Origin: Microbacterium horticulturae
GTDB taxonomy: Bacteria > Actinomycetota > Actinomycetes > Actinomycetales > Microbacteriaceae
Length of the DNA: 64,000 nt
Direction: 5' to 3'
Assembly: GCF_029094505.1 (NCBI RefSeq)
Contig: NZ_CP119108.1
Coordinates: forward strand, 1,426,001-1,490,000
In this document: in pieces, positions 1 to 64,000 of the stretch
Layout of the letters: every line of letters begins with the position of its first letter
Position numbering within the stretch: position 1 is the stretch's first letter
Program-made: the position numbers and the translations under genes
Notes under the pieces: model-generated
The model's input: the letters and a program-made list of their open reading frames with translations, nothing else
Told to the model about the DNA's origin: nothing
Databases searched by the model: none

Positions 1-264
1 CTTCGCCATGCCGACGGGTACGACGCCGAGGGCCAGCGGAACCTCGCCGTTGCCCCATGCCACCGTCGCGACCCGCTCGGGCTTGGACTCGATGGTCGTC
101 GTGCCGTAGACGTGGTCGATCGTGACGGGGAAGCCGTCGGAGGCCTCGGCCTGGTCAGCGTTGTCGGCGGGGGCTGCGGAGCCGCTTGCGCAGCCGGCAA
201 GGGCCAGCGAGGATGCAGCGACCACGGACAGGGCGGCCAGCGACAGGGCACGGCGGATGGGCAC
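1..264 (-). CDS. Iron-siderophore ABC transporter substrate-binding lipoprotein (partial, N-terminus)
   Basis: The first 88 residues are visible; the rest lies beyond the left edge. The GTG start at 262-264 follows a GGAG ribosome site about 8 nt upstream. Residues 1-25 form a lipoprotein signal peptide with lipobox LAGC, so the mature protein would be lipid-anchored outside the membrane. Residues about 50-88 (HVYGTTTIESKPERVATVAW, then ALGVVPVGM) match the start of the periplasmic-binding fold shared by FepB/FecB/FhuD-type ferric-siderophore receptors. It would deliver ferric chelates to a membrane ABC importer not in the window. A DtxR-type iron box at 293-311 supports iron-repressed expression. 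A cobalamin-binding relative is possible, but the operator favours iron. Confidence 0.82.
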   Translation of the reverse strand, partial: MPIRRALSLAALSVVAASSLALAGCASGSAAPADNADQAEASDGFPVTIDHVYGTTTIESKPERVATVAWGNGEVPLALGVVPVGMAK

Positions 265-292
265 GAGAGGGCTCCTTCACGGGGCGGTCAGG

Positions 293-311
293 GTTGGTAA
301 GGCTAGCCTAA
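293..311 (-). promoter_or_regulatory. DtxR/IdeR-type iron box
   Basis: Read on the minus strand the site is TTAGGCTAGCCTTACCAAC. It matches 14 of 19 positions of the DtxR/IdeR consensus TTAGGTTAGGCTAACCTAA and has a perfect palindromic core, AGGCTAGCCT, at 300-309. It lies about 30 bp before the start of the ferric-siderophore binding protein, where an Fe-loaded DtxR-family repressor would block transcription. Confidence 0.75.
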
Positions 312-330
312 CAGCCCCGAACTCCGTGTG

Positions 331-1002
331 TCAGGACGCCGGCTCGACCAACCCTGCGTCGTAGGCGAAGATGACGGCCTGCACGCGGTCGCGTGCTCCG
401 ATCTTGCCGAGCACCTTGCCGACGTGGGTCTTCACGGTCTGTTCGGCGATGAACAGTTCGGCCGCGATCTCACCGTTCGAGCGGCCCTGTCCGATCAGCT
501 GCAGCACTTCTCGCTCGCGCTCGGTGAGTGCGCCCAACAAGGGGCTTTCGCGTCCGGCTGCCGGCTTCTGCGCGGCGAAGCGCGAGATGAGCCGCCGCGT
601 CACCCGTGGCGAGAGAAGGGCGTCGCCGTCGGCGACGACGCGCACGGCGTTCACGAGCTCTTCGGGGAGAGCGTCCTTGAGCAGGAAGCCGCTGGCTCCG
701 GCCTGCAGCGCGTCATACACGTAGTCGTCGATGTCGAACGTCGTGAGCATGATGATGCGCGGCGTCTTCGCGGCGGGGCTGTCGGGGGAGAGGATGCGGC
801 GGGTCGCCGCGATCCCGTCGAGCTGCGGCATCCGCACGTCCATCAGGATCACGTCGGGCTGTACGCGCACGGCCATCGTGACGGCTTCGGCGCCGTTGGC
901 GGCCTGTCCGACGACGGTGATGCCGTCATGGGCGTCCAGGAGCGCCGCGAATCCCGCGCGGACGATGGGTTGATCGTCGGCGACGAGGACATCGATGCTC
1001 AC
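331..1002 (-). CDS. NarL/FixJ-family response regulator
   Basis: This 223-residue cytoplasmic response regulator starts at GTG and overlaps the kinase stop (GTGA, 999-1002). The receiver domain (about 1-120) has the acidic pair D9/D10, the phospho-acceptor D55 in ILMDVRMP, and the conserved Lys in FLLKD. A LuxR/GerE-type helix-turn-helix follows at about 155-215 (LTEREREVLQLIGQG ... TVKTHVGKVLGKIGARDR). It should be phosphorylated by the kinase encoded just upstream and bind DNA as a dimer. It is the last gene of a dedA-kinase-regulator unit. Target genes cannot be read from the sequence; the iron-siderophore gene on its far side has its own iron box and is probably independent. Confidence 0.93.
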   Translation of the reverse strand: MSIDVLVADDQPIVRAGFAALLDAHDGITVVGQAANGAEAVTMAVRVQPDVILMDVRMPQLDGIAATRRILSPDSPAAKTPRIIMLTTFDIDDYVYDALQAGASGFLLKDALPEELVNAVRVVADGDALLSPRVTRRLISRFAAQKPAAGRESPLLGALTEREREVLQLIGQGRSNGEIAAELFIAEQTVKTHVGKVLGKIGARDRVQAVIFAYDAGLVEPAS

Positions 1003-2216
1003 AGGGTGGCCTCCGAGGGGTCGGTCGGGGGCGCTGTCGGAAGATGCGCGACAACCGTCCAGCCGCCGTCCGCGTCGGCCCCCGCTTCCACGCTACCGCC
1101 GAGCAGCTGCGCGCGTTCGCCCATGCCGCGCAGGCCGTGCCCGCCACCCGGAGTGCCCGACGGGTGGTCGGACGGGGCATTGTGCACGCGCAGCGTCAGG
1201 TCGGCGGCATCCGTCGTCACGTACACCGAGATCGCGGCACCCGGAGCGTGGCGGACGGCGTTGCTGAGGGCTTCCTGCACTATGCGGTAGGCGGCGATCT
1301 GCGCGGCGGGTGCTATCTCGTCCGACACCGCCTGGACCAGGCCTACCTCCGCCCCCGCGCGCCGCGTCGTCTCGACGAGGGCGGGGATGTCGTCGATGCC
1401 GCGCTGCGGGGCCAGCTCGGCGGTCTGGTCCTCGGTGCGCAGCACGCCCAGGATGCGGCGCATCTCGGTCAGCGAGGTGCGCGCGGTCGCGGCGATGCCC
1501 TCGAACTCGGCGAGGGCCCGCTCGGGCAGGTCCGGGACGCGATAGCGGGCCGTGGAGGCCTGCACCTGGATGAGCGACATGCTGTGCGCCACGACGTCGT
1601 GCAGCTCGCGCGCGATGCGGGTGCGTTCCTCGACGAGCTCGCGTCGGGTCTGCTCCTGAGCGGTCAGCGCGCGCTGGCTGCTCAGTTCGTCGCCGAGGCG
1701 CAACCTGCCGGCCAGCAGAGCCGCTATCACGTACAGGCCGGCCACGATCGCGACCGTCGTGATGATGTCGTTGGCACTCGCGATGGACGGTTCGATGGCC
1801 GACGCGATCATGCCGGCGGCCACGCCGAACGCGATCAGGATCAGGCCGGTGCGCCATCCATGCAGGAAGGTGAGGGATGCCGTGCACACCGCGAACGCGA
1901 TGAGCATGGGCACCGACCACGGCCAGGGTGCTGTGACGGGCGTCACCCCGAGCGAGGCGAGGGGGAACAGGGCCGCGGATGCCGTGAACAGCACGATGGC
2001 CACCGTCGGGCGGCGTACACCGACGAGGGGAGCACCGACCGCGAAGAGTCCCAGAAGCATCGCTATCGCTGCGTTGGCGCCGTAGACGGCGACGTGCACG
2101 GGCACCAAGACCGGGTAGAGCGCCACTGCGGTGATGCCGAGTACCAGATAGGTGACGGCGCGGCCGCTGCGCAGACTGCGCGGTAGGGGCAGACCCGGAA
2201 TGCGCATGCGCTTCAT
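999..2216 (-). CDS. Sensor histidine kinase, HisKA_3 type
   Basis: The 405-residue membrane kinase begins at ATG 2214-2216, which overlaps the DedA stop codon (ATGA); a longer upstream reading is only low-complexity Arg/His shadow. About five or six hydrophobic segments fill residues 20-175. The dimerisation and phospho-acceptor region follows, with H206 in IARELHDVVAHS, the HisKA_3 signature of NarL-type partners. A HATPase domain closes the protein (N-box ALSNAVRHA; G-boxes GGGHGLRGMGER). It has no large extracellular sensor loop, so it resembles intramembrane-sensing actinobacterial kinases of the DesK/LiaS kind. Its partner is the overlapping response regulator, and co-translation with DedA suggests envelope monitoring, which is inference. 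Confidence 0.92.
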   Translation of the reverse strand: MKRMRIPGLPLPRSLRSGRAVTYLVLGITAVALYPVLVPVHVAVYGANAAIAMLLGLFAVGAPLVGVRRPTVAIVLFTASAALFPLASLGVTPVTAPWPWSVPMLIAFAVCTASLTFLHGWRTGLILIAFGVAAGMIASAIEPSIASANDIITTVAIVAGLYVIAALLAGRLRLGDELSSQRALTAQEQTRRELVEERTRIARELHDVVAHSMSLIQVQASTARYRVPDLPERALAEFEGIAATARTSLTEMRRILGVLRTEDQTAELAPQRGIDDIPALVETTRRAGAEVGLVQAVSDEIAPAAQIAAYRIVQEALSNAVRHAPGAAISVYVTTDAADLTLRVHNAPSDHPSGTPGGGHGLRGMGERAQLLGGSVEAGADADGGWTVVAHLPTAPPTDPSEATL

Positions 2217-2866
2217 CCTGCCACCTCGACCGGCTGTGCGGTCTCGCGTGCTGCGTCCTCGGCGGCCTCGCGGCGCCGGCGGCGCGCCGCGACGATGCGG
2301 TCGACGACGATGCCGGCGGCGACGGCCACCGCGACTCCGATGACGGTGGCCAGCAGCGGCTGCTCGCCGAGCCAGCTGCCCGCGAGAACGCCGATGGCAG
2401 CTCCATAGGCAGCCCACAGCACTGCCCCGATGATGCTCACGGGCAAGAAGCGGCGCCACGGGTAGCCGAGGGCGCCCGCGCTCATGTCGACCGCCACGCG
2501 CCCCACGGGCACGTACCGAGCGCCGATGATGAGGGCCGCGCCGCCGCGGGTGAGTGCACGACGGGCGCGGGTGAACGCGGCAGCGATGCGCGGCCGGCGC
2601 ATCCAGGCGAAGCGGGTGGTGCCGAGGGCCCGGCCGAGCGCGTACGCGAGGTTGTCACCCAGCACGGCGCCGGCGATTGCAGCCAGGCACAGGAGGGGAA
2701 CCACGGCGAGAGACCCGGATGCCGCGGCCGCTGCGGCGGCGGCGACGAGGACCGTCTCGCTCGGCACCGGCGGGAAGAGCGCGTCGACCGCGGCGACGAC
2801 GAACATCACGAGCAGCACCCAGGGGGATGCGGCCGCGGTCAGGATGAAGGCGTTGATCAGGTCCAC
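2213..2866 (-). CDS. DedA family (SNARE-associated/VTT) membrane protein
   Basis: A 217-residue polytopic membrane protein with the DedA/VTT core: AAASPWVLLVMFVVAAVDAL near the N-terminus, then FPPVPSE, and the conserved G-x-x-x-G-ARYVPVGR amphipathic segment around residues 120-140. The family transports undecaprenyl phosphate or other lipids across the membrane. The GTG at 2864-2866 fits the family N-terminus (VDLINAFILT). An in-frame ATG at 2900-2902 would add 12 residues, but it abuts a hairpin whose GGAGGG would sit directly on the ATG. The stop overlaps the kinase start, so expression is likely coupled. A long inverted repeat lies in the presumed 5' leader. Confidence 0.85.
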   Translation of the reverse strand: MDLINAFILTAAASPWVLLVMFVVAAVDALFPPVPSETVLVAAAAAAAASGSLAVVPLLCLAAIAGAVLGDNLAYALGRALGTTRFAWMRRPRIAAAFTRARRALTRGGAALIIGARYVPVGRVAVDMSAGALGYPWRRFLPVSIIGAVLWAAYGAAIGVLAGSWLGEQPLLATVIGVAVAVAAGIVVDRIVAARRRRREAAEDAARETAQPVEVAG

Positions 2867-2902
2867 TCCCGAACCATAGAAAGCGGGCGCCCGCGTCCAC
2901 AT

Positions 2903-2938
2903 CCCTCCGAGGTATCGTCCGCGTCATACCTCGGAGGG
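2903..2938. promoter_or_regulatory. 13-bp perfect inverted repeat in the dedA/ABC-F divergent region
   Basis: Arms 2903-2915 and 2926-2938 are perfect complements (CCCTCCGAGGTAT and its reverse complement) with a 10-nt loop. The element lies between divergent genes, 20 bp before the TATACT of the ABC-F gene and inside the presumed dedA leader. On the plus strand a GTCTTT run follows, resembling a terminator, but no plus-strand gene ends upstream. An operator or leader hairpin is therefore equally likely. Confidence 0.6.
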
Positions 2939-2957
2939 GTCTTTGCGCTGCGCGACC

Positions 2958-2963
2958 TATACT
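2958..2963 (+). promoter_or_regulatory. -10 box TATACT of the ABC-F gene
   Basis: TATACT differs by one base from the sigma-70 -10 consensus and is one of the most AT-rich spots in the region. No convincing -35 is visible at 16-18 bp. It would give a leader of about 50 nt before the GTG at 3021. Confidence 0.55.
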
Positions 2964-3020
2964 GGGGGGCTGGCCGTTCGGCCGCCTTCCCCTTTTTCTC
3001 CGAGTGAATGGATGTGACCT

Positions 3021-4619
3021 GTGCTTGCCGCGGTTGACCTTGAGATCCGCGTGGGTGCGCGCACCCTCATGTCGGATGTGTCGTTCCGCGTCGCCAGCGG
3101 CGACAAGATCGGCCTGGTCGGACGCAATGGCGCGGGCAAGACGACCCTCACCAGGGTGCTCGCCGGAGATCTGCTGCCCGCCGACGGCAAGGTCGACCGC
3201 TCCGGCGAACTCGGCTATCTGCCGCAGGACCCGCGGTCGGGCGACCCCGACATGCTGGCGCGCACACGCATCCTCGACGCGCGCGGCCTCGGCTCGCTGC
3301 AGCTGGGCATGCGCGAGGCGTCCGAGAACATGGCGTCGGACGACGTGGATGCCGCGGCCCGTGCGATGCGCAAGTACGCGAACCTCACCGAGCGGTTCGA
3401 GGCGCTCGGCGGCTACGCGGCCGAGGCGGAAGCGGCATCCATCGCCCACAACCTCTCTCTTCCCGACCGGATCCTCGATCAGCCGCTGCGCACGCTCTCG
3501 GGCGGTCAGCGTCGCCGCATCGAGCTGGCCCGCATCCTCTTCTCGGACGCCGAGACGATGATCCTCGACGAGCCGACGAACCACCTCGACGCCGACAGCG
3601 TCGTGTGGCTGCGCGAGTTCCTGAAGGGCTACCGGGGCGGTCTCATCGTCATCAGCCACGACGTGGAACTGGTCGGCGAGACGGTCAACCGGGTCTTCTA
3701 CCTGGACGCGAACCGCCAGGTCATCGACATCTACAACATGAACTGGCGCAACTACCAGCGCCAGCGCGTGGCCGATGAGGAGCGCCGCAAGAAGGAGCGC
3801 TCGAACGCCGAGAAGAAGGCGACCGCGCTGCAGCAGCAGGCCGCGAAGTTCGGTGCCAAGGCGACCAAGGCCGCTGCCGCGCACCAGATGATCGCGCGGG
3901 CCGAGAAGCTTCTCTCGGGGCTCGAAGAGGTGCGGGCGGTCGACCGTGTCGCGAAGCTGCGCTTTCCGAAGCCGGCGCCGTGCGGCAAGACGCCGCTCAT
4001 GGCGTCGGGCCTGTCGAAGTCGTATGGGTCGCTGGAGATCTTCACCGATGTGGACCTCGCCATCGACCGGGGCTCACGCGTCGTGGTGCTGGGCCTCAAC
4101 GGTGCCGGCAAGACGACGTTGCTGCGCATTCTCGCCGGTGTCGACGCGCCCGACACGGGTCAGGTCGAACCCGGTCACGGCCTGAAGATCGGGTACTACG
4201 CGCAGGAGCACGAGAACCTCGACGTGAGTCGCTCCGTGCTCGAGAACATGATGTCGGCAGCCCCCGACATCTCGGCGACCGAGGCGCGCAAGGTGCTGGG
4301 ATCGTTCCTGTTCACGGGCGACGACGTGCTCAAGCCCGCCGGGGTGCTCTCCGGCGGTGAGAAGACGCGGTTGTCGCTTGCCACGCTCGTCGTCTCGAGC
4401 GCCAATGTGCTGCTGCTGGACGAGCCGACGAACAACCTCGATCCGGCTTCGCGCGAGGAGATCCTCGGCGCGCTCGCGCACTACGAGGGATCGGTCGTGC
4501 TCGTGTCGCACGACGAGGGCGCCGTCCAGGCGTTGAACCCCGAGCGCGTGCTGATCCTGCCCGACGGCGTCGAAGACATCTGGGGTCGTGACTACGTCGA
4601 TCTCGTGACGCTCGCGTAG
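3021..4619 (+). CDS. ABC-F family ATPase (translation or antibiotic-resistance factor)
   Basis: A 532-residue soluble protein with two ABC ATPase domains and no membrane segment, the ABC-F layout. Domain 1 has Walker A GRNGAGKTTL, signature LSGGQRRRIELARIL and Walker B MILDEPTNHLDADS. The inter-domain linker (about 240-300) is rich in Lys/Ala/Gln and would reach toward the peptidyl transferase centre. Domain 2 has GLNGAGKTTL, LSGGEKTRLSLA and LLLDEPTNNLDP. Such proteins act on the ribosome. It differs from the EttA-type paralogue at 53994. The GTG start fits the family N-terminus AAVDLEIRVGARTL. Whether it is a housekeeping factor or protects against a drug cannot be told from sequence. Confidence 0.92.
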   Translation: MLAAVDLEIRVGARTLMSDVSFRVASGDKIGLVGRNGAGKTTLTRVLAGDLLPADGKVDRSGELGYLPQDPRSGDPDMLARTRILDARGLGSLQLGMREASENMASDDVDAAARAMRKYANLTERFEALGGYAAEAEAASIAHNLSLPDRILDQPLRTLSGGQRRRIELARILFSDAETMILDEPTNHLDADSVVWLREFLKGYRGGLIVISHDVELVGETVNRVFYLDANRQVIDIYNMNWRNYQRQRVADEERRKKERSNAEKKATALQQQAAKFGAKATKAAAAHQMIARAEKLLSGLEEVRAVDRVAKLRFPKPAPCGKTPLMASGLSKSYGSLEIFTDVDLAIDRGSRVVVLGLNGAGKTTLLRILAGVDAPDTGQVEPGHGLKIGYYAQEHENLDVSRSVLENMMSAAPDISATEARKVLGSFLFTGDDVLKPAGVLSGGEKTRLSLATLVVSSANVLLLDEPTNNLDPASREEILGALAHYEGSVVLVSHDEGAVQALNPERVLILPDGVEDIWGRDYVDLVTLA

Positions 4620-4640
4620 CGCGCAGAGCCGCCGTCGGGT

Positions 4641-5561
4641 CTAGCGCGGCGCGTTGTCGAGCAGTGCGTCCTCGTCGGCTGAGTCGCGGTCACGGCGCTT
4701 CTCGCGCTTCTCGCGGATGCGGCGCGCCGAGGTCTCGGCCTCGAGTGCGGCGGCCGCTGCGGGGTCGGTCTGCGCGAGTGCGGCGACGGCGGCGGCGTCT
4801 TCGGCCGCCTCGCGCCGTGCGCGCCGCTCGGAGCGGATCACATACCAGATGAAGATGAACCCCATCACGGCGAACATGATCCATTGGACGCCGTACGAGA
4901 GGTAGGGGCCGCTGTCTGCGGACGGGACCTCGAAAGGCTGCGGCATCACTGCGGGCGCCGGATCTTCGGAGACGAGCTGGCCGTACGCGCCCTGGTCGAG
5001 CGCGGCGCCGTCGGCTCCGCCGATCTTGTCGGCGATCAACGGCAGGTGGACCGAAGGCACCTGACCGTCCGGTGCGTCCGCACCAGACGAGGGGAGGTTC
5101 TGACCGGGGACGAGCCGGGTCACGACGGTGACGGTGCCGGTCGGTGCATCGGGGATCGTGTCGGGCGTGGGCTGGCGGTTTCCCGGCGGCTCCCAGCCGC
5201 GATCGACGAGGAAAACACGACCGTCGTCGAGACGCAACGGGACGATGATCTCGTAAGCGGCCGTGCCGTCGTGGACCGTGTTGCGCACGAGCAGCTGCTG
5301 ATCGGTGAGGTAGGTGCCGGTCATGCGCACCTGTCGCCACTTCAGATGCTCGGGCAGCGTCTGGCCGGGGGAGAGAAGCTCGTCCAGCGCGACCGGGGCG
5401 GTGTCGTAGTTCTCGGCGATGATCGCCAGCTGCTCGGTGCGGTCCGCGTTCTTGCTGAGCTGCCAGTGGGAGAGGAAGGCGCAGGCGATCGCGAAGACGA
5501 TGGCGACGCTGATGTACGCGGTCCAGCGCACCGCGGCAGGGGCCGACTGTCGGCGGCTCAT
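4641..5561 (-). CDS. SURF1-family cytochrome c oxidase assembly protein
   Basis: The 306-residue protein has the SURF1 layout: one membrane helix at about 13-33, a large extracytoplasmic domain with the family motifs HWQL, GTYL and FLVDRGW (about 30-215), and a second helix at about 222-242 preceded by LSYGVQWIMFA. The basic, Ala-rich tail (about 245-306) is cytoplasmic. SURF1 helps insert haem a into subunit I of the aa3 oxidase. It is the last gene of a three-gene unit with DUF3099 and a small Cys protein, joined by 4-bp overlaps, an arrangement common in actinobacteria. Confidence 0.92.
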   Translation of the reverse strand: MSRRQSAPAAVRWTAYISVAIVFAIACAFLSHWQLSKNADRTEQLAIIAENYDTAPVALDELLSPGQTLPEHLKWRQVRMTGTYLTDQQLLVRNTVHDGTAAYEIIVPLRLDDGRVFLVDRGWEPPGNRQPTPDTIPDAPTGTVTVVTRLVPGQNLPSSGADAPDGQVPSVHLPLIADKIGGADGAALDQGAYGQLVSEDPAPAVMPQPFEVPSADSGPYLSYGVQWIMFAVMGFIFIWYVIRSERRARREAAEDAAAVAALAQTDPAAAAALEAETSARRIREKREKRRDRDSADEDALLDNAPR

Positions 5562-5779
5562 CGGGACTCCTGGGTGTCGGGGGTCGGGGCGGTGAACGGT
5601 TCGACGGCCACGGGGAAAGCCCGGGCGGCGAGGTAATCACGCAGGTATGCGACGTGTTCGTCGCACGCGAGCCAGATCTTGCGGCGGTCGGCGGCATGGA
5701 TACGCGGATTACGCCACACCACCTGCTGGGTGGCGGGCTCGCGGCATCCCGCTCTCGAACAGGTCGGAGCGTCTGTCAC
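5558..5779 (-). CDS. Small Cys/His-containing protein, possible zinc binder
   Basis: A 73-residue soluble protein with C7-x4-C12 near the start and C40-x2-H43 (ACDEH) further on, a plausible four-ligand zinc site. The sequence between is basic (VVWRNPRIHAADRRK). It overlaps both neighbours by 4 bp (DUF3099 upstream, SURF1 downstream) and must be co-translated with them. Homologues in this position are sometimes labelled acetone carboxylase in databases, which the length does not support. Function unknown; a link to oxidase biogenesis is inferred from position only. Confidence 0.75.
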   Translation of the reverse strand: MTDAPTCSRAGCREPATQQVVWRNPRIHAADRRKIWLACDEHVAYLRDYLAARAFPVAVEPFTAPTPDTQESR

Positions 5780-6147
5780 GACGGATCCTCCGGCGCGTGG
5801 CCGGGATGCGGGGTCTCACGCGTCTCGCGGACCGTGATCACCTCGTCGTGCGCGTCGGAGGAAGGCGGTGCCGGGTGTGCCTCGAGTTCGCGCCCCGGCG
5901 GCACCGCATTGACCGTCTTGGCATCCTGGCCTGCGTTGGCCAGCACCACGGCGATGTATGGGAGGAAGATCGCACCGGCCCCGAACACCCAGGTCCACCA
6001 ACCCAGCGGCTGGACGAACACCATGAGCAGGAAGCACAAGACGCGCACGCCCATCATGATCAGGTAGCGCGCGGAGCGCGACGTCACCTCATCGCGTGGT
6101 GCTCGCGGCAGAGACGTGGCGGATTGGGTGTGGGCGGTGTTCTTCAC
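5776..6147 (-). CDS. DUF3099 membrane protein
   Basis: A 123-residue protein with two hydrophobic helices (about 28-46 and 51-69) carrying the DUF3099 signature RYLIMMGVRVLCFLLM followed by W-WVFGAGAIFLPYIAVVLANAG. The C-terminal 50 residues are polar and rich in Pro/Glu/Asp/His. DUF3099 proteins have no assigned role. The GTG start at 6145-6147 lies 9 nt downstream of a TAGGCT box (minus strand, 6157-6162). It leads a unit with the Cys protein and SURF1 and is divergent from fabG. Confidence 0.85.
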   Translation of the reverse strand: MKNTAHTQSATSLPRAPRDEVTSRSARYLIMMGVRVLCFLLMVFVQPLGWWTWVFGAGAIFLPYIAVVLANAGQDAKTVNAVPPGRELEAHPAPPSSDAHDEVITVRETRETPHPGHAPEDPS

Positions 6148-6188
6148 TGTCGTTCCAGCCTACGCCGGGTGGCTGTGCGCGTCGCCGC

Positions 6189-6194
6189 TAGGCT
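6189..6194 (+). promoter_or_regulatory. -10 box TAGGCT for fabG
   Basis: TAGGCT lies 37 bp before the fabG ATG and gives a short leader that carries a GGAGGT ribosome site at 6221-6226. A second TAGGCT on the other strand (6157-6162) serves the divergent DUF3099 gene. Confidence 0.5.
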
Positions 6195-6231
6195 GGATCG
6201 CGCATTCATTCGTCCACCCCGGAGGTCACCC

Positions 6232-6942
6232 ATGTCCGACGACCGTGTCGTCCTCGTCACCGGCGGAAACCGCGGCATCGGACGCGCCATCGCCGCCCGC
6301 TTCGTCGCCAACGGTGACAAGGTGGCCGTGACCGCGCGCAGCGGCGAAGGTCCGGAAGGCACGCTGACAGTGCGGGCGGATGTGACCGATGCCGCGTCCG
6401 TCGATGCGGCGTTCACTGAGGTCGAAGAGAAGCTCGGCCCCGTGACCGTCGTGGTCGCCAACGCCGGCATCACGAAAGACACGCTCCTGCTGCGCATGAC
6501 CGAGGACGATTTCGACAGCGTGGTGGACACGAACCTCGGCGGTACGTTCCGCGTCGTCAAGCGTGCATCGAAGGGGATGCTGAAAGCCCGGTGGGGGCGC
6601 GTCGTCCTCATCTCGTCGGTCGTCGGGCTGTACGGCTCGGCCGGTCAGATCAACTACGCGAGCTCGAAGGCCGGACTCGTCGGCTTCGCGCGCTCGCTGA
6701 CCCGCGAGCTCGGCGGCCGGGGCATCACCGCCAACGTCGTGGCGCCCGGGTTCATCGAGACCGAGATGACAGCAGAGCTGCCCGAGGAGAAGAAGGCCGA
6801 GTACAAGAAGGCGATCCCGGCTGGGCGCTACGCGTCGGCCGACGAGGTCGCCGGTGTCGTCGCGTGGCTCGCGTCGGATGACGCGGCCTACATCTCGGGT
6901 GCCGTCATCCCCGTCGATGGCGGACTCGGGATGGGGCACTAG
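6232..6942 (+). CDS. fabG: 3-oxoacyl-ACP reductase (short-chain dehydrogenase)
   Basis: The 236-residue SDR protein has the NADP-binding TGGNRGIG motif (10-17), NAG at about 77-79 and the catalytic S129, Y142 and K146 (SSVVGLYG; YASSK). The C-terminal PVDGGLGMGH is typical of FabG/MabA. It reduces 3-oxoacyl-ACP to 3-hydroxyacyl-ACP in type II fatty acid synthesis. The ATG at 6232 has a GGAGGT site 5 nt upstream; the much longer in-frame reading upstream is shadow sequence. It is monocistronic, and its last 4 bp overlap the stop of the convergent HAD gene. A related reductase of another acyl pathway cannot be excluded. Confidence 0.9.
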   Translation: MSDDRVVLVTGGNRGIGRAIAARFVANGDKVAVTARSGEGPEGTLTVRADVTDAASVDAAFTEVEEKLGPVTVVVANAGITKDTLLLRMTEDDFDSVVDTNLGGTFRVVKRASKGMLKARWGRVVLISSVVGLYGSAGQINYASSKAGLVGFARSLTRELGGRGITANVVAPGFIETEMTAELPEEKKAEYKKAIPAGRYASADEVAGVVAWLASDDAAYISGAVIPVDGGLGMGH

Positions 6943-7571
6943 AGGGCGTATGGCTCGAGGAACTCCTCGATCGCCTCGATCGTGGTCGCGTTGTCGGTGT
7001 GCAGATGGCCGCGGATGCCCACGGCGGCCGCGCCGTCGAGTGACACCCGGTGGTCATCGATGAACAGCACGTCGTCGGGTCGCGCGTTCATGAGTGAGAG
7101 CGCGGCGGCGTAAGCAGCGGCATTCGGCTTGGCCACTCCGATCTCGTGGCTGTAGAAGATCGGGTCGACGACCGACGACAGGTCGAAGCGGCGTTCCTCC
7201 TCTTCGCGCGCGCCGTCGGCGGAGTTCGAGAGGGCGGCCCGGCCGACGTGGGCCGGCAGTGACCGTGCGTAAGCGAGGAGCTCGCTGTTCGCGGAGCCAC
7301 AGTAGGCGTTCCAGAACTCGGTGCGCACGTCCGCGCGGATCGCGGCGTCGAAGCCAAGTGCGTCGCCGACGCGACGCCAGTACTCGGCCTCGCCGCCCTG
7401 CTCGATGTCGATGCGGGGGAGGTCAGCCGCGTCGATGCGCGCGCCGAAGGTCTCGGCATCGAGCCCGGCGCGCTCGCGCAGACGGGCCGAGAACCGTGGC
7501 TGCCAGTGGCCGTCGTCGGCGAGGGCGAACACGCCACCGATGTCGAACAGGATCCACGGCTTCGTCGTCAT
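6939..7571 (-). CDS. HAD-family hydrolase (DxGGV subgroup)
   Basis: The 210-residue HAD phosphatase-like protein has nucleophile D10 in ILFDIGGVF; the usual second Asp (D+2) is Gly12, as in the YihX/epoxide-hydrolase-N-terminal subgroup. Motif II is ALSNS, motif III the Lys in GVAKPNAAAY, and motif IV DVLFIDDHRVSLDGA. A helical cap lies at about 20-90. It probably acts on a small phosphorylated metabolite; the substrate is unknown. The ATG is preceded by TAGAGT with a 6-nt gap, so the mRNA is likely leaderless. Its 3' end overlaps fabG convergently by 4 bp. Confidence 0.88.
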   Translation of the reverse strand: MTTKPWILFDIGGVFALADDGHWQPRFSARLRERAGLDAETFGARIDAADLPRIDIEQGGEAEYWRRVGDALGFDAAIRADVRTEFWNAYCGSANSELLAYARSLPAHVGRAALSNSADGAREEEERRFDLSSVVDPIFYSHEIGVAKPNAAAYAAALSLMNARPDDVLFIDDHRVSLDGAAAVGIRGHLHTDNATTIEAIEEFLEPYAL

Positions 7572-7577
7572 CGGGCC

Positions 7578-7583
7578 ACTCTA
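7578..7583 (-). promoter_or_regulatory. -10 box TAGAGT, leaderless type (HAD hydrolase)
   Basis: TAGAGT on the minus strand is followed by 6 nt and then the ATG, so transcription is predicted to start on the A of the start codon. No Shine-Dalgarno sequence fits in the gap. Confidence 0.55.
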
Positions 7584-7814
7584 CGGCTCGCCCGGCCCGT
7601 CGGGATGGGTACGAGCGCTCGAGCTCGGACCCGAGTGTGCGCACGTTGTCGATGCCTGCCATGACCGTCTCAGTCGTTCATCGTTCAGAAGGGTGGCTGT
7701 GGCCCAGACCCCGCGTTCGGGCAGACACATCCGGGATGAGGCCTCCAGGGCCGCGCACCAATACCGAACAAGCCTTCGAGCGCCAAACCCCTAATTACAG
7801 TCTGATCTGGGATA

Positions 7815-8555
7815 TCAATCCGGGAGAATCCTACCTTGAACCTCCGACACCGCCTCATCCGGACGGGCTCGCTCCAGGGACCGGACGATGGCGACAGCGA
7901 GCGCTTCGGGCTCCGACAGCTGCGGCCAATGCCCGGTGTCGAGATGCACGACCTCGACATCGCGGATCCCCGTCAACTCGTCCTCCCAGGGCGCCCAGCG
8001 CGCCAATTCATTTCGCAGTGCGATCTCGTCCTGCCGCCCCGACAAGAGCGTGACCGGGATGTCGCGCCGCGCCGGGTTACTCAGCTCGACAGCGTCGGTG
8101 GGCACCCGCATCGGGACGGAGCGGAGACTCACGGCATCCCGCATCTCATCGTCGAGATCGGCGATGTCGGCGCCGTCGAAGTAGTCCCAGCCCGGGAACG
8201 GGACGACGCCGTCGAGCGCGGGGAACTCCGAGATGCCGAATCCGGATGCCGGGGGCACGCTGTCGACGAAGATCACCTGCGACACATGCTCGGGGCGCGC
8301 ATCGGCGGCCGCCCAGGCGACATTTCCGCCACCCGAGTGGCCGACGATGGCCACAAGCGAGTCGCACTTGTCGATCTCGGCGACCACGGTGGCGACCCAG
8401 TCCTCGAAGCCGACGTGCGCCGCGGCAGAGACCGGCTCACCCACGCCGGGCATGGTGAGGGCATGAGGCGTGTGTCCCGCGCGTTCGAGGGCGGGGACCA
8501 CGCCGTCCCAGGATGATGCGTCCAGCCAGAGTCCGGGGACCAGGATGACGTCCAT
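7815..8555 (-). CDS. Alpha/beta-fold hydrolase
   Basis: The 246-residue protein opens with the oxyanion-hole segment ILVPGLWLDASSWDGV. It has the nucleophile elbow GHSGGG (S74), an acid in LLSGRQDEIALR (about 185-195), and the catalytic His in LDTGHWPQLSEPE (about 215-220). This is a complete triad in EstA/haloperoxidase-like order, suggesting an esterase acting on a small substrate. The ATG at 8553-8555 sits 6 nt from a TATGGT box; upstream coding in the same frame is spurious. The last 25 residues (LERARPDEAVSEV...) run into a less GC-rich stretch at 7660-7850. Substrate unknown. Confidence 0.88.
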   Translation of the reverse strand: MDVILVPGLWLDASSWDGVVPALERAGHTPHALTMPGVGEPVSAAAHVGFEDWVATVVAEIDKCDSLVAIVGHSGGGNVAWAAADARPEHVSQVIFVDSVPPASGFGISEFPALDGVVPFPGWDYFDGADIADLDDEMRDAVSLRSVPMRVPTDAVELSNPARRDIPVTLLSGRQDEIALRNELARWAPWEDELTGIRDVEVVHLDTGHWPQLSEPEALAVAIVRSLERARPDEAVSEVQGRILPD

Positions 8556-8561
8556 GTCCGC

Positions 8562-8567
8562 ACCATA
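8562..8567 (-). promoter_or_regulatory. -10 box TATGGT, leaderless type (alpha/beta hydrolase)
   Basis: TATGGT on the minus strand, a 6-nt gap, then the ATG of the hydrolase gene. This fixes the start codon independently of protein comparison. Confidence 0.5.
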
Positions 8568-8611
8568 ACGCGCCGCGGCGACATCGGAGCGGAGAACGCC
8601 CGGTGTTCCGC

Positions 8612-9256
8612 TCAGCGAGCGGGCGACGGCAACAGCGGCACGACCTGTGACAGATCGACCGGGCCGACGACCAGGTCGGCCTGGGCGCGCACTGCGGGCT
8701 TCGCGTTGAACGCCAGGCCGAGAGCGGCGGCCGCCATCATCTGCAGGTCGTTCGCTCCGTCGCCGATGGCCAGCGTGCACGACATGGGCACGTCGTGATC
8801 CGCGGCCCATTCGCGGAGAGCTGCGGCCTTGCCCGCGGCATCCACTATCGTCCCGTCCACCCGACCGCTGAGCACCCCGCCATCGACCTCGAGGCGGTTG
8901 GCGCGCCAGACGTCCACGCCCAAGCGCGGCGCGAGCGCGTCGAGAATCTCGTGGAACCCGCCCGACACGACGCCGACGACACCGCCGCGCGCGTGCACGG
9001 CGTCGATCAGCTCGGTGACGCCGGGCGTGGGCTCGATGCGCGCCAGAACGCGCTCGAACGCCGACACCGGCACGCCCGCGAGCGCCTCGGCGCGCGAGCG
9101 CAGGCTCGCCGCGAAGTCGACCTCGCCGCGCATCGCGGCCTCGGTCGCCGCGGCCACCTCGGCACCACGGCCGACTTCATCGGCGATGAGCTCGATCACC
9201 TCATTGCGGATGAGGGTGGAATCGGCATCGAGGACGACGAGAAGACGCGCAGACAC
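8612..9256 (-). CDS. serB: Phosphoserine phosphatase
   Basis: The 214-residue HAD enzyme has the DxDxT nucleophile motif (D10, D12, T14 in DADST), the SerB-specific Glu (NEVIELIADEVG), motif II VVSGGFHE (about 97-104), the Lys in AAGKAAAL and motif IV AIGDGANDLQM (about 165-175). It dephosphorylates phosphoserine in the last step of serine synthesis. It is a short form: the N-terminal ACT domains of some actinobacterial SerB proteins are missing, so allosteric serine control through ACT is not expected. The GTG start lies 6 nt from a TACTGT box. Confidence 0.92.
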   Translation of the reverse strand: MSARLLVVLDADSTLIRNEVIELIADEVGRGAEVAAATEAAMRGEVDFAASLRSRAEALAGVPVSAFERVLARIEPTPGVTELIDAVHARGGVVGVVSGGFHEILDALAPRLGVDVWRANRLEVDGGVLSGRVDGTIVDAAGKAAALREWAADHDVPMSCTLAIGDGANDLQMMAAAALGLAFNAKPAVRAQADLVVGPVDLSQVVPLLPSPAR

Positions 9257-9262
9257 CCGACC

Positions 9263-9268
9263 ACAGTA
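9263..9268 (-). promoter_or_regulatory. -10 box TACTGT, leaderless type (serB)
   Basis: TACTGT on the minus strand is followed by a 6-nt gap and the GTG of serB. It lies in the 21-bp gap after glgC, so serB can be transcribed independently of glgC. Confidence 0.5.
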
Positions 9269-9277
9269 CCGGGCAGG

Positions 9278-10516
9278 TCACGCCTCGATGCGCACGCCCT
9301 TGCCCACCACAGTGATGCCCGAATCGGTCACGGTGAAGCCACGTTCGAGGTCACGCTCGCGATCCACTCCCACGGTCGCGCGGTCGGCGAGCACGACGTT
9401 CTTGTCGAGGATCGCCCGGTGCACGCGCGCGCCCTGACCGACTTGCACGTGATCGAAGACGACCGAATCGGTGATCGTCGATCCGCCGGCGGCCAGGTTC
9501 CACGGGCCGATGACGCTGCGCTCGAGGTGCGTGCCCGACAGCACCGACCCCAGCGAGACGATGGAGTCGATCGCGTTGCCGATGCGGCCCACCGAGTCGC
9601 GCACGAACTTCGCCGGCGGCGAGTTCACGGTCTGCGAGTGGATCGGCCACGCCATGTTGTAGAGGTTGAAGACCGGCAGCGTGGAGATGAGGTCCATGTG
9701 CGCGTCGAAGAACGAGTCGATCGTCCCCACGTCGCGCCAGTATGCGCGGTCGCGGTCGTTCGACCCGGGCACGTCGTTGTGCTTCATGTCGTAGACGCCG
9801 GCCTCGCCCCGCTCGACGAAGTAGGGCACGATGTCGCCGCCCATGTCGTGATTGCTCGTGGCGTCTTCGCCGTCGTCAGTGACCGCTTCGATGAGGGCAT
9901 CGGCGTCGAAGATGTAGTTTCCCATCGACGCCAGCACCTCGTGCGGAGCGTCGGGGAGGCCCTCCGGGTTCTGCGGCTTCTCGAGGAACTGCTGGATGCG
10001 CCCGTTCTCGTCGGCGTCGATGACGCCGAACTGGTCCGCCAGCGAGATGGGCTGACGGATGCCGGCGACGGTCGCACGCGCGCCCGAGGCGATGTGCGCG
10101 TCGAGCATCTGACGGAAGTCCATGCGGTACACGTGGTCCGCCCCGATGACGATGACGATGTCGGGCTGCTCGTCGTTGAGGAGGTTCAAGCTCTGCAGGA
10201 TCGCGTCGGCCGAACCCGTGAACCACCGCTTGCCCAGTCGTTGCTGGGCCGGCACCGTCGCCACGTATGAGTCGAGCAGCGCCGACATGCGCCAGGTCTG
10301 CGAGACGTGCCGGTCGAGGCTGTGCGACTTGTACTGCGTCAGCACGACGATCTGTCGCAGGCCCGAATTGATGAGGTTCGAGATCGCGAAGTCGATGAGC
10401 CGATACTGCCCGCCGAACGGGACGGCCGGCTTCGCCCGGTCCGCTGTCAGCGGCATCAGTCGCTTGCCCTCACCGCCGGCGAGGATGATTCCGAAGACCT
10501 TTGGTGCGGCTGGCAT
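9278..10516 (-). CDS. glgC: Glucose-1-phosphate adenylyltransferase
   Basis: The 412-residue enzyme makes ADP-glucose from glucose-1-phosphate and ATP. The N-terminal nucleotidyltransferase domain has [20 protein letters not shown], the [10 protein letters not shown] Lys, and the substrate-binding signatures [11 protein letters not shown] and GADHVYRMD. The C-terminal left-handed beta-helix (about 290-400) has hexapeptide repeats ending in [12 protein letters not shown]. It is divergent from the GT4 glycogen synthase at 10563, the classical actinobacterial glgC/glgA pair for the GlgC-GlgM-GlgE alpha-glucan route. The ATG has a TAGTGT box 6 nt upstream, so the mRNA is probably leaderless. Confidence 0.96.
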
Positions 10517-10522
10517 GGCACC

Positions 10523-10528
10523 ACACTA
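10523..10528 (-). promoter_or_regulatory. -10 box TAGTGT, leaderless type (glgC)
   Basis: TAGTGT on the minus strand with a 6-nt gap to the glgC ATG. It lies back to back with the glgA -10 (10550-10555) within a 46-bp divergent region, so the two polymerases would compete. Confidence 0.55.
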
Positions 10529-10549
10529 GGCCCAACCGCGGCCCTGTAC

Positions 10550-10555
10550 TAGCGT
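10550..10555 (+). promoter_or_regulatory. -10 box TAGCGT, leaderless type (glgA)
   Basis: TAGCGT is followed by 7 nt and the glgA ATG. No ribosome-binding sequence is present between the box and the start codon. Confidence 0.5.
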
Positions 10556-10562
10556 TCCTGAC

Positions 10563-11768
10563 ATGCGCGTCGACATCGTGACGAAGGAATACCCGCCGGA
10601 GATCTACGGAGGCGCCGGAGTACACGTCGCCGAGCTCGTGAAGGCGATGAGACAGGATGCTTCAGCCGCTCTCGATGTGAGGGTCAGAGCGTTCGGCGCC
10701 GAGCGCGACGAGTCCGGCACGAGCTCCTACGCGGTGCCCGCGGAGTTGGCCGGCGCGAACCCCGCGATCCAGACCCTCGGCACGGACCTGGCCATCGTGT
10801 CGGACGTGGCCGGAGCCGATGTCGTGCACTCGCACACCTGGTACGCGAACTTCGCCGGGCACGTGGCATCCCTCCTGCACGGCATCCCGCACGTGATCAC
10901 CGCGCACAGCCTCGAGCCGTTGCGCCCGTGGAAGGCCGAGCAGCTGGGCGGCGGCTACGCGGTCTCGAGCTTCATCGAGCGCTCCGCATACGCGTCGGCC
11001 GCGGCCATCGTCGCCGTCTCGGACGGAATGCGCTCTGACATCCTGCGCAGCTATCCCGAGCTCGACCCCGGCAAGGTGCGTGTCATCTACAACGGCATCG
11101 ACGTGCAGGAGTGGCATCCCGTCGACGATCCCGCGGTGCTTGCCAAGCACGGCATCGATCCTTCGCGTCCGTCGGTGGTGTTCGTCGGGCGGATCACCCG
11201 GCAGAAGGGGCTGCCCTATTTCCTGCGCGCCGCAGAGCGCCTGCCCTCCGACGTGCAGCTCGTGCTGTGCGCGGGCGCCCCCGACACTCCGCAGATCATG
11301 GAAGAGGTACAGGGGCTCGTCCGCGGGTTGCAGTCCACCCGCGAGGGCGTCGTCTGGATCGAGGAGTTTCTGCCGCGCCACGAGCTGTGCACGATTCTCG
11401 GACAGGCGACGGCCTTCGTCTGTCCGTCGATCTACGAGCCGCTGGGCATCGTGAACCTCGAGGCCATGGCGTGCGGAGCGGCCGTCGTGGCCACGGCGAC
11501 CGGCGGCATCCCCGAGGTGGTCGTCGACGGCGTGACCGGGCGGCTCGTGCCCATCGACCAGGCCGACGATGGCACCGGCACGCCGCACGACCCGGAGCGG
11601 TTCGTCGCCGATCTCGCCGCGACGCTCACCGAGGTGGCCACCGATCCGGAGGCCGCAGAACGGTACGGGCAGGCCGGCCGTGAACGCGCTGCGCGTGACT
11701 TCAGCTGGGCGACGATCGCCGAGCAGACCGCGGCGCTGTACGCGGAGTTGCTCGCCGGTGACAAGTAG
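10563..11768 (+). CDS. glgA: GT4 glycogen synthase / maltose-1-phosphate synthase (GlgA/GlgM type)
   Basis: The 401-residue GT-B glycosyltransferase belongs to the short actinobacterial type. The N-terminal domain has KEYPPEIYGGAGVHVAEL, and the C-terminal domain has FVGRITRQKGLPYFL, the nucleotide-sugar site SIYEPLGIVNLEAMACG with the E-x7-E pair, and GGIPEVVVDG. In mycobacteria the orthologue (Rv1212c, GlgM) joins ADP-glucose to glucose-1-phosphate to form maltose-1-phosphate for GlgE, as well as having weaker glycogen synthase activity. Divergent pairing with glgC supports that role. Databases usually call it glycogen synthase; the exact acceptor is inferred. Confidence 0.92.
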   Translation: MRVDIVTKEYPPEIYGGAGVHVAELVKAMRQDASAALDVRVRAFGAERDESGTSSYAVPAELAGANPAIQTLGTDLAIVSDVAGADVVHSHTWYANFAGHVASLLHGIPHVITAHSLEPLRPWKAEQLGGGYAVSSFIERSAYASAAAIVAVSDGMRSDILRSYPELDPGKVRVIYNGIDVQEWHPVDDPAVLAKHGIDPSRPSVVFVGRITRQKGLPYFLRAAERLPSDVQLVLCAGAPDTPQIMEEVQGLVRGLQSTREGVVWIEEFLPRHELCTILGQATAFVCPSIYEPLGIVNLEAMACGAAVVATATGGIPEVVVDGVTGRLVPIDQADDGTGTPHDPERFVADLAATLTEVATDPEAAERYGQAGRERAARDFSWATIAEQTAALYAELLAGDK

Positions 11769-11771
11769 GCT
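11766..11771 (+). promoter_or_regulatory. -10 box TAGGCT, leaderless type (ABC ATPase)
   Basis: TAGGCT overlaps the TAG stop of glgA, and a 7-nt gap leads to the ATG at 11779. The downstream ATPase gene therefore need not be part of a glgA operon. Confidence 0.5.
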
Positions 11772-11778
11772 TGAAGGC

Positions 11779-12582
11779 ATGCCTCAGGTCCTCGAGTTCT
11801 CCGACGTCGTCGTCCGCCGAAACGCCCGGGACATCGTCGATCATGTCGACTGGTCGGTCACCGATGATCAGCGCTGGGTCATTCTCGGTGCCAACGGCGC
11901 AGGCAAGACCACACTGCTGCAGCTCGCCTCGACACTGCTGCACCCCACGAGCGGCGGCGTGACGATCCTCGATGAGCGTCTCGGTCACACCGACGTGTTC
12001 GAGCTGCGTCCGCGCATCGGTTTCGCGTCGACGGCGATGGCGCGCCGCGTGCCGCCGGAGGAGACAGTGCTCGACGTCGTCATGACGGCCGCATACTCGG
12101 TGGTCGGGCGCTGGAACGAGACCTACGAGGACATCGACGAGCGCCGCGCGCTGCGGGTACTGGCGGAGTGGAAGCTCGATCATCTCGCCGACCGGACCTT
12201 CGGCACCCTCTCGGAGGGGGAGCAGAAGCGGGTGCAGATCGCCCGCGCGGTGATGACCGACCCCGAACTGCTGCTGCTCGACGAGCCGAGCGCGAGTCTC
12301 GATCTGGGCGCCCGCGAAGAGCTGCTGCAACTGCTCGGCGGCTATGCGCAGGCACCGACGACGCCCGCGATGGTCATGGTCACCCACCACGTCGAGGAGA
12401 TCCCCGTCGGTTTCACGCACGTGCTGCTGTTGCGCGAAGGCTCGGTGGTGGCCGCGGGGCCGCTGGCGAGCGTCCTGACCGCGGAGAATCTCAGCGCGAC
12501 CTTCGGCATGCCGATCACCCTCACCGCCACCGATGGACGGTACGCCGCACGGGCCGCGTCGGCGGATGCCTCCGACAACTGA
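11779..12582 (+). CDS. ABC transporter ATP-binding protein
   Basis: A 267-residue single ABC ATPase with Walker A ILGANGAGKTTLL (about 38-50), Q-loop region, signature LSEGEQKRVQIARAVM, Walker B LLLDEPSASLD and switch His in VMVTHHVEEIP. The LSEGE variant and the MVTHHVEEIP context match the ModF/YlmA-like stand-alone ATPases. No permease is adjacent, so either the partner is elsewhere or it is not a transporter subunit. The start at 11779 follows a TAGGCT box; the longer in-frame reading is shadow of glgA. A TAGAAT promoter for rpmE2 begins on its last bases. Confidence 0.88.
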   Translation: MPQVLEFSDVVVRRNARDIVDHVDWSVTDDQRWVILGANGAGKTTLLQLASTLLHPTSGGVTILDERLGHTDVFELRPRIGFASTAMARRVPPEETVLDVVMTAAYSVVGRWNETYEDIDERRALRVLAEWKLDHLADRTFGTLSEGEQKRVQIARAVMTDPELLLLDEPSASLDLGAREELLQLLGGYAQAPTTPAMVMVTHHVEEIPVGFTHVLLLREGSVVAAGPLASVLTAENLSATFGMPITLTATDGRYAARAASADASDN

Positions 12583-12588
12583 TAGAAT
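12583..12588 (+). promoter_or_regulatory. -10 box TAGAAT for rpmE2
   Basis: TAGAAT directly follows the ABC ATPase stop codon and gives a leader of about 50 nt containing AAGGAAA 7 nt before the rpmE2 ATG. No Zur-type palindrome is visible in the leader, although type B L31 genes are often Zur-controlled. Confidence 0.5.
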
Positions 12589-12644
12589 CGATCCTTGGTG
12601 CTCCGGCGCCGTAGATTTCCCTTCCGTACTCGCAAGGAAACCCA

Positions 12645-12899
12645 ATGAAGACTGACATCCACCCCGACTACCACGCCGTCGTTTTCCGCGACCTCGGTTC
12701 GGGCGAGACCTTCCTGACCCGCTCCACCGCGACGAGCGACAAGACCATCGAGCTCGACGGTGCCGAGTACCCGGTCATCGACGTCGAGATCTCTTCGGCG
12801 TCGCACCCGTTCTACACGGGCAAGCAGCGCATCCTCGACTCGGCCGGCCGCGTCGAGAAGTTCAACCAGCGCTTCAAGGGCTTCGGCGGCGCCAAGTAG
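12645..12899 (+). CDS. rpmE2: 50S ribosomal protein L31, type B
   Basis: This 84-residue ribosomal protein starts [16 protein letters not shown] and contains the family block HPFYTGKQR. It has no cysteines, so it is the zinc-independent C-minus form that can replace zinc-binding L31 when zinc is scarce. It has its own -10, a purine-rich AAGGAAA site, and a strong stem-loop terminator immediately downstream, so it forms a single-gene transcript. Identification is secure. Confidence 0.97.
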
Positions 12900-12913
12900 G
12901 CTCAGCCGTTCGC

Positions 12914-12939
12914 AAAGGCCCCGCCTCGGCGGGGCCTTT
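12914..12939 (+). terminator. Rho-independent terminator after rpmE2
   Basis: Perfect 12-bp arms (12914-12925, AAAGGCCCCGCC; 12928-12939) enclose a tiny loop, with AAA/TTT flanks on both sides. The A-tract and T-tract make it active in either orientation, so it may also stop the convergent exonuclease transcript. Confidence 0.9.
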
Positions 12940-12960
12940 CGCATGCCCGGGAGGCACGTG

Positions 12961-13680
12961 TCAGCGGATCGGCCAGCTGCCGTCGAGCTTCTCGGCGGGA
13001 TCGATGCGCCCGATGCGCACAAAGTACGCTGTGAGACTCTCGGCCTGATCGCGCGCCCACCCGATCTGCTGGGTGTGCAGTTCTGCGGCCGTGGCCGGCA
13101 GAGCATCGGGAAAGCGTTGCGCGAGCGCGAGCGCCACGCGGCCGGCGGCCACCGCATCGGCGCAGGCCTCGTGTGCGTCGTCGCCGAGCATCACCGCGTA
13201 GTGGGCAGCGACCGCGGTGAGGGTGCGCTTACCGCGGCGGTAGCGATCGCACGCCTTGTCGATGACGAGCGGGTCGATCACTGGAGACGGTGTTGCGATC
13301 GGCTCGACGCCGTGACGCGCCGCCTCGTGGGCGAGCAGTGAGAAGTCGAACGGGGCGTTGTACGCGACGATCGGGATGCCGGCCTCGAACAGCGCGCGCA
13401 GCGCCGCCGTCACCTCGGCCACGACCGCGGCGGCCGCTCGCCCCTCGGCACGTGCGCGTGCCGTCGTCACGCCGTGGACGGCGGCCGCGGCATCCGGAAT
13501 CTCCACACCGGGATCCGCGATCCAGTCGTGTGCGTCGAGCACGAGCCCCTGACCGTCGAGCAGTCCGACGTGCGCGGTGACGACGCGATCCTGTGTGACG
13601 TCGATGCCCGTCGTCTCGAGGTCGAACACCCCCACCCGCGTCGACCATTCCGGTGCGATGAAGAGGGGCAGTTCGTCCAT
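12961..13680 (-). CDS. DnaQ-like 3'-5' exonuclease (DEDDh)
   Basis: The 239-residue protein has an exonuclease domain with all DEDDh motifs: Exo I FDLETTG (D20, E22), Exo II NAPFDFSLL (about 115-123) and Exo III DDAHEACADAVAAG with the catalytic His-x4-Asp. The C-terminal tail (AELHTQQIGWARDQAESL ... FVRIGRIDP) matches the actinobacterial family annotated as 3'-5' exonuclease. It is not fused to a polymerase, so it may act as a proofreading subunit or in repair and RNA trimming. The ATG at 13678-13680 is preceded by TACCGT with a 7-nt gap; more upstream reading is low-complexity shadow. Confidence 0.9.
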   Translation of the reverse strand: MDELPLFIAPEWSTRVGVFDLETTGIDVTQDRVVTAHVGLLDGQGLVLDAHDWIADPGVEIPDAAAAVHGVTTARARAEGRAAAAVVAEVTAALRALFEAGIPIVAYNAPFDFSLLAHEAARHGVEPIATPSPVIDPLVIDKACDRYRRGKRTLTAVAAHYAVMLGDDAHEACADAVAAGRVALALAQRFPDALPATAAELHTQQIGWARDQAESLTAYFVRIGRIDPAEKLDGSWPIR

Positions 13681-13687
13681 GCCGCCC

Positions 13688-13693
13688 ACGGTA
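13688..13693 (-). promoter_or_regulatory. -10 box TACCGT, leaderless type (exonuclease)
   Basis: TACCGT on the minus strand with a 7-nt gap to the exonuclease ATG, back to back with the promoter of the divergent hydrolase 40 bp away. Confidence 0.45.
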
Positions 13694-13733
13694 TGCCACG
13701 CCTCCGACATCCGGAGCCGGCATGCCGGGTCCG

Positions 13734-13739
13734 TAGACT
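13734..13739 (+). promoter_or_regulatory. -10 box TAGACT, leaderless type (alpha/beta hydrolase)
   Basis: TAGACT, then 6 nt, then the GTG at 13746. The same hexamer at the same distance recurs before mnmA, ligA, gatC, the SRPBCC gene and the lipoprotein at 53395. Confidence 0.6.
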
Positions 13740-13745
13740 TCCAGG

Positions 13746-14633
13746 GTGAGTGCATCCAGTCCCTACGCCCGACAGCTCGCGGCGATCCCCGTGCGGCGCC
13801 GCGAGGCCGAGGTCCTGGGTGGAACGACCGCCTACTGGGAGTACGGACCGGAGGACGCCGCGACCACGATCCTCGCGGTGCACGGCTTCCGCGGCGAGCA
13901 TCACGGGCTCGAGCCGATCGTGGCACAGCTGCCCGACGTGCGGTTCCTCTCGCCCGATCTGCCCGGCTTCGGCGAAAGCGCGCCGCTGCCGGGGCGTACG
14001 CACGATCTGGACGCGTACGTCGACTGGCTGACGGCCTTCGCCGCGGCGGTCGCGCCCGGCGCCGTGGTGCTCGGACACAGCTTCGGATCGATCGTCGCGT
14101 CGGCCGGGGTGGCGCGCGGCCTTCCCACGCCCCGGCTCGTCCTCGTGAACCCGATCGGCGCGCCCGCACTGTCAGGGCCACGCGGCGTGTTCACCCGCCT
14201 CGCGGTGTTCTACTACTGGGCGGGTGCGAAGCTGCCGGCGGGGCTGGGGGAGGCACTGCTGCGCAACCGTCTCATCGTGCGCGTGATGAGCCTGGCGATG
14301 GTGAAGACGAAGGATGCCGCGCTCCGACGCTTCGTGCACGACCAGCACGACACCTACTTCTCGCGGTTCGCCGACCGCGACGTGCTGCACGACGCGTTCG
14401 TGACGAGCGTGTCGCACGACGTGCGCGAGTCGGCCGCCCGCATCAGGCAGCCGACGCTGCTGATCGCCGCGCAGCGCGACGACATCACGCCGATCGAGAA
14501 GGAACGGGAGCTGGCGACCCTGTTCGCCGAGGCGGAACTCGTCGAGATCCCCGAGGTCGGGCACCTCATCCACTACGAGACGCCGCAGGCGGCGGCCGAA
14601 GCGATCAGGCGGTTTCTCGCGCCAACCCCATGA
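13746..14633 (+). CDS. Alpha/beta-fold hydrolase
   Basis: The 295-residue protein has an HGFRGEHHGLEP oxyanion segment (about 46-57), the nucleophile elbow GHSFGS (S112), an acid in LIAAQRDDITPIEKE (about 243-255) and the His in PEVGHLIHYETP (about 270-280), giving a full catalytic triad. A helical lid of about 60 residues follows the elbow. The substrate is unknown; family members include ester hydrolases and haloperoxidase-like enzymes. The GTG start is fixed by a TAGACT box 6 nt upstream. Its 3' end overlaps the 3' end of the convergent Lrp gene by 29 bp, so read-through of either gene makes antisense RNA to the other. Confidence 0.88.
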   Translation: MSASSPYARQLAAIPVRRREAEVLGGTTAYWEYGPEDAATTILAVHGFRGEHHGLEPIVAQLPDVRFLSPDLPGFGESAPLPGRTHDLDAYVDWLTAFAAAVAPGAVVLGHSFGSIVASAGVARGLPTPRLVLVNPIGAPALSGPRGVFTRLAVFYYWAGAKLPAGLGEALLRNRLIVRVMSLAMVKTKDAALRRFVHDQHDTYFSRFADRDVLHDAFVTSVSHDVRESAARIRQPTLLIAAQRDDITPIEKERELATLFAEAELVEIPEVGHLIHYETPQAAAEAIRRFLAPTP

Positions 14634-15078
14634 GCGGGCGCACACGGTAGTCGATGACCTCGCCCATCACCAACGAGGTCTCGGTGCGTTCGACGCCCTC
14701 GATCGCGAGGATGCGGGCGTCGGTGTCGAACAGGTGCTGGGTGTCACGGCACGCGACGCGCACGAGCAGATCGACTTCGCCGGACAGGCCGTGCGCCTGC
14801 AGCACCTCGGGAACGCGGTGCAGCTCGGCCGTTATCTGCGGCAGCTCGGCCTGACGCACGGTCACGGAGATGAAGGCCTCGATGGGAAAGCCCATCGCGC
14901 TCGGCGACAGTGAGCGCTCGAAGGAGAGGAAGACGCCGGAGCGCTCGAGCCGCGCCATGCGGGCCTGGACGGTGTTGCGGCTGAGCCCCAGAGCATCGGC
15001 CAGCGCGACGACGGTCGCGCGCGGTTCGCGCGAGAGGGTCGCCAGAAGCTCAAGGTCAACGCTGTCCAGTTGGGCCAT
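14605..15078 (-). CDS. Lrp/AsnC-family regulator, probable BkdR-type
   Basis: The 157-residue protein has an N-terminal HTH (about 5-55: LDSVDLELLATLSREPRATVVALADALG, then LSRNTVQARMARLERSG) and a C-terminal RAM/AsnC effector domain (about 65-150: PIEAFISVTV ... VACRDTQHLFD ... SLVMGEVIDYRVRPL). Such proteins sense amino acids or keto acids as dimers or octamers. It is divergent from the branched-chain keto acid dehydrogenase genes, as bkdR is in Streptomyces and Pseudomonas. It is therefore the likely regulator of that operon. The ATG at 15076-15078 is preferred over a TTG 27 bp upstream because the protein then begins at the conserved HTH and a TAGTCT box lies 8 nt upstream. Confidence 0.9.
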   Translation of the reverse strand: MAQLDSVDLELLATLSREPRATVVALADALGLSRNTVQARMARLERSGVFLSFERSLSPSAMGFPIEAFISVTVRQAELPQITAELHRVPEVLQAHGLSGEVDLLVRVACRDTQHLFDTDARILAIEGVERTETSLVMGEVIDYRVRPLMGLARETA

Positions 15079-15106
15079 AGTGCGAAAGACTAGCACGGTG
15101 CCCAAC

Positions 15107-15125
15107 CATGTTTCTGTGCAACATG
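15107..15125. promoter_or_regulatory. Inverted repeat CATGTT-N7-AACATG, candidate Lrp operator
   Basis: A 19-bp palindrome with perfect 6-bp arms lies in the AT-richest part of the Lrp/bkd divergent region, about 30 bp upstream of the Lrp start and 20 bp upstream of the bkd -35. It is a plausible binding site for the adjacent Lrp/BkdR protein. Confidence 0.5.
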
Positions 15126-15145
15126 CTCAGCCGCTGTGCGGATGC

Positions 15146-15174
15146 TTGAGCTAGGTGCGAGATCGACGTAGCCT
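15146..15174 (+). promoter_or_regulatory. Promoter of the BCKDH operon
   Basis: A -35-like TTGAGC (15146-15151) and a -10-like TAGCCT (15169-15174) are separated by exactly 17 bp, giving a leader of about 70 nt that ends in AAGGAGG at 15236-15242. The spacing and the position just downstream of the candidate Lrp site support it. Confidence 0.5.
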
Positions 15175-15248
15175 CACGATATCCGGCGAAGATGCCGGCT
15201 CATCACGCGGTGCGCCTCACGAGGGACCCGCGAGAAGGAGGGATGACG

Positions 15249-16370
15249 ATGGTGCACACCCTGAACCCCACAGCCGACCTCAAGACCGACGTCGACGACG
15301 TCGCCCGGTTGCTGACCGCCGACGGTGAACGCGTCGCCGACCGTGATCTGGACTCGTGGATCGCCGACCTCGACGCACAAGCTCTGCGCGGCCTCTACCG
15401 CGATATGTTCTTGCTGCGTCGCATCGACGCCGAGGGCATGGCCCTGCAGCGGCAGGGACAAGTGGGCCTCTGGGCGCCCTGCAACGGGCAGGAGGCCACC
15501 CAGATCGGCACGGCCCGCGTGCTGCAGCCCTCCGACTTCGCCTTCCCCAGCTACCGCGAGACCGGTGTGGTCTACGCTCGCGGTGCGCAGCCCGAGGGAT
15601 TCCTTCGCGCGTGGCGCGGTGAGGCGCACTCCAGCTACGACCCGAACGAGCTGGGCACCGCCGTACAGCAGATCATCATCGGCGCGCAGACGCTGCACGC
15701 TGTCGGCTACGCGATGGGCATTCAGCGCGACGGCGTCGACCAGGTCGTCGCCACCTGGTTCGGCGACGGCGCGACCAGCCAGGGCGACGTCAGTGAGGCC
15801 ATGGTGTTCGCGGCGTCGTACGAAGCGCCCGTCGTGTTCGTGTGCACGAACAACCAGTACGCGATCAGCGAGCCGGTCGGGGTGCAGGCGAAGGCTCCGA
15901 TCGCCGGACGCGCGCCGGCCTTCGGCATCCCGAGCATGCGCGTCGACGGCAACGACATCCTGGCCGTGACGGCCGCTATGCGGTGGGCTGTCGACCACGC
16001 CCGCAGCGGCAAAGGGCCGGCGTTCATCGAAGCGGTCACCTACCGGATGGGCCCGCACACCACCAGCGACGACCCCACGCGTTATCGGGAGAAGGACGAG
16101 GTCGAGGCCTGGAAGCGCCGCGATCCGTTGACGCGCGTCGAGGCGTACCTGCGCGCGATCGGAGAGTTCGACGACGAGGTCGCCGCGCAGATGCAGCACG
16201 ATGCCGACGAGCTCGGCGCCGCGGTGCGCAGCACGTGCCTGGCGATGACGACGGCCCCGGCCCTCAGCATCCTGGACGACGTCTACGCCGAGCCGCACGC
16301 CGGCCTCGATGAGGAGAAGACCTGGTTCGCCGCCTACGTCGACGGCTTCGCCGAGGAGGCCGGGCGATGA
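15249..16370 (+). CDS. bkdA: Branched-chain 2-oxoacid dehydrogenase E1 alpha subunit
   Basis: The 373-residue thiamine-diphosphate enzyme subunit has the ThDP/Mg site GDGATSQGDVSEAM...FVCTNNQYAIS (about 170-205) and the phosphorylation-loop-like YRMGPHTTSDDPTRYR near 260. With the beta subunit it decarboxylates branched-chain 2-oxoacids and reductively acylates the E2 lipoyl group. Sequence alone cannot separate it cleanly from pyruvate dehydrogenase E1 alpha. The divergent Lrp gene and the leucine catabolic genes nearby favour the branched-chain role. ATG 15249 is chosen because AAGGAGG sits 6 nt upstream; an ATG at 15243 overlaps that site. Confidence 0.88.
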   Translation: MVHTLNPTADLKTDVDDVARLLTADGERVADRDLDSWIADLDAQALRGLYRDMFLLRRIDAEGMALQRQGQVGLWAPCNGQEATQIGTARVLQPSDFAFPSYRETGVVYARGAQPEGFLRAWRGEAHSSYDPNELGTAVQQIIIGAQTLHAVGYAMGIQRDGVDQVVATWFGDGATSQGDVSEAMVFAASYEAPVVFVCTNNQYAISEPVGVQAKAPIAGRAPAFGIPSMRVDGNDILAVTAAMRWAVDHARSGKGPAFIEAVTYRMGPHTTSDDPTRYREKDEVEAWKRRDPLTRVEAYLRAIGEFDDEVAAQMQHDADELGAAVRSTCLAMTTAPALSILDDVYAEPHAGLDEEKTWFAAYVDGFAEEAGR

Positions 16371-17377
16371 CGCAGCTCACGATGGCGAAGGCCCTCAACG
16401 AGGGGCTGCGCCGTGCGATGGCCGATGACGACAAGGTGCTCGTCATGGGCGAAGACATCGGTCGCCTCGGCGGCGTGTTCCGCATCACCGACGGTCTGCA
16501 GGCAGAGTTCGGCGCGCAGCGCATCGTCGACACCCCGTTGGCCGAGTCGGGCATCATGGGCACGGCCGTCGGGCTCGCGTACCGCGGGTATCGCCCGGTC
16601 GTCGAGATCCAGTTCGACGGATTCGTGTACCCGGCGTTCGACCAGATCGTCTCGAACGTCGCCAAGCTGCACTACCGCTCGCAGGGCACCGTGCGGATGC
16701 CGATCACGATTCGCATCCCGTGGGCCGGCGGCGTGGGAGCAGCCGAGCACCATTCCGAGTCACCCGAAGCGTACTTCGTGCACACCTCCGGTCTGCGCGT
16801 CGTGGCGGTATCGAACCCGCAGGACGCCTACACCGTTCTGCGCCAGGCGATAGCGTGCGATGACCCCGTGGTGTTCTTCGAGCCCAAGCGGCTGTACCAC
16901 ACCAAGGGCGAGGTCGATCTCGACCGGGATCTCGCCGACGCGGCGCCGATGGGACTGGCGCGCATCGCCCGGCCGGGCAAGGATCTGACGCTCATCACGT
17001 ACGGTGCGCAGGTGGCGACGGCGATGGATGCCGCGACCGCCGCCGAAGATGAGGGCATCGACATCGAGGTCATCGATCTGCGCTCGCTCTCGCCGATCGA
17101 CTACAAGACGGTCACCGCCTCGGTGCGCAAGACGGGCCGCGTCGTCGTGACCCATGAGGCCGCGCGCGAGGCGGGGCTGGGCGCGGAGATCATCGCGAGC
17201 GTCACCGAACGCTGCTTCTACCACTTGGAGACGCCGCCGGTTCGAGTGACCGGATGGGACATCCCGTATCCGCCCGCGAAGCTCGAGAAGCACCACGTGC
17301 CCGACCTGGACCGGATCCTCGATGCGGTCGACCGGGTGCTCGACCGGCCGAACAGCATGTCGGAGGTGGAACTGTAA
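16367..17377 (+). CDS. bkdB: Branched-chain 2-oxoacid dehydrogenase E1 beta subunit
   Basis: The 336-residue transketolase-like beta subunit has the conserved MGEDIG...GVFRIT near 28-45, DTPLAESGIMGTAVGLA, EIQFDGFVYPAFDQ and the C-terminal transketolase domain (DLRSLSPID ... VVTHEAAREAGLGAEI ... RVTGWDIPYPPAKLE). It forms the E1 alpha2-beta2 heterotetramer. The start overlaps the E1 alpha stop (ATGA), so translation is coupled and the subunits are made in equal amounts. The final residues overlap the E2 start (TAATG). Same pyruvate versus branched-chain caveat as for E1 alpha. Confidence 0.9.
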   Translation: MTQLTMAKALNEGLRRAMADDDKVLVMGEDIGRLGGVFRITDGLQAEFGAQRIVDTPLAESGIMGTAVGLAYRGYRPVVEIQFDGFVYPAFDQIVSNVAKLHYRSQGTVRMPITIRIPWAGGVGAAEHHSESPEAYFVHTSGLRVVAVSNPQDAYTVLRQAIACDDPVVFFEPKRLYHTKGEVDLDRDLADAAPMGLARIARPGKDLTLITYGAQVATAMDAATAAEDEGIDIEVIDLRSLSPIDYKTVTASVRKTGRVVVTHEAAREAGLGAEIIASVTERCFYHLETPPVRVTGWDIPYPPAKLEKHHVPDLDRILDAVDRVLDRPNSMSEVEL

Positions 17378-18750
17378 TGCAGGACTTCCGACTTCCCGAC
17401 CTCGGCGAGGGGCTTCCCGAGGCCGAGCTCGTGCAATGGCTCGTCGCCGAGGGCGACACCGTCAGCCTGAACCAGAACATCGCCGAGGTGGAGACGGCCA
17501 AGGCCGTCGTCGAGCTGCCCTCGCCCTATGCCGGCACAGTGCAGAGGCTGCATCACGCCGCCGGCGACACGATCGACGTCGGCGACGTCATCGTGACCTT
17601 CGCACTGGAGGGGGAGACGGTGGATGCTGCTCCCGCCGCCCCCGCAGAGGCCGGCAAGGGGGAGGCTGAGGCCGAGCCCGAAGAGGAGAAGGCCACGCCG
17701 AACCTCGTGGGGTACGGGGCCGCTCCGCGCAAGAGCGCGCGGCCGCAGCGGCGTGCGCGTGCTGCGCGCGCGGGTGCTTCGGCATCGGCCGACACCGCGG
17801 TGCTCGAGGCTGCGCCGCACGATGCGATCGTCGAGCAGCCCATAGAGCAACCGGTCGAGCGGCCCCGCTCCACCCCGCCGGTGCGCAAGCTCGCCAAGGA
17901 CTTGGGGATCGACCTCGCGCTCGTGGAGGCGACCGGCGAGAACGGCCTGATCACGCGGGGCGATGTCGAGGCGTACGCCGGCCACACCGGCATGGCGGAC
18001 GCGCAGGCGGCGGCCGCGGCATCCACCACTCCCGCGCCGACGAGCGACGAGCGTGTCACCCGCCGGCCGATTCGCGGGGTGCGCAAGGCGACGGCCGAGG
18101 CCATGGTGCGCAGCGCGTTCACGGCGCCGCATGTGACGACCTTCCAGACCGTCGACGTGACCGCGACGATGGAGCTCGTCGCATCGCTGAGGGCCGATCG
18201 ATCGCTGGAGGGCCACCGCATCGGCGTGATGGCGGTCGCGGCCAAGGCCGTGTGTCTGGCGCTCGGCCGCAACCCGAGTCTCAATGCGAAGTGGGATGAC
18301 GCGGCCGGCGAGATCGTCGAGCACCACTACGTCAACCTCGGTGTGGCGGCGGCGACCGAGCGGGGGCTCATCGTGCCGGTGGTCCCCGATGCAGACGCCA
18401 TGACGCTCGTCGAGCTGGCCGACGCGATCGGTGAGCTCGCGGCCACCGCGCGGTCGGGCAAGACGCCACCGGCGGCCATGACCGGGGGCACGTTCTCGAT
18501 CACGAACTTCGGCGTCTTCGGCGTCGAAGCCGGCACGCCGATCCTCAACCCGGGGGAGGCCGGCATCTTGGGGCTCGGCACCGTGGCCAAGCGGCCCTGG
18601 GAGCACCAGGGCGAGATCGCGCTGCGCGACGTCATGACGCTGAGCCTGTCGTTCGACCACCGGATCGTCGACGGTGCCGAGGGGTCGCGGTTCCTGGTCG
18701 ACGTCGCGAGCGTGCTCGAGCAGCCCGGGAGGGCGATGCTTCTGCGGTGA
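17377..18750 (+). CDS. bkdC: Branched-chain 2-oxoacid dehydrogenase E2 (dihydrolipoyl acyltransferase)
   Basis: The 457-residue core subunit has one lipoyl domain (1-75; lipoyl-Lys K42 in EVETAKAVVELP), an Ala/Pro/Glu-rich linker, a peripheral-subunit-binding domain (about 165-205: PPVRKLAKDLGIDLALV, then GLITRGDVEAYAG) and a catalytic domain ending in SFDHRIVDGAEGSRF with the HxxxDG active site. It passes the acyl group to CoA. ATG 17377 follows GGAGGTGG and overlaps the E1 beta stop; earlier in-frame sequence is shadow. No E3 gene follows, so lipoamide dehydrogenase must be shared with other complexes elsewhere. Confidence 0.93.
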   Translation: MQDFRLPDLGEGLPEAELVQWLVAEGDTVSLNQNIAEVETAKAVVELPSPYAGTVQRLHHAAGDTIDVGDVIVTFALEGETVDAAPAAPAEAGKGEAEAEPEEEKATPNLVGYGAAPRKSARPQRRARAARAGASASADTAVLEAAPHDAIVEQPIEQPVERPRSTPPVRKLAKDLGIDLALVEATGENGLITRGDVEAYAGHTGMADAQAAAAASTTPAPTSDERVTRRPIRGVRKATAEAMVRSAFTAPHVTTFQTVDVTATMELVASLRADRSLEGHRIGVMAVAAKAVCLALGRNPSLNAKWDDAAGEIVEHHYVNLGVAAATERGLIVPVVPDADAMTLVELADAIGELAATARSGKTPPAAMTGGTFSITNFGVFGVEAGTPILNPGEAGILGLGTVAKRPWEHQGEIALRDVMTLSLSFDHRIVDGAEGSRFLVDVASVLEQPGRAMLLR

Positions 18751-18792
18751 GGGGTACGCGGGTTGCGCCTGGACGGCGCGTCCGCGCTTCTC

Positions 18793-18853
18793 CGCGAGAG
18801 CATGCCTGTGCACGCCGTTCCGCCGGCGGAGCGTGCACAGGCGTGATCTCGCG
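18793..18853. repeat. Intergenic long-hairpin repeat, copy 1
   Basis: Two 23-nt arms (18793-18815 and 18831-18853) are complementary at 21 positions around a 15-nt loop. The mismatches are at arm positions 8 and 11. A second copy at 32624-32684 has near-identical arms (CGCGAGA, CA, then CTTGTGCACGC or CCTGTGCACGC) and mismatches at the same two positions. Both copies are intergenic, after the 3' end of a plus-strand gene. No T-tract follows, so a simple terminator is unlikely. Confidence 0.75.
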
Positions 18854-18892
18854 TGGGACGCGGGCGTAGGGTCGAGCCCAGCGGGGTGAGCC

Positions 18893-19159
18893 ATGTCGAC
18901 GAGGATGCTGCGCGCGGTGGTCGGTACCGCGCTCGCGGTTTCGGCATGCTCGCTCTCGGCGTGTGCGGTGCCCGCCGCCGAGCCGCAGGGCACGCCGTCT
19001 GGGGCGACGTCATCATGGCGTCCGACCGCGCTGCCGATCACATGTGGCAGCGGGTTCGGAGCGGCGTCCGCCGACTCGGGGACCGATGCCGATCGTTCGT
19101 GCGCTGAGGGGAGCGGGTCGCTCTCACAGACTCCGGATGATCGCACGTACGTCGGGTGA
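18893..19159 (+). CDS. Possible small lipoprotein
   Basis: An 88-residue reading frame with a plausible lipoprotein signal: Arg at 4 and 7, a hydrophobic stretch (VVGTALAVSACSLS) and lipobox LSAC with Cys at about 24. The mature part is short, Ser/Ala/Asp-rich and has two further cysteines (ITCGSG, RSCAEG) that could form a disulfide. A TAGGGT box (18867-18872) lies about 20 bp upstream, and GCGGGGTGAG precedes the ATG. I recognise no family. It lies in the 484-bp gap between bkdC and the TetR gene; the alternative is non-coding DNA. Confidence 0.45.
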   Translation: MSTRMLRAVVGTALAVSACSLSACAVPAAEPQGTPSGATSSWRPTALPITCGSGFGAASADSGTDADRSCAEGSGSLSQTPDDRTYVG

Positions 19160-19234
19160 TTCTGCGGGAATCGTCCGACGTGCGTCGTCTTCTCCGAAGT
19201 CTGTGTGGCGGTAGCGCGCCGCCGCCTCGGGGCC

Positions 19235-19825
19235 TCACGCCCGCAGAGCAGCACCCGCGAGCTGCTCGAGTGTCGCCCGCACCTGGCTCTCGCCGGGGGC
19301 GGCGCGCAGCCCGCGCACGCTGTGCGGCGTCGAGTTGATGAGCCCGAACACGGCATGCGCGCGCACGCGCAGATCGGCATCGGAGCGGGAGGGGTGGATG
19401 CCGCGCAGCACCCCCACCCACACCTCGACGTATTCGCGCTGCAGTCGTCGCACCCGATGCCGGTCGGTCTCGGCGAGCGAAGCGAGGTCGCGGTCCTGCA
19501 CGCGGATGACGTCGGCGTCATCGAGGGCGAACGCCACATGGAACCGGATGAGGTCATCAAGCGCGCTCGCGGGGTCGGGCGCGGCATCCACCACTCCCAC
19601 TCCACCGTCGCGCAGTCGCACGCTCACCTCCACGAGGATCGCGCCCAGCAGCGCCTGCTTGCTCGCGAAGTGTCGGTAGACCGCGGGGCCGCTCACGCCG
19701 CATGCGGCGCCGATGTCTTCGAGCGTCACCGACGCGAAGCCGCGCTCGGCGAACAGCCGTGACGCCTCGCGCAGCAGCGCCGACCGGCGGTCGGACTTCG
19801 CGCGTTCGCGCTGCGTGATTGCCAT
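19235..19825 (-). CDS. TetR-family repressor of the acyl-CoA carboxylase operon
   Basis: The 196-residue regulator has a TetR HTH at about 10-60 (ALLREASRLFAERGFASVTLEDIGAACG, then VSGPAVYRHFASKQALL) and a TetR_C_33-like ligand domain. It is divergent from the MCC/leucine genes, matching the place of Rv2506 near accD1-accA1 in M. tuberculosis. Two tandem GTTA-N8-TAAC palindromes lie in the 61-bp gap between the two starts. Autoregulation plus repression of the operon, relieved by an acyl-CoA, is the natural prediction. The ligand is not shown by sequence. Confidence 0.92.
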   Translation of the reverse strand: MAITQRERAKSDRRSALLREASRLFAERGFASVTLEDIGAACGVSGPAVYRHFASKQALLGAILVEVSVRLRDGGVGVVDAAPDPASALDDLIRFHVAFALDDADVIRVQDRDLASLAETDRHRVRRLQREYVEVWVGVLRGIHPSRSDADLRVRAHAVFGLINSTPHSVRGLRAAPGESQVRATLEQLAGAALRA

Positions 19826-19829
19826 CTGA

Positions 19830-19845
19830 GTTAATCCTCGCTAAC
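19830..19845. promoter_or_regulatory. TetR operator 1, GTTA-N8-TAAC
   Basis: A 16-bp palindrome starting 5 bp upstream of the TetR start codon. Together with operator 2, centred 26 bp away, it also forms an imperfect direct repeat, AGTTAAT(N6)CTAAC. Confidence 0.7.
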
Positions 19846-19855
19846 ATCGAGTTCA

Positions 19856-19871
19856 GTTAATGAAGACTAAC
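19856..19871. promoter_or_regulatory. TetR operator 2, GTTA-N8-TAAC
   Basis: This second 16-bp palindrome has the same half-sites and spacing as operator 1. It covers an in-frame ATG at 19860, an argument that translation of accD starts at the next ATG (19887), which has GGAG 5 nt upstream. Confidence 0.7.
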
Positions 19872-19886
19872 ACCGTCGGAGCAGAC

Positions 19887-21449
19887 ATGACCGAACCCGC
19901 CACCCAGCGTGACCTCGCCGCCGAACTGCGCGAGCGCGTCGCCGTCGCGGCCGAAGGCGGGTCCGCGGCATCCCGCGACCGCCACGTCACGCGCGGCAAG
20001 CTGCTGCCGCGCGATCGCGTGCGGCGCCTGCTCGACGAAGGCAGCCCATTCCTCGAGGTCGCTCCGCTCGCTGCCGACGGCCTGTACGACGGGCAGGCTC
20101 CGGCGGCGGGCGTCATCGCCGGCATCGGGCTCGTGCACGGCCGACACGTCATGGTGGTGTGCAACGACGCCACCGTCAAGGGCGGCACGTACTATCCGAT
20201 GACCGTCAAGAAGCATCTGCGCGCGCAGGAGATGGCCCTCGAGAACCGGCTGCCCTGCGTCTACCTCGTCGACTCGGGGGGCGCGTTCCTGCCGATGCAG
20301 GACGAGGTCTTTCCCGACCGCGACCACTTCGGGCGCATCTTCTTCAATCAGGCGCGGCTGTCGGCCGAGCGCATCCCGCAGATCGCGGCAGTGCTCGGTT
20401 CGTGCACGGCCGGCGGTGCGTACGTGCCCGCGATGAGTGACGAGACGGTGATCGTCCGCAACCAGGGCACGATCTTCCTGGGCGGGCCGCCGCTCGTGAA
20501 GGCCGCGATCGGCGAGGTCGTCACCGCCGAAGAGCTCGGCGGGGGAGAGCTGCACGCCCGCCACTCGGGAGTCGTCGACCACCTCGCCGACGACGACGAG
20601 CACGCGCTCGAGATCGTGCGAGACATCGTCGCAACCCTGCCGCCGCCCGCCGAGCCGGCGTGGCTGGTCTCCGAGACCGTCCCGGCGAAGGGCACCGCCG
20701 ACGAGCTCTACGACGTCGTGCCCGTCGACGTGAATCAGCCGTACGACGTGCGCGAGGTGATCAGCCGCCTCGTCGACGGCGGCGCGCTGCACGAGTTCAA
20801 GAAGGAATACGGCACGACCCTGGTGACCGGCTTCGCGCACATCCACGGGCACCCCGTGGGCATCGTCGCCAACAACGGCGTGCTGTTCAGCGAGTCGGCG
20901 CTGAAGGGCGCCCACTTCATCGAGCTGTCCGATCAGCGCGGCATCCCGCTGCTGTTCCTGCAGAACATCTCCGGCTTCATGGTGGGGCGGGATGCCGAAG
21001 CCGGCGGCATCGCGAAGGACGGGGCCAAGATGGTCACGGCCGTCGCGACGACGCGGGTGCCCAAGCTCACGGTCGTGATCGGCGGCTCGTTCGGCGCCGG
21101 CAACTACTCGATGTGCGGGCGGGCATATTCGCCCCGCTTCTTGTGGACGTGGCCCGCCAGCCGCATCTCGGTGATGGGCGGCGCCCAGGCCGCATCCGTG
21201 CTCTCCACCGTCAAGCGCGATCAGCTCGAGGCGCGCGGCGACCAGTGGCAGGCCGACGAGCAGGCGGCGTTCGAGGCGCCGATCCGCGCGCAGTACGAAG
21301 AGCAGGGCAGCCCGTACTACGCGACCGCGCGGCTGTGGGACGACGGCATCGTCGACCCCGCCGACACCCGTGACCTGCTGGGGCTCGCGCTCGATGTCGT
21401 TGCGCGCACGCCCCTGCCCGAACCGCGCTTCGGCGTCTTCCGGATGTGA
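19887..21449 (+). CDS. accD1: Acyl-CoA carboxylase beta subunit, methylcrotonoyl-CoA type
   Basis: The 520-residue carboxyltransferase has the N-terminal crotonase-like half with [25 protein letters not shown]... and [11 protein letters not shown], and the C-terminal half with [25 protein letters not shown] and [16 protein letters not shown]. The biotin and acyl-CoA oxyanion holes are intact. The motif set is that of methylcrotonoyl-CoA carboxylase beta (AccD1) rather than acetyl/propionyl-CoA carboxylase. It transfers CO2 from biotin to 3-methylcrotonyl-CoA in leucine breakdown. ATG 19887 is preferred over 19860, which lies inside an operator. The stop overlaps the next start (GTGA). Confidence 0.92.
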
Positions 21450-23356
21450 GCAGCACCATGTACTTCGACACCGTTCTGGTGGCCAACCGCGGCGAGATCG
21501 CCCGCCGCGTCATTCGCACGCTGCGCCTGCTCGGCATCCGGTCGGTCGCCGTCTACAGCGACGCCGACGCGTCGGCGCCGCATGTGGCCGAGGCCGATGA
21601 TGCCGTGCGGATCGGGCCGGCTGCGGCATCCCACTCGTATCTCGACATCGACGCGGTCATCGGTGCAGCGCAGGCGAGCGGCGCGCAGGCGATCCACCCC
21701 GGGTACGGCTTCCTCTCCGAGAATCCGGCGCTCGGCCGCGCCTGCGCCGAGGCCGGCATCGTCTTCATCGGGCCGGGTGCCCAGGCGCTCGAGGTCATGG
21801 CCGACAAGATCCGCGCTCGCGACCATGTCGCCGCCTCCGGTGTGCCCATCGTGCCCGGCTTCAGCGCCGCCGGCATGACCGACGACGAGATCGTGGATGC
21901 CGCGAAGGCCGCCGGCTTTCCGCTGCTGATCAAGCCGTCGGCCGGCGGCGGCGGCAAGGGCATGCAGGAGGTGCATGGTCCCGATGAGGTCCGGGATGCC
22001 GTGGCCACCGCCCGCCGCGTGGCCACGGCCGCCTTCGGCGACGACACGCTGCTGTTCGAGCGTCTCATCCAGCGTCCGCGGCACATCGAGGTGCAGGTGC
22101 TCGGCGACACACGCGGCACCGTCATCCACCTTGGTGAACGCGAATGCACGCTTCAGCGCCGCCACCAGAAGGTCATCGAAGAGGCTCCGTCGCCGCTGAT
22201 CGACGCCGGCACCCGGGCACGGCTGGGCGAAGCGGCCTGTGCGGCCGCGGCATCCGTCGCCTACACGGGCGCCGGAACCGTGGAGTTCATCGTGTCGGCG
22301 GACCGGCCCGACGAGTTCTTCTTCATGGAGATGAACACGCGCCTCCAGGTCGAGCACCCGGTGACCGAGCTGGTGACCGGCGTCGATCTCGTCGAGCAGC
22401 AGCTGCGCATCGCCGCGGGCGAGGCGCTCGACATCGCTGATGTGACATTCGACGGGCACGCGATCGAGGCGCGGGTGTATGCCGAGAGCCCCGCGCGCGG
22501 CTTCTTGCCGGCGACCGGCGATGTGCTGTTGTGGCAGCCGGCCGAGGGAGTGCGGACGGATGCCGCTGTCGAGACCGGCAGCGTGGTCACCGCCGACTAC
22601 GACCCGATGATCGCGAAGGTCATAGCCCACGGTGCCGACCGTGCGCAGGCGCTCGAGCGGTTGGATGCCGCGCTCGCCGGCACCGTGCTGTTCGGTGTGG
22701 AGAGCAACATCGACTTTCTGCGCACGCTGCTGACTGATCCCGTCGTGCAGGCCGGCGACATGGACACCGGGCTCATCGACCGGATGCCGCCGTTCGAAGA
22801 CCCGGCACCGAACGAGGCAGCGCTCGCCGCTGCGGCTGCTGCGGTGCCGCTCGCGGAGGAGCGCGGACACGCGACGCCGCTGTGGCTGGCGGGAACGGGG
22901 TGGCGTGCAAGCGCCGCGCCGGTGCCGGGGCGGGTGTGGTTCGAAACGAGCGACGGGACGGTGTCGGTCGCCCCGCGAGCGCAGCGAGACGAAGGTCCGG
23001 TGACCGCCGTCGGCTCGGAGGGAACCGTCTGGGTCCACGCCGACGGCGTGACCAGCGCCCTCACGCCGCTCACGCGACGCCAGGCGATGGAGCACCGCCT
23101 CGCACAGCGGGAACGCGCCGAGGGCGCCTCCGACCCCGAGCTGCGTGCGCCGATGCCCGGCGCCGTGGTCGCAGTGCACGCTGAAGAAGGCGCCCGCGTG
23201 ACTGCGGGAGAGAAGATCGTCTCCATCGAGGCGATGAAGATGGAACACCCGGTGACGGCGCCGCATGACGGCATCCTCACCCTCCTGGTCGCGAGCGGCG
23301 ACCAGGTGCGTCGCGATCAGATCATCGCGCGCGTCGACCCTGCCGAAGGCGAGTGA
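21446..23356 (+). CDS. accA1: Acyl-CoA carboxylase alpha subunit (biotin carboxylase + BCCP), MCC type
   Basis: The 636-residue protein has a biotin carboxylase module (about 1-450: [25 protein letters not shown], the ATP-grasp glycine loop [27 protein letters not shown]). A variable middle region (about 450-570) follows, then a biotinyl domain with the biotin Lys in [11 protein letters not shown] near residue 600. It carboxylates its own biotin for the beta subunit. The GTG overlaps the accD stop; an ATG 12 bp later ([12 protein letters not shown]) is an equally good start. A 19-bp match to an interspersed repeat (22975-22993) lies inside the variable region without breaking the frame. Confidence 0.92.
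22975..22993 (+). repeat. Interspersed-repeat-like segment inside accA1
   Basis: GCGAGCGCAGCGAGACGAA resembles the second half of the GGTCGTTGAGCGAAGCGAGACGAAAC-type repeat family known from Microbacterium intergenic regions. Here it codes within the poorly conserved linker before the biotinyl domain. It may be an old insertion tolerated in frame, or chance. Confidence 0.4.
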
Positions 23357-24525
23357 AAGACAGCATGGACACCTACAGCACTTATGACGTCAGCGACGAC
23401 GAGCGCGAGCTCGCCGGACTCGTGCGCGGCTTCGCCGACGAGGTCATCGCGCCGATCGCCTATGAGGCGAACCGCACCCACACCCTGCCGCTCGACGTCG
23501 TCGCGCAGATGGGGGAGATGGGCCTGTTCGGCCTGCCGTTCCCCGAAGAGTACGGCGGGCAGGGCGGCGACTACTTCGCGCTGAGCCTGGCGATCGAGGC
23601 CATCGGCCGCGTCGACCAGTCGCTGGCGATCACGCTCGAAGCCGGGGTGAGCCTGGGCGCGATGCCGATCTTCCGCTTCGGGAACGACGAGCAGAAGCGC
23701 GAGCTGCTGCCGGATCTGCTCGCCGGCCGGGCGCTCGGGGGGTTCGGTCTGACCGAACCGGATGCCGGATCCGATGCCGGCGCCACGCGCACCACCGCGC
23801 GACTCGAGGGCGGCGAGTGGGTCATCAACGGTGCGAAGCAGTTCATCACCAACTCGGGCACCGACATCACCCGCTTCGTCACCGTGACCGCGGTAACCGG
23901 GGAGAAGGACGGCCGCAAGGAGATCTCGACGATCATCGTTCCGAACGGCACACCGGGGTTCACCGTCGAGCCGGCTTACGACAAGGTGGGCTGGCACGCG
24001 TCTGACACGCACCCGCTCACCTTCGCCGACGCCCGGGTGCCCGAGGCGAATCTGCTCGGCGAGCGGGGCCGTGGGTTCGCGGCCTTCCTGCACATCCTCG
24101 ACGAGGGGCGTATCGCGATCGCCGCTCTCGCGACGGGCGCCGCCGAAGGGTGTGTGGACGCCGCCGTCGACTACGCGCACTCGCGGACGGTCTTCGGGCA
24201 GCCGCTGGCCACCAAGCAGACGATGCAGTTCAAGATCGCGCGCATGCAGGCCCGGGTGCACACGGCGCGGCTCGCCTGGCACCACGCGGCACGCCTGCGC
24301 GACGCCGGCAAGCCGTTCAAGACCGAGGCCGCCATCGCCAAGCTTGTGGCGGGGGATGCCGCCATGGACAACGCCCGCGACGCCACCCAGGTGTTCGGCG
24401 GCAACGGGTTCATGAACGAGTACCCCGTGGCGCGCCATTACCGGGACTCGAAGATCCTCGAGGTCGGCGAGGGCACCACCGAGGTGCAGCTGCTCGTGAT
24501 CGCTCGGGCGCTGGGCCTGGTGTGA
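23353..24525 (+). CDS. Acyl-CoA dehydrogenase, FadE19-like (isovaleryl-CoA oxidation)
   Basis: The 390-residue flavoprotein has the ACAD fold: [13 protein letters not shown] and [14 protein letters not shown] (FAD/substrate contacts), then [34 protein letters not shown] and [17 protein letters not shown]. The catalytic Glu is in the ordinary ACAD position (the E of EGT). Classical isovaleryl-CoA dehydrogenases keep the base on helix G and have a small residue here. Operon position makes isovaleryl-CoA to 3-methylcrotonyl-CoA the likely step, but a broader short branched-chain specificity is possible. GTG 23353 overlaps the accA1 stop (GTGA); ATG 23365 is an alternative. Confidence 0.88.
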
Positions 24526-24535
24526 AGGGGCTAGC

Positions 24536-25021
24536 GTGAACGGCATGACCGAGATCGTCCAGCGCGGGCTGTACTACGAGGAGTGCGAGGTGGGCGCGCG
24601 GTATCTCCACCGGCCCGGGCGTACCGTCACCGAGGCCGACAACATGCTGTTCTCGGCGCTGACGATGAACACGCAGGCGTTGCACCTCGACGCGGCATAC
24701 TCGGCCACGCAGCCGTTCGGCAAGCCGCTCATGAACTCGATGTGGACGCTGTCAACGCTGGTGGGGATGTCGGTGGCCCAGATCACGCAGGGCACCCTGG
24801 TCGCCCAGCTCGGCCTGTCGGACATCTCGTTTCTGCGCCCCGTCTTCGCCGGCGACACGCTCTACGGCGACACCGAGATAGTTTCCAAGCGGCTCTCGAC
24901 CTCGCGCCCCGGGCAGGGCCTCGTGACGATGACGCACACCGGCCGCAACCAAGACGACGAGGTCGTCGCCACCGTCACGCGCATCGCGCTGATGTGGTGT
25001 CTGCCGAAGGAGGATGCATGA
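24536..25021 (+). CDS. MaoC-family R-specific enoyl-CoA hydratase
   Basis: The 161-residue hot-dog fold protein of the MaoC type has YYEECEVGARYLHRPGRTVTEADN (dehydratase segment, D/H chemistry around HLD), FGKPLMNSMWTLSTLVGM and the C-terminal strand GDTLYGDTEIVSKR. In M. tuberculosis the equivalent gene (Rv2499c) lies in the same place between fadE19 and citE. The predicted step is hydration of 3-methylglutaconyl-CoA to (R)-3-hydroxy-3-methylglutaryl-CoA. This MaoC gene takes the place of a crotonase-type hydratase. The GTG at 24536 follows AAGGGG; an ATG 9 bp later is an alternative. The stop overlaps the lyase start (ATGA). Confidence 0.87.
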   Translation: MNGMTEIVQRGLYYEECEVGARYLHRPGRTVTEADNMLFSALTMNTQALHLDAAYSATQPFGKPLMNSMWTLSTLVGMSVAQITQGTLVAQLGLSDISFLRPVFAGDTLYGDTEIVSKRLSTSRPGQGLVTMTHTGRNQDDEVVATVTRIALMWCLPKEDA

Positions 25022-25821
25022 GCTTTCAGATGGGGCCCGCCCTGCTGTTCTGCCCTGCCGACCGGCCCGAGCGGTTCGCCAAGGCTGCCGCACGGGCCGA
25101 CGCGGTCATCCTCGACCTCGAAGACGCTGTCGCCGCAGCCGACAAGCCCACCGCGCGCGGCAACCTCATCGAGAGCGACCTGGACCCGGCGTGCACCATC
25201 GTGCGTATCAATCCGCTCGACTCCGAGCATGCGGCATCCGATCTGTCCACTCTGTCGCAGACCGACTACCGCACCGTGATGGTCGCCAAGAGTGAGTCGG
25301 CGAAGACACTCGGCCGATTCGACCCGCGCTTCCGGCTGATCGCGCTGTGCGAGACAGCGCGCGGGGTGGTCAACGCCGAGAAGATCGCCTCGCTCGAGAA
25401 CGTCACGGCGTTGATGTGGGGCGCCGAAGACCTCGTCGCGTCGCTGGGTGGCATATCCAGCCGCAAGACGAACGGGCGCTACCGGGACGTCGCGCGTCAG
25501 GCGCGATCCCGCGTGCTGCTGGCCGCGGGCGCTCGTGGCAAAGCCGCGATCGACGCCGTGCATCTGGACATCGCCGATGCCAAGGGGCAGTCACGGGAGG
25601 CGATGGATGCCGCGGCCTCCGGCTTCGCGGCCACCGCCTGCATCCATCCTTCGCAGGTCGAGCTCGTGCGGGCCGCGTACCGCCCGGACGTGAAGACCGT
25701 GGCCTGGGCCCGGGCGGTGCTGGCCGCGGCCGCCGGGCAACGCGGTGTGTTCTCGTTCGAGGGACGCATGGTCGACGAGCCTGTGCTCGCGCACGCGCGC
25801 TCGGTGCTCGCGCGGGCGTGA
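25018..25821 (+). CDS. CitE-like beta-hydroxyacyl-CoA lyase
   Basis: The 267-residue TIM-barrel protein of the HpcH/HpaI-CitE family has ALLFCPADRPERF at the start, the metal-site DLEDAV, VRINPLDSEH, CETARGVVNAEKIA, MWGAEDLVASLG and CIHPSQVELV. There are no citF or citD partners, so it is not citrate lyase. The M. tuberculosis orthologue by position (Rv2498c) is a stereospecific (R)-beta-hydroxyacyl-CoA lyase in leucine and itaconate catabolism. Here it would split (R)-HMG-CoA to acetyl-CoA and acetoacetate, ending the pathway. ATG 25018 has GAAGGAGG upstream and overlaps the MaoC stop. It is the last gene of the operon. Confidence 0.88.
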   Translation: MSFQMGPALLFCPADRPERFAKAAARADAVILDLEDAVAAADKPTARGNLIESDLDPACTIVRINPLDSEHAASDLSTLSQTDYRTVMVAKSESAKTLGRFDPRFRLIALCETARGVVNAEKIASLENVTALMWGAEDLVASLGGISSRKTNGRYRDVARQARSRVLLAAGARGKAAIDAVHLDIADAKGQSREAMDAAASGFAATACIHPSQVELVRAAYRPDVKTVAWARAVLAAAAGQRGVFSFEGRMVDEPVLAHARSVLARA

Positions 25822-25830
25822 GCGTCAGCC

Positions 25831-25872
25831 GGTCGTTGAGCGAAGCGCCCGCAGGACGCTGAGTCGAAACGC
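25831..25872. repeat. Microbacterium-type interspersed repeat in the intergenic gap
   Basis: GGTCGTTGAGCGAAGCG (25831-25847) followed by GAGTCGAAACG (25861-25871) matches the ends of a short repeat widespread between genes in Microbacterium and relatives; the middle is diverged. It lies in the 55-bp gap between the convergent lyase and histidine phosphatase genes, where it may serve as a bidirectional terminator. Confidence 0.6.
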
Positions 25873-25876
25873 CAGC

Positions 25877-26476
25877 TCAGTGCGCGACGGCGTCGACGAG
25901 GCGCAGGCGCTCGCGCTCGATGAGGATCGTGTAGCCGCCGCCGTTGGGCAGCCGGGTGGCGGGGTCAGGCAGGTCGCCGTGGCTGATGTGGCGCACGAGC
26001 TCGCGGATGAGCGCGCCATGCGAGACGACGATGACCGACGCGCCGCCCGGCGCGGTCAGTGCACGGACATCGCGGGCTACCTTGCGCACGCCGCGCACCG
26101 CGCGCTTGCGCACGAGCGGCCACGGCTCGGCGCCGGGCACGTCGGATGCATGGCGGGTGCCCCAGCGTGCCTCGATGTCGTCGCCGGTCATCCCCTCTGC
26201 CTCGCCGTACGCGCGCTCGCGCAGTTCGGGGTAGAGGTGCGGCGTGGGCAGCCCGAGCTCGTCGGCGATGATCTCGGCCGTCTCGCGGGCGCGCGACAGG
26301 TCGCTGGCCGCGACGGCGACCGGCAGGGACGGATCCATGCGGTCGAGTAGGATCGCCGCGGTGTCGCGTGCCTGCTGACGGCCGGTCTCGTTCAGCGCGA
26401 TGTCGCTCGTGCCCTGGATGCGGCCGACGCGATTCCAATCCGTCTCGCCGTGGCGGATGAGGGTCAGAGTCGTCAC
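25877..26476 (-). CDS. Histidine phosphatase family protein
   Basis: The 199-residue phosphoglycerate-mutase-like protein has LTLIRHGETDWNRVGRIQGTSD (RHG with catalytic His about 9), the acid in ELRERAYGEAEG (about 85-95) and the second His in IVVSHGALIREL (about 150-160). The family includes broad-specificity phosphatases such as GpgP/CobC relatives; the substrate is unknown. The start overlaps the sirtuin stop (26473-26476), so both are translated from one message. Confidence 0.88.
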   Translation of the reverse strand: MTTLTLIRHGETDWNRVGRIQGTSDIALNETGRQQARDTAAILLDRMDPSLPVAVAASDLSRARETAEIIADELGLPTPHLYPELRERAYGEAEGMTGDDIEARWGTRHASDVPGAEPWPLVRKRAVRGVRKVARDVRALTAPGGASVIVVSHGALIRELVRHISHGDLPDPATRLPNGGGYTILIERERLRLVDAVAH

Positions 26477-27279
26477 GGCTCAAGCCTATCGGCGAGACCT
26501 GTGAGCACCTCGCTCGTTCCGGCGTCGAGCTTCACCGTCGCCCGCGCATCGGCACGTGTCTGCCCGCGATTGACGATCACGATCGGGATGCCGCGGCGCT
26601 GTGCGCGCTGGATGAACCGCATCCCCGAGTTGACCACCAGCGACGATCCCGCCACGAGCAGCGCATCGGCGGCGGTCAGCAGCTGCTCGGCACCGGCGAA
26701 CTGCCCGAGGGGAATCGTCTCGCCGAAGAAGACGACTTCGGGTTTCAGCATCCCTCCACACACACTGCACGCCGGCACGATGAATCCGTCGACGGAGTCG
26801 GGGCGCACATCGCCGTCCGGCAGCAGCACAGCGTCTTCGTTCGTGACCAGCCACGGGTTGTCGGCCTCGATGCGTACCGCCAGGTCGCGGCGATCGAACA
26901 CCTGGCCGCAGTGCAGACAGAGCACCCGACGGAGCGTGCCGTGCAGCTCGACGACGCGCTCGGACCCCGCCTGAAGGTGGAGTCCATCGACGTTCTGGGT
27001 CATGACACCGTTCACGACGCCGCGGTGCTCGAGATCGGCGAGGGCCTGGTGGCCGGCATTGGGACGTGCGGCGGCGAACCGCTTCCACCCGAGGTGGCTG
27101 CCGATCCAGTAGCGTCGGCGCGCGGCATCCGTCGCCAAGAACTGCTGCACGGTCATGGGCTGCCGCACCGGAGCGTGCTCGCCGCGATAGTCGGGGATTC
27201 CCGAGTCGGTGGAGACACCGGCGCCGGTGAGAACGGCGATGCGCCGCCCGGTCAGAGCGGCGACGGCGTCTTCGAGCAC
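26473..27279 (-). CDS. Sir2-family NAD-dependent protein deacylase
   Basis: The 268-residue sirtuin has GAGVSTDSGIPDYRG (NAD site), TQNVDGLHLQAG, the catalytic His in ELHGTLRRV, a zinc ribbon with CLHC (about 125) and CSVC (about 170), KPEVVFFGE and GSSLVVNSG. It removes acyl groups from lysines using NAD+. In actinobacteria sirtuins reactivate acyl-CoA synthetases, which fits a genome rich in acyl-CoA enzymes, but no target is adjacent. The GTG start has TAACCT 6 nt upstream, so the message is probably leaderless. Confidence 0.92.
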   Translation of the reverse strand: MLEDAVAALTGRRIAVLTGAGVSTDSGIPDYRGEHAPVRQPMTVQQFLATDAARRRYWIGSHLGWKRFAAARPNAGHQALADLEHRGVVNGVMTQNVDGLHLQAGSERVVELHGTLRRVLCLHCGQVFDRRDLAVRIEADNPWLVTNEDAVLLPDGDVRPDSVDGFIVPACSVCGGMLKPEVVFFGETIPLGQFAGAEQLLTAADALLVAGSSLVVNSGMRFIQRAQRRGIPIVIVNRGQTRADARATVKLDAGTSEVLTGLADRLEP

Positions 27280-27285
27280 CTGCCC

Positions 27286-27291
27286 AGGTTA
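27286..27291 (-). promoter_or_regulatory. -10 box TAACCT, leaderless type (sirtuin)
   Basis: TAACCT on the minus strand with a 6-nt gap to the GTG of the sirtuin gene. It would drive the sirtuin/histidine phosphatase pair. Confidence 0.5.
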
Positions 27292-27330
27292 CGCGTTCGG
27301 CCGCGGTGCGGGCATGCTGGAGGGGTGAGC

Positions 27331-28128
27331 GTGATCCGCATCGACGACCCCCTCGAACCACGACTCGCGGATTACCGCGATCTCACCGACGTGAGGCTGC
27401 GGCGCATGCTGGAACCGGCAGGTGGCCTGTACATGGCGGAGTCGGCCAAGGTGCTCGCGCGGGCGCTGGAAGCGGGGCACCAGCCGCGCTCGCTGCTCGT
27501 GCAGGAGAAGTGGCTCGACGACGCGCTTATGCTGCTGGGCGAGCGCGGCGATGTGCCGGTGTACGTCGTACCGGCGGAGGTGGCCGAGAAGCTCACCGGG
27601 TACGCCGTGCACCGCGGGCTGCTGGCCGCCATGCATCGCCCCGAGCTGCCCTCGATCGCGGAGGTGCTGACCGGCGCACGTCGTGTGCTTGTGCTCGATG
27701 AGATCGTGGATCACACGAACGTCGGGGCGATGTTCCGGGGTGCCGCGGGCCTGGGCGCCGACGCCGTGCTCGTGGGTGCGCGCTGCGCCGACCCCCTGTA
27801 CCGGCGCAGCGTGCGTGTGAGCATGGGCACGGTCTTCCAGGTGCCGTGGACACGGCTGCCCGAGTGGCCACAGGCGGGCGACGCGTTGCGCGCCGAGGGC
27901 TTGCATCTGGCGGCGCTCGCGCTCGCCGACGACGCCGTCTCACTCGACGACTTCGCCGCCGATCCGCCCGAGCGGGTGGCCCTCATGCTCGGTGCCGAGG
28001 GGGACGGCCTCGGACGCAAGGCGCTCGCCGCGGCAGACACCATCGTCACGATCCCGATGGCCGGGGGAGTGGACTCGCTGAACGTGGCTGCGGCCGCCGC
28101 CGTGGCGATGTGGGCGCTGCGGGTCTAG
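27331..28128 (+). CDS. TrmH/SpoU-family RNA 2'-O-methyltransferase
   Basis: The 265-residue protein has an N-terminal substrate-binding domain (about 15-95) and a SPOUT catalytic domain with motif 1 LDEIVDHTNVGAMFRGAAGLGA, motif 2 LMLGAEGDGLG and motif 3 TIPMAGGVDSLNVAAAAAVAMW, which form the trefoil-knot SAM site. It methylates a ribose in rRNA or tRNA; the target base cannot be told. GTG 27331 is chosen because GGAGGGG lies 5-6 nt upstream; a GTG at 27325 overlaps that site. The last 4 bp overlap the stop of the convergent SGNH gene. Confidence 0.9.
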   Translation: MIRIDDPLEPRLADYRDLTDVRLRRMLEPAGGLYMAESAKVLARALEAGHQPRSLLVQEKWLDDALMLLGERGDVPVYVVPAEVAEKLTGYAVHRGLLAAMHRPELPSIAEVLTGARRVLVLDEIVDHTNVGAMFRGAAGLGADAVLVGARCADPLYRRSVRVSMGTVFQVPWTRLPEWPQAGDALRAEGLHLAALALADDAVSLDDFAADPPERVALMLGAEGDGLGRKALAAADTIVTIPMAGGVDSLNVAAAAAVAMWALRV

Positions 28129-28976
28129 GCCTTCTCGCCGCGGCGGGCCGCGGCATCCTTCCCCGGCGCCAGCGTCGTGACCGGCAGCGGTTCTGGGCGC
28201 TTCGCGGTGACGTTGTCACCCGACGACTGGTGGCGCAGGCGTCGCAGCACCCACGGCATCAGGTGCGTGCGTGCCCAGACGAGGTCTTCGCTGCGCGCTG
28301 CGCGCCAGGTGCGCGGCGGCAGCGGGTCGGGCTCCATCGGGGTGAGGTCATTGGGCACGTTCAGGGCGCGCAGCACCATGCGCGCTATCTCGTGGTGCCC
28401 GAGCGCGTTGTAGTGCAGCCGGTCGTCGGTGAAGAACCGCGGGTCCTGCACGGTCTTCAGCGCCCACTGATCGGCCACTATGCAGTCGTACTCGTCAGCG
28501 ACCGCGCGCACGTTCTCGTTGTAGATCGCCACCTTGCCGCGGATCGCGCGGAACACCGGGGTGAACTCGGTGTCGATGCCGGTGAAGACCACGAGCGTCG
28601 CGCCGGTGCTCGACAGGCGTGCGACCGCATCGCGGAACAGAGTCGCGATCTCGTCGGGGTCGGTGCCGGGGCGGATCACGTCGTTGCCGCCCGCGCAGAG
28701 CGTGACCAGGTCGGGTTTGAGCGCCAGGGCCGGCTCGATCTGATCGGCGATCACCTGACGGATGAGCTTGCCCCGCACGGCGAGGTTCGCATAGGCGAAG
28801 TCGTCGACCTGGCTGGAGAGCACCTCGGCGACCCGATCGGCCCAGCCGCGGAAGACTCCCGGCTCATCGGAGGGGTCGCCCACGCCCTCGGTGAACGAGT
28901 CGCCGAGGGCGACGAAGCGTCGCCAGGGGTGCGGCTCGGCGTTCTCGACGAACGGGCTGCGGTGATCCTCAGACAT
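28125..28976 (-). CDS. SGNH/GDSL hydrolase
   Basis: The 283-residue protein has SGNH blocks I (RFVALGDSFTEGVGD, Ser nucleophile about 27), II (Gly in YANLAVRGK), III (AGGNDVIRPG) and V (DRLHYNALGHHE with Asp-x-x-His). It has no signal peptide, so it is likely a cytoplasmic esterase or lipase. A basic tail of about 45 residues is actinobacteria-typical. ATG 28976 has an excellent GGAGGAGG site 6 nt upstream. It is divergent from the helicase gene. Confidence 0.92.
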   Translation of the reverse strand: MSEDHRSPFVENAEPHPWRRFVALGDSFTEGVGDPSDEPGVFRGWADRVAEVLSSQVDDFAYANLAVRGKLIRQVIADQIEPALALKPDLVTLCAGGNDVIRPGTDPDEIATLFRDAVARLSSTGATLVVFTGIDTEFTPVFRAIRGKVAIYNENVRAVADEYDCIVADQWALKTVQDPRFFTDDRLHYNALGHHEIARMVLRALNVPNDLTPMEPDPLPPRTWRAARSEDLVWARTHLMPWVLRRLRHQSSGDNVTAKRPEPLPVTTLAPGKDAAARRGEKA

Positions 28977-29085
28977 CGTGATCCTCCTCCGGACAGACAC
29001 TCAGACTAATCGTCGGGCGATGTCTGCCGCTTCGCCTAAGGTGGAATGTCGTCGCGCCGTCCGGCGGCGCAGAAGGGAGTTCGGG

Positions 29086-30897
29086 TTGGAGGAGCACGCC
29101 TCACTGGGAAGCTTCGCCGCCGAACATCTCTCGCCCACCTACCCGCAGCGGGCCCCCTGGGGCACCGCCCAGCGCCTGCGCGCGTGGCAGGCCGAGGCGC
29201 TCGACCTGTACTTCGGGCTCGACGGCCCCGATGGCGTCGGACAGGGCCCGCGCGACTTCCTCGCGGCGGCCACGCCCGGCGCCGGCAAGACGACGTTCGC
29301 GCTGCGTCTGGGCAGCGAGCTGCTGCGCCGTCGCGTGGTCGACCGCATCATCGTGGTGGCACCCACCGAGCACCTCAAGACGCAGTGGGCGGATGCCGCG
29401 GCCCGCGTCGGGATCCGGCTCGACCCCGCGTTCTCCAACAGGCATGCGTCGCCGGCGCGCGAATACCATGGCGTCGCCGTGACCTACGCGCAGGTCGCGG
29501 TCAAGTCGTCGGTGCACGAGCGGCTCGTACTCGAGCGGCGAAGCCTCGTGATCCTCGACGAGGTGCATCACGGTGGCGACGCCCTCAGCTGGGGCGACGC
29601 GCTGCGCGACGCCTATCGGCGCGCCACCCGCCGCCTGCTGCTGAGCGGCACGCCGTTCCGCAGCGACACCGCGCCCATCCCGTTCGTCGAGTACCACCCC
29701 GATGTGCACGGCATCCGCGTCTCGCGCACCGACTACAGCTACGGCTACCGGCGGGCGCTCGAAGACGGTGTCGTGCGCCCCGTGATCTTCATGGTGTACG
29801 CCGGCAACATGCGCTGGCGCACCAAGACCGGCGACGAGATGGAAGCCCAGCTCGGGCAGGACAACACCAAGGACATCACCGCGCAGGCCTGGCGCACTGC
29901 GCTCGATCCAGAGGGCGACTGGATCCCCGCGGTGCTGCGCAGCGCCGACCGGCGTCTGACCGAAGTACGCGAGCAGGTGCCGGATGCCGGGGGCCTGGTG
30001 ATCGCGACGGATCAGACGGCCGCGCGCGCCTACGCCGACATCCTTCGGCAGATCACGGGCGAACAGGTCACCGTCGTGCTCTCGGACGAGGCCGAGGCCT
30101 CGGGCCGCATCGAGACCTTCTCGAAGGGCACGAGCCGCTGGATGGTCGCGGTGCGCATGGTGTCGGAGGGCGTCGACGTGCCGCGTCTGTCGGTGGGGGT
30201 GTATGCGACGAGCGCCTCCACGCCGCTGTTCTTCGCCCAGGCCATCGGCCGCTTCGTGCGCGCCCGGCGACGCGGTGAGACGGCGAGCGTGTTCCTGCCG
30301 AACGTGCCGCAGCTGCTGGCCCTCGCAGGCGAGCTCGAGCGCCAGCGCGACCATGCGCTCGACCGCGAGGGCGGAGACGACGAGTGGGCGCCTGAAGAAG
30401 ACGCGATGGATGCCGCGCAGCGCGACGAGAAGGCCTCGGACTCGCTGATGGAGGAGTTCAGCTACCAGGCACTGGGCTCGCACGCGAACTTCGACCGCGT
30501 GCTGTTCGACGGCAAGGAGTTCGGGCAGCTCGCCACCCCTGGCACGCCCGAGGAAGAGGAGTTCCTCGGGCTGCCGGGCCTGCTCGAGCCCGAGCACGTG
30601 CACGAGCTGCTTATGCAACGGCAGGCGCGGCAGAGCCGGCACCGCGTCGCCCGAGAGACGCACGAAGGAGCAACGGGCGACGAGCCCGAGCCGCCGCAGG
30701 CGCTGCACCGTACCCTCAAAGAGCAGCGCCAGCTGCTGAACAGCCTGGTCGGGCTGTACGCACGGCAGTCGGGCGAACCGCACGGCGTGGTGCACGCTGA
30801 GCTGCGGCGCACGTGCGGCGGCCCGGCGGTGGGTCAGGCCACGGTGGCGCAGCTGCAGAAGCGCATCGAGGTGCTGCGCCGGAGGGTGCACTCGTAG
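29086..30897 (+). CDS. DEAD/DEAH-box helicase, superfamily 2
   Basis: The 603-residue SF2 helicase has motif I ATPGAGKTTFALRLGSELL, motif II ILDEVHHGGD, motif III LSGTPFRSD, motif V-like VRMVSEGVDVPRLSVGVYAT and motif VI FAQAIGRFVRARR. The C-terminal region (about 430-603) is acidic, then Arg/Gln-rich. It is related to type III restriction/RadD-like helicases, but no nuclease or methylase gene is nearby, so a repair role is more likely than restriction. The TTG start (29086-29088) is chosen because AAGGGAG lies 6 nt upstream; the extra 36 residues of the upstream reading are low-complexity shadow. Confidence 0.88.
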   Translation: MEEHASLGSFAAEHLSPTYPQRAPWGTAQRLRAWQAEALDLYFGLDGPDGVGQGPRDFLAAATPGAGKTTFALRLGSELLRRRVVDRIIVVAPTEHLKTQWADAAARVGIRLDPAFSNRHASPAREYHGVAVTYAQVAVKSSVHERLVLERRSLVILDEVHHGGDALSWGDALRDAYRRATRRLLLSGTPFRSDTAPIPFVEYHPDVHGIRVSRTDYSYGYRRALEDGVVRPVIFMVYAGNMRWRTKTGDEMEAQLGQDNTKDITAQAWRTALDPEGDWIPAVLRSADRRLTEVREQVPDAGGLVIATDQTAARAYADILRQITGEQVTVVLSDEAEASGRIETFSKGTSRWMVAVRMVSEGVDVPRLSVGVYATSASTPLFFAQAIGRFVRARRRGETASVFLPNVPQLLALAGELERQRDHALDREGGDDEWAPEEDAMDAAQRDEKASDSLMEEFSYQALGSHANFDRVLFDGKEFGQLATPGTPEEEEFLGLPGLLEPEHVHELLMQRQARQSRHRVARETHEGATGDEPEPPQALHRTLKEQRQLLNSLVGLYARQSGEPHGVVHAELRRTCGGPAVGQATVAQLQKRIEVLRRRVHS

Positions 30898-30900
30898 ACT
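30895..30900 (+). promoter_or_regulatory. -10 box TAGACT, leaderless type (SRPBCC gene)
   Basis: TAGACT begins on the TAG stop codon of the helicase gene and is 6 nt from the GTG at 30907, a compact end-to-start junction. Confidence 0.55.
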
Positions 30901-30906
30901 CGCCGC

Positions 30907-31368
30907 GTGGCAGCGAGATACTCGTTCGAGACACGGTGGCGCCTGCCTGCCCCGCGCGAGCGATGCTGGCAGGAATTGGAACGGATGCTGCGCGATGGCG
31001 CCGTCGCGTGGTGGCCGGGTGTGCGGGTCGCGCCGGCTCCCGTTGACGCCGCGGTGGGCGCGCAGTTTCTCCTGCTCGTGCGCAGTCCCCTGGGCTATCG
31101 GCTGCGGGTGACGATGCGCATCACGCAGAGCGAGCCGGCGCGGCTCATCGCGGCCGATGCCGTGGGCGACCTGCGCGGACACGGGGCGATCACCGTGCGC
31201 GCGGTCGGGGGCGGCAGCATTCTCACCTTCGTGTGGGAGGTCGAGACCCAGCGGCTCTGGATGAATCTGGCAGCGCCGCTGATGCACGGGGCGTTCGCCC
31301 GTGCGCACGACCGGGTGATGGCGCGGGGCGAGCGCGGTCTGCGCGCGACCCTTGCCGGGCGCGGTTAG
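30907..31368 (+). CDS. SRPBCC-family (polyketide cyclase/START-like) protein
   Basis: The 153-residue single-domain protein has the helix-grip pattern: YSFETRWRLPAPRERCWQEL at the start (strand then helix), central strands ending LTFVWEVET, and the long C-terminal helix MHGAFARAHDRVMARGERGLRATL. Members bind hydrophobic ligands; no ligand can be named. The WWPGV-x-V segment is typical of the actinobacterial polyketide cyclase/dehydrase annotation. It starts 10 bp after the helicase gene with its own leaderless -10. Confidence 0.8.
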   Translation: MAARYSFETRWRLPAPRERCWQELERMLRDGAVAWWPGVRVAPAPVDAAVGAQFLLLVRSPLGYRLRVTMRITQSEPARLIAADAVGDLRGHGAITVRAVGGGSILTFVWEVETQRLWMNLAAPLMHGAFARAHDRVMARGERGLRATLAGRG

Positions 31369-31480
31369 CGCGTCCGGTGCGGGTTCGGGCGTCGACCCGG
31401 TGCGGTTCGGGGCCCCGAAATGCTGGCAATCACGCGGTTCGGGCGGGTGCGGCATCCCGCGCCCGATACCCTCGATCAAC

Positions 31481-32560
31481 GTGAGTGAACCGAGCGCCCG
31501 TGATCGCCGCCGCTGGGCGCAGTACCTCGTGAACGAACGGGCCGAAGCCCGCGTGTACCGCGAACTCGCCGGGCGGCGGAGCGGACAGGAGCGCGAGATC
31601 CTGCTCCAGCTCGCCGAGGCGGAGGGGCGCCACGAAGCACACTGGCTGACCCTGCTGGGCGGCGAGCCGGCCTCGCTGCCGCGTGCCTCCAAGCGCACCC
31701 GGATGCTGGGCTGGATGGCGCGGCACTTCGGCCCGATCTTCGTTCTCGCCCTGGCGCAGAACGCCGAAGGGCGCTCGCCGTACGACGACGATCCGCACGC
31801 GACGGCGGCGATGGCGGCCGACGAGAAGGTGCATCAGGAGGTCGTGCGGGGGCTCGCCGCTCGCGGCCGTCGGCAGTTGTCGGGCGGCTTCCGCGCGGCG
31901 GTGTTCGGCGCCAATGACGGTCTGGTCTCCAACCTCGCGCTGGTGATGGGCATCGGAGCGGCGGGAGCCTCCGCGCAGTTCGTGCTGTTCAGCGGCATTG
32001 CCGGGCTGTTGGCCGGTGCGCTGTCGATGGGCGCGGGGGAGTACGTGTCGGTCCGCTCGCAGCGCGAGATGCTCGAGGCCACGCAACCGGGCGAGTTCGC
32101 CGACGGCATCCTTCCCGATCTCGATCTCGATGCCAACGAGCTCGCGCTCGTCTACCGGACCCGCGGGATGTCGGCCGATGCCGCCCTTGCGCGCGCAGAG
32201 CAGACGCTCGCTCGCGCGCGACGCCCCGACGTTGTCGCGGCCCACACCGGTCCGGTAGGCGTGCCCGACGATCGCGATGTCGTCGGCAGCGCCTGGCGGG
32301 CGGCGTTCTTCAGCTTCCTCTGCTTCGCCTCGGGGGCGATCATCCCGGTGCTGCCGTGGATCTTCGGCATGGCCGGGGTTCCCGCCGTCGTGCTGGCCCT
32401 CGTCCTGGTCGGGCTGGCGCTTCTGGGCACCGGCGCGATCGTCGGCCTGCTCTCTGGTGCTGCTCCGCTGCGACGCGCGCTGCGCCAGCTGCTCATCGGC
32501 TACGGCGCCGCGGCGGTGACCTACCTGCTCGGCCTCCTGTTCGGGGTGAGCCTGGGCTGA
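31481..32560 (+). CDS. VIT1/CCC1-family metal transporter with N-terminal ferritin-like domain
   Basis: The 359-residue protein fuses two modules. Residues about 1-130 are a ferritin/rubrerythrin-like helical domain with Glu/His ligands (YRELAGRRSGQEREILLQLAEAEGRHEAHW; ADEKVHQEVV). Residues about 135-355 are the VIT1/CCC1 membrane domain with five helices (FRAAVFGANDGLVSNLALVMG; GALSMGAGEYVSVRSQREM; two pairs near the end). VIT1 proteins export or store Fe2+/Mn2+; the ferritin-like part would bind iron on the cytoplasmic side. The GTG at 31481 begins at NVSEPSARDRRRW after a TACCCT box; earlier sequence in frame overlaps other DNA. The 3' end contains a 10-bp tandem repeat. Confidence 0.9.
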   Translation: MSEPSARDRRRWAQYLVNERAEARVYRELAGRRSGQEREILLQLAEAEGRHEAHWLTLLGGEPASLPRASKRTRMLGWMARHFGPIFVLALAQNAEGRSPYDDDPHATAAMAADEKVHQEVVRGLAARGRRQLSGGFRAAVFGANDGLVSNLALVMGIGAAGASAQFVLFSGIAGLLAGALSMGAGEYVSVRSQREMLEATQPGEFADGILPDLDLDANELALVYRTRGMSADAALARAEQTLARARRPDVVAAHTGPVGVPDDRDVVGSAWRAAFFSFLCFASGAIIPVLPWIFGMAGVPAVVLALVLVGLALLGTGAIVGLLSGAAPLRRALRQLLIGYGAAAVTYLLGLLFGVSLG

Positions 32561-32580
32561 GCCTGGCTGAACCTGGCTGA
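32550..32580 (+). repeat. 10-bp tandem repeat placing stop codons in all three frames
   Basis: Three units of about 10 bp (CCTGGGCTGA, GCCTGGCTGA, ACCTGGCTGA) run through the end of the VIT1 gene. Each contributes a TGA (32558, 32568, 32578), and because the unit is not a multiple of 3 the stops fall in different frames. Confidence 0.55.
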
Positions 32581-32623
32581 GCGTGCGTCGGGACGAGCGC
32601 GCCGAGCACACGCCTTTTCCCTG

Positions 32624-32684
32624 CGCGAGAACATCCTTGTGCACGCTCTCCGGCGCAAAAAGCGTGCACAAGGGTGATCTCGCG
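32624..32684. repeat. Intergenic long-hairpin repeat, copy 2
   Basis: Arms 32624-32647 and 32661-32684 (24 nt) pair at 22 positions around a 13-nt loop. The mismatches fall at arm positions 8 and 11, exactly as in copy 1 at 18793-18853. Both right arms read GTGATCTCGCG at their outer end. It lies between the VIT1 and MFS genes, 54 bp before the MFS operator pair. Confidence 0.75.
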
Positions 32685-32737
32685 ATGTCGGGCGGGCGCC
32701 GCGCGAGTGAGAAGAGAGTGGATGCCGCATCCCCCTC

Positions 32738-32754
32738 CTTCAGCTATACTGAAG
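32738..32754. promoter_or_regulatory. Operator 1, CTTCAG-N5-CTGAAG, covering a TATACT -10
   Basis: A perfect 6-5-6 palindrome. The MFS gene's best -10 hexamer, TATACT (32745-32750), lies inside it, so a bound repressor would exclude RNA polymerase. Confidence 0.7.
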
Positions 32755-32758
32755 CAGG

Positions 32759-32775
32759 CATCAGTTGTACTGAAG
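32759..32775. promoter_or_regulatory. Operator 2, CATCAG-N5-CTGAAG
   Basis: This second copy has one mismatched half-site base. It is placed 21 bp (two helical turns) after operator 1, so two dimers would sit on the same DNA face. It ends 5 bp before the AAGAGGAGG ribosome site region of the MFS gene. Confidence 0.65.
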
Positions 32776-32790
32776 GTAAGAGGAGGCGGC

Positions 32791-34404
32791 ATGACCGCCA
32801 TCAGCGAAACCATCACAACCGCGCCCACCCGGCGCGACTGGCTCGGCCTCGGCGCCCTCGCCGCGGGCCTGGGCATGATCGTGCTCGACGGCACGATCGT
32901 CGGCGTCGCGCTGCCCGACATCGTCGCGGACCTGCACCTGACCCTCAGCGACGCGCAGTGGGTCGGCAGCCTGTACGCCGCGGTCCTCGCGGCGCTGCTG
33001 CTGTCGGCCGGCCGCCTCGCCGATCGGTGGGGGCGTAAGCGGCTGTTCCTGGTGGGGATCGTCGTCTTCGTGCTCGGCAGCCTGTGGGCGGCCACCGCGA
33101 GCGGTGCGGGTTCCCTCATCGCTGCGCGAGCAGGTCAGGCGATCGGTGCGGCGATGATCATGCCGTCGACGCTGTCGACCGTGAACGCGACCTTCCGCGG
33201 CAAGTACCGCGCCGCGGCCTTCGGCGTGTGGGGCGCCGTGATCTCCGGCGCTGCCGCCGTCGGGCCGCTTGCCGGCGGCGCACTGACGCAGTACGCGTCG
33301 TGGCCGTGGATCTTCCTCGTGAACCTGCCGCTGGGCGCGCTCGTGTTCGCCGCCGCGATCTTCACGGTGCGCGAGACGAAGGATCCGGGGGTCAAGAAGC
33401 GCGGCGGCGACGTGCTCGGCGCGGTGTTCAGCGCTATCGGCTTCGCCGCGCTCGTGTTCGTCGTCATCGAGGGACCCGACCTCGGCTGGTGGACGCCGAA
33501 GGAAGACTTCGCGATCCTCGGGTTCACCTGGCCGGCGACCGCGCCGGTGTCGCTCGTCGTCCCGCTGGCAGTCGTCGCCGTGCTCGGCATCGCGGGATTC
33601 CTCGTCTGGGAACAGCAACGTGCCCGGCGGGGGCGTCCCGTGCTGCTGGATCTCACTCTGTTCCGGTTGCCGACCTTCAGCTGGGGCAACCTCACCGCCG
33701 GCACTATCGCGGTCGGCGAGTTCGCCATCGTGTTCGTGCTGCCGTTGTGCCTGGTCAACGCGCTGGGCTTCGACGCGATGGGGGCGGGCCTCATCCTCGC
33801 GGGCATGGCGCTGGGCGCCTTCGTCTCGGGCGCCCTCGCGCGTCATCTCGCGCGGGCGCTGGGTGCCCCCGGTGTCGTGATCGTGGGTCTCGTGCTCGAG
33901 GTCATCGGCGTCGGCACCCTGGCGTTGCTGCTGCGCCCTGACAGTGCCGGTGGGGTGCTCGCCATCCCGCTGGTCGTCTACGGGCTCGGGCTGGGGCTCG
34001 CATCCGCGCAGCTCACCGGAACGGTGCTGCGTGATGTGCCCGTCGCGCAGTCCGGGCAGGGCTCGGCCACGCAGAGCACGGTTCGCCAGGTCGGAAGTGC
34101 CCTGGGCACGGCGCTGGCGGGTGCGGCACTGTCGATCGCGCTCGCGATGACGCTGCCCGCGGCCACCGGCGACGCCGGTCTCTCGGGTGCGCACGTCGAC
34201 CAGGCGGTTCAGACGACGCGCTCGAGCGCCGGCGCCACGATCAGCGTGCTGCGCGCGCAGCACGGCGGCGCGATCGTCGACGCTCTGTCGGCAGGCTTCA
34301 CCGACGCGACCCGCGTCGCGTTGCTCGTGGCCGGCGTCTTCCTCGTCCTGGGCCTGGTCGGTGCCCTTCGCGTGCGCGCCGTGGCACGGCATCCCGCCCC
34401 CTGA
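32791..34404 (+). CDS. MFS drug exporter, DHA2 (EmrB/QacA) family
   Basis: The 537-residue protein has about 14 membrane segments, the DHA2 count. The DHA2 motif LDGTIVGVALPDI lies in TM1, motif A GRLADRWGRKRLFL in the TM2-3 loop, and motif C-like GAVISGAAAVGPLAGGAL in TM5. It would export drugs or toxic organics using the proton gradient. ATG 32791 follows GAGGAGG. Two tandem CTGAAG-type operators overlap its promoter, yet no TetR/MarR/PadR gene is adjacent, so the repressor is encoded elsewhere. Substrate unknown. Confidence 0.92.
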   Translation: MTAISETITTAPTRRDWLGLGALAAGLGMIVLDGTIVGVALPDIVADLHLTLSDAQWVGSLYAAVLAALLLSAGRLADRWGRKRLFLVGIVVFVLGSLWAATASGAGSLIAARAGQAIGAAMIMPSTLSTVNATFRGKYRAAAFGVWGAVISGAAAVGPLAGGALTQYASWPWIFLVNLPLGALVFAAAIFTVRETKDPGVKKRGGDVLGAVFSAIGFAALVFVVIEGPDLGWWTPKEDFAILGFTWPATAPVSLVVPLAVVAVLGIAGFLVWEQQRARRGRPVLLDLTLFRLPTFSWGNLTAGTIAVGEFAIVFVLPLCLVNALGFDAMGAGLILAGMALGAFVSGALARHLARALGAPGVVIVGLVLEVIGVGTLALLLRPDSAGGVLAIPLVVYGLGLGLASAQLTGTVLRDVPVAQSGQGSATQSTVRQVGSALGTALAGAALSIALAMTLPAATGDAGLSGAHVDQAVQTTRSSAGATISVLRAQHGGAIVDALSAGFTDATRVALLVAGVFLVLGLVGALRVRAVARHPAP

Positions 34405-34430
34405 TCCCTGGGACGTGCGAGAGTGGATCG

Positions 34431-35615
34431 GTGACGGTCTACCTGGATCACGCGGCGACCACGCCGCTGCGAGCCGAAGCACGCGACGCGTGGCTGGATG
34501 CCGCGGCCCGCTGTGGGAATGCGTCATCGATCCATCGGGCGGGTCAGGACGCCCGCCGGCTGCTCGAGGAGTCGCGCGAGCGCCTTGCGGCGACTCTCGG
34601 CTGCGACCCGATCGAGGTCGTGCTCACCTCCGGGGGCACCGAGTCGATCAACACCGCGCTCAAAGGCCTGTGGTGGGCTCGGGCCGACGGCGCCGACGCG
34701 ATAGTGCTGCCGGACGGCGAGCATCACGCGACCCTCGATTCCGTGCAGTGGCTGCGCGAGCACGAGCACGCACCGGTACGGCCGGTGGGGGTGGATGCCG
34801 CGGCCCGCATTCCTGTGGACGGGTTCGCCGCGGCTCTCCCGGGCGCCGCGGTCGCGACCGCCCTGGTCGCGAACAATGAGGTCGGCACGATCAACGATGC
34901 CGCCGGGCTGGCCGCGGCGGCCCGCGACGTCGGCGTGCCGCTGCACCTGGATGCGGTGTCGGCCTTCGGGCACATTCCGGTGTCGTTCCGTGCTTGGCGG
35001 GGCGAGGCGGCCGGGCAGACAGGGCTGTGCGCGCTGAGTGTGTCGGCGCACAAGATCGGCGGGCCCGTCGGCGTCGGTGCGCTCGTCGTCTCGCGCCACG
35101 CCCACCCGACCGCCCTCCTGCAGGGCGGCGGCCAGCAGCGCTCGTTGCGCAGCGGCACGCAAGATGTCGCAGGGGCCGCTGCGTTCGCCGTCGTCGCCGA
35201 GCTCGCACTCGCCGAGCGGCAGACCGAGGCTGCGCGTCTTGTCGCTCTGCGCGACCGGCTGGTGCGCGGCATCCATCAGTCCATCGCCGATGCCGAGCTG
35301 CTGGGCGACCCCATCGACCGGCTGCCCGGCAACGCGCACGTGCTGTTTCCCGGCGCGCTCGGCGAGACGCTGCTGTTCCTGCTCGACCGCGCCGATGTGA
35401 GCGCATCGACCGGGTCGGCGTGCCAGGCCGGCATCCCCGAGCCCTCGCACGTCGTCATGGCGATGGGGCGGACCGGCGCCGACGCGCGGCAGGTGCTGCG
35501 CTTCACGCTCGGGCGCACCACGACGCAGAGCGACGTCGACGCGGTGCTGGCGGCGCTGCCGGCCGCGGTGGAGCGCGCGCGGGCATCCGGCGCCCGTGCA
35601 GCAGCGCACTCGTAG
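34431..35615 (+). CDS. Cysteine desulfurase (IscS/NifS-like)
   Basis: The 394-residue PLP enzyme has [14 protein letters not shown] at the start, [31 protein letters not shown] with the PLP Lys (about 207), [13 protein letters not shown] and the sulfur-carrying Cys in [17 protein letters not shown] (about 327). It draws sulfur from cysteine. The next gene is mnmA, and no iscU or sufU follows. It therefore most likely feeds sulfur to tRNA 2-thiouridine synthesis, with SUF-type cluster assembly handled elsewhere. The GTG start is preceded by GAGAGT at 6 nt. Confidence 0.92.
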
Positions 35616-35618
35616 ACT
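35613..35618 (+). promoter_or_regulatory. -10 box TAGACT, leaderless type (mnmA)
   Basis: TAGACT starts at the cysteine desulfurase TAG stop and lies 7 nt before the mnmA ATG. The gap GGAGCCC could also act as a weak ribosome site in a read-through transcript. Confidence 0.55.
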
Positions 35619-35625
35619 GGAGCCC

Positions 35626-36738
35626 ATGCGTATTCTTGCGGCGATGAGCGGTGGTGTCGATTCCGCCGTGGCGGCTGCGCGCGCCGTGGAGGCGGGGCAC
35701 GAGGTCATCGGTGTGCACCTCGCTCTCTCACGCGCGGGCGGCACGCTGCGCACCGGGAGCCGCGGCTGCTGCACGATCGAAGACGCGATGGACGCGCGTC
35801 GGGTCGCCGACGTGCTGGGCATTCCGTTCTACGTGTGGGATTTCTCCGAGCGGTTCCGGCAGGAGGTCGTCGACGACTTCATCGCCGAGTACCAGGCCGG
35901 GCGCACCCCGAACCCGTGCATGCGATGCAATCAGCACATCAAGTTCGCGGCTCTGCTCGAGCGCGGTCTCGAGCTCGGCTACGACGCGGTGTGCACCGGC
36001 CACTATGCCAAGCTCGTCGACGGACCGCAGGGGCGCGAGCTGCATCGCGCGTCGGAGGCGGCGAAGGACCAGTCGTACGTGCTCGGAGTGCTGACGGCCG
36101 AGCAGCTCGCGCACACCTACTTTCCGCTGGGCGACACCCCCTCGAAGGACCTCGTCCGCGCCGAGGCCGAGCGACGGGGTCTCGCCGTCGCCAAGAAGCC
36201 CGACAGCTACGACATCTGCTTCATCCCCGACGGCGACACCCGCGGCTGGTTGGCTGACAAGGTCGGCGAGTCCGACGGCGACGTCGTCGATCGCACGGGG
36301 ACTGTCGTCGGCACCCACCACGGCGCCCATTCGTACACGGTCGGGCAGCGGCGTGGGCTGCAGCTGGGCGTGCCCGCGCCCGACGGCAAGCCGCGCTTCG
36401 TGCTCGAAGTGCAGCCCGTGACCAACACGGTGGTCGTGGGGCCGAAAGAGGCGTTGGCGACCGCTGAGATCGCCGGTGAGCGCTTCAGCTGGGCAGGCCG
36501 CGCGCAGGCCGCGGGAGAGTTCGACTGCGCGGTGCAGATCCGTGCGCACGCCGACCCGGTGCCGGCGCAGGCGCGGTTCACAGGCGGGGCCGTGACGGTG
36601 CGCCCGGAGCACCCGTTCGACGGCGTGGCTCCCGGTCAGACGGCGGTCCTGTACGACGGCACTCGCGTGATCGGTCAGTTCACGATCGACCGCACGGTCT
36701 CGGCCGTGCCCGTCCCCGAGAGTGTCGGCGCTCGCTCC

Positions 36739-36741
<3 letters not shown>
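35626..36741 (+). CDS. mnmA: tRNA-specific 2-thiouridylase MnmA
   Basis: The 371-residue enzyme has a PP-loop ATPase site [14 protein letters not shown] (5-18), the first catalytic Cys in [14 protein letters not shown] (about 100), the second in [11 protein letters not shown] (about 195), KDQSYVL, and the C-terminal beta-barrel with [11 protein letters not shown] and PKEAL. It adenylates and thiolates U34 of tRNA-Lys/Glu/Gln. It sits 10 bp downstream of its sulfur donor, the cysteine desulfurase. The start at 35626 is supported by a TAGACT box. Confidence 0.96.
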
Positions 36742-39574
<2,833 letters not shown>

Positions 39575-39580
39575 GGAAGC

Positions 39581-39880
39581 GTGATCACAGAGGGCGAGTT
39601 GAGAGCGGGAGTGCTCGGTGCTGCGGATGCAGACCTCCGCGCACGAAGGCTTGATACGCTGCACCAGCTGCACGGAAGCGTCATCCTGCCCGTCGATTCG
39701 CGCGCTGCCGCTCACTGGGCACGCCTACGTGCGCATCTTTTGCAGGAACGCCGCCGCATGGGCGTCAACGACCTCTGGATCGCAGCGATCGCCGCCGCCA
39801 ACGAGTTACCCGTCGTCACACAAGACGCCGACTTCGACGCGCTGGAGGGCGCCCCCGGCGTCACCGTGATTCGCGTCTGA
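39581..39880 (+). pseudogene. vapC: 5'-truncated VapC (PIN-domain) toxin gene
   Basis: The 99-residue frame matches the middle and C-terminus of a VapC toxin: ITEGELRAGVL with the second acidic residue, HWARLRAHLLQERRRMGVNDLWIAA with the third acid, and LPVVTQDADFDALEG. Intact VapC proteins are about 130 residues and begin with a hydrophobic strand ending in the first catalytic Asp (LLDTS). Those 35-40 residues are missing and no upstream vapB antitoxin exists, because the kinase gene ends 7 bp before. A GTG with GAGG 4 nt upstream could still allow translation, but without the first metal ligand activity is unlikely. Confidence 0.8.
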
Positions 39881-39886
39881 GCGCGC

Positions 39887-41728
39887 TCAGCCCTTGTGGC
39901 GGGGCTTGCGCGGCGGACGATCGTCGCAGTCGCGGTACGACGGGCGGTCATCGCGGCGCGGGCGGTCGTCGAAACCATCGCGCGGGTGACGCCGATTCGG
40001 CGCACCGCGGTCAGGCCTCATCTGGATGAGCTTGCCCGAGATGCGGGTGCCGCTGAGCTTGTCGAGCACCGACGGATCGAGGTTCGTCGGCAGTTCGACG
40101 ATCGAGAAGTCGGGCTTGATCGTGATCACACCGAAGTCGTCGCGCCGCAGGCCGCCCTCGTTCGCCAGCGCACCGACGATCTGACGCGGTTCGACATGCT
40201 GGCGACGACCCACCTCGATGCGGTAGGGCGCATAGTCGCCCCGGCTCCGACGCGGCCCGCGGTCGCCGCGCCCGGGGCGATCGCCGCGAGCAGGCCGGTC
40301 ACGCTGCGGCCGGTTCACCGCATCGACGGATGCCGCGAGCGGATCGTTCTGAGGATCGAGCAGCAGCGGCGTCGCCCCCTGGGCGACAATCGCGAGGGCG
40401 GCTGCGACATCCTGCTCCGGCACGTCATGGTGGCGCACGTAGTGGTCGATGATGTCGCGGAACGCCTCGATGCGGCCGGTCGCCTCCAACGCCTCGGTGA
40501 TGGCGTCGTCGAAGCGCGTGAGACGGGTCGTGTTGACGTCTTCGGTCGTCGGCAGCTGCATCTGCGCCGGCTGCTGCCGGGTCGCCTTCTCGATGTGCTT
40601 GAGCAGATAACGCTCGCGCGGCGTGATGAAGCTGATTGCATCGCCCGAACGACCCGCGCGGCCCGTGCGCCCGATGCGGTGCACATACGACTCGGTGTCG
40701 GTCGGGATGTCGAAGTTGATGACGTGGCTGATCCGCTCGACGTCGAGCCCGCGCGCGGCGACGTCGGTGGCCACGAGGATGTCGAGCTTGCCGTCCTTGA
40801 GCTGGTTCACCGAGCGCTCGCGCTGAGCCTGAGGGACGTCGCCGTTGATCGCAGCGGCCGAGTATCCGCGGGCGCGCAGCTTCTCGGCCAGCGTCTCGGT
40901 CTCGTTCTTCGTACGCACGAAGACGATGACCCCGTCGAAGTTCTCCACCTCGAGGATGCGGGTGAGGGCATCCACCTTCTGTTGGTAGGAGACGACGAGG
41001 TACCGCTGCGTGATGTTCTGGTTCGTCGTCGTCTTGGTCTTGATAGCGATCTCTTCGGGCTCCCGCAGGTACTGCTGTGCGAGGCGCCGGATCGCGGCGG
41101 GCATCGTCGCCGAGAAGAGGGCGACCTGCTTGTCTTCGGGCGTCTGTGCGAGGATCTGCTCGACGTCTTCGGCAAAGCCCATCTTGAGCATCTCGTCGGC
41201 CTCGTCGAGCACGAGGTACTTGAGCTCGGCCAGGTCGAGCGTGCCCTTGGCCTGGTGGTCCATGATGCGGCCGGGCGTCCCGACGACGATGTGCACGCCG
41301 CGTCGCAGCGCCGACAGCTGCTGGCCGTACCCCTGACCGCCGTAGACCGGCAGCACGTGCACGCCCTTGAGGTGGCTCGCGTACGACTCGAACGCTTCGC
41401 AGACCTGCAGGGCGAGCTCGCGGGTGGGGGCGAGCACGAGCGCCTGCGGCGTCTTCTGCGACAGGTCGAGGCGCTCAAGGATCGGCAGCGCGAACGCGGC
41501 GGTCTTGCCGGTGCCGGTCTGCGCCGTGCCGAGCACGTCGCGGCCCTCCATCAGGAGTGGGATCGTCGCCGCCTGAATCGCCGACGGCGTCTCGTAGCCG
41601 AGGTCGCGGATCGCAGCCAGGACCCGCCCGGTCACCCCGAGCTCTTCGAAACCGGGTCCCTGCGGCTCGGCCGCGGTCTCGGTCTCTTCGGTCGACGCGC
41701 CTTCTGCGGCATCCATCGTCTCTGTCAT
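39887..41728 (-). CDS. deaD: DEAD-box RNA helicase, DeaD/CsdA type
   Basis: The 613-residue helicase has a Q motif (FEELG...GYETPSAIQ), AQTGTGKT, PTRELALQ, DEAD (VLDEADEML), SAT, ARGLDVERISHVINFD and HRIGRTGRAGRSG. A DbpA-type RNA-binding domain follows (about 490-565: YRIEVGRRQHVEPRQIVGAL, FGVITIKPDFSIVELP), then an Arg/Asp/Pro-rich disordered tail (RPRRDDRPSYRDCDDRPPRK). It unwinds RNA in ribosome assembly and cold adaptation. The start overlaps the FadD stop, so it is co-translated with fadD, an unusual functional pairing. Confidence 0.95.
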   Translation of the reverse strand: MTETMDAAEGASTEETETAAEPQGPGFEELGVTGRVLAAIRDLGYETPSAIQAATIPLLMEGRDVLGTAQTGTGKTAAFALPILERLDLSQKTPQALVLAPTRELALQVCEAFESYASHLKGVHVLPVYGGQGYGQQLSALRRGVHIVVGTPGRIMDHQAKGTLDLAELKYLVLDEADEMLKMGFAEDVEQILAQTPEDKQVALFSATMPAAIRRLAQQYLREPEEIAIKTKTTTNQNITQRYLVVSYQQKVDALTRILEVENFDGVIVFVRTKNETETLAEKLRARGYSAAAINGDVPQAQRERSVNQLKDGKLDILVATDVAARGLDVERISHVINFDIPTDTESYVHRIGRTGRAGRSGDAISFITPRERYLLKHIEKATRQQPAQMQLPTTEDVNTTRLTRFDDAITEALEATGRIEAFRDIIDHYVRHHDVPEQDVAAALAIVAQGATPLLLDPQNDPLAASVDAVNRPQRDRPARGDRPGRGDRGPRRSRGDYAPYRIEVGRRQHVEPRQIVGALANEGGLRRDDFGVITIKPDFSIVELPTNLDPSVLDKLSGTRISGKLIQMRPDRGAPNRRHPRDGFDDRPRRDDRPSYRDCDDRPPRKPRHKG

Positions 41729-43431
41729 TGTCCGGCTCCTGTCAGGTCAAGCAGTTTCTCGCGCACCTGGCGGCGCAGCACCTTGCCGATCAGCGACTTC
41801 GGCAGTTCGTCGACGACGAAGACGCGCCGCGGAACTTTGTAGGGGGTGAGGATGCCGCGGGCGAAGGCGCGGATCGCCTCGACGTCGGGCTCCTCCACGT
41901 TCGGAACCAGCACAATCGCGGCCACGACCTCTTCGCCGGAGTGCTCGCTGGGCAGCCCCACGACGGCGACGTCATCGACATCGGGATGCTGGCGCAGCGC
42001 GTTCTCGACTTCGGTCGGGGCGACGTTGAAGCCGCCCGTGATGATGAGCTCCTTGATGCGGTCGACAATGCGCACGAACCCGGCGTTGTCGATCGTGACG
42101 ATGTCGCCGGTGCGGAACCATCCGTCGACGAACACGGCCTCGGTCGCCTCGGGCTTGCCGTAGTAACCGCCGAACACCTGCGGCCCACGGACCAGGAGCT
42201 CGCCGGCGGCACCGGGCGCGACATCCGTTGTCGGTTCATCCGGGTCGACGACGCGGCACTCGGTGCCAGGAAGCGGCAGTCCGACGGTGCCGGGCACGCG
42301 ATTGTCGGCGACGGGGTTGGCCATCAGCACGGGGGAGCACTCACTCAGCCCATAGCCCTCGACGAGATAGCCGCCGGTGGCCTTCTCGAACGGCACGACC
42401 AGTTCGTGTGGGAGCGCCATGGCCCCCGAGATCGCGATCTCGGTGCCCTCCAGCGAGACGCCCTTCTCGTGCGCGGCCGTCAGCAGCCGTTCGGCGATCG
42501 GCGGCACGAGCGGCAGAAACGTCGCGGGGTGCTTCTTGGTGACATCCAGCACCAGATCGGGGTCGAACTTGGGGAACAGCACCAGCCGCGCGCCCATCGA
42601 CATGGCGAACGTCAGGCACAGCGTCAGGCCGTAGGCATGGAACATCGGCAGCACGGCATAGACGACGCACCCGTTGCCGCGGACGATCTGCGGCACCCAC
42701 GCCTGCGCCTGTGCGGCGTTCGCGAGCAGATTGCGGTGCGTGAGCGACGCGCCCTTCGGGGTGCCGGTCGTGCCGCTCGTGTACTGGATGATGGCGAGGT
42801 CGTCGGTCGCCGGCTTCGGGTGGCGGGCAGGCAGCGGTTCGGAGCCGACGATCTGCTTCCAGCCGATCGTGCCGCTCACACGGCTGTACAGCGCCTCGCG
42901 CGACTCGCGGGCCTTCGCGACCGGCAGCCTCAGGGCCAGGCGGGTGCGCAGCGGCATCGCCTGGATGACGTCGACGGAGATGAGGTTGGTGACGGCGAGG
43001 TCGGCGGGGAAGTCGTGGATGCTGCCGACGACCTTCGTCCAGACGATCGCCGTCTTCGCTCCGTGGTCTTCGAACTGCTTGCGCAGCTCGCGCGGCGTGT
43101 ACAACGGATTGTGTTCGATCGCGATGGCGCCCAGGCGCAGGATCGCATAGAACGCGACGATGTGCTGCGGGCAGTTGGGCAGCACGATGGCCACGGTGTC
43201 GCCGGCGGCGACACCTCGTGCCTTCAGACCCGCGGCCGCCCGGTCGATCTGCTCCTGCAGCTCGCGGTACGTCGTCTCACGGCCGAAGAACTGGAGGGCG
43301 GGTGCGTCGGGATAGTCGCGAGCGGAGGCCGCGACGATGTCGATGAGCGAGCCGGTGACGGGTTCGAGATCTTCGGGCACGCCGGCGGCGTAGCTGGCGG
43401 TCCACGGGCGCGGTGGATCGAACGACGTCAT
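41725..43431 (-). CDS. Long-chain fatty acid-CoA ligase (FadD)
   Basis: The 568-residue AMP-forming ligase has the AMP motif IQYTSGTTGTPKGASLTHRN (about 225-245), VEGYGLSECSPV, DGWFRTGDI, and the C-terminal RIKELIITGGFNVAP with the catalytic Lys in LPKSLIGKVLRRQVRE. It activates fatty acids for beta-oxidation or lipid synthesis and may itself be controlled by lysine acylation, the usual target of the sirtuin class encoded at 26473. A TAGGCT box 6 nt before the ATG fixes the start. It leads a two-gene unit with deaD. Confidence 0.94.
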   Translation of the reverse strand: MTSFDPPRPWTASYAAGVPEDLEPVTGSLIDIVAASARDYPDAPALQFFGRETTYRELQEQIDRAAAGLKARGVAAGDTVAIVLPNCPQHIVAFYAILRLGAIAIEHNPLYTPRELRKQFEDHGAKTAIVWTKVVGSIHDFPADLAVTNLISVDVIQAMPLRTRLALRLPVAKARESREALYSRVSGTIGWKQIVGSEPLPARHPKPATDDLAIIQYTSGTTGTPKGASLTHRNLLANAAQAQAWVPQIVRGNGCVVYAVLPMFHAYGLTLCLTFAMSMGARLVLFPKFDPDLVLDVTKKHPATFLPLVPPIAERLLTAAHEKGVSLEGTEIAISGAMALPHELVVPFEKATGGYLVEGYGLSECSPVLMANPVADNRVPGTVGLPLPGTECRVVDPDEPTTDVAPGAAGELLVRGPQVFGGYYGKPEATEAVFVDGWFRTGDIVTIDNAGFVRIVDRIKELIITGGFNVAPTEVENALRQHPDVDDVAVVGLPSEHSGEEVVAAIVLVPNVEEPDVEAIRAFARGILTPYKVPRRVFVVDELPKSLIGKVLRRQVREKLLDLTGAGQ

Positions 43432-43437
43432 CCACCC

Positions 43438-43443
43438 AGCCTA
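43438..43443 (-). promoter_or_regulatory. -10 box TAGGCT, leaderless type (fadD-deaD)
   Basis: TAGGCT on the minus strand, a 6-nt gap, then the fadD ATG. It drives the fadD-deaD pair. Confidence 0.55.
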
Positions 43444-43505
43444 CGCGTCGGGAGTGGCGCGCACCGGACTGGGCGCGTGCCTCCTGGGGATAAGGACGGC
43501 CACGC

Positions 43506-43982
43506 TCACACCGACACGGCACCGATCGACAGCAATGCGGAGCTGACGATCGAAATGGCAGCGCGCAGATGGTTCGACGCGGCCCACGGGCGATCGAACC
43601 GTGCCCACCCAGCCTTCGCGTTCGCATCGGTGGCCGCGGCGAGCGTGTTGTTCAGCGGAACGTTGACAGCCGCCGTGAGGAAGAACGCGACGAGCGCGGC
43701 GACTGCTCCACCGATGAGCCACCAGAACCCTTCGGCGCGAATGACGAACGCTGCGACGATCACGGCCGCCGCGCCCAGCGCGGAACCGATGAACGGCACC
43801 ATGAACGCGCTGCGCGGTGCCTTCTCGTTGATGCGCTGCATCGCGCGGACGGCATCGCCCGCCGGCAGTGTGCGCAGCGCGGGCAGGACGAACGTCGAGA
43901 ACGCGAGGTAGATGCCCGCGTTGACCATCGTCAAGGCCGCGGTGACCCAGACCAGGATCGTGAACCAGATCGGCGCGCTCAT
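43506..43982 (-). CDS. DUF1772 membrane protein
   Basis: The 158-residue protein has four hydrophobic segments (about 6-30, 55-80, 85-108, 136-156). The DUF1772 pattern is present, with VNAGIYLAFSTFVLPALRTLPAGDAVRAMQRINEKA near the start and PLNNTLAA in the third loop. Relatives include anthrone oxygenase-like proteins, but most bacterial copies are uncharacterised. It is a single gene. No neighbour suggests a role. Confidence 0.85.
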   Translation of the reverse strand: MSAPIWFTILVWVTAALTMVNAGIYLAFSTFVLPALRTLPAGDAVRAMQRINEKAPRSAFMVPFIGSALGAAAVIVAAFVIRAEGFWWLIGGAVAALVAFFLTAAVNVPLNNTLAAATDANAKAGWARFDRPWAASNHLRAAISIVSSALLSIGAVSV

Positions 43983-44267
43983 GGTGGATCACCCGGCAAT
44001 CGGTGTGCGGACGAGACGAACGCGAAGGATCCACTCAGGCATGCCCCCAGCCTGTCGCATGACCGACGTCTGTGGGAAGAGCCACTGACAGCCCCGAGAG
44101 GGCTCGAGGACAGCCGTCCGGGAGGCGCCGATCGTTCGCGCTCTAGAGATTCGCTCGCGCGCATGCGAATTTCAGGCGCAAACGTCGAGAACGACAGCGC
44201 GAGCGGAACGGGTGTGCACATCGTGGGCGCCGACACAGACGCCGCGGGCGCGGCATCCACTCGCCCG
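43983..44267. other. Intergenic region of 285 bp with one palindrome
   Basis: No convincing ORF. The only structure I see is ATTCGC-N10-GCGAAT (44149-44170) in an AT-richer patch about 110 bp before gatC, and a weak AGCCC-cgaga-GGGCT hairpin (44090-44104). The palindrome could be an operator for the gatCAB operon or for the divergent DUF1772 gene. Confidence 0.4.
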
Positions 44268-44273
44268 TAGACT
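44268..44273 (+). promoter_or_regulatory. -10 box TAGACT for gatCAB
   Basis: TAGACT with a 6-nt gap (GGAGGG) to the GTG of gatC. The gap is itself Shine-Dalgarno-like but too close to the start to be used, consistent with leaderless initiation. Confidence 0.6.
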
Positions 44274-44279
44274 GGAGGG

Positions 44280-44579
44280 GTGTCAGAAATCACCCCCGAT
44301 CTCGTGCGCCATCTCGGTGTGCTCGCGCGCATCCGACTGAGCGATGAAGAGGTCGAGCGCCTCACCGGCCAGCTCGACGTCATCGTCGACAACATCGCGA
44401 AGGTGTCCCAGGTGGCCACGCCCGACGTGGCGGCCACCAGTCATCCCATCGCTCTGCAGAACGTCTTCCGACCCGACGTGGTCGGGCAGACGCTGACGCA
44501 TGAGCAGGCGCTGCAGAATGCACCGGATGCCGCGGACGGCCGATTCCGCGTGACCGCGATCCTGGGGGAGGAGCAGTGA
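44280..44579 (+). CDS. gatC: Asp/Glu-tRNA amidotransferase subunit C
   Basis: The 99-residue belt protein has [32 protein letters not shown] at the start and the motif LRPD-like [21 protein letters not shown] near the end. It wraps around and stabilises GatA-GatB. It is the first gene of gatCAB, and its stop overlaps gatA (GTGA). The presence of GatCAB indicates tRNA-dependent synthesis of Gln-tRNA and/or Asn-tRNA. Confidence 0.95.
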
Positions 44580-46087
44580 GCGACATCATCCGTCTGACCG
44601 CGGCCGAACTGGCCGACAAGCTGGCCGCCGGCGAGATCTCGTCGGTCGAGGCCACGCAAGCCCACCTGGACCGCATCGCCGCCATTGACGGCGACGTGCA
44701 CGCGTTCCTGCACGTGAACGAGAAGGCGTTGGATGCCGCGGCCGACGTCGACCGCCGGCGCGCGGCCGGCGAGCAGCTCGGCCCCATCGCCGGCGTTCCG
44801 CTGGCCATCAAGGACGTGCTCGTCACCACCGACATGCCGTCCACGAGCGGATCGAAGATCCTCGAGGGCTACATGTCGCCGTTCGACGCGACGGTCGTCG
44901 CGCGCTCGCGCGCGGCGGACCTCATTCCGCTCGGCAAAACGAACATGGATGAGTTCGCGATGGGCTCGTCGACCGAGCACTCGGCGTACGGCGCCACCCA
45001 CAACCCGTGGGACCTCGAGCGCATCCCCGGCGGCTCGGGCGGTGGCTCGGCCGCCGCGGTGGCAGCCTTCGAGGCGCCGCTGGCGCTCGGCTCCGACACC
45101 GGCGGGTCGATCCGCCAGCCTGCGCACGTCACCGGCACCGTCGGCATGAAGCCGACCTACGGTGGTGTGAGCCGCTACGGCGCCATCGCCCTGGCCTCAT
45201 CGCTCGACCAGGTCGGACCCGTGACCCGCACCGTGCTCGACGCCGGCCTGCTGCACGACGCCATCGGCGGGCACGACCCGCACGACTCGACCTCACTGAC
45301 CGACGCGTGGCCGTCGTTCGCCGCCGCCGCCCGCGAGGGCGCCCGCGGCGACGTGCTCAAGGGTCTCAAGGTCGGCATCGTGACGGAGCTGCCCGACAGC
45401 GGCTTCCAGGCCGGGGTCGCCGCGTCGTTCCGCGCCTCGATCGAGCTTCTGCAGGCGCACGGCGCCGAGATCGTCGAGATCAGCGCACCGCACTTCGAGT
45501 ACGGTGTCGCCGCCTACTACCTCATCCTGCCGGCTGAGGCATCCAGCAACCTCGCGAAGTTCGACTCCGTGCGGTTCGGGATGCGCGCCGACGTTCCCGC
45601 AGGCACCGTCGAAGACGTCATGGCAGCGACCCGCGACGCCGGGTTCGGCGACGAGGTCAAGCGCCGTGTGATCCTCGGCACGTACGCGCTGTCGGCGGGG
45701 TACTACGACGCCTACTACGGCTCGGCGCAGAAGGTGCGCACGCTGATCCAGCAGGACTTCACCGCCGCCTTCGGTCAGGTCGACGTGATAGCGACGCCGT
45801 CTGCGCCGACCACGGCGTTCAAACTCGGTGAGAAGATCGGCGACCCGCTGCAGATGTACCTGAACGACCTGACGACCATCCCGGCGAACCTCGCGGGTGT
45901 TCCGGGCATCTCGATCCCGTCGGGCCTGGCTTCCGATGACGGGCTGCCCGTCGGCATCCAATTCCTCGCACCGGCGCGTGAAGACGCCCGGTTGTACCGT
46001 GTGGGCGCCGCACTCGAGGCCGCGCTCGTCGACTCATGGGGCGGCCCGCTGCTGGATCGTGCCCCCGTTCTGGGAGGGGCACGCTGA
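44576..46087 (+). CDS. gatA: Asp/Glu-tRNA amidotransferase subunit A (amidase)
   Basis: The 503-residue amidase has the Lys-Ser-Ser triad: K in PLAIKDVL (about 80), the Gly/Ser-rich signature [32 protein letters not shown] with the cis-Ser and nucleophile Ser (about 155-180), and [12 protein letters not shown]. It releases ammonia from glutamine and channels it to GatB. It overlaps gatC upstream (GTGA) and gatB downstream (TGATG), so the three subunits are coupled. Confidence 0.97.
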
Positions 46088-47583
46088 TGGCTGCGAAGAT
46101 CATGGACTTCGACAAGGCTCTTGAGCTGTTCGAGCCCGTGCTCGGCTTCGAGGTGCACGTCGAGCTGAACACCAAGACCAAGATGTTCTCCGATGCGCCC
46201 AACTCGTTCGGGCGCGAGCCGAACACCGATCTCGCGCCGGTCGACCTCGGCCTTCCGGGATCGATGCCCGTCGTCAACGAGCAGGCGGTGCGGTACTCGA
46301 TCAGCCTGGGCCTGGCCCTGGGCTGCTCGATCGCCGAGTCGTGCCGTTTCGCGCGCAAGAACTACTTCTACCCGGACCTGGGCAAGAACTACCAGATCTC
46401 GCAGTACGACGAGCCCATCGCATACGAGGGTCAGGTCGAGGTCGAGCTCGAAGACGGCACGCTGGTACAGGTGCCGATCGAGCGGGCGCACATGGAAGAG
46501 GATGCCGGAAAGCTGACCCACGTCGGGGGAGCAGCCGGTCGCATCCAGGGCGCCGAGTACTCGCTCGTCGACTACAACCGCGCGGGCGTGCCGCTGGTCG
46601 AGATCGTCACCAAGCCGATCTTCGGCGCCGAGCACAATGCTCCCCAGCTGGGCGCCGCCTACGTGCGCACGATCCGTGACATCGTCCGGTCGCTGGACAT
46701 CTCCGACGCGCGTATGGAGCGGGGAAACATCCGCTGCGACGCCAACGTCTCGCTGCGCCCGCGTGGCCAGGAGAAGCTGGGCACCCGCACCGAGACCAAG
46801 AACGTCAACTCGATGCGCTCGGTCGAGCGCGCGGTCCGGTACGAGATCCAGCGACAGGCGGCGATCCTCGCCGACGGCGGCACGATCACGCAGGAGACAC
46901 GGCACTGGCATGAAGACACCGGCGTGACCTCGCCGGGCCGCCCGAAGTCGGACGCCGACGACTACCGGTACTTCCCGGAGCCCGACCTGCTGCCCGTCGT
47001 GCCCTCGCGAGAGCTGGTCGAGCAGCTGCGCGCCGCTCTGCCCGAGCCGCCCGCGGCGCGTCGCCGTCGGCTGAAGACGGAGTGGGGCTTCACGGACCTC
47101 GAGTTCCAAGACGTCGCCAACGGCGGCGTGCTCGTCGAGGTCGAGCAGACCATCGCCGCCGGGACGACGCCCGCCGCCGCGCGCAAGTGGTGGACCGGCG
47201 AGATCGCCCGCCTGGCCAATGAGGCCGGGCGTGAGACCAGCGACCTGGTCGAGCCCGCCTCCGTGGCCGAGCTGCAGACGCTCGTCGACGCCGGCACCCT
47301 CACCGACAAGCTCGCCCGGCAGGTGCTGGAGGGCATGGTCGCCGGCGAGGGCAGCCCGCAGGAGATCGTGGATGCCCGGGGCCTGGCCGTCGTCTCCGAC
47401 GACGGAGCGCTCATCGCCGCGATCGATGAGGCGCTGAAGGCCCAGCCCGATGTGCTCGCCAAGATCAAGGACGGCAAGGTGCAGGCCGCCGGCGCCATCA
47501 TCGGCGCGGTCATGAAGGCCATGCGCGGGCAGGCCGACGCGGCCCGCGTGCGCGAACTCATTCTGGAGCGCGCCGCGCAGTAG
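46087..47583 (+). CDS. gatB: Asp/Glu-tRNA amidotransferase subunit B
   Basis: The 498-residue subunit has [18 protein letters not shown] at the start, [20 protein letters not shown] (the conserved GatB signature), the metal-site [41 protein letters not shown], the helical domain and a C-terminal YqeY-like tail (about 350-498). It phosphorylates misacylated Glu/Asp-tRNA and amidates it. ATG 46087 overlaps the gatA stop. A long hairpin follows the stop codon. Confidence 0.97.
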
Positions 47584-47585
47584 CG

Positions 47586-47637
47586 GCATCCACTCGCGGA
47601 GGCCGCCGATGTCGGCGGTCTCCGCGAGAATGGATGC
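47586..47637. other. Long hairpin between gatB and dinB
   Basis: Arms 47593-47607 and 47614-47628 form a 15-bp stem (one G-U pair) with a 6-nt loop. Outer GCATCC (47586-47591) and GGATGC (47632-47637) extend it to the base before the dinB ATG. It could terminate gatCAB, but no T-tract follows. It also contains the GAGAAT (47626-47631) that lies 6 nt before the dinB start. Confidence 0.65.
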
Positions 47638-48897
47638 ATGGGACGCGGCGACGGATCGAGCAGACGTGTCTCGCCCGACGGTGCCGATGACACCGGCGCC
47701 GGCATCCTGCATGTCGACATGGACGCGTTCTACGCATCGGTCGAAGTGCTCGACGACCCCTCGTTGCGGGGCAAGCCCGTCATCGTGGGTGGCGTCGAGG
47801 GACGCGGCGTCGTCTCGAGCGCGACGTATGAGGCCCGCCGCTATGGCGTGCGCTCGGCCATGCCTGTGGGGCAGGCGCTGCGCCTATGCCCGGCGGCGAT
47901 CGTGGTGCCCCCGCACTTCGAGCGGTACCTCGCGCTGTCGGGTCGTGTCATGGACCTGTTCCACGAGGTCACACCGCTGGTCGAGCCGCTGTCGATCGAC
48001 GAAGCCTTCCTCGACGTGCGCGGCGCGCGCCGGCTGTGGGGCCCGCCGGGTCGGATCGCGCGGATGCTGCGTACCCGGGTCCAGGATGAGACCGGTCTGA
48101 CCTGCAGCGTGGGCGCAGCGGCCACCAAGCACGTCGCGAAGATCGCGTCGACCATGAGTAAACCCGATGGGCTGCTGATCGTCGCCGAGGCCGCCACCGA
48201 GTCGTTCCTCGAACCACTGAGCGTGCGCGCACTGTGGGGCGTGGGGCCGAAGTCGTCGGAGGCGCTGGAGTCCCGCGGCATCCGCACCGTCCACGACATC
48301 CGCGATACACCGCGGCCCGTGCTCGAGCGCATCCTCGGGGCGTCGATGGGCGACCGCATCTGGCATCTGGCACGCGGACTCGACGCCCGCGAGGTCGAGA
48401 CCGAGCGCATCGAGAAGAGCATCGGGCACGAAGAGACGTTCCGCACCGACATCGCCGACGAGCGGGTCCTGCGGGCGGAGTTGCGGCGCCTGGCCGATCG
48501 CGTCGGCGCGCGCCTGCGTGAAGCGCAATGGGAGGCCGCCACGGTTTCGATCAAGGTGCGCTTCGCGGACTTCTCCACCTACACACGTGCGCAGACCCTG
48601 TCCGAGCCGACGAACGTCGGGCAGCGCATCGGCGCCGCCGCCCTTGATCTGTTCGACCGCCTTGAACGGCCGTTGCCCCTCCGCCTGATCGGGGTGCGTG
48701 CCGAGAAGCTGCGCGCTGCAGGCGCCGGGGGACTCACCCTCTGGGACGACGACGCCGAATGGCGGCAGGTCGAAGGGGCGCTGGATGACGCGACCGCCCG
48801 CTTCGGGGCGGGAGTGGTCACGCGGGCAGCTCTCCTGGGTGAGCGGCGCGATGTGCGCGGCGTCACGCATCACCCGCCGGTTCGTCGACACGACTGA
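47638..48897 (+). CDS. dinB: DNA polymerase IV (Y-family)
   Basis: The 419-residue translesion polymerase has HVDMDAFYASVE (first metal Asp and steric-gate Phe), GRGVVSSATYEARRYGVRSAMP, the SIDEAFLDV catalytic Asp-Glu pair (about 120), CSVGAAATKHVAKIAS, a HhH thumb (LWGVGPKSSEALESRG) and a little finger to about 375. No LexA box is visible upstream, so SOS control is not evident. The C-terminus (GVTHHPPVRRHD) lacks a clear beta-clamp motif. The ATG follows a GAGAAT box with 6-nt spacing, inside a hairpin. Confidence 0.95.
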   Translation: MGRGDGSSRRVSPDGADDTGAGILHVDMDAFYASVEVLDDPSLRGKPVIVGGVEGRGVVSSATYEARRYGVRSAMPVGQALRLCPAAIVVPPHFERYLALSGRVMDLFHEVTPLVEPLSIDEAFLDVRGARRLWGPPGRIARMLRTRVQDETGLTCSVGAAATKHVAKIASTMSKPDGLLIVAEAATESFLEPLSVRALWGVGPKSSEALESRGIRTVHDIRDTPRPVLERILGASMGDRIWHLARGLDAREVETERIEKSIGHEETFRTDIADERVLRAELRRLADRVGARLREAQWEAATVSIKVRFADFSTYTRAQTLSEPTNVGQRIGAAALDLFDRLERPLPLRLIGVRAEKLRAAGAGGLTLWDDDAEWRQVEGALDDATARFGAGVVTRAALLGERRDVRGVTHHPPVRRHD

Positions 48898-48939
48898 GCG
48901 TCGACGCGATAGAGGGTGGGAATGCCGCCCGCGGACGGC

Positions 48940-48945
48940 TACCGT
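48940..48945 (+). promoter_or_regulatory. -10 box TACCGT, leaderless type (small glycine-rich protein)
   Basis: TACCGT with a 6-nt gap to the ATG at 48952. The gap GGGAAC is too near to be a useful ribosome site. Confidence 0.45.
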
Positions 48946-48951
48946 GGGAAC

Positions 48952-49272
48952 ATGCCCAACATCGCACTCGAGCTCGGCAAGCAGGCCGCGTCATTCGGCG
49001 TCAACGGCGCCTATGGCAAGCAGGAGGATGTCGACGGCATCCGCGTCATCCCGGTCGCCCTCAGCTGGACGGGCTTCGGCGGCGGATCCGACGAGGCCGG
49101 CAACGGCGGCGGGGGAGGCGGCGGCTACGCCGTGCCGATCGGCGCGTACGTGCGTCGCGGCGACGACCTTCGGTTCGAACCGAACATCGTCTCGTTCCTC
49201 GCCGTCGCGATCCCGTTCGTGTGGGTCGCAGGCCGCGCGCTCGCACGTGTCATCAAAGCCCTCAAGAAGTGA
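48952..49272 (+). CDS. Small glycine-rich protein, GerW/YtfJ-like
   Basis: The 106-residue protein has three parts: a start resembling a beta-rich domain (VNGAYGKQEDVDGIRVIPVALSWTGFGGG), a run of nine glycines with one Tyr nearby (about 58-68), and a hydrophobic C-terminus (ISFLAVAIPFVWVAGRALARVIKALKK-like) that could be one membrane helix with a basic end. The IPV...GFGGGS...GGGGGG...VPIGAYV order recalls the GerW/YtfJ family of spore-forming bacteria, whose role outside sporulation is unknown. The ATG is placed by a TACCGT box. Confidence 0.65.
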   Translation: MPNIALELGKQAASFGVNGAYGKQEDVDGIRVIPVALSWTGFGGGSDEAGNGGGGGGGYAVPIGAYVRRGDDLRFEPNIVSFLAVAIPFVWVAGRALARVIKALKK

Positions 49273-49834
49273 CACCGACGCGGTCGACGTTGCCCTGCGG
49301 GTGGCCGCCGACCGTGTTCTGACCGCCGTGCGGGCGGCCCCCTCGACAGCTCCGGTCGTGCTCGTCGACGGACGCAGTGGGGCCGGCAAGTCGACGCTCG
49401 CACGACTGCTGGTCGAGGAGTGGGGCGGTCCGGTGCAGCTTGTCGCCCTGGACTCGCTCTATCCGGGATGGGACGGGTTGGATGCGGGTGCCGAGCTCGC
49501 TCGGCGGTGCATCCTCGAGCCGCACCACCGGGGAGTGGAGGGTGTCTGGCGGCGCTGGGACTGGGCCGCGGAAGCTCCGGCGGAGGAACATCGCGTCGCG
49601 GCGGATCGTGCGCTGATCGTGGAGGGAGCGGGCATCCTCACTCCCGCGACGGCGCCGCTGGCCGAGGTCACACTGTGGCTGAACGCACCCGAGGCATCGA
49701 GGCGCACGCGGGCCCTCGATCGTGACGGAGACGCATATCGCCCGCACTGGGAGCGGTGGGCGCGCCAGGAGGAGCGGCACCTCGCACGCGACCGGCCCGA
49801 CGAGCTCGCCCTGATCGCGGTGGACGTGCCCTGA
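49247..49834 (+). CDS. P-loop nucleoside/nucleotide kinase-like protein
   Basis: The 195-residue protein has Walker A VDGRSGAGKSTLARLL (about 39-54), ALDSLYPGWDGLDAGAELARR as the substrate region of uridine-kinase-like proteins, the Walker B-like LIVEGAGILT, and a lid-like RRTRALDRDGDAYRPHWERW. The substrate is likely a nucleoside or sugar; this actinobacterial group is usually annotated only as ATP-binding protein. The start is uncertain: GTG 49247 overlaps the previous gene by 26 bp and keeps an N-terminal helix. GTG 49301 would remove 18 residues; neither has a clear ribosome site. Confidence 0.75.
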   Translation: MSSKPSRSDTDAVDVALRVAADRVLTAVRAAPSTAPVVLVDGRSGAGKSTLARLLVEEWGGPVQLVALDSLYPGWDGLDAGAELARRCILEPHHRGVEGVWRRWDWAAEAPAEEHRVAADRALIVEGAGILTPATAPLAEVTLWLNAPEASRRTRALDRDGDAYRPHWERWARQEERHLARDRPDELALIAVDVP

Positions 49835-49865
49835 GCGCGCCGCGCGCGAACTGGTGCCGAAGGCC

Positions 49866-50324
49866 CTAGGCCTGCTGGACGAGCATCTCCAGGCGGTACC
49901 CGAGCCAGTCGTACACACCGAAACGAGGGTCGTCCTCGTCGTGGTCGTCTTCGTCTGATACGCCGAGTCGCGACGCCAGCACCAGCCTCAGTGCGGCCAA
50001 TGACCGCAGCCACGCCTCGAACTGTTCGGGGGAGAGGGCGATGGTCACCTCTTCGAGCGACTCCGTGTCTGTGCGTGGCATCTCGAAGGGGACGCCCAGC
50101 GTCTCGAGCACGGTCTGCGCGTCCTCCTGGCGACGCGACAGGAGATCGGATGCCGTCAGATCGCGGAACTGGCGTGACGCTTCGGTGTCGTCGGGATACG
50201 CGTCGGGGGTGAGTCGCTGCACCGCTGGATCGGCGTTGTCCGCAGCATCCATCAACTCACGGAACTGGCGCAGAAGCTCGGCCAGGTTCGCTGCCTCGAT
50301 GCGGGTGATCTGCACAACGGTCAT
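49866..50324 (-). CDS. DUF2017 protein
   Basis: The 152-residue acidic soluble protein has the DUF2017 pattern: ITRIEAANLAELLRQFRELM at the start, ASRQFRDLTASDLLSRRQEDAQ, the SPEQFEAWLRSLAALRLVLASRLG helix, an acidic loop DEDDHDEDDP, then VYDWLGYRLEMLV. Its role is unknown. In many actinobacteria it follows clpS, as here: its start overlaps the ClpS stop by 4 bp, so a link to N-end-rule proteolysis is suggested only by context. Confidence 0.88.
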   Translation of the reverse strand: MTVVQITRIEAANLAELLRQFRELMDAADNADPAVQRLTPDAYPDDTEASRQFRDLTASDLLSRRQEDAQTVLETLGVPFEMPRTDTESLEEVTIALSPEQFEAWLRSLAALRLVLASRLGVSDEDDHDEDDPRFGVYDWLGYRLEMLVQQA

Positions 50325-50620
50325 TGCGGGGCCTTCCGGATGGTGGCCCAGAGGCCGTAGTCGTGCATGGCCTGTGCGTGCAGTTCCATCTGCTCGCGCG
50401 GTCCCTCGGCGACGACGGCGTGGCCGTCGTGATGCACGGAGAGCATGAGCCGCGTGGCGACCTCGCGCGGGTAGCCGAAGTACTGCTCGAGAACGCGCAC
50501 GACGTAGCTCATGAGATTGACCGGGTCGTTCCAGACCACCGTCTGCCAGGGCCGGTCGGGAACGACCGACTGATTCAGATCGACATCTTCGCGGGTGTCG
50601 GGGGCCGCCATCAGGTTCAT
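50321..50620 (-). CDS. clpS: ATP-dependent Clp protease adaptor ClpS
   Basis: The 99-residue adaptor has PWQTVVWNDPVNLMSYVVRVL (the N-degron pocket with NDP), REVATRLMLSVHHDGHAVV and REQMELHAQAMHDYGLWATI. It hands proteins with destabilising N-termini to ClpA/ClpC-ClpP. ATG 50618-50620 is preferred because it overlaps the metallopeptidase stop (ATGA); an ATG two codons upstream is possible. It lies in a three-gene unit with the metallopeptidase and DUF2017. Confidence 0.95.
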   Translation of the reverse strand: MNLMAAPDTREDVDLNQSVVPDRPWQTVVWNDPVNLMSYVVRVLEQYFGYPREVATRLMLSVHHDGHAVVAEGPREQMELHAQAMHDYGLWATIRKAPQ

Positions 50621-50967
50621 GCCCATCCCAACTCATGGAGGCGGTCATCGTCGATGCCGTAGAAGTGGGCGATCTCGTGCACGAGCGTCGTGTGCACCTC
50701 ATCGCGCAACTCGGCCTCGTCGGCGCAGACATCGAGGTGCGGCTCGCGGTAGACGATGATGCGGTCGGGCAGTTCGCCGACGCCGTAGCGATCGCGCTCG
50801 GTCAGCGCCCACCCGTCATACAGGCCCAGCAGATCGAGGCTGCCGTCTTCGGGGCGGTCCTCGACGACGAAGACCACGTTGTCGAGACCTTCGACCATGT
50901 CGTCGGGAAGGTGGTCGAGCTCATCGACGACGAGAGCCTCGAACGCTTCGGCATCCATGTCCAGCAT
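50617..50967 (-). CDS. Metallopeptidase family protein (zincin, minimal)
   Basis: The 116-residue protein has the zinc-binding HEIAHFYGIDDDRLHELG near the C-terminus (HExxH with a downstream Asp/His ligand set) and an N-terminal helix AFEALVVDELDHLPDDMVEGLDNVVFVVED. This is the minigluzincin type (formerly DUF1025). Substrates are unknown. It is the first gene of a unit with clpS and DUF2017, which suggests a part in proteolysis. Confidence 0.92.
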   Translation of the reverse strand: MLDMDAEAFEALVVDELDHLPDDMVEGLDNVVFVVEDRPEDGSLDLLGLYDGWALTERDRYGVGELPDRIIVYREPHLDVCADEAELRDEVHTTLVHEIAHFYGIDDDRLHELGWA

Positions 50968-51089
50968 CCGTGGTTCCTACTCTTGACGTCGATGAAGGGA
51001 TGGCTCCATCTTCGCAGGCGCAACCGGACAGCGCGGCCGTGGCGGAAACAGGTGAGGTCCACGCCAGGGCATGGACCTCACCGTTGTGG

Positions 51090-51162
51090 GGTGGCTGACG
51101 GGGCTTGAACCCGCGACCCCCGCGACCACAACGCGGTGCTCTACCAACTGAGCTACAGCCAC
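51090..51162 (-). tRNA. tRNA-His (GTG)
   Basis: The minus strand folds into a full cloverleaf: acceptor GTGGCTG/CAGCCAC, D arm GCTCAGTTGGTAGAGC, anticodon stem CCGCG/CGCGG around loop TTGTGGT (anticodon GTG), and T arm GGGTTCAAGCCCC-like. An extra G at position -1 (complement of 51163) opposite discriminator C is the hallmark of tRNA-His. CCA is not encoded. Confidence 0.97.
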
Positions 51163-51198
51163 CATGTTCCCGCTCTCACGGGCAACCAGAAAATTCTC

Positions 51199-51825
51199 TC
51201 ACACCTGAGGCGCAAACGACGAAACGGCGGCGGCAGCGGCCGCCTTGGCGTCGTCGCTGGTGGGGCCGGGCTGCGCGACGAACACCGCATCGCGGTAGTA
51301 GGCCAGTTCACGGATGGACTCGCGGATGTCGGCGAGGGCCCGATGACCCCCGTCTTTCGCCGGTGCGTGGAAGTACGCACGGGGATACCAGCGCCGCGCG
51401 AGCTCCTTGATGCTGGAGACATCGACGTTGCGGTAGTGCAGCCAGTTGTCGACCTTCGGCATGTACTTCGCCAGGAACATGCGATCGGTCCCGATCGTGT
51501 TGCCGGCCAGCGGCGCCTTGCCCGCCAGGGGCACGAAGCGCTTGATGTAGGCAAGGGTGAGGCTCTCGGCCTCCTGCAGGCTCACGCCCTGCGGGATCTC
51601 TTCGATCAGCCCTGACGTCGTGTGCATCTTCGTGACGAAATCGCCCATGTGATCGAGCGCCGCGGGAGTGGGCCGGATCACGACCTGCAAGCCCGGGTCG
51701 AGCACATTGAGCTCGAAATCCGTGACGACGACGGCGATCTCGACAAGCTCATCGACACTGAGGTCGAGGCCTGTCATCTCGCAGTCGATCCATACGAGCC
51801 GGTCGTTTTCGGATGCTCCTGCCAT
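51199..51825 (-). CDS. orn: Oligoribonuclease
   Basis: The 208-residue DEDDh exonuclease has LVWIDCEMTGLDLSVDELVEIAVVVTDFEL (D and E of Exo I), NTIGTDRMFLAKYMP (Exo II), DVSSIKELARRWYP, and the Exo III His-Asp in KDGGHRALADIRESI. It degrades 2-5 nt RNA and pGpG, the end product of c-di-GMP breakdown. It sits between tRNA-His and tRNA-Arg on the same strand. TAGGAT lies 6 nt before the ATG, so it is likely transcribed alone as a leaderless mRNA. Confidence 0.97.
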   Translation of the reverse strand: MAGASENDRLVWIDCEMTGLDLSVDELVEIAVVVTDFELNVLDPGLQVVIRPTPAALDHMGDFVTKMHTTSGLIEEIPQGVSLQEAESLTLAYIKRFVPLAGKAPLAGNTIGTDRMFLAKYMPKVDNWLHYRNVDVSSIKELARRWYPRAYFHAPAKDGGHRALADIRESIRELAYYRDAVFVAQPGPTSDDAKAAAAAAVSSFAPQV

Positions 51826-51831
51826 GCGTTC

Positions 51832-51837
51832 ATCCTA
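51832..51837 (-). promoter_or_regulatory. -10 box TAGGAT, leaderless type (orn)
   Basis: TAGGAT on the minus strand with a 6-nt gap to the orn ATG, placed between tRNA-Arg and orn. Confidence 0.55.
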
Positions 51838-51867
51838 CTGACCGGTACGGACACGACGATCGCAGAG

Positions 51868-51940
51868 CCCCTCCGGGAGGATTCGAACCCCCGACCTTGC
51901 GGGTAGAAACCGCTCGCTCTGTCCCCTGAGCTACGGAGGG
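51868..51940 (-). tRNA. tRNA-Arg (TCT)
   Basis: Minus-strand cloverleaf: acceptor CCCTCCG/CGGAGGG, D arm GCTCAGGGGACAGAGC, anticodon stem GCGG/CCGC around loop TTTCTAC (anticodon TCT, reading AGA), T arm GGGGGTTCGAATCCTCC with GTTCGAATC. Discriminator G; CCA not encoded. AGA is a rare codon in this GC-rich genome. No integrase or 3'-end duplication is nearby. Confidence 0.95.
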
Positions 51941-52043
51941 AAAGGTGCTTACAGGGTATCGAACAGCAGTGGCTTCCGGGAACAGGCCTGGCGTGGCGTG
52001 TGGCCGCGGCGTACGGTCGGCAGTGCGCGGAGGAGGTCATGCG

Positions 52044-52268
52044 ATGAACGAGCAGACAGCGGGGAACGAAACGCGGCACGCGGTGTGGGTGGCCTACGGA
52101 ACGGGTGGCGTCGTCGGCAGCATCCGCGAAGGTGACGACGGGTGGACCGTCACCATGGCGGGAGCGGACCGGGCGGGGGGAACGTACCCTTCCATGGAAG
52201 TGGCGAAGGCGGCACTGCACTCGGCGATGACACCCGGCAGCGAGTGGCCGCGATTCGAGCAGCACTGA
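52044..52268 (+). CDS. Small hypothetical protein
   Basis: The 74-residue soluble protein starts MNEQTAGNETRHAVWVAYG after a strong GGAGGAGG site. It contains WTVTMAGADRAGGTYPSMEVAKAALHSAM, a beta-strand/helix pattern with a conserved-looking Tyr-Pro-Ser. I do not recognise a family. Its stop lies in a hairpin shared with the convergent hypothetical gene, whose product has a comparable strand-helix ending (FWSLDDAVDCLRYAR). Both may be small relatives of the same beta-alpha fold, which is speculative. Confidence 0.6.
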   Translation: MNEQTAGNETRHAVWVAYGTGGVVGSIREGDDGWTVTMAGADRAGGTYPSMEVAKAALHSAMTPGSEWPRFEQH

Positions 52269-52294
52269 CGCACGCCGCGTGGTGTGCGCGTCAG
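52265..52294. terminator. Hairpin shared by two convergent stop codons
   Basis: CTGACGC (52265-52271) and GCGTCAG (52288-52294) form a 7-bp stem with a 16-nt loop. The TGA of the plus-strand gene (52266-52268) and the stop of the minus-strand gene (52291-52293) occupy equivalent places in the two arms. No T-tract, so factor-dependent or bidirectional pausing is more likely than classical termination. Confidence 0.45.
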
Positions 52295-52548
52295 CGCGCG
52301 TAACGCAGGCAGTCGACGGCGTCGTCGAGGGACCAGAAAGCCCCGAGCTCGCGGAACGATCGTGACCCGGGGTGGTAGTGCAGTGCCCGGTAGCGGGTTC
52401 CGCGCGCCTCGGTGACCGTGTCGACGTGGCCGATGATGAGCCCTGCGGCGTCGACGAGGCGCCAGCGGCTGTCGCCGATCGGGATCAGTCGCAGTCCGAG
52501 CCCGGGGCGCAGCCGCGGGGATGGGGCAGTGCGTGTTGTCATGACCAT
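52291..52548 (-). CDS. Small hypothetical protein
   Basis: The 85-residue soluble protein contains LGLRLIPIGDSRWRLVDAAGLIIGHVD, then TRYRALHYHPGSRSFRELGAFWSLDDAVDCLRYAR, giving a beta-meander followed by a short helix. No family recognised. ATG 52548 is chosen because GGAGG lies 5 nt upstream; the 32 extra residues of the longer reading lack support. It is convergent with the small gene at 52044 and divergent from the SSB paralogue. Confidence 0.55.
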   Translation of the reverse strand: MVMTTRTAPSPRLRPGLGLRLIPIGDSRWRLVDAAGLIIGHVDTVTEARGTRYRALHYHPGSRSFRELGAFWSLDDAVDCLRYAR

Positions 52549-52699
52549 GATGACCTCCTCCACTCGAAGATAGGTGCGACCTCCGACATTGAACTCATCG
52601 GTTCCTCCCCAGAACCCGCCCAACGGCGAAATCACGGTCGCCATCCACAGATGTCCTGATCAGCGCCCCGTCAATGAGTCCGTCGCGACAGAGTGGAGT

Positions 52700-52753
52700 C
52701 TGCTCCGGTGCTCACTGGGCACGGGGCACCGGAGCAGCCGGGCGGCTGCCCGG
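52700..52753 (+). other. Two abutting hairpins in the ssb leader
   Basis: Hairpin 1 has perfect 12-bp arms CTGCTCCGGTGC (52700-52711) and 52726-52737 around a 14-nt loop. Hairpin 2 starts on the next base: CCGGGC-ggct-GCCCGG (52738-52753). The SSB ATG follows 22 nt later with GGAAAGGA between. No T-tract is present. Together they suggest a structured regulatory leader. Confidence 0.6.
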
Positions 52754-52775
52754 CAGTGTCGGAAAGGACAGTGAG

Positions 52776-53336
52776 ATGAACGACACGATCACGATCATGG
52801 GGAACCTGGCCGCCGACCCGGAGAAGCGGATGATCGGCGGCGGGATGACGGTCACGAGCTTCCGTGTGGCCAGCACCCAGCGGCACTTCGATCGGAAGGA
52901 GGGCAAGTGGGTCGACAAAGACACCAACTGGTACGACGTGTCGGTCTTCCGCGACCTCGGCGATCACGCCTATGAGTCGCTCCGCAAAGGGGAGCGGGTC
53001 ATCGTGAACGGTCGGCTGAAGATCCGACCGTGGCAGACCGAGAAGGCCAAGGGCACGAGCGTGGAGATCGAGGCCGAAGCGGTCGGCCATGACCTGCTGT
53101 GGGGCACGACGAAGTACACACGGGTGCGCCGGGGCGACGAATGGAACGTGCCGGGGATGGATGCCGCGACCGCCGACGGTGCGGATGGTGCCGCCGGGAC
53201 CGACCCGAGCGGCGCTGCGGGCGACGGCGTGGTGCAGGAATGGACGACTGCCCCATTGGGGCAGGGTGAGGGCGCGCCCGGGGCCGGGACCGCCCAGGAA
53301 GCGGGCGCACCCGTGCTCGAGGGGGCGCCGTTCTGA
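52776..53336 (+). CDS. Single-stranded DNA-binding protein, accessory paralogue
   Basis: The 186-residue protein has an N-terminal OB fold: TITIMGNLAADPEKRMIGGGMTVTSFRVASTQRHF, NWYDVSVFRDLGDHAYESLRKGERVIVNGRLKIRPWQ and VEIEAEAVGHDLLWGTT. A Gly/Ala-rich tail (about 120-186) follows. The end reads VLEGAPF, keeping Pro-Phe but lacking the acidic DDDIPF tip of the housekeeping SSB that recruits repair proteins. It is not beside rpsF/rpsR, so it is the second SSB typical of actinobacteria (SsbB-like, linked to special growth stages). ATG 52776 has GGAAAGGA upstream, and two hairpins lie in the leader. Confidence 0.88.
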   Translation: MNDTITIMGNLAADPEKRMIGGGMTVTSFRVASTQRHFDRKEGKWVDKDTNWYDVSVFRDLGDHAYESLRKGERVIVNGRLKIRPWQTEKAKGTSVEIEAEAVGHDLLWGTTKYTRVRRGDEWNVPGMDAATADGADGAAGTDPSGAAGDGVVQEWTTAPLGQGEGAPGAGTAQEAGAPVLEGAPF

Positions 53337-53382
53337 CGATGTGGTGGGCGCTTGCATGACGGCTGCGCAGGCGCCCACCACA

Positions 53383-53388
53383 TAGACT
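53383..53388 (+). promoter_or_regulatory. -10 box TAGACT, leaderless type (lipoprotein)
   Basis: TAGACT with a 6-nt gap to the GTG of the lipoprotein gene at 53395. Confidence 0.55.
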
Positions 53389-53394
53389 CGAGAC

Positions 53395-53910
53395 GTGCCC
53401 ATCCCTCCTCTGGCCTCTCGCCGGTCGCGAGTGGCGCTGTCCGTCTTCGCCGTCGCTGTCGTCAGCGCGCTGACCGGATGCGCGGCCGAGGCGGAGCCGA
53501 CACCGACCTCGACGACGCCCGTCGCGAGTGCCTCGGCGACGCCGACGAGCACCCCCACACCCACCACCGTGCCGGTCGTGCTGGTGCCCGACGGGTCCGC
53601 CGACGACAACGTGCCGCTGTTCCGCAAGGTGGTGAAGAGGGTCTGGGCCAGCGACGACAAGGTGCACGGACGTGCCTACGTCGATGCGCTCGTCAAGGCC
53701 GGATTCTCCAAGAAGGCCATGCAGGTCACCGAAGACCTCTCCACCGTGGGCAACGCTGCCGAGAGTCTTCAATTCTCCGTGCTGTGGCACGACGACCAGT
53801 GCCTCATCGGCCAAGTCGGTCCGGAGACCGGCACACCGGTGGTCGAGGTCATGCCCGAACTCGGAGACGGACGGTGCCTGCTCGGCAAGACCCGCACCAT
53901 CGATTGGTGA
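53395..53910 (+). CDS. DUF6993-type lipoprotein
   Basis: The 171-residue protein has a lipoprotein signal (residues 1-28: RRSRVALSVFAVAVVSALTGC, lipobox LTGC) and a Thr/Pro/Ser-rich linker (TPTSTTPVASASATPTSTP, about 33-58). The compact domain contains NVPLFRKVVKRVWASDD, GRAYVDALVKAGFSKKAMQVTED, LQFSVLWHDDQCLIGQVG and a C-terminal RCLLGKTRTIDW with two cysteines. This matches the actinobacterial DUF6993 family, of unknown function, anchored to the outer face of the membrane. It precedes ettA in the same orientation but has a separate promoter. Confidence 0.82.
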   Translation: MPIPPLASRRSRVALSVFAVAVVSALTGCAAEAEPTPTSTTPVASASATPTSTPTPTTVPVVLVPDGSADDNVPLFRKVVKRVWASDDKVHGRAYVDALVKAGFSKKAMQVTEDLSTVGNAAESLQFSVLWHDDQCLIGQVGPETGTPVVEVMPELGDGRCLLGKTRTIDW

Positions 53911-53948
53911 GCCGCGTCGCACTGCCCAGACACTCAGGTGCGAGCAGG

Positions 53949-53954
53949 TAGGCT
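53949..53954 (+). promoter_or_regulatory. -10 box TAGGCT for ettA
   Basis: TAGGCT lies 39 bp before the ettA ATG, giving a short leader with GGGAG (53977-53981). The stop-to-start gap (83 bp) and this box argue that ettA is not simply co-transcribed with the lipoprotein. Confidence 0.4.
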
Positions 53955-53993
53955 GGGAGGCTGACGTGACCACCCAGGGAGTGCTCTTTTCGA

Positions 53994-55673
<1,680 letters not shown>

Positions 55674-55680
55674 GCCGAAC

Positions 55681-56181
55681 GTGACCGAGACGGCTCATCG
55701 CCGACTGCACATGCCCGTTCCGCTGCGGTGGGGCGACCTCGACGCGTACAACCACGTCAACAACACGTCGATGCTGAAGATCCTCGAGGAGGCGCGTGTG
55801 CGCGCCTTCTGGCGGCCCGGCGCGGGGGAGGACGCCCCGCCCACCGCCGTGCTCGATTCCGCCGTGCCGAGCGATGTGCTCACGCTCATCGCGCGGCAGG
55901 AGATCGAGTATCTGGCACCGGTGCCGTACCAGCGGCATCCCCTCGACGTCCAGATGTGGTTCGGAAAGCTCGCCGGCAGCAGCATCGAGGTCTGCTATGA
56001 GGTGTGCGCGCCGCGTGAGACGACCCCGGCCGGCGCGCAGCAGCAGATCTACGCCCGGGCCACCACGATCGTCGTGAAGGTGGATGCCGCGACCGGGCGC
56101 CCGCTGCGGCTGACGGCCGAGGAGCGCGCCGCGTGGACGCCGTTCGCGGGCCCGTCCATCAGGTACGCGCACCGGCGCTGA
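55681..56181 (+). CDS. Acyl-CoA thioesterase, 4HBT hot-dog family
   Basis: The 166-residue hot-dog protein has the YbgC/4HBT motif LRWGDLDAYNHVNNTSMLKILEEARV with the catalytic Asp in WGDLD. EIEYLAPVPYQRHPLDVQMWFGKLAGSSIEV forms the long helix-strand edge. It hydrolyses acyl-CoA or acyl-ACP thioesters. GTG 55681 starts 7 bp after the ettA stop, so it is likely in the ettA transcript. It is convergent, with an 11-bp gap, with the tesB-type thioesterase, so two thioesterases of different families lie tail to tail. Confidence 0.9.
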   Translation: MTETAHRRLHMPVPLRWGDLDAYNHVNNTSMLKILEEARVRAFWRPGAGEDAPPTAVLDSAVPSDVLTLIARQEIEYLAPVPYQRHPLDVQMWFGKLAGSSIEVCYEVCAPRETTPAGAQQQIYARATTIVVKVDAATGRPLRLTAEERAAWTPFAGPSIRYAHRR

Positions 56182-56192
56182 CACGCGACCGG

Positions 56193-57077
56193 TCAGCGCG
56201 GAACGCGCACCATGACCTCCTGCGCCACCGAGGCCAGCAGCACCCCGTCACGGGAGTAGATCCGCCCTTGCGTCAGCCCGCGGCCGCCGCGGGCGCTCGG
56301 GGACTCCTGGACATACAGCATCCACTCGTCCGCACGCCCGTCGCGGTGCCACCACATCGCGTGATCGAGGCTGGCGAGCTTCAGCCCCGGCGTGGCCCAG
56401 GTCACGTCATGTGCCCGCAGCACCGTCTCCTGGATGGACATGTCGGTCATGTAGACGAGCGCCGCCCGATGGAGCGCCGGGTCGTCGGGGAGGGCACGCG
56501 GAACACGCATCCACACGGCATGGCGCAGGAGCGGGCCGTCGGCGGCGGCGCCATATGCCTCGACCGGAATGTGCCGATGCTCGACGGGACGATCCCAGGT
56601 GTCGCTGCGGTCGAGCGAGACCACGGCCTCCGACGTCGACGGTTCGGAAGGAAGATCCTCGGGCTCGGGCAGCCCCTCGGGCATCGGCGCCTGGTGGTCG
56701 AGACCGGGCGACTCGACCTCGAACGACGCGATCATCGAGAAGATCGGCACGCCGTTCTGGTACGCCTGCGTGCGTCGGGTCGAGAACGATCGGCCGTCAT
56801 GGATGCGGTCCACCGAGAACGTGATGGGTTTGGCCGCGTCGCCCGGTCGCAGGAAGTAGCCATGCAGCGAGTGCGCTGAGCGGTCGGCGTCGACGGTACG
56901 CTGCGCGGCGACGATCGACTGCGCGACCACCTGGCCGCCGTAGACGCGGCCGTGCGGCATCGGCTGAGAGGCGCCGACGAAGATGTCCTCGGTGGTGCGG
57001 GCATCGGACGCAGCCAGGTCGAGGACCTCGAGAAGCGCCGCAACGGGATCGGTAGGAGCGGCCGCGGCGTCTGTCAC
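56193..57077 (-). CDS. Acyl-CoA thioesterase II (TesB type)
   Basis: The 294-residue double hot-dog enzyme has EDIFVGASQPMPHGRVYGGQVVAQSIVAAQRTV, HSLHGYFLRPGD and DGRSFSTRRTQAYQNG. The second half has MWMRVP-like WMRVPRALPDDP, ASLDHAMWWHRDG with the active-site Asp, GLTQGRIYSRDGVLLASVAQEVMVR. TesB enzymes cleave medium and long acyl-CoAs. GTG 57077 is chosen because TAAGCT lies 7 nt upstream; a GTG two codons earlier would sit 1 nt after that box. Confidence 0.93.
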   Translation of the reverse strand: MTDAAAAPTDPVAALLEVLDLAASDARTTEDIFVGASQPMPHGRVYGGQVVAQSIVAAQRTVDADRSAHSLHGYFLRPGDAAKPITFSVDRIHDGRSFSTRRTQAYQNGVPIFSMIASFEVESPGLDHQAPMPEGLPEPEDLPSEPSTSEAVVSLDRSDTWDRPVEHRHIPVEAYGAAADGPLLRHAVWMRVPRALPDDPALHRAALVYMTDMSIQETVLRAHDVTWATPGLKLASLDHAMWWHRDGRADEWMLYVQESPSARGGRGLTQGRIYSRDGVLLASVAQEVMVRVPR

Positions 57078-57083
57078 GTGCAC

Positions 57084-57090
57084 TAGCTTA
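57084..57090. promoter_or_regulatory. Overlapping divergent -10 boxes (tesB / 57098 gene)
   Basis: The 7 bp TAGCTTA reads TAGCTT on the plus strand (57084-57089, 8 nt before ATG 57098) and TAAGCT on the minus strand (57085-57090, 7 nt before GTG 57077). The two genes start 20 bp apart, so the promoters physically exclude each other. Confidence 0.5.
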
Positions 57091-57097
57091 GAACGCG

Positions 57098-57784
57098 ATG
57101 GCCGAGCGTCTGATCTTTCCCGATGCCTACGCCGCCGCTGATCTGCTCACCTTCTCCGGTCGTGCGTCGCGCGCCGGCGACGGTGCCGTGCACCTGCGAG
57201 CGGCGAGGGGCACTCTCGCCGTGGCCGCGGTGCCGCTGGTGCGCCAGGGGCTGCTCGACCCCACGCCGACCATCATGGGGATGCGGACCCTCCCGGTCGA
57301 TCCCGAGCTCGAATGCGACCTTGTCGTCGAGGGCGTCACCCTGCAGACCGAGCCCGGTCGCCCGTCCGCAGTCCTCTTGCCCGAGACGGCCGTCGAGCCT
57401 CCGCTGTGGGCGCGTGCCGATGTGCCGCGCAGCGGGTGGACGGATGGGGGAGAACTGGATGCCGCGGCCCTCGCCTCTCGCGGGCAGTGGGGCATGTCGG
57501 CGGTCGCCCATGCGCTGCCGATCGACCCGGGCGACCAGATGGTGCACACGGTCCGCGGTCAGGTGTGGAGCGAACCCGACGAGGATCTTCTGGGGTTCCC
57601 GCGCGGGGTCGCTTTCGTCGCGCTGTCGCTGGGCTTTCTCGGTGCGGACACCGAGCGCGCCCGCGTGCGGCACAACGGACGCTGGACTCGCGTGAGCCTG
57701 CGGCGCGGACACGTGCTGTGGCGCGGCCCGGCGCACCTGGGCATGACCGATGTGCGCCCCACACGGGCGGCGGCGTCGCGCTGA
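57098..57784 (+). CDS. Conserved hypothetical protein, no recognised domain
   Basis: The 228-residue protein begins MAERLIFPDAYAAADLLTFSGRA. It is rich in beta-strand-like Val/Leu segments (GTLAVAAVPLVRQGLLDPTPTIMGMR; LECDLVVEGVTLQTEP), and the C-terminal half contains DQMVHTVRGQVWSEPDEDLLGFPRGVAF. There is no signal peptide or membrane helix. The pattern looks like a full-length globular protein with coding-typical codon use, but I know no function. It is divergent from tesB with overlapping -10 boxes and convergent with the FAD dehydrogenase (1-bp gap). Confidence 0.75.
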   Translation: MAERLIFPDAYAAADLLTFSGRASRAGDGAVHLRAARGTLAVAAVPLVRQGLLDPTPTIMGMRTLPVDPELECDLVVEGVTLQTEPGRPSAVLLPETAVEPPLWARADVPRSGWTDGGELDAAALASRGQWGMSAVAHALPIDPGDQMVHTVRGQVWSEPDEDLLGFPRGVAFVALSLGFLGADTERARVRHNGRWTRVSLRRGHVLWRGPAHLGMTDVRPTRAAASR

Positions 57785-57785
57785 C

Positions 57786-59453
57786 TCAGATGGCCGCGGC
57801 GGCCGCGCGCCCCGCGACGCGCCCGGAGAAGAGGCACCCGCCCAGGAACGTGCCCTCCAGCGCCCGGTAGCCGTGCACTCCACCGCCGCCGAAACCCGCG
57901 GCTTCGCCGGCCGCGTACAGGCCGGGTACGGGTGCGCCGTCGGCGCCGAGCGCGCGGGACGAGAGATCGGTCTCGATGCCGCCGAGTGATTTGCGGGTGA
58001 GCACGTGCAGCTTCACCGCGATGAGCGGGCCCGCGGCCGGGTCGAGCACCTTGTGCGGCGCCGCGGTGCGGATGAGCTTGTCGCCGCGGTACGCGCGCGC
58101 TGACCGCAGCATGGCGATCTGGGCGTCCTTCGTGAACTCGTTGTCGATCTCGCGGTCGCGCGACTCGACTTCGTACCGCACCCGTTCACCGTCGAGCACC
58201 TCGCCGCCGGGCAGCTCGCGCATCCCGGCGATGAGGTCGTCGAGCGTGTCGCGGACGATGAAGTCGTCACCGTGGTCCATGAACGCCTGCACCGGCCCGG
58301 CGGCGCCCTTGCCCAAGCGCGACTTCACGAGCAGGCCGAGGTCCTTACCGGTCAGATCGGGGTTCTGCTCACTGCCCGAGAGCGTGAACTCCTTCTCGAT
58401 GATCTTCTGCGACAGGATGAACCACGAGTGGTCGTGCCCGGTCGCACGCAGGTGCGCGAGCGTGCCGAGCGTGTCGAAGCCGGGGAACAGCGGCACCGGG
58501 AGTCGGCACCCCGTGGCATCCAGCCAGATCGAGGACGGACCGGGGAGGATCCGGATGCCGTGACCGGGCCACACCGGATCCCAGTTCTGGATGCCCTCGA
58601 CGTAGTGCCACATCCGGTCGGTGTTGACCAGGCGCCCGCCGGCGGTGGCGGCGACCTCCTGCATCGACCCGTCGACGTAGGCGGGAACGCCCGTGACCAT
58701 CGAGGTCGGTGGTGTGCCGAGGCTCGCCGGCCAGTTGCGGCGGACCAGCTCATGATTGCCGCCGATGCCGCCCGACGAGACGAGCGTGGCGGCGGCATCC
58801 ACGGTGAACGACGCGACCGCCTCGCGCGAGCTCGCGATGCCGCGTGCGGCGCCGGAGGGGGCGAGCACGTCGCCGACGGCACCGGTGACCGTGCCGTTCG
58901 CGGTGGTGAGGGTCGTCACGCGATGGCGCGGAAGGATCGTGATACGTCCCTCGGCCTCGTGCTTCTCGACGGCGGCCTGGAACGGGGCGACGATGCCGGG
59001 ACCGGTGCCCCACGTGATGTGGAAGCGAGGCACGGAGTTGCCGGGGCCGGTCGCGGTGTATCCGCCGCGCTCAGCCCAGCCGACGACCGGGAAGAACCCG
59101 ACGCCCTTCTCGTGCAGCCACGCGCGCTTCTCCTGGTGCGCGAACTGCAGATACGCCTCCGCCCACTGCCGCGCCCACGCGTCTTCATCGCGGTCGAAGC
59201 CGGCGGTGGCGAACCAGTCTTGACGCGCCAGCTCGAGCGAGTCGTGGATGCCGAACCGGCGCTGCTCGGGCGAGTCGATGAAGAACAGCCCGCCGAACGA
59301 CCACCAGGCCTGCCCGCCGAGGTTCGTGCGCGGCTCCTGGTCGACGATGATCACCCTCTTGCCTGCAGCGGCGGCTTCGCCCGCGGCGACGAGCCCGGCA
59401 AGGCCCCATCCGATGACGAGCAGATCGGCGCTGTGGGCGGGCGATGAGGTCAT
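57786..59453 (-). CDS. FAD-binding dehydrogenase (KstD/fumarate-reductase-like)
   Basis: The 555-residue flavoprotein has the Rossmann motif LLVIGWGLAGLVAAGEAAAAGKRVIIVDQE (about 10-40), GGQAWWSFGGLFFID, a substrate region with Arg/Tyr residues (GYRALEGTFLGGCLFSGRVAG at the end) and YAAGEAAGFGGGGVHG near the C-terminus. It belongs to the FAD_binding_2 group with 3-ketosteroid dehydrogenases and fumarate reductases, and most actinobacterial copies are uncharacterised. ATG 59453 overlaps the globin stop (ATGA). It is the last gene of the MscS-globin-dehydrogenase unit; a haem-linked electron partner is possible but speculative. Confidence 0.88.
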   Translation of the reverse strand: MTSSPAHSADLLVIGWGLAGLVAAGEAAAAGKRVIIVDQEPRTNLGGQAWWSFGGLFFIDSPEQRRFGIHDSLELARQDWFATAGFDRDEDAWARQWAEAYLQFAHQEKRAWLHEKGVGFFPVVGWAERGGYTATGPGNSVPRFHITWGTGPGIVAPFQAAVEKHEAEGRITILPRHRVTTLTTANGTVTGAVGDVLAPSGAARGIASSREAVASFTVDAAATLVSSGGIGGNHELVRRNWPASLGTPPTSMVTGVPAYVDGSMQEVAATAGGRLVNTDRMWHYVEGIQNWDPVWPGHGIRILPGPSSIWLDATGCRLPVPLFPGFDTLGTLAHLRATGHDHSWFILSQKIIEKEFTLSGSEQNPDLTGKDLGLLVKSRLGKGAAGPVQAFMDHGDDFIVRDTLDDLIAGMRELPGGEVLDGERVRYEVESRDREIDNEFTKDAQIAMLRSARAYRGDKLIRTAAPHKVLDPAAGPLIAVKLHVLTRKSLGGIETDLSSRALGADGAPVPGLYAAGEAAGFGGGGVHGYRALEGTFLGGCLFSGRVAGRAAAAAI

Positions 59454-59926
59454 GACGGCTCCTTCGTCGTCGAGGCGGGCGCCGTCGAGGCGGGCGCCGT
59501 CGAGGTGGGCGTCGCCGAGTCGGTGGTGGCCGGGGTGGGCTCGAACGTGTTCACGAGCGAATGGGCGGCGCGCTGCAGGTAGTCCCACAGCGTCGCATCG
59601 TGCAGCGGTGGCAGCTGCAGCGCATCCATGGCGTCGCGCATGTGGCCGAGCCAGCGGTCGCGCGCGTCGGGGTTGACGTGAAACGCCTGGTGTCGCATCC
59701 GCAGCCGCGGGTGACCGCGCTCCTGGCTGTACGTGCTCGGTCCGACCCAGTACTGTGCGAGGAAAGTGGTGAGACGATGCTCGGCGCCATCCATGTCGTC
59801 GGCGGGGTACATCGGCTTCAGAACCGGGTCGGCGGCCACACCCTGGTAGAACAGGTGCACGAGGCGCTCGAACACATCATGCCCGCCCACCTCGTCGTAG
59901 AAGCTCATCGGTGCGGTTTCGGTCAT
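59450..59926 (-). CDS. Truncated haemoglobin, group II (GlbO-like), with repeat tail
   Basis: The 158-residue protein has a group II 2/2 globin (about 8-130): SFYDEVGGHDVFERLVHLFYQGVAADPVLKPMYP, FLAQYWVGPSTYSQERGHPRLRMRH with the proximal His and WG8-type Trp, and WLGHMRDAMDAL. The C-terminal 25 residues are a Thr/Ala/Pro/Ser tail with a 5-residue repeat (APAST), absent from ordinary GlbO and encoded by a 15-bp DNA repeat. Group II globins bind O2 or NO. It overlaps both MscS and the dehydrogenase by 4 bp. Confidence 0.92.
   Translation of the reverse strand: MTETAPMSFYDEVGGHDVFERLVHLFYQGVAADPVLKPMYPADDMDGAEHRLTTFLAQYWVGPSTYSQERGHPRLRMRHQAFHVNPDARDRWLGHMRDAMDALQLPPLHDATLWDYLQRAAHSLVNTFEPTPATTDSATPTSTAPASTAPASTTKEPS
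59469..59513. repeat. 15-bp tandem repeat, three units, in the globin tail
   Basis: Units 59469-59483, 59484-59498 and 59499-59513 (GTCGAGGCGGGCGCC, identical twice and then diverged at two bases) keep the reading frame and add five residues each. It is a candidate slipped-strand length polymorphism. Confidence 0.75.
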
Positions 59927-61002
59927 GGGGCGCTCTCTCCCGGCGTCTCGGCGCCGTCTGCGCCCTTGTCGCGCTTCTTCTTCTTGGGCTTCCAGACCAC
60001 ATCGCCGGCGATGGGGTTCGGCTTGGTGCGGGGCGGGTTTGCGCCGCGCACGCGCTGGGCGCCCTCCGCCCCCTCGAGGACCACGGAGGCGAGATCGGCC
60101 AGGCCCGCGTCAGCCAGGCCGTCGCGCAGCCGCAGTCGCAGCTCGCTGGCCACGTCGTCGCGCGCGTGGGCGCGGGTCTTCATGACGATGCGCAACACCA
60201 GCGTCTCGTCGGCGACCGACTGCAGCCCCCACAATTCGGGGTAGCCGGTGATGCGGGTGCGCCACTTCGCATCCTTGGCGAGGGCGGTCGCGGCATCCAG
60301 CATCTTCTTCTCGACCTCGTCGACGTCGGCGTCGGCGGGGACGGTGACGTCGACGATCACGCGCGACCAGCCCTTCGACATGTTGCCGATGCGGGTCACC
60401 TCTCCGTTGCGCACATACCAGAGAGTGCCGTTGACATCGCGCACGTGCGTCACGCGCACGCTGACGTACTCGACGATGCCGGTGGCAAGGCCCAGGTCGA
60501 CGACATCGCCGATGCCGATCTGGTCTTCAGCGACGATGAAGATGCCGTTGAGCACGTCTTTGACGATGTTCTGCGCGCCGAAGCCGAGACCGGCGCCGAG
60601 CGCCGCGGTCAGCAGGGCGAACGAGCCCAGGATGTCGGGGAAGAGCGCGTTGATGACGAGGATGATCGCGATGACCCCGACGAGGATGTTGACGATGTTC
60701 GTGAGGATCGAGCCGAGCGTGCGCGTCCGCTGCACGAGTCGTGCCGAAGCCAGCGGCGACCGCTCGAGCGCCTGCGTGTCGTCGACATGTGCCTTGTTCT
60801 TCGCCCCGTTGACGATGCGGGTGACGATGCGGCGGATGAAGATGCGCAGCAGCCACGCGATGATGACGGCGCCCACCACGATGCACGCGGCGCCGAGCAG
60901 GCGCAGCCCGGCTGTCACCAGGAACGAGAGCACGCTCTGGAGCCACGTGGGCATCTCGCTCTTGTCGGCCGCGGAGAGCAGACTCTGCAGGATCATGGAC
61001 AT
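59923..61002 (-). CDS. Mechanosensitive channel, MscS family
   Basis: The 359-residue channel has membrane helices at about 30-55, 95-118 and the pore-lining TM3 with Ala/Gly packing (TAALGAGLGFGAQNIVKDVLNG, about 130-152). The MscS beta-domain follows (FIVAEDQIGIGDVVDLG; VEYVSVRVTHVRDVNGTLWYVRNGEV), then the C-terminal alpha/beta domain. The tail (PKKKKRDKG...) is basic and long. It opens under hypo-osmotic tension. TAGGAT 7 nt upstream of the ATG suggests a leaderless message. It leads the operon with globin and dehydrogenase. Confidence 0.94.
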   Translation of the reverse strand: MSMILQSLLSAADKSEMPTWLQSVLSFLVTAGLRLLGAACIVVGAVIIAWLLRIFIRRIVTRIVNGAKNKAHVDDTQALERSPLASARLVQRTRTLGSILTNIVNILVGVIAIILVINALFPDILGSFALLTAALGAGLGFGAQNIVKDVLNGIFIVAEDQIGIGDVVDLGLATGIVEYVSVRVTHVRDVNGTLWYVRNGEVTRIGNMSKGWSRVIVDVTVPADADVDEVEKKMLDAATALAKDAKWRTRITGYPELWGLQSVADETLVLRIVMKTRAHARDDVASELRLRLRDGLADAGLADLASVVLEGAEGAQRVRGANPPRTKPNPIAGDVVWKPKKKKRDKGADGAETPGESAP

Positions 61003-61009
61003 CGTGACG

Positions 61010-61015
61010 ATCCTA
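61010..61015 (-). promoter_or_regulatory. -10 box TAGGAT, leaderless type (mscS operon)
   Basis: TAGGAT on the minus strand with a 7-nt gap to the MscS ATG. It is the only promoter-like hexamer in the 45-bp gap after the response regulator gene. Confidence 0.5.
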
Positions 61016-61047
61016 ACGACCGCGGCCTCTGCCGTGCCTGTGCGGGG

Positions 61048-61698
61048 TCAGTGCACGAGCCCGGAACGGTGCGTGAGAATCACCAGGTGCACCCGGTCGC
61101 GTGCGTCGAGCTTGGTGAGCAGACGGCCGACGTGCGTCTTCACGGTGGATTCGCTGAGGAACAGCTCCGCGGCGATCTCGGTGTTGTTCAGGCCGCGGCC
61201 CACGGCCAGGAGCACATCTCGCTCCCGTGGCGTGAGGTTCGTCGGCTCGACCATCCTCGGCTGTGGGGCGCGCATGGCGTGCGCCTCGATGAGCAGGCGG
61301 GTCGCACGCGGCGACAGGATCGCGTCGCCGCGGTGCACGGAGCGGACCGCGGCGACCAGCTGGGCGCTGGTGGCATCCTTCAGCAGAAAGCCGCTGGCTC
61401 CCGCCTCGAGCGCGCCGAACGCATACTCGTCGAGATCGAACGTGGTCACGACGAGCACGCGTGCGGACGGCAGCTCGTCCACGATGCGTGCCGTGGCCGC
61501 GATGCCGTCAAGCCGCGGCATCCGCACGTCCATGATCACGACGTCGGGCTTCAGCTCGCGTGCCAGGTCGAGACCTTCCTGACCATCGGACGCCTCGCCG
61601 ACCACGGCGATGTCGGCGTCCGCCTCCAGGCTCAGGCGGAAGCCCAGGCGGATGAGCTCCTGGTCATCGACGAGCAGCACGCGGATGGGGTCGTTCAT
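61048..61698 (-). CDS. NarL/FixJ-family response regulator
   Basis: The 216-residue regulator has D11/D12, phospho-acceptor D57 (VVIMDVRMP), the Lys in FLLKDATS, and a C-terminal LuxR-type HTH (NLTPRERDVLLAVGRGLNNTEIAAELFLSESTVKTHVGRLLTKLDARDR). ATG 61698 overlaps the kinase stop (TCAT read as ATGA). It is a near-parallel of the regulator at 331 but pairs with its own kinase. An ABC exporter is encoded just upstream of the kinase, so control of that exporter is the likely purpose. Confidence 0.94.
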   Translation of the reverse strand: MNDPIRVLLVDDQELIRLGFRLSLEADADIAVVGEASDGQEGLDLARELKPDVVIMDVRMPRLDGIAATARIVDELPSARVLVVTTFDLDEYAFGALEAGASGFLLKDATSAQLVAAVRSVHRGDAILSPRATRLLIEAHAMRAPQPRMVEPTNLTPRERDVLLAVGRGLNNTEIAAELFLSESTVKTHVGRLLTKLDARDRVHLVILTHRSGLVH

Positions 61699-62939
61699 GC
61701 GATGTCCTCCTGACGGGGCGGCGCGAGCGGAAGGTCGGCACGCAGCATCCACCGTCCCGGTCCGTCCGGGCCGGACTCCAGCGTTCCGCCGGCCAGACGC
61801 GCCCGTTCCTGCAGCCCGCGGATCCCGAAGCCGCCGGCACGGGCGGGTGCCGTCGCGCCGTCGTTGGTGACGGTGATCTGCACGTGGTCGTCGTGTGTGT
61901 CGATGCGGACAGGGATGCTGCGCGCGCGGGGCGCGTGACGCATGGCGTTCGTGAGTCCCTCCTGCACGATGCGTCCGATGGCGGAGGCGATCGTCGGCGG
62001 AAGCCCCGCGGTCCCCGTCGTGGTCAGCGTGACGGGGAAGCCGGCCTGCTGCGCGGCCGTCACCACATCGGCGGGCGACACCGACCCCAGCGGAGCCAGC
62101 GGCGCTTCGGGGTCATCGGAGCGCAGCACGCCGAGCATGGCCCGCATGTCGGTGAGCGCGCTGCGCGCGGTCGCCGCCGTGGCCGCCATGGCGGTGCGGG
62201 CCCGCTCGGCATCGGGCGTGGCGCCCGCGCCTTCGGCGAGAGCCACGATCACCGTCAAGGAGTGCGACACGATGTCGTGCATCTCGCGCGCTATGCGCTC
62301 ACGTTCGGCAGCGGCGGCCAGCTCGGCCTGCTGGTCGCGTTCGATCGCCAGCTGCCGGGACCGGTCGATGACCGCGTGCAGGTAGCGTTTGCGGTTGCCG
62401 ACGTTCACACCCACCAGGGCGCCGAGCACCACCGAAAGCCCGGTGTTGAAGAAGGTGTTCATCGTCTGGGGCAGCGCGTCGTCGGGGTGCAGAACGCCGG
62501 CGACGCCGCCGGAGACCGCCGTCACGAGGAGGGTGCCGGCAACGCCCGCGATCACGCACAGACGGTTCGACCCGTAGACGGCGAGGGAATAGGTGCTGAC
62601 GATCAGCAGCGCTACCGCGCCGCCGTGGGGTGCGAAGGGCACGGTCATCTGCAGCGCGACGGCCAGGGCGAACGCCAGCAAGGGCACGCGTCGCCGGAAC
62701 AGCAGCGACGTGCACCCCGCGAGCACGAGGATGACGATCGCAAAAGACAGGGCCCATGGCGCGTGTACCGCCCCGGCACTGATCCCCGCGAGCGAGAGCA
62801 TCAGGCACAGCAGCGCGATCAACACGTCGCTGAACACGGGATGCCGCGCCCAGAACCGGCGGATCACACCGGGCGGACGCGGCAGAGCGAGGTCCGCGTC
62901 CTGCCGGACACGGGCCTCGCCTGCGGGGGAGTCAGCCAC
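61695..62939 (-). CDS. Sensor histidine kinase, HisKA_3 type
   Basis: The 414-residue kinase has about six membrane segments (35-180), HisKA_3 with H221 in IAREMHDIVSHSLTV, and a HATPase with GLTNAMRHAP (N-box) and GGFGIRGLQERARLAGG (G-boxes). With no extracellular sensor domain, it is of the intramembrane or accessory-sensing class often paired with ABC exporters for antimicrobials or lipids. It is 17 bp downstream of the permease gene and overlaps the response regulator. Confidence 0.93.
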   Translation of the reverse strand: MADSPAGEARVRQDADLALPRPPGVIRRFWARHPVFSDVLIALLCLMLSLAGISAGAVHAPWALSFAIVILVLAGCTSLLFRRRVPLLAFALAVALQMTVPFAPHGGAVALLIVSTYSLAVYGSNRLCVIAGVAGTLLVTAVSGGVAGVLHPDDALPQTMNTFFNTGLSVVLGALVGVNVGNRKRYLHAVIDRSRQLAIERDQQAELAAAAERERIAREMHDIVSHSLTVIVALAEGAGATPDAERARTAMAATAATARSALTDMRAMLGVLRSDDPEAPLAPLGSVSPADVVTAAQQAGFPVTLTTTGTAGLPPTIASAIGRIVQEGLTNAMRHAPRARSIPVRIDTHDDHVQITVTNDGATAPARAGGFGIRGLQERARLAGGTLESGPDGPGRWMLRADLPLAPPRQEDIA

Positions 62940-62956
62940 GCGGCATCCCGTTTCTC

Positions 62957-63796
62957 CTATGCGTCACGCGAACGCAGCACCGCCCACGATCCCAGCAGGC
63001 CGGCGACCACCCAGGCCGCCAGTGTGATGAGGGCGACGGGGATGGTGAGCGCGCCGTCGGCACCGGGCGGCACCGTCAGCGACTGGGCCGCGGACATCGG
63101 CAGGTACGTCGCGGCGTGGGAGATCCAGCTCCAGGCGCCCTCGGAGGGGAAGATCATCCCGATGATCGGCAGCACGAACAGCAGGCCGACGGTCGCGGCG
63201 ATCGCACCGGGACCGCTGCGCAGCAGGAAGCCCCACGACAGGCCGATCACCGCGAACACGGCCATCGACAGCGCGCCGTACAGGATCGGCTGCAGCACGA
63301 TCCCCGGGTCGGCGAGATCGATCGGCGACGTGCCGATGATCGCCGCGGCGGGCAGCGTCGACACGACGAACACTATGAGGCTGACGACCAGCAGCAAGGC
63401 CGCGACGACGATGGCCTTCGCAGACAGGACGACGCCCCGCCGCGGCTCGGCGGTCAGCGTCGAACGGATCATCCCGGTCGAGTACTCGCCCGTGACGGCG
63501 ATGGCGCCGAGGGCCCCGGCCAGCAGCATGGTGAACTGGATCGGCGAGATGACCGCGGAGGCCACCAGCTGCGACAGTTGTGCCGCGCTCGTGCTCGCGG
63601 CGTCGTTGAACGCACTCATGGAGGCGGCGACGATCGTGGCGAGGCCGACGGACAGCACCGCGACGACGGCGATCGACCACCACGTGGAGCGCAGGGTCAG
63701 CAGCTTGATCGTCTCGCTGCGCAGCACCCGGCCGAACGTGAGCCGCTCGTCGCCGGAGCGCACCCGCGCGGGGGCTTCGAGAGTGACGGCGGTCAT
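62957..63796 (-). CDS. ABC-2-type transporter permease
   Basis: The 279-residue membrane protein has six hydrophobic segments. It begins with the cytoplasmic stretch RVLRSETIKLLTLRSTWWS typical of actinobacterial ABC-2 permeases, followed by GEYSTGMIRSTLTAEPRRG (the conserved GEY-TGT-like loop after TM2). The start overlaps the ATPase stop (ATGA). The pair would form an exporter; substrate unknown, and the adjacent two-component system suggests it responds to envelope stress or a drug. Confidence 0.92.
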   Translation of the reverse strand: MTAVTLEAPARVRSGDERLTFGRVLRSETIKLLTLRSTWWSIAVVAVLSVGLATIVAASMSAFNDAASTSAAQLSQLVASAVISPIQFTMLLAGALGAIAVTGEYSTGMIRSTLTAEPRRGVVLSAKAIVVAALLLVVSLIVFVVSTLPAAAIIGTSPIDLADPGIVLQPILYGALSMAVFAVIGLSWGFLLRSGPGAIAATVGLLFVLPIIGMIFPSEGAWSWISHAATYLPMSAAQSLTVPPGADGALTIPVALITLAAWVVAGLLGSWAVLRSRDA

Positions 63797-64000
63797 GCTA
63801 TCTCCTTCGAGACGTACTCGACGGCGTCACCGGTGAGGGCGAGGTAGGCGTCTTCGAGTGAGCCGGTGGTGGGGGTGAGCTCGTGCAGCGGGATGGCGCG
63901 CTCCGCGGCGATGTCGCCGATGCGGGATGCCGCGAGCCCGGCGATCTGCAAGAGTCCGGGTTCGAGGGCGGTGACCTCGACGTCGGGCCCCGAGATGAGG
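63793..64000 (-). CDS. ABC transporter ATP-binding protein (partial, C-terminal end)
   Basis: Only the last 68 residues are in the window, with the stop at 63793-63795. The sequence (VEVTALEPGLLQIAG...IGDIAAERAIPLHELTPTTGSLEDAYLALT) is the C-terminal regulatory segment typical of ABC-2 ATPases of the CcmA/DrrA type, including the SLEDAYLALT block. Walker motifs lie beyond the right edge. It overlaps the permease start and is the upstream gene of the exporter-kinase-regulator cluster. Confidence 0.85.
   Translation of the reverse strand, partial: LISGPDVEVTALEPGLLQIAGLAASRIGDIAAERAIPLHELTPTTGSLEDAYLALTGDAVEYVSKEIA

Follow-up and report, generated by a model that had tools for sequence, protein, structure and literature searches.

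The window analysed here, a stretch of 64,000 nt of the genome of Microbacterium horticulturae (G000), contains two long hairpins situated between the following genes:

17254..18750, strand +, 2-oxoacid dehydrogenase acyltransferase (PF00198, PF00364, PF02817), flanking gene, context only
18793..18853, no strand, class-A palindrome copy 1 (G000 1444793-1444853), 23-bp arms, 15-nt loop
31352..32560, strand +, VIT-family protein (PF01988), flanking gene, context only
32624..32684, no strand, class-A palindrome copy 2 (G000 1458624-1458684), 23-bp arms, 15-nt loop
32791..34404, strand +, MFS transporter (PF07690), flanking gene, context only

The start of the acyltransferase gene is that of the longest open reading frame (17377 according to the gene predictor, which places the start of the VIT-family gene at 31529). 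Copy 1 begins 42 nt past the stop codon of the acyltransferase gene; copy 2 lies 63 nt past the stop of the VIT-family gene and 106 nt ahead of the transporter gene. Both hairpins have the coordinates and nearly the same arms as given in a preliminary description of this DNA: each is 61 bp long, with the ends CGCGAGA and GTGATCTCGCG and the core (C/T)TGTGCACGC, and arm positions 8 and 11 are indeed the sole unpaired ones in both, position 11 being a T opposite a G, which equals a wobble pair in RNA. Concerning the loops, for which 15 and 13 nt had been reported, the first value holds for both hairpins, and 13 nt applies to the second only if an extra T-A pair is counted. An Rfam scan of the window returned two tRNAs and nothing else.

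The assumption of a two-copy family had to be abandoned after a search of the whole genome. The pattern CGCGAGAN{28,58}TCTCGCG occurs at 27 sites, compared with 2 for the reversed control, and a covariance model built from the 12 of these sites that belong to class A finds 28 distinct class-A copies (56 matches over both strands), all with a 23-bp stem and a 15-nt loop and in register over 61 columns. Within the window, this model recovers the two hairpins at E <=3e-16 on either strand, the next-best match having an E of 0.076. All 28 copies are intergenic according to the gene predictor, and the arms covary, both in line with the maintained, dispersed REP/MITE-like palindrome family that had been proposed in place of chance terminators and that the excess over the reversed control (27 against 2) corroborates. 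The supposedly conserved mismatches turned out to be minority variants, position 8 being unpaired in 12 of 29 sequences and T.G occurring at position 11 in 4 of 29. The loops are more alike than shuffled ones (identity 0.386 vs 0.253), which rules out random loops. Half-loop pairs matching at 9/10 positions or more number 22, against a mean of 7.9 (largest value 16) in column shuffles, an excess too weak to rely on as a sign of half-element shuffling.

As to their position, 26 of the 28 copies follow the 3' end of at least one gene, 14 are located between convergent genes and only 2 in divergent spaces, and the convergent share of the copy-bearing spaces is 12/25 compared with 44/268 in the background. 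Such a distribution would suit ordinary transcription terminators that work in both directions and have a conserved stem, and another inverted repeat (35-73 bp) is found after the gene preceding copy 1 in 7 of 29 relatives; however, the constant length with 15-nt loops, the lack, at all 28 copies, of any TTTT on the outgoing strand up to 10 bases from each end, the gene-specific words and the pairing with one nuclease family (see below) render terminators very improbable. Terminators and a chance pair of copies were both rejected on the number of sites relative to the control, the constant form and the missing T-run. In none of the 29 relatives (75-81% identity over the gene preceding copy 1) does an inverted repeat after that gene have the word or the length of copy 1; since 7 of the 29 possess the other inverted repeats and the downstream DNA differs, they provide no clean empty site for copy 1.

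Four of the class-A copies are found around a gene of their own, in a segment (G000 1329420-1330977) consisting of two 61-bp palindromes, the gene, and two further palindromes:

G000 1329673-1330617, nuclease-family gene (314 aa), bracketed by four class-A copies

The gene is a free-standing open reading frame between the palindromes, not situated in an intron or intein. Next to it lie genes for a DAHP synthase and for a PASTA kinase, and no AbiEii partner is present among the neighbours at this locus. At E 0.01, neither Pfam nor PADLOC has a model that fits the class-A protein of this genome (best Pfam E 0.018). Its relatives combine an AbiEi-like domain with a Vsr-like nuclease domain: among 19 proteins, the AbiEi profile matches 14 and, for the C-terminal domain, MTES_1575 matches 13 and DUF559 12 (E 0.01), and the nuclease residues S..E, D, E..G..H and D are conserved. 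Two solved structures give weak profile matches: 3hrl, an 'Endonuclease-Like Protein', with an E of 0.0019, and 3r3p, a 'Mobile intron protein', with an E of 0.012. The family was matched by no phage and, weakly, by one plasmid, and a search with a subset of six proteins found no relative on viral contigs.

The association of nuclease gene and palindromes is not confined to this locus. By a strict test, in which hairpins on both sides of the gene share a word of at least 10 bases, it is found in 19 of 28 nuclease-family genes of eight Microbacterium genomes, whereas none of 119 ordinary genes shows it and mismatched pairs do so in 39 of 756 cases. In other Actinomycetota, it is found in 20 of 66 nuclease genes, compared with 21 of 4290 mismatched pairs. 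Thus, a dialect pair of nuclease and palindrome is present at 39 loci by this test, which 9 of the 28 loci of the genus and 46 of the 66 others fail; two further Microbacterium loci (L154 and L153) were recognized with other cut-offs or by eye. In six genomes (G012, G018, G032, G245, G135 and G035), scattered hairpins that had initially been found without reference to the nuclease bear the word of a resident nuclease.

Word similarity and protein similarity are correlated over 38 loci (Spearman 0.191, a value reached by none of 2000 permutations), also after removal of three orthologs (0.187; 0 of 1000). Within the genus and with orthologs dropped, no correlation is present (rho 0.051 over 14 loci, reached by 320 of 1000 permutations), such that the relationship rests on the non-Microbacterium genomes (rho 0.373 over 21 loci, reached by 0 of 1000), in which common descent and base composition may contribute to it; moreover, it is also expected from plain joint inheritance of linked parts. 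At a locus shared by G000 (2519261) and M. elymi (759726), with downstream DNA that is 86% identical, the words flanking the related nuclease genes differ in concert on both sides.

Copy numbers vary among close relatives. One dialect is represented by 5 copies in G032 and by 10 in its close relative G245, and all five of the former are common to both. One G245 copy lies where the G032 sequence is about 110 bp shorter; this sole clean presence/absence difference, which may be a gain or a loss, comprises 112 bp vs 2 bp, not 61 bp, so that the mobile unit need not coincide with the palindrome. M. elymi, a close relative, has only 5 model sites, one of them at a locus common to G000, and for several of the orthologous dispersed copies vertical inheritance appears likely.

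We consider it probable (roughly 60%) that the two hairpins of the window are solo palindromes of a two-part selfish element composed of a nuclease gene and its cognate palindromes. From the family and its intergenic spread, the bracketing of nuclease genes, the match between word and nuclease and the copy-number differences of close relatives, we infer that the palindromes are recognized and bound, cut, and moved by the nuclease. The autonomous unit would consist of a nuclease gene with one or more palindromes on either side, in G000 the segment described above. The AbiEi-like winged-helix domain at the N-terminus probably reads the palindrome word, and the Vsr-like C-terminal domain probably nicks or cuts the palindrome, either as duplex or as extruded hairpin. 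Repair of the cut, by gene conversion or templated repair, would then copy, spread and homogenise the palindromes, so that each nuclease would keep its own dialect.

AbiEi proteins autoregulate by binding inverted repeats. By this precedent, the palindromes might be operators of an autoregulating AbiEi-like winged-helix protein and the scattered copies members of a regulon or decoys that do not move, which would fit the AbiEi model matches in 14 of 19 relatives and the frequent position of palindromes directly upstream of nuclease genes. Palindromes are, however, found downstream of these genes too, the scattered copies prefer convergent over divergent spaces, and the core residues of the nuclease are kept, such that we regard this explanation as unlikely. 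The proteins also differ from AbiE type IV toxin-antitoxin systems in that the AbiEi-like part is fused to a nuclease domain, with no AbiEii partner at the G000 gene.

Vsr-like nucleases constitute a known homing family, designated EDxHD, with which the present proteins share a weakly similar nuclease domain and a probably selfish nature. Under homing, the solo palindromes would be targets, and repair would copy the nuclease gene, flanks included, into cut palindromes; the weak match to 3r3p and the occurrence of the bracketing word also in solo palindromes agree with such a process. Yet the flanks are entire palindromes rather than half sites, and G000 holds 24 solo palindromes but one gene copy of that dialect, so homing appears slightly less likely still than the operator explanation. 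Unlike the homing endonucleases, the G000 gene stands free between entire palindromes, was not seen inside a host gene, and encodes the additional AbiEi-like N-terminal domain.

The organization is reminiscent of REP/RAYT systems (REPtrons, REPINs; TnpA-REP), in which short, dispersed, intergenic palindromes likewise stand on both sides of a gene for a specialised enzyme acting on DNA (PMC3733652); species-specific words are a further common trait. A REP family mobilised by a Y1 (HUH) transposase is nevertheless largely refuted as an explanation and retains hardly any probability: the RAYT-type enzyme suggested in the preliminary description was sought in vain, PF01797 being absent from all eight genomes (the control detects it in 5 of 14 known ones), and neither GTAG nor CGTC stands beside any of the 28 copies on either strand. 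Instead, the partner enzyme appears to be the AbiEi-like/Vsr-like nuclease encoded between these palindromes, which form hairpins roughly 61 bp long with loops of 15 nt. With MITEs they share small size, multiple copies, palindromic structure and intergenic location; direct repeats of at least 4 bases, as expected of a target site duplication, are absent at the ends of all 28 of the 61-bp copies, though the ends of the mobile unit may differ, and the associated enzyme is, in contrast to MITEs, no known transposase.

The cassette would best be read as analogous to REP/RAYT but built on an unrelated enzyme, and the arrangement appears to represent a type of selfish element not described so far; judged by the titles and abstract openings of the papers listed, literature searches yielded no description of such a pairing. 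PMC3733652 contains no word beginning with actinobacteri, mycobacteri or microbacteri. For MTES_1575, a published description gives a REase domain with a Vsr fold in a large multidomain protein of Microbacterium testaceum, where it is fused to HEPN and transglutaminase domains, and palindromes or mobility are not mentioned in the parts used of that publication (PMC3710099).

Just short of an even chance is given to the broader proposal of a mobile element class that would occur across several families of Actinomycetota or more and whose free-standing AbiEi-like/Vsr-like nucleases would recognize, spread and homogenise their own palindromes, with a co-evolving word and with REP/RAYT as convergent counterpart. 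If true, the large and so far uncharacterised set of DUF559/MTES_1575-type proteins would be placed in a genomic context and receive a substrate open to testing, the palindrome-plus-enzyme lifestyle of REP/RAYT would have arisen again with a Vsr-like nuclease, and the 39 dialect pairs would form a ready set of cognate and non-cognate substrates for the study of DNA-word recognition. Through co-evolution of nuclease and word, one genome may hold several mutually blind dialects. Up to 13 DUF559/MTES_1575-type matches occur per genome, and in G000 a second palindrome class (class B) flanks another MTES_1575/DUF559 gene. Relative to the curated DUF559 cut-off of 20.6 bits, the class-A protein remains below (14.7), whereas L157 (24.6) and the class-B neighbour (27.7) lie above it.

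Re-reading of the window sequence located both 61-bp hairpins (class A) at exactly the positions reported in the preliminary description:

18793-18853: first window copy, after the gene of a 2-oxoacid dehydrogenase acyltransferase
32624-32684: second window copy, in the space separating a VIT-family gene from an MFS gene

They are not a family of two, as had been supposed. In the genome of Microbacterium horticulturae (G000; a single contig of 3.646 Mb, on which the window occupies 1426001-1490000), the pattern CGCGAGAN{28,58}TCTCGCG is found at 27 sites versus 2 with the reversed control; twelve sites are 61 bp long and belong to the class of the window hairpins, eight are 44 bp long (seven of these forming a second class), and seven have other lengths. 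A covariance model (R1), built from the twelve 61-bp sites, retrieved 28 distinct sites in G000, 26 of which matched across 61 bp and the tandem pair 2554200/2554333 across 62 bp. The 61-base windows of these 28 copies and of one copy from M. elymi align without gaps, and 90.1% of the arm cells in this alignment of 29 sequences are paired. Covariation of the arms, proposed earlier as a check, was indeed detected (score 0.141 vs 0.101 in shuffled alignments; reached in 0 of 500 shuffles); measures of pair count and pair type exhibited no excess over the shuffles (149 and 311 of 500). The mismatches shared by the window pair, previously taken to be conserved, constitute minority variants, position 8 being unpaired in 12 of 29 sequences and position 11 being T.G in 4 of 29. 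Among the 28 copies of G000, identity amounts to 87% in the outer arms, 94% in the core, 57% in the middle and 39% in the loop (25% when shuffled); thus, the loops are related but worn, with length and arms kept.

Concerning their genomic context, all 28 copies in G000 are intergenic according to a simple codon-usage gene predictor, which gives convergent neighbours for 14 of them, co-directional ones for 12 and divergent ones for 2. With each space counted once, 12 of 25 are convergent (Fisher p 0.0006), compared with 44 of 268 in a background consisting of the window and 400 kb of M. elymi. The ends of all 28 copies are free of T-runs, of the GTAG/CGTC tag and of direct repeats of at least 4 bases.

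A single gene of G000 (1329673-1330617; 7674-8618 of the extracted stretch L059), encoding a nuclease-family protein of 314 aa, is bracketed by four class-A copies, situated at 1329420, 1329537, 1330632 and 1330917. Its protein matches MTES_1575 and DUF559 weakly (E 0.018 and 0.028). A tblastn search with it in eight genomes yielded 30 matches corresponding to 27 genes, three matches being taken as second pieces of a gene. Among nineteen aligned family members, 13 match MTES_1575, 12 match DUF559 and 14 match an AbiEi model (on the N-terminal side in the two with determined position), and the residues S..E, D, E..G..H and D are common to all nineteen. Broken-looking relatives still situated between matching hairpins occur in G000 (276571-277565) and in M. 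elymi (2050223-2051129, 1263127-1263933 and 759726-760608); the frame breaks in the latter may be sequencing errors, since completeness of this genome is only 68% as one contig.

Strong support was obtained for a pairing between nuclease gene and cognate palindromes. Hairpins sharing a word (a stretch of palindrome sequence; palindromes with one word form a dialect) of at least 8 bases lie on either side at 15 of 27 loci, versus 0 of 300 random places in M. elymi. With words of at least 10 bases and flanks of 500 bases, 19 of 28 loci of the genus (the 27 genes, L230 replacing L170, and in addition L229) are positive, versus 39 of 756 mismatched pairs, the latter matches being due to the recurrence of some dialects. 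Among 119 ordinary genes, 700-1200 bases in length, none was positive (Fisher p 2e-17, on genus rows that are not independent because they include at least three orthologous pairs). Two of the misses, L154 and L153, are bracketed too but showed an overlap with the gene ends used; L159 possesses tandem palindromes on one side only, and L167, L173, L175, L177, L178 and L229 are the other genus misses of this test.

In the wider phylum, 44 of 149 genomes contained matches at E <= 1e-15 to a profile built from the 19 proteins, with up to 13 matches per genome. Matched words of at least 10 bases were present at 20 of 66 loci, a non-random sample (28 of 30 returned, the duplicate L181 and the contig-end locus L193 being omitted, as well as 38 chosen by score), versus 21 of 4290 mismatched pairs as the sole baseline there; a few of the 20 (e.g., L204 and L218) may be other local repeats.

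Word and protein similarity are correlated across 38 loci (41 with a common word of at least 8 bases, less three with protein pieces below 220 residues; Spearman 0.191, 0 of 2000 permutations), across 35 loci after removal of three orthologs (0.187, 0 of 1000) and across the 21 loci from non-genus genomes (0.373, 0 of 1000); the correlation is absent among the 14 loci within the genus (0.051, 320 of 1000). Scattered hairpins, located by R1 or the core pattern, bear the word bracketing or adjoining a resident nuclease gene in G012, G018, G032, G245, G135 and G035, which together with G000 and M. elymi are the genomes with scattered hairpins where the nuclease was looked for. Related nucleases of G000 (2519261) and of M. 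elymi (759726, with a broken frame) occupy a common locus; their best piece has 134 identities in 181 aligned residues, and the downstream DNA is 86% identical. The words there differ between the genomes and agree on both sides within each, which speaks for concerted change. The second class of G000 (a 44-bp core inside a palindrome of about 80 bp; 7 copies by exact pattern) flanks another MTES_1575/DUF559 gene (about 1832389-1833201), with a copy on one side and a degenerate copy, read by eye, on the other, such that several dialects exist within this one genome.

Over 59 genomes of the genus, R1 has strong matches in G000 only; nine further genomes have weak matches (best 3e-7), some of which may be due to chance. 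Most weak matches are constructed alike (54-62 bp with long arms and, in many cases, a TTGTGCAC-like core) but differ in their outer words. The core pattern TTGTGCAC plus its complement occurs in 10 of 247 genus genomes (reversed control: 3). A scan for a pattern of the class-A dialect in 84,980 species, with one genome each and the source species' own possibly absent, found Microbacterium elymi and one unrelated record. M. elymi possesses 5 sites by the covariance model, one of them at a locus where G000 retains half an element. At about 769000 of M. elymi (L132), in the space corresponding to G000 2554200, a 44-bp hairpin GCCGAGTGCACA-N20-TGTGCACTCGGC is situated, with the spacing of the second G000 class and a different word.

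Copy numbers were compared between G032 and G245, which are mostly 88-97% identical where compared (78-90% at one locus). With a single BLAST query, one dialect has at least 5 copies in G032 and at least 10 in G245, and each of the five G032 copies is matched by a counterpart in G245. At one G245-only copy, the G032 site lacks around 110 bp, i.e., the palindrome and about 50 bp; for a second such copy, the corresponding space of G032 is diverged and lacks a palindrome. Hence, copies come or go between close relatives. Three orthologous solo copies exhibit 2, 3 and 8 differences in 61 bases (0, 0 and 3 in the loop), and two copies beside the nuclease gene 18 and 6. One hairpin beside this gene (L158 2567-2627 in G245, L157 1321-1381 in G032) aligns better between the two genomes with its orientation reversed against that of the flanks, by a count made by eye, which may reflect inversion of the palindrome.

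A nuclease that binds its palindromes, cuts them and spreads them is the most economical reading, albeit an inferred one. Such a system would work similarly to REP/RAYT elements; it is placed outside them because tests for a Y1 (RAYT-type) transposase and for the tag found neither.

Three further structures were noticed. Window positions 32740-32790, directly upstream of the MFS transporter gene, carry operator-like motifs of the TTCAG..ACTGAAG type, which are repeated. G097 (L085) has an inverted repeat of 42 bases, its core resembling CTCGTGCAC, around 14 bases 3' of the ortholog of the gene at window 17254-18750, where G000 carries the first window copy; it is possibly a remnant or another dialect. 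A third pair of inverted repeats in G000, 71-72 bp long (1117596-1117666, L034; 3533835-3533906, L033), has CGCGAGAG ends and partly common interiors and is unlike the 61-bp class, one member being situated inside a predicted ORF.
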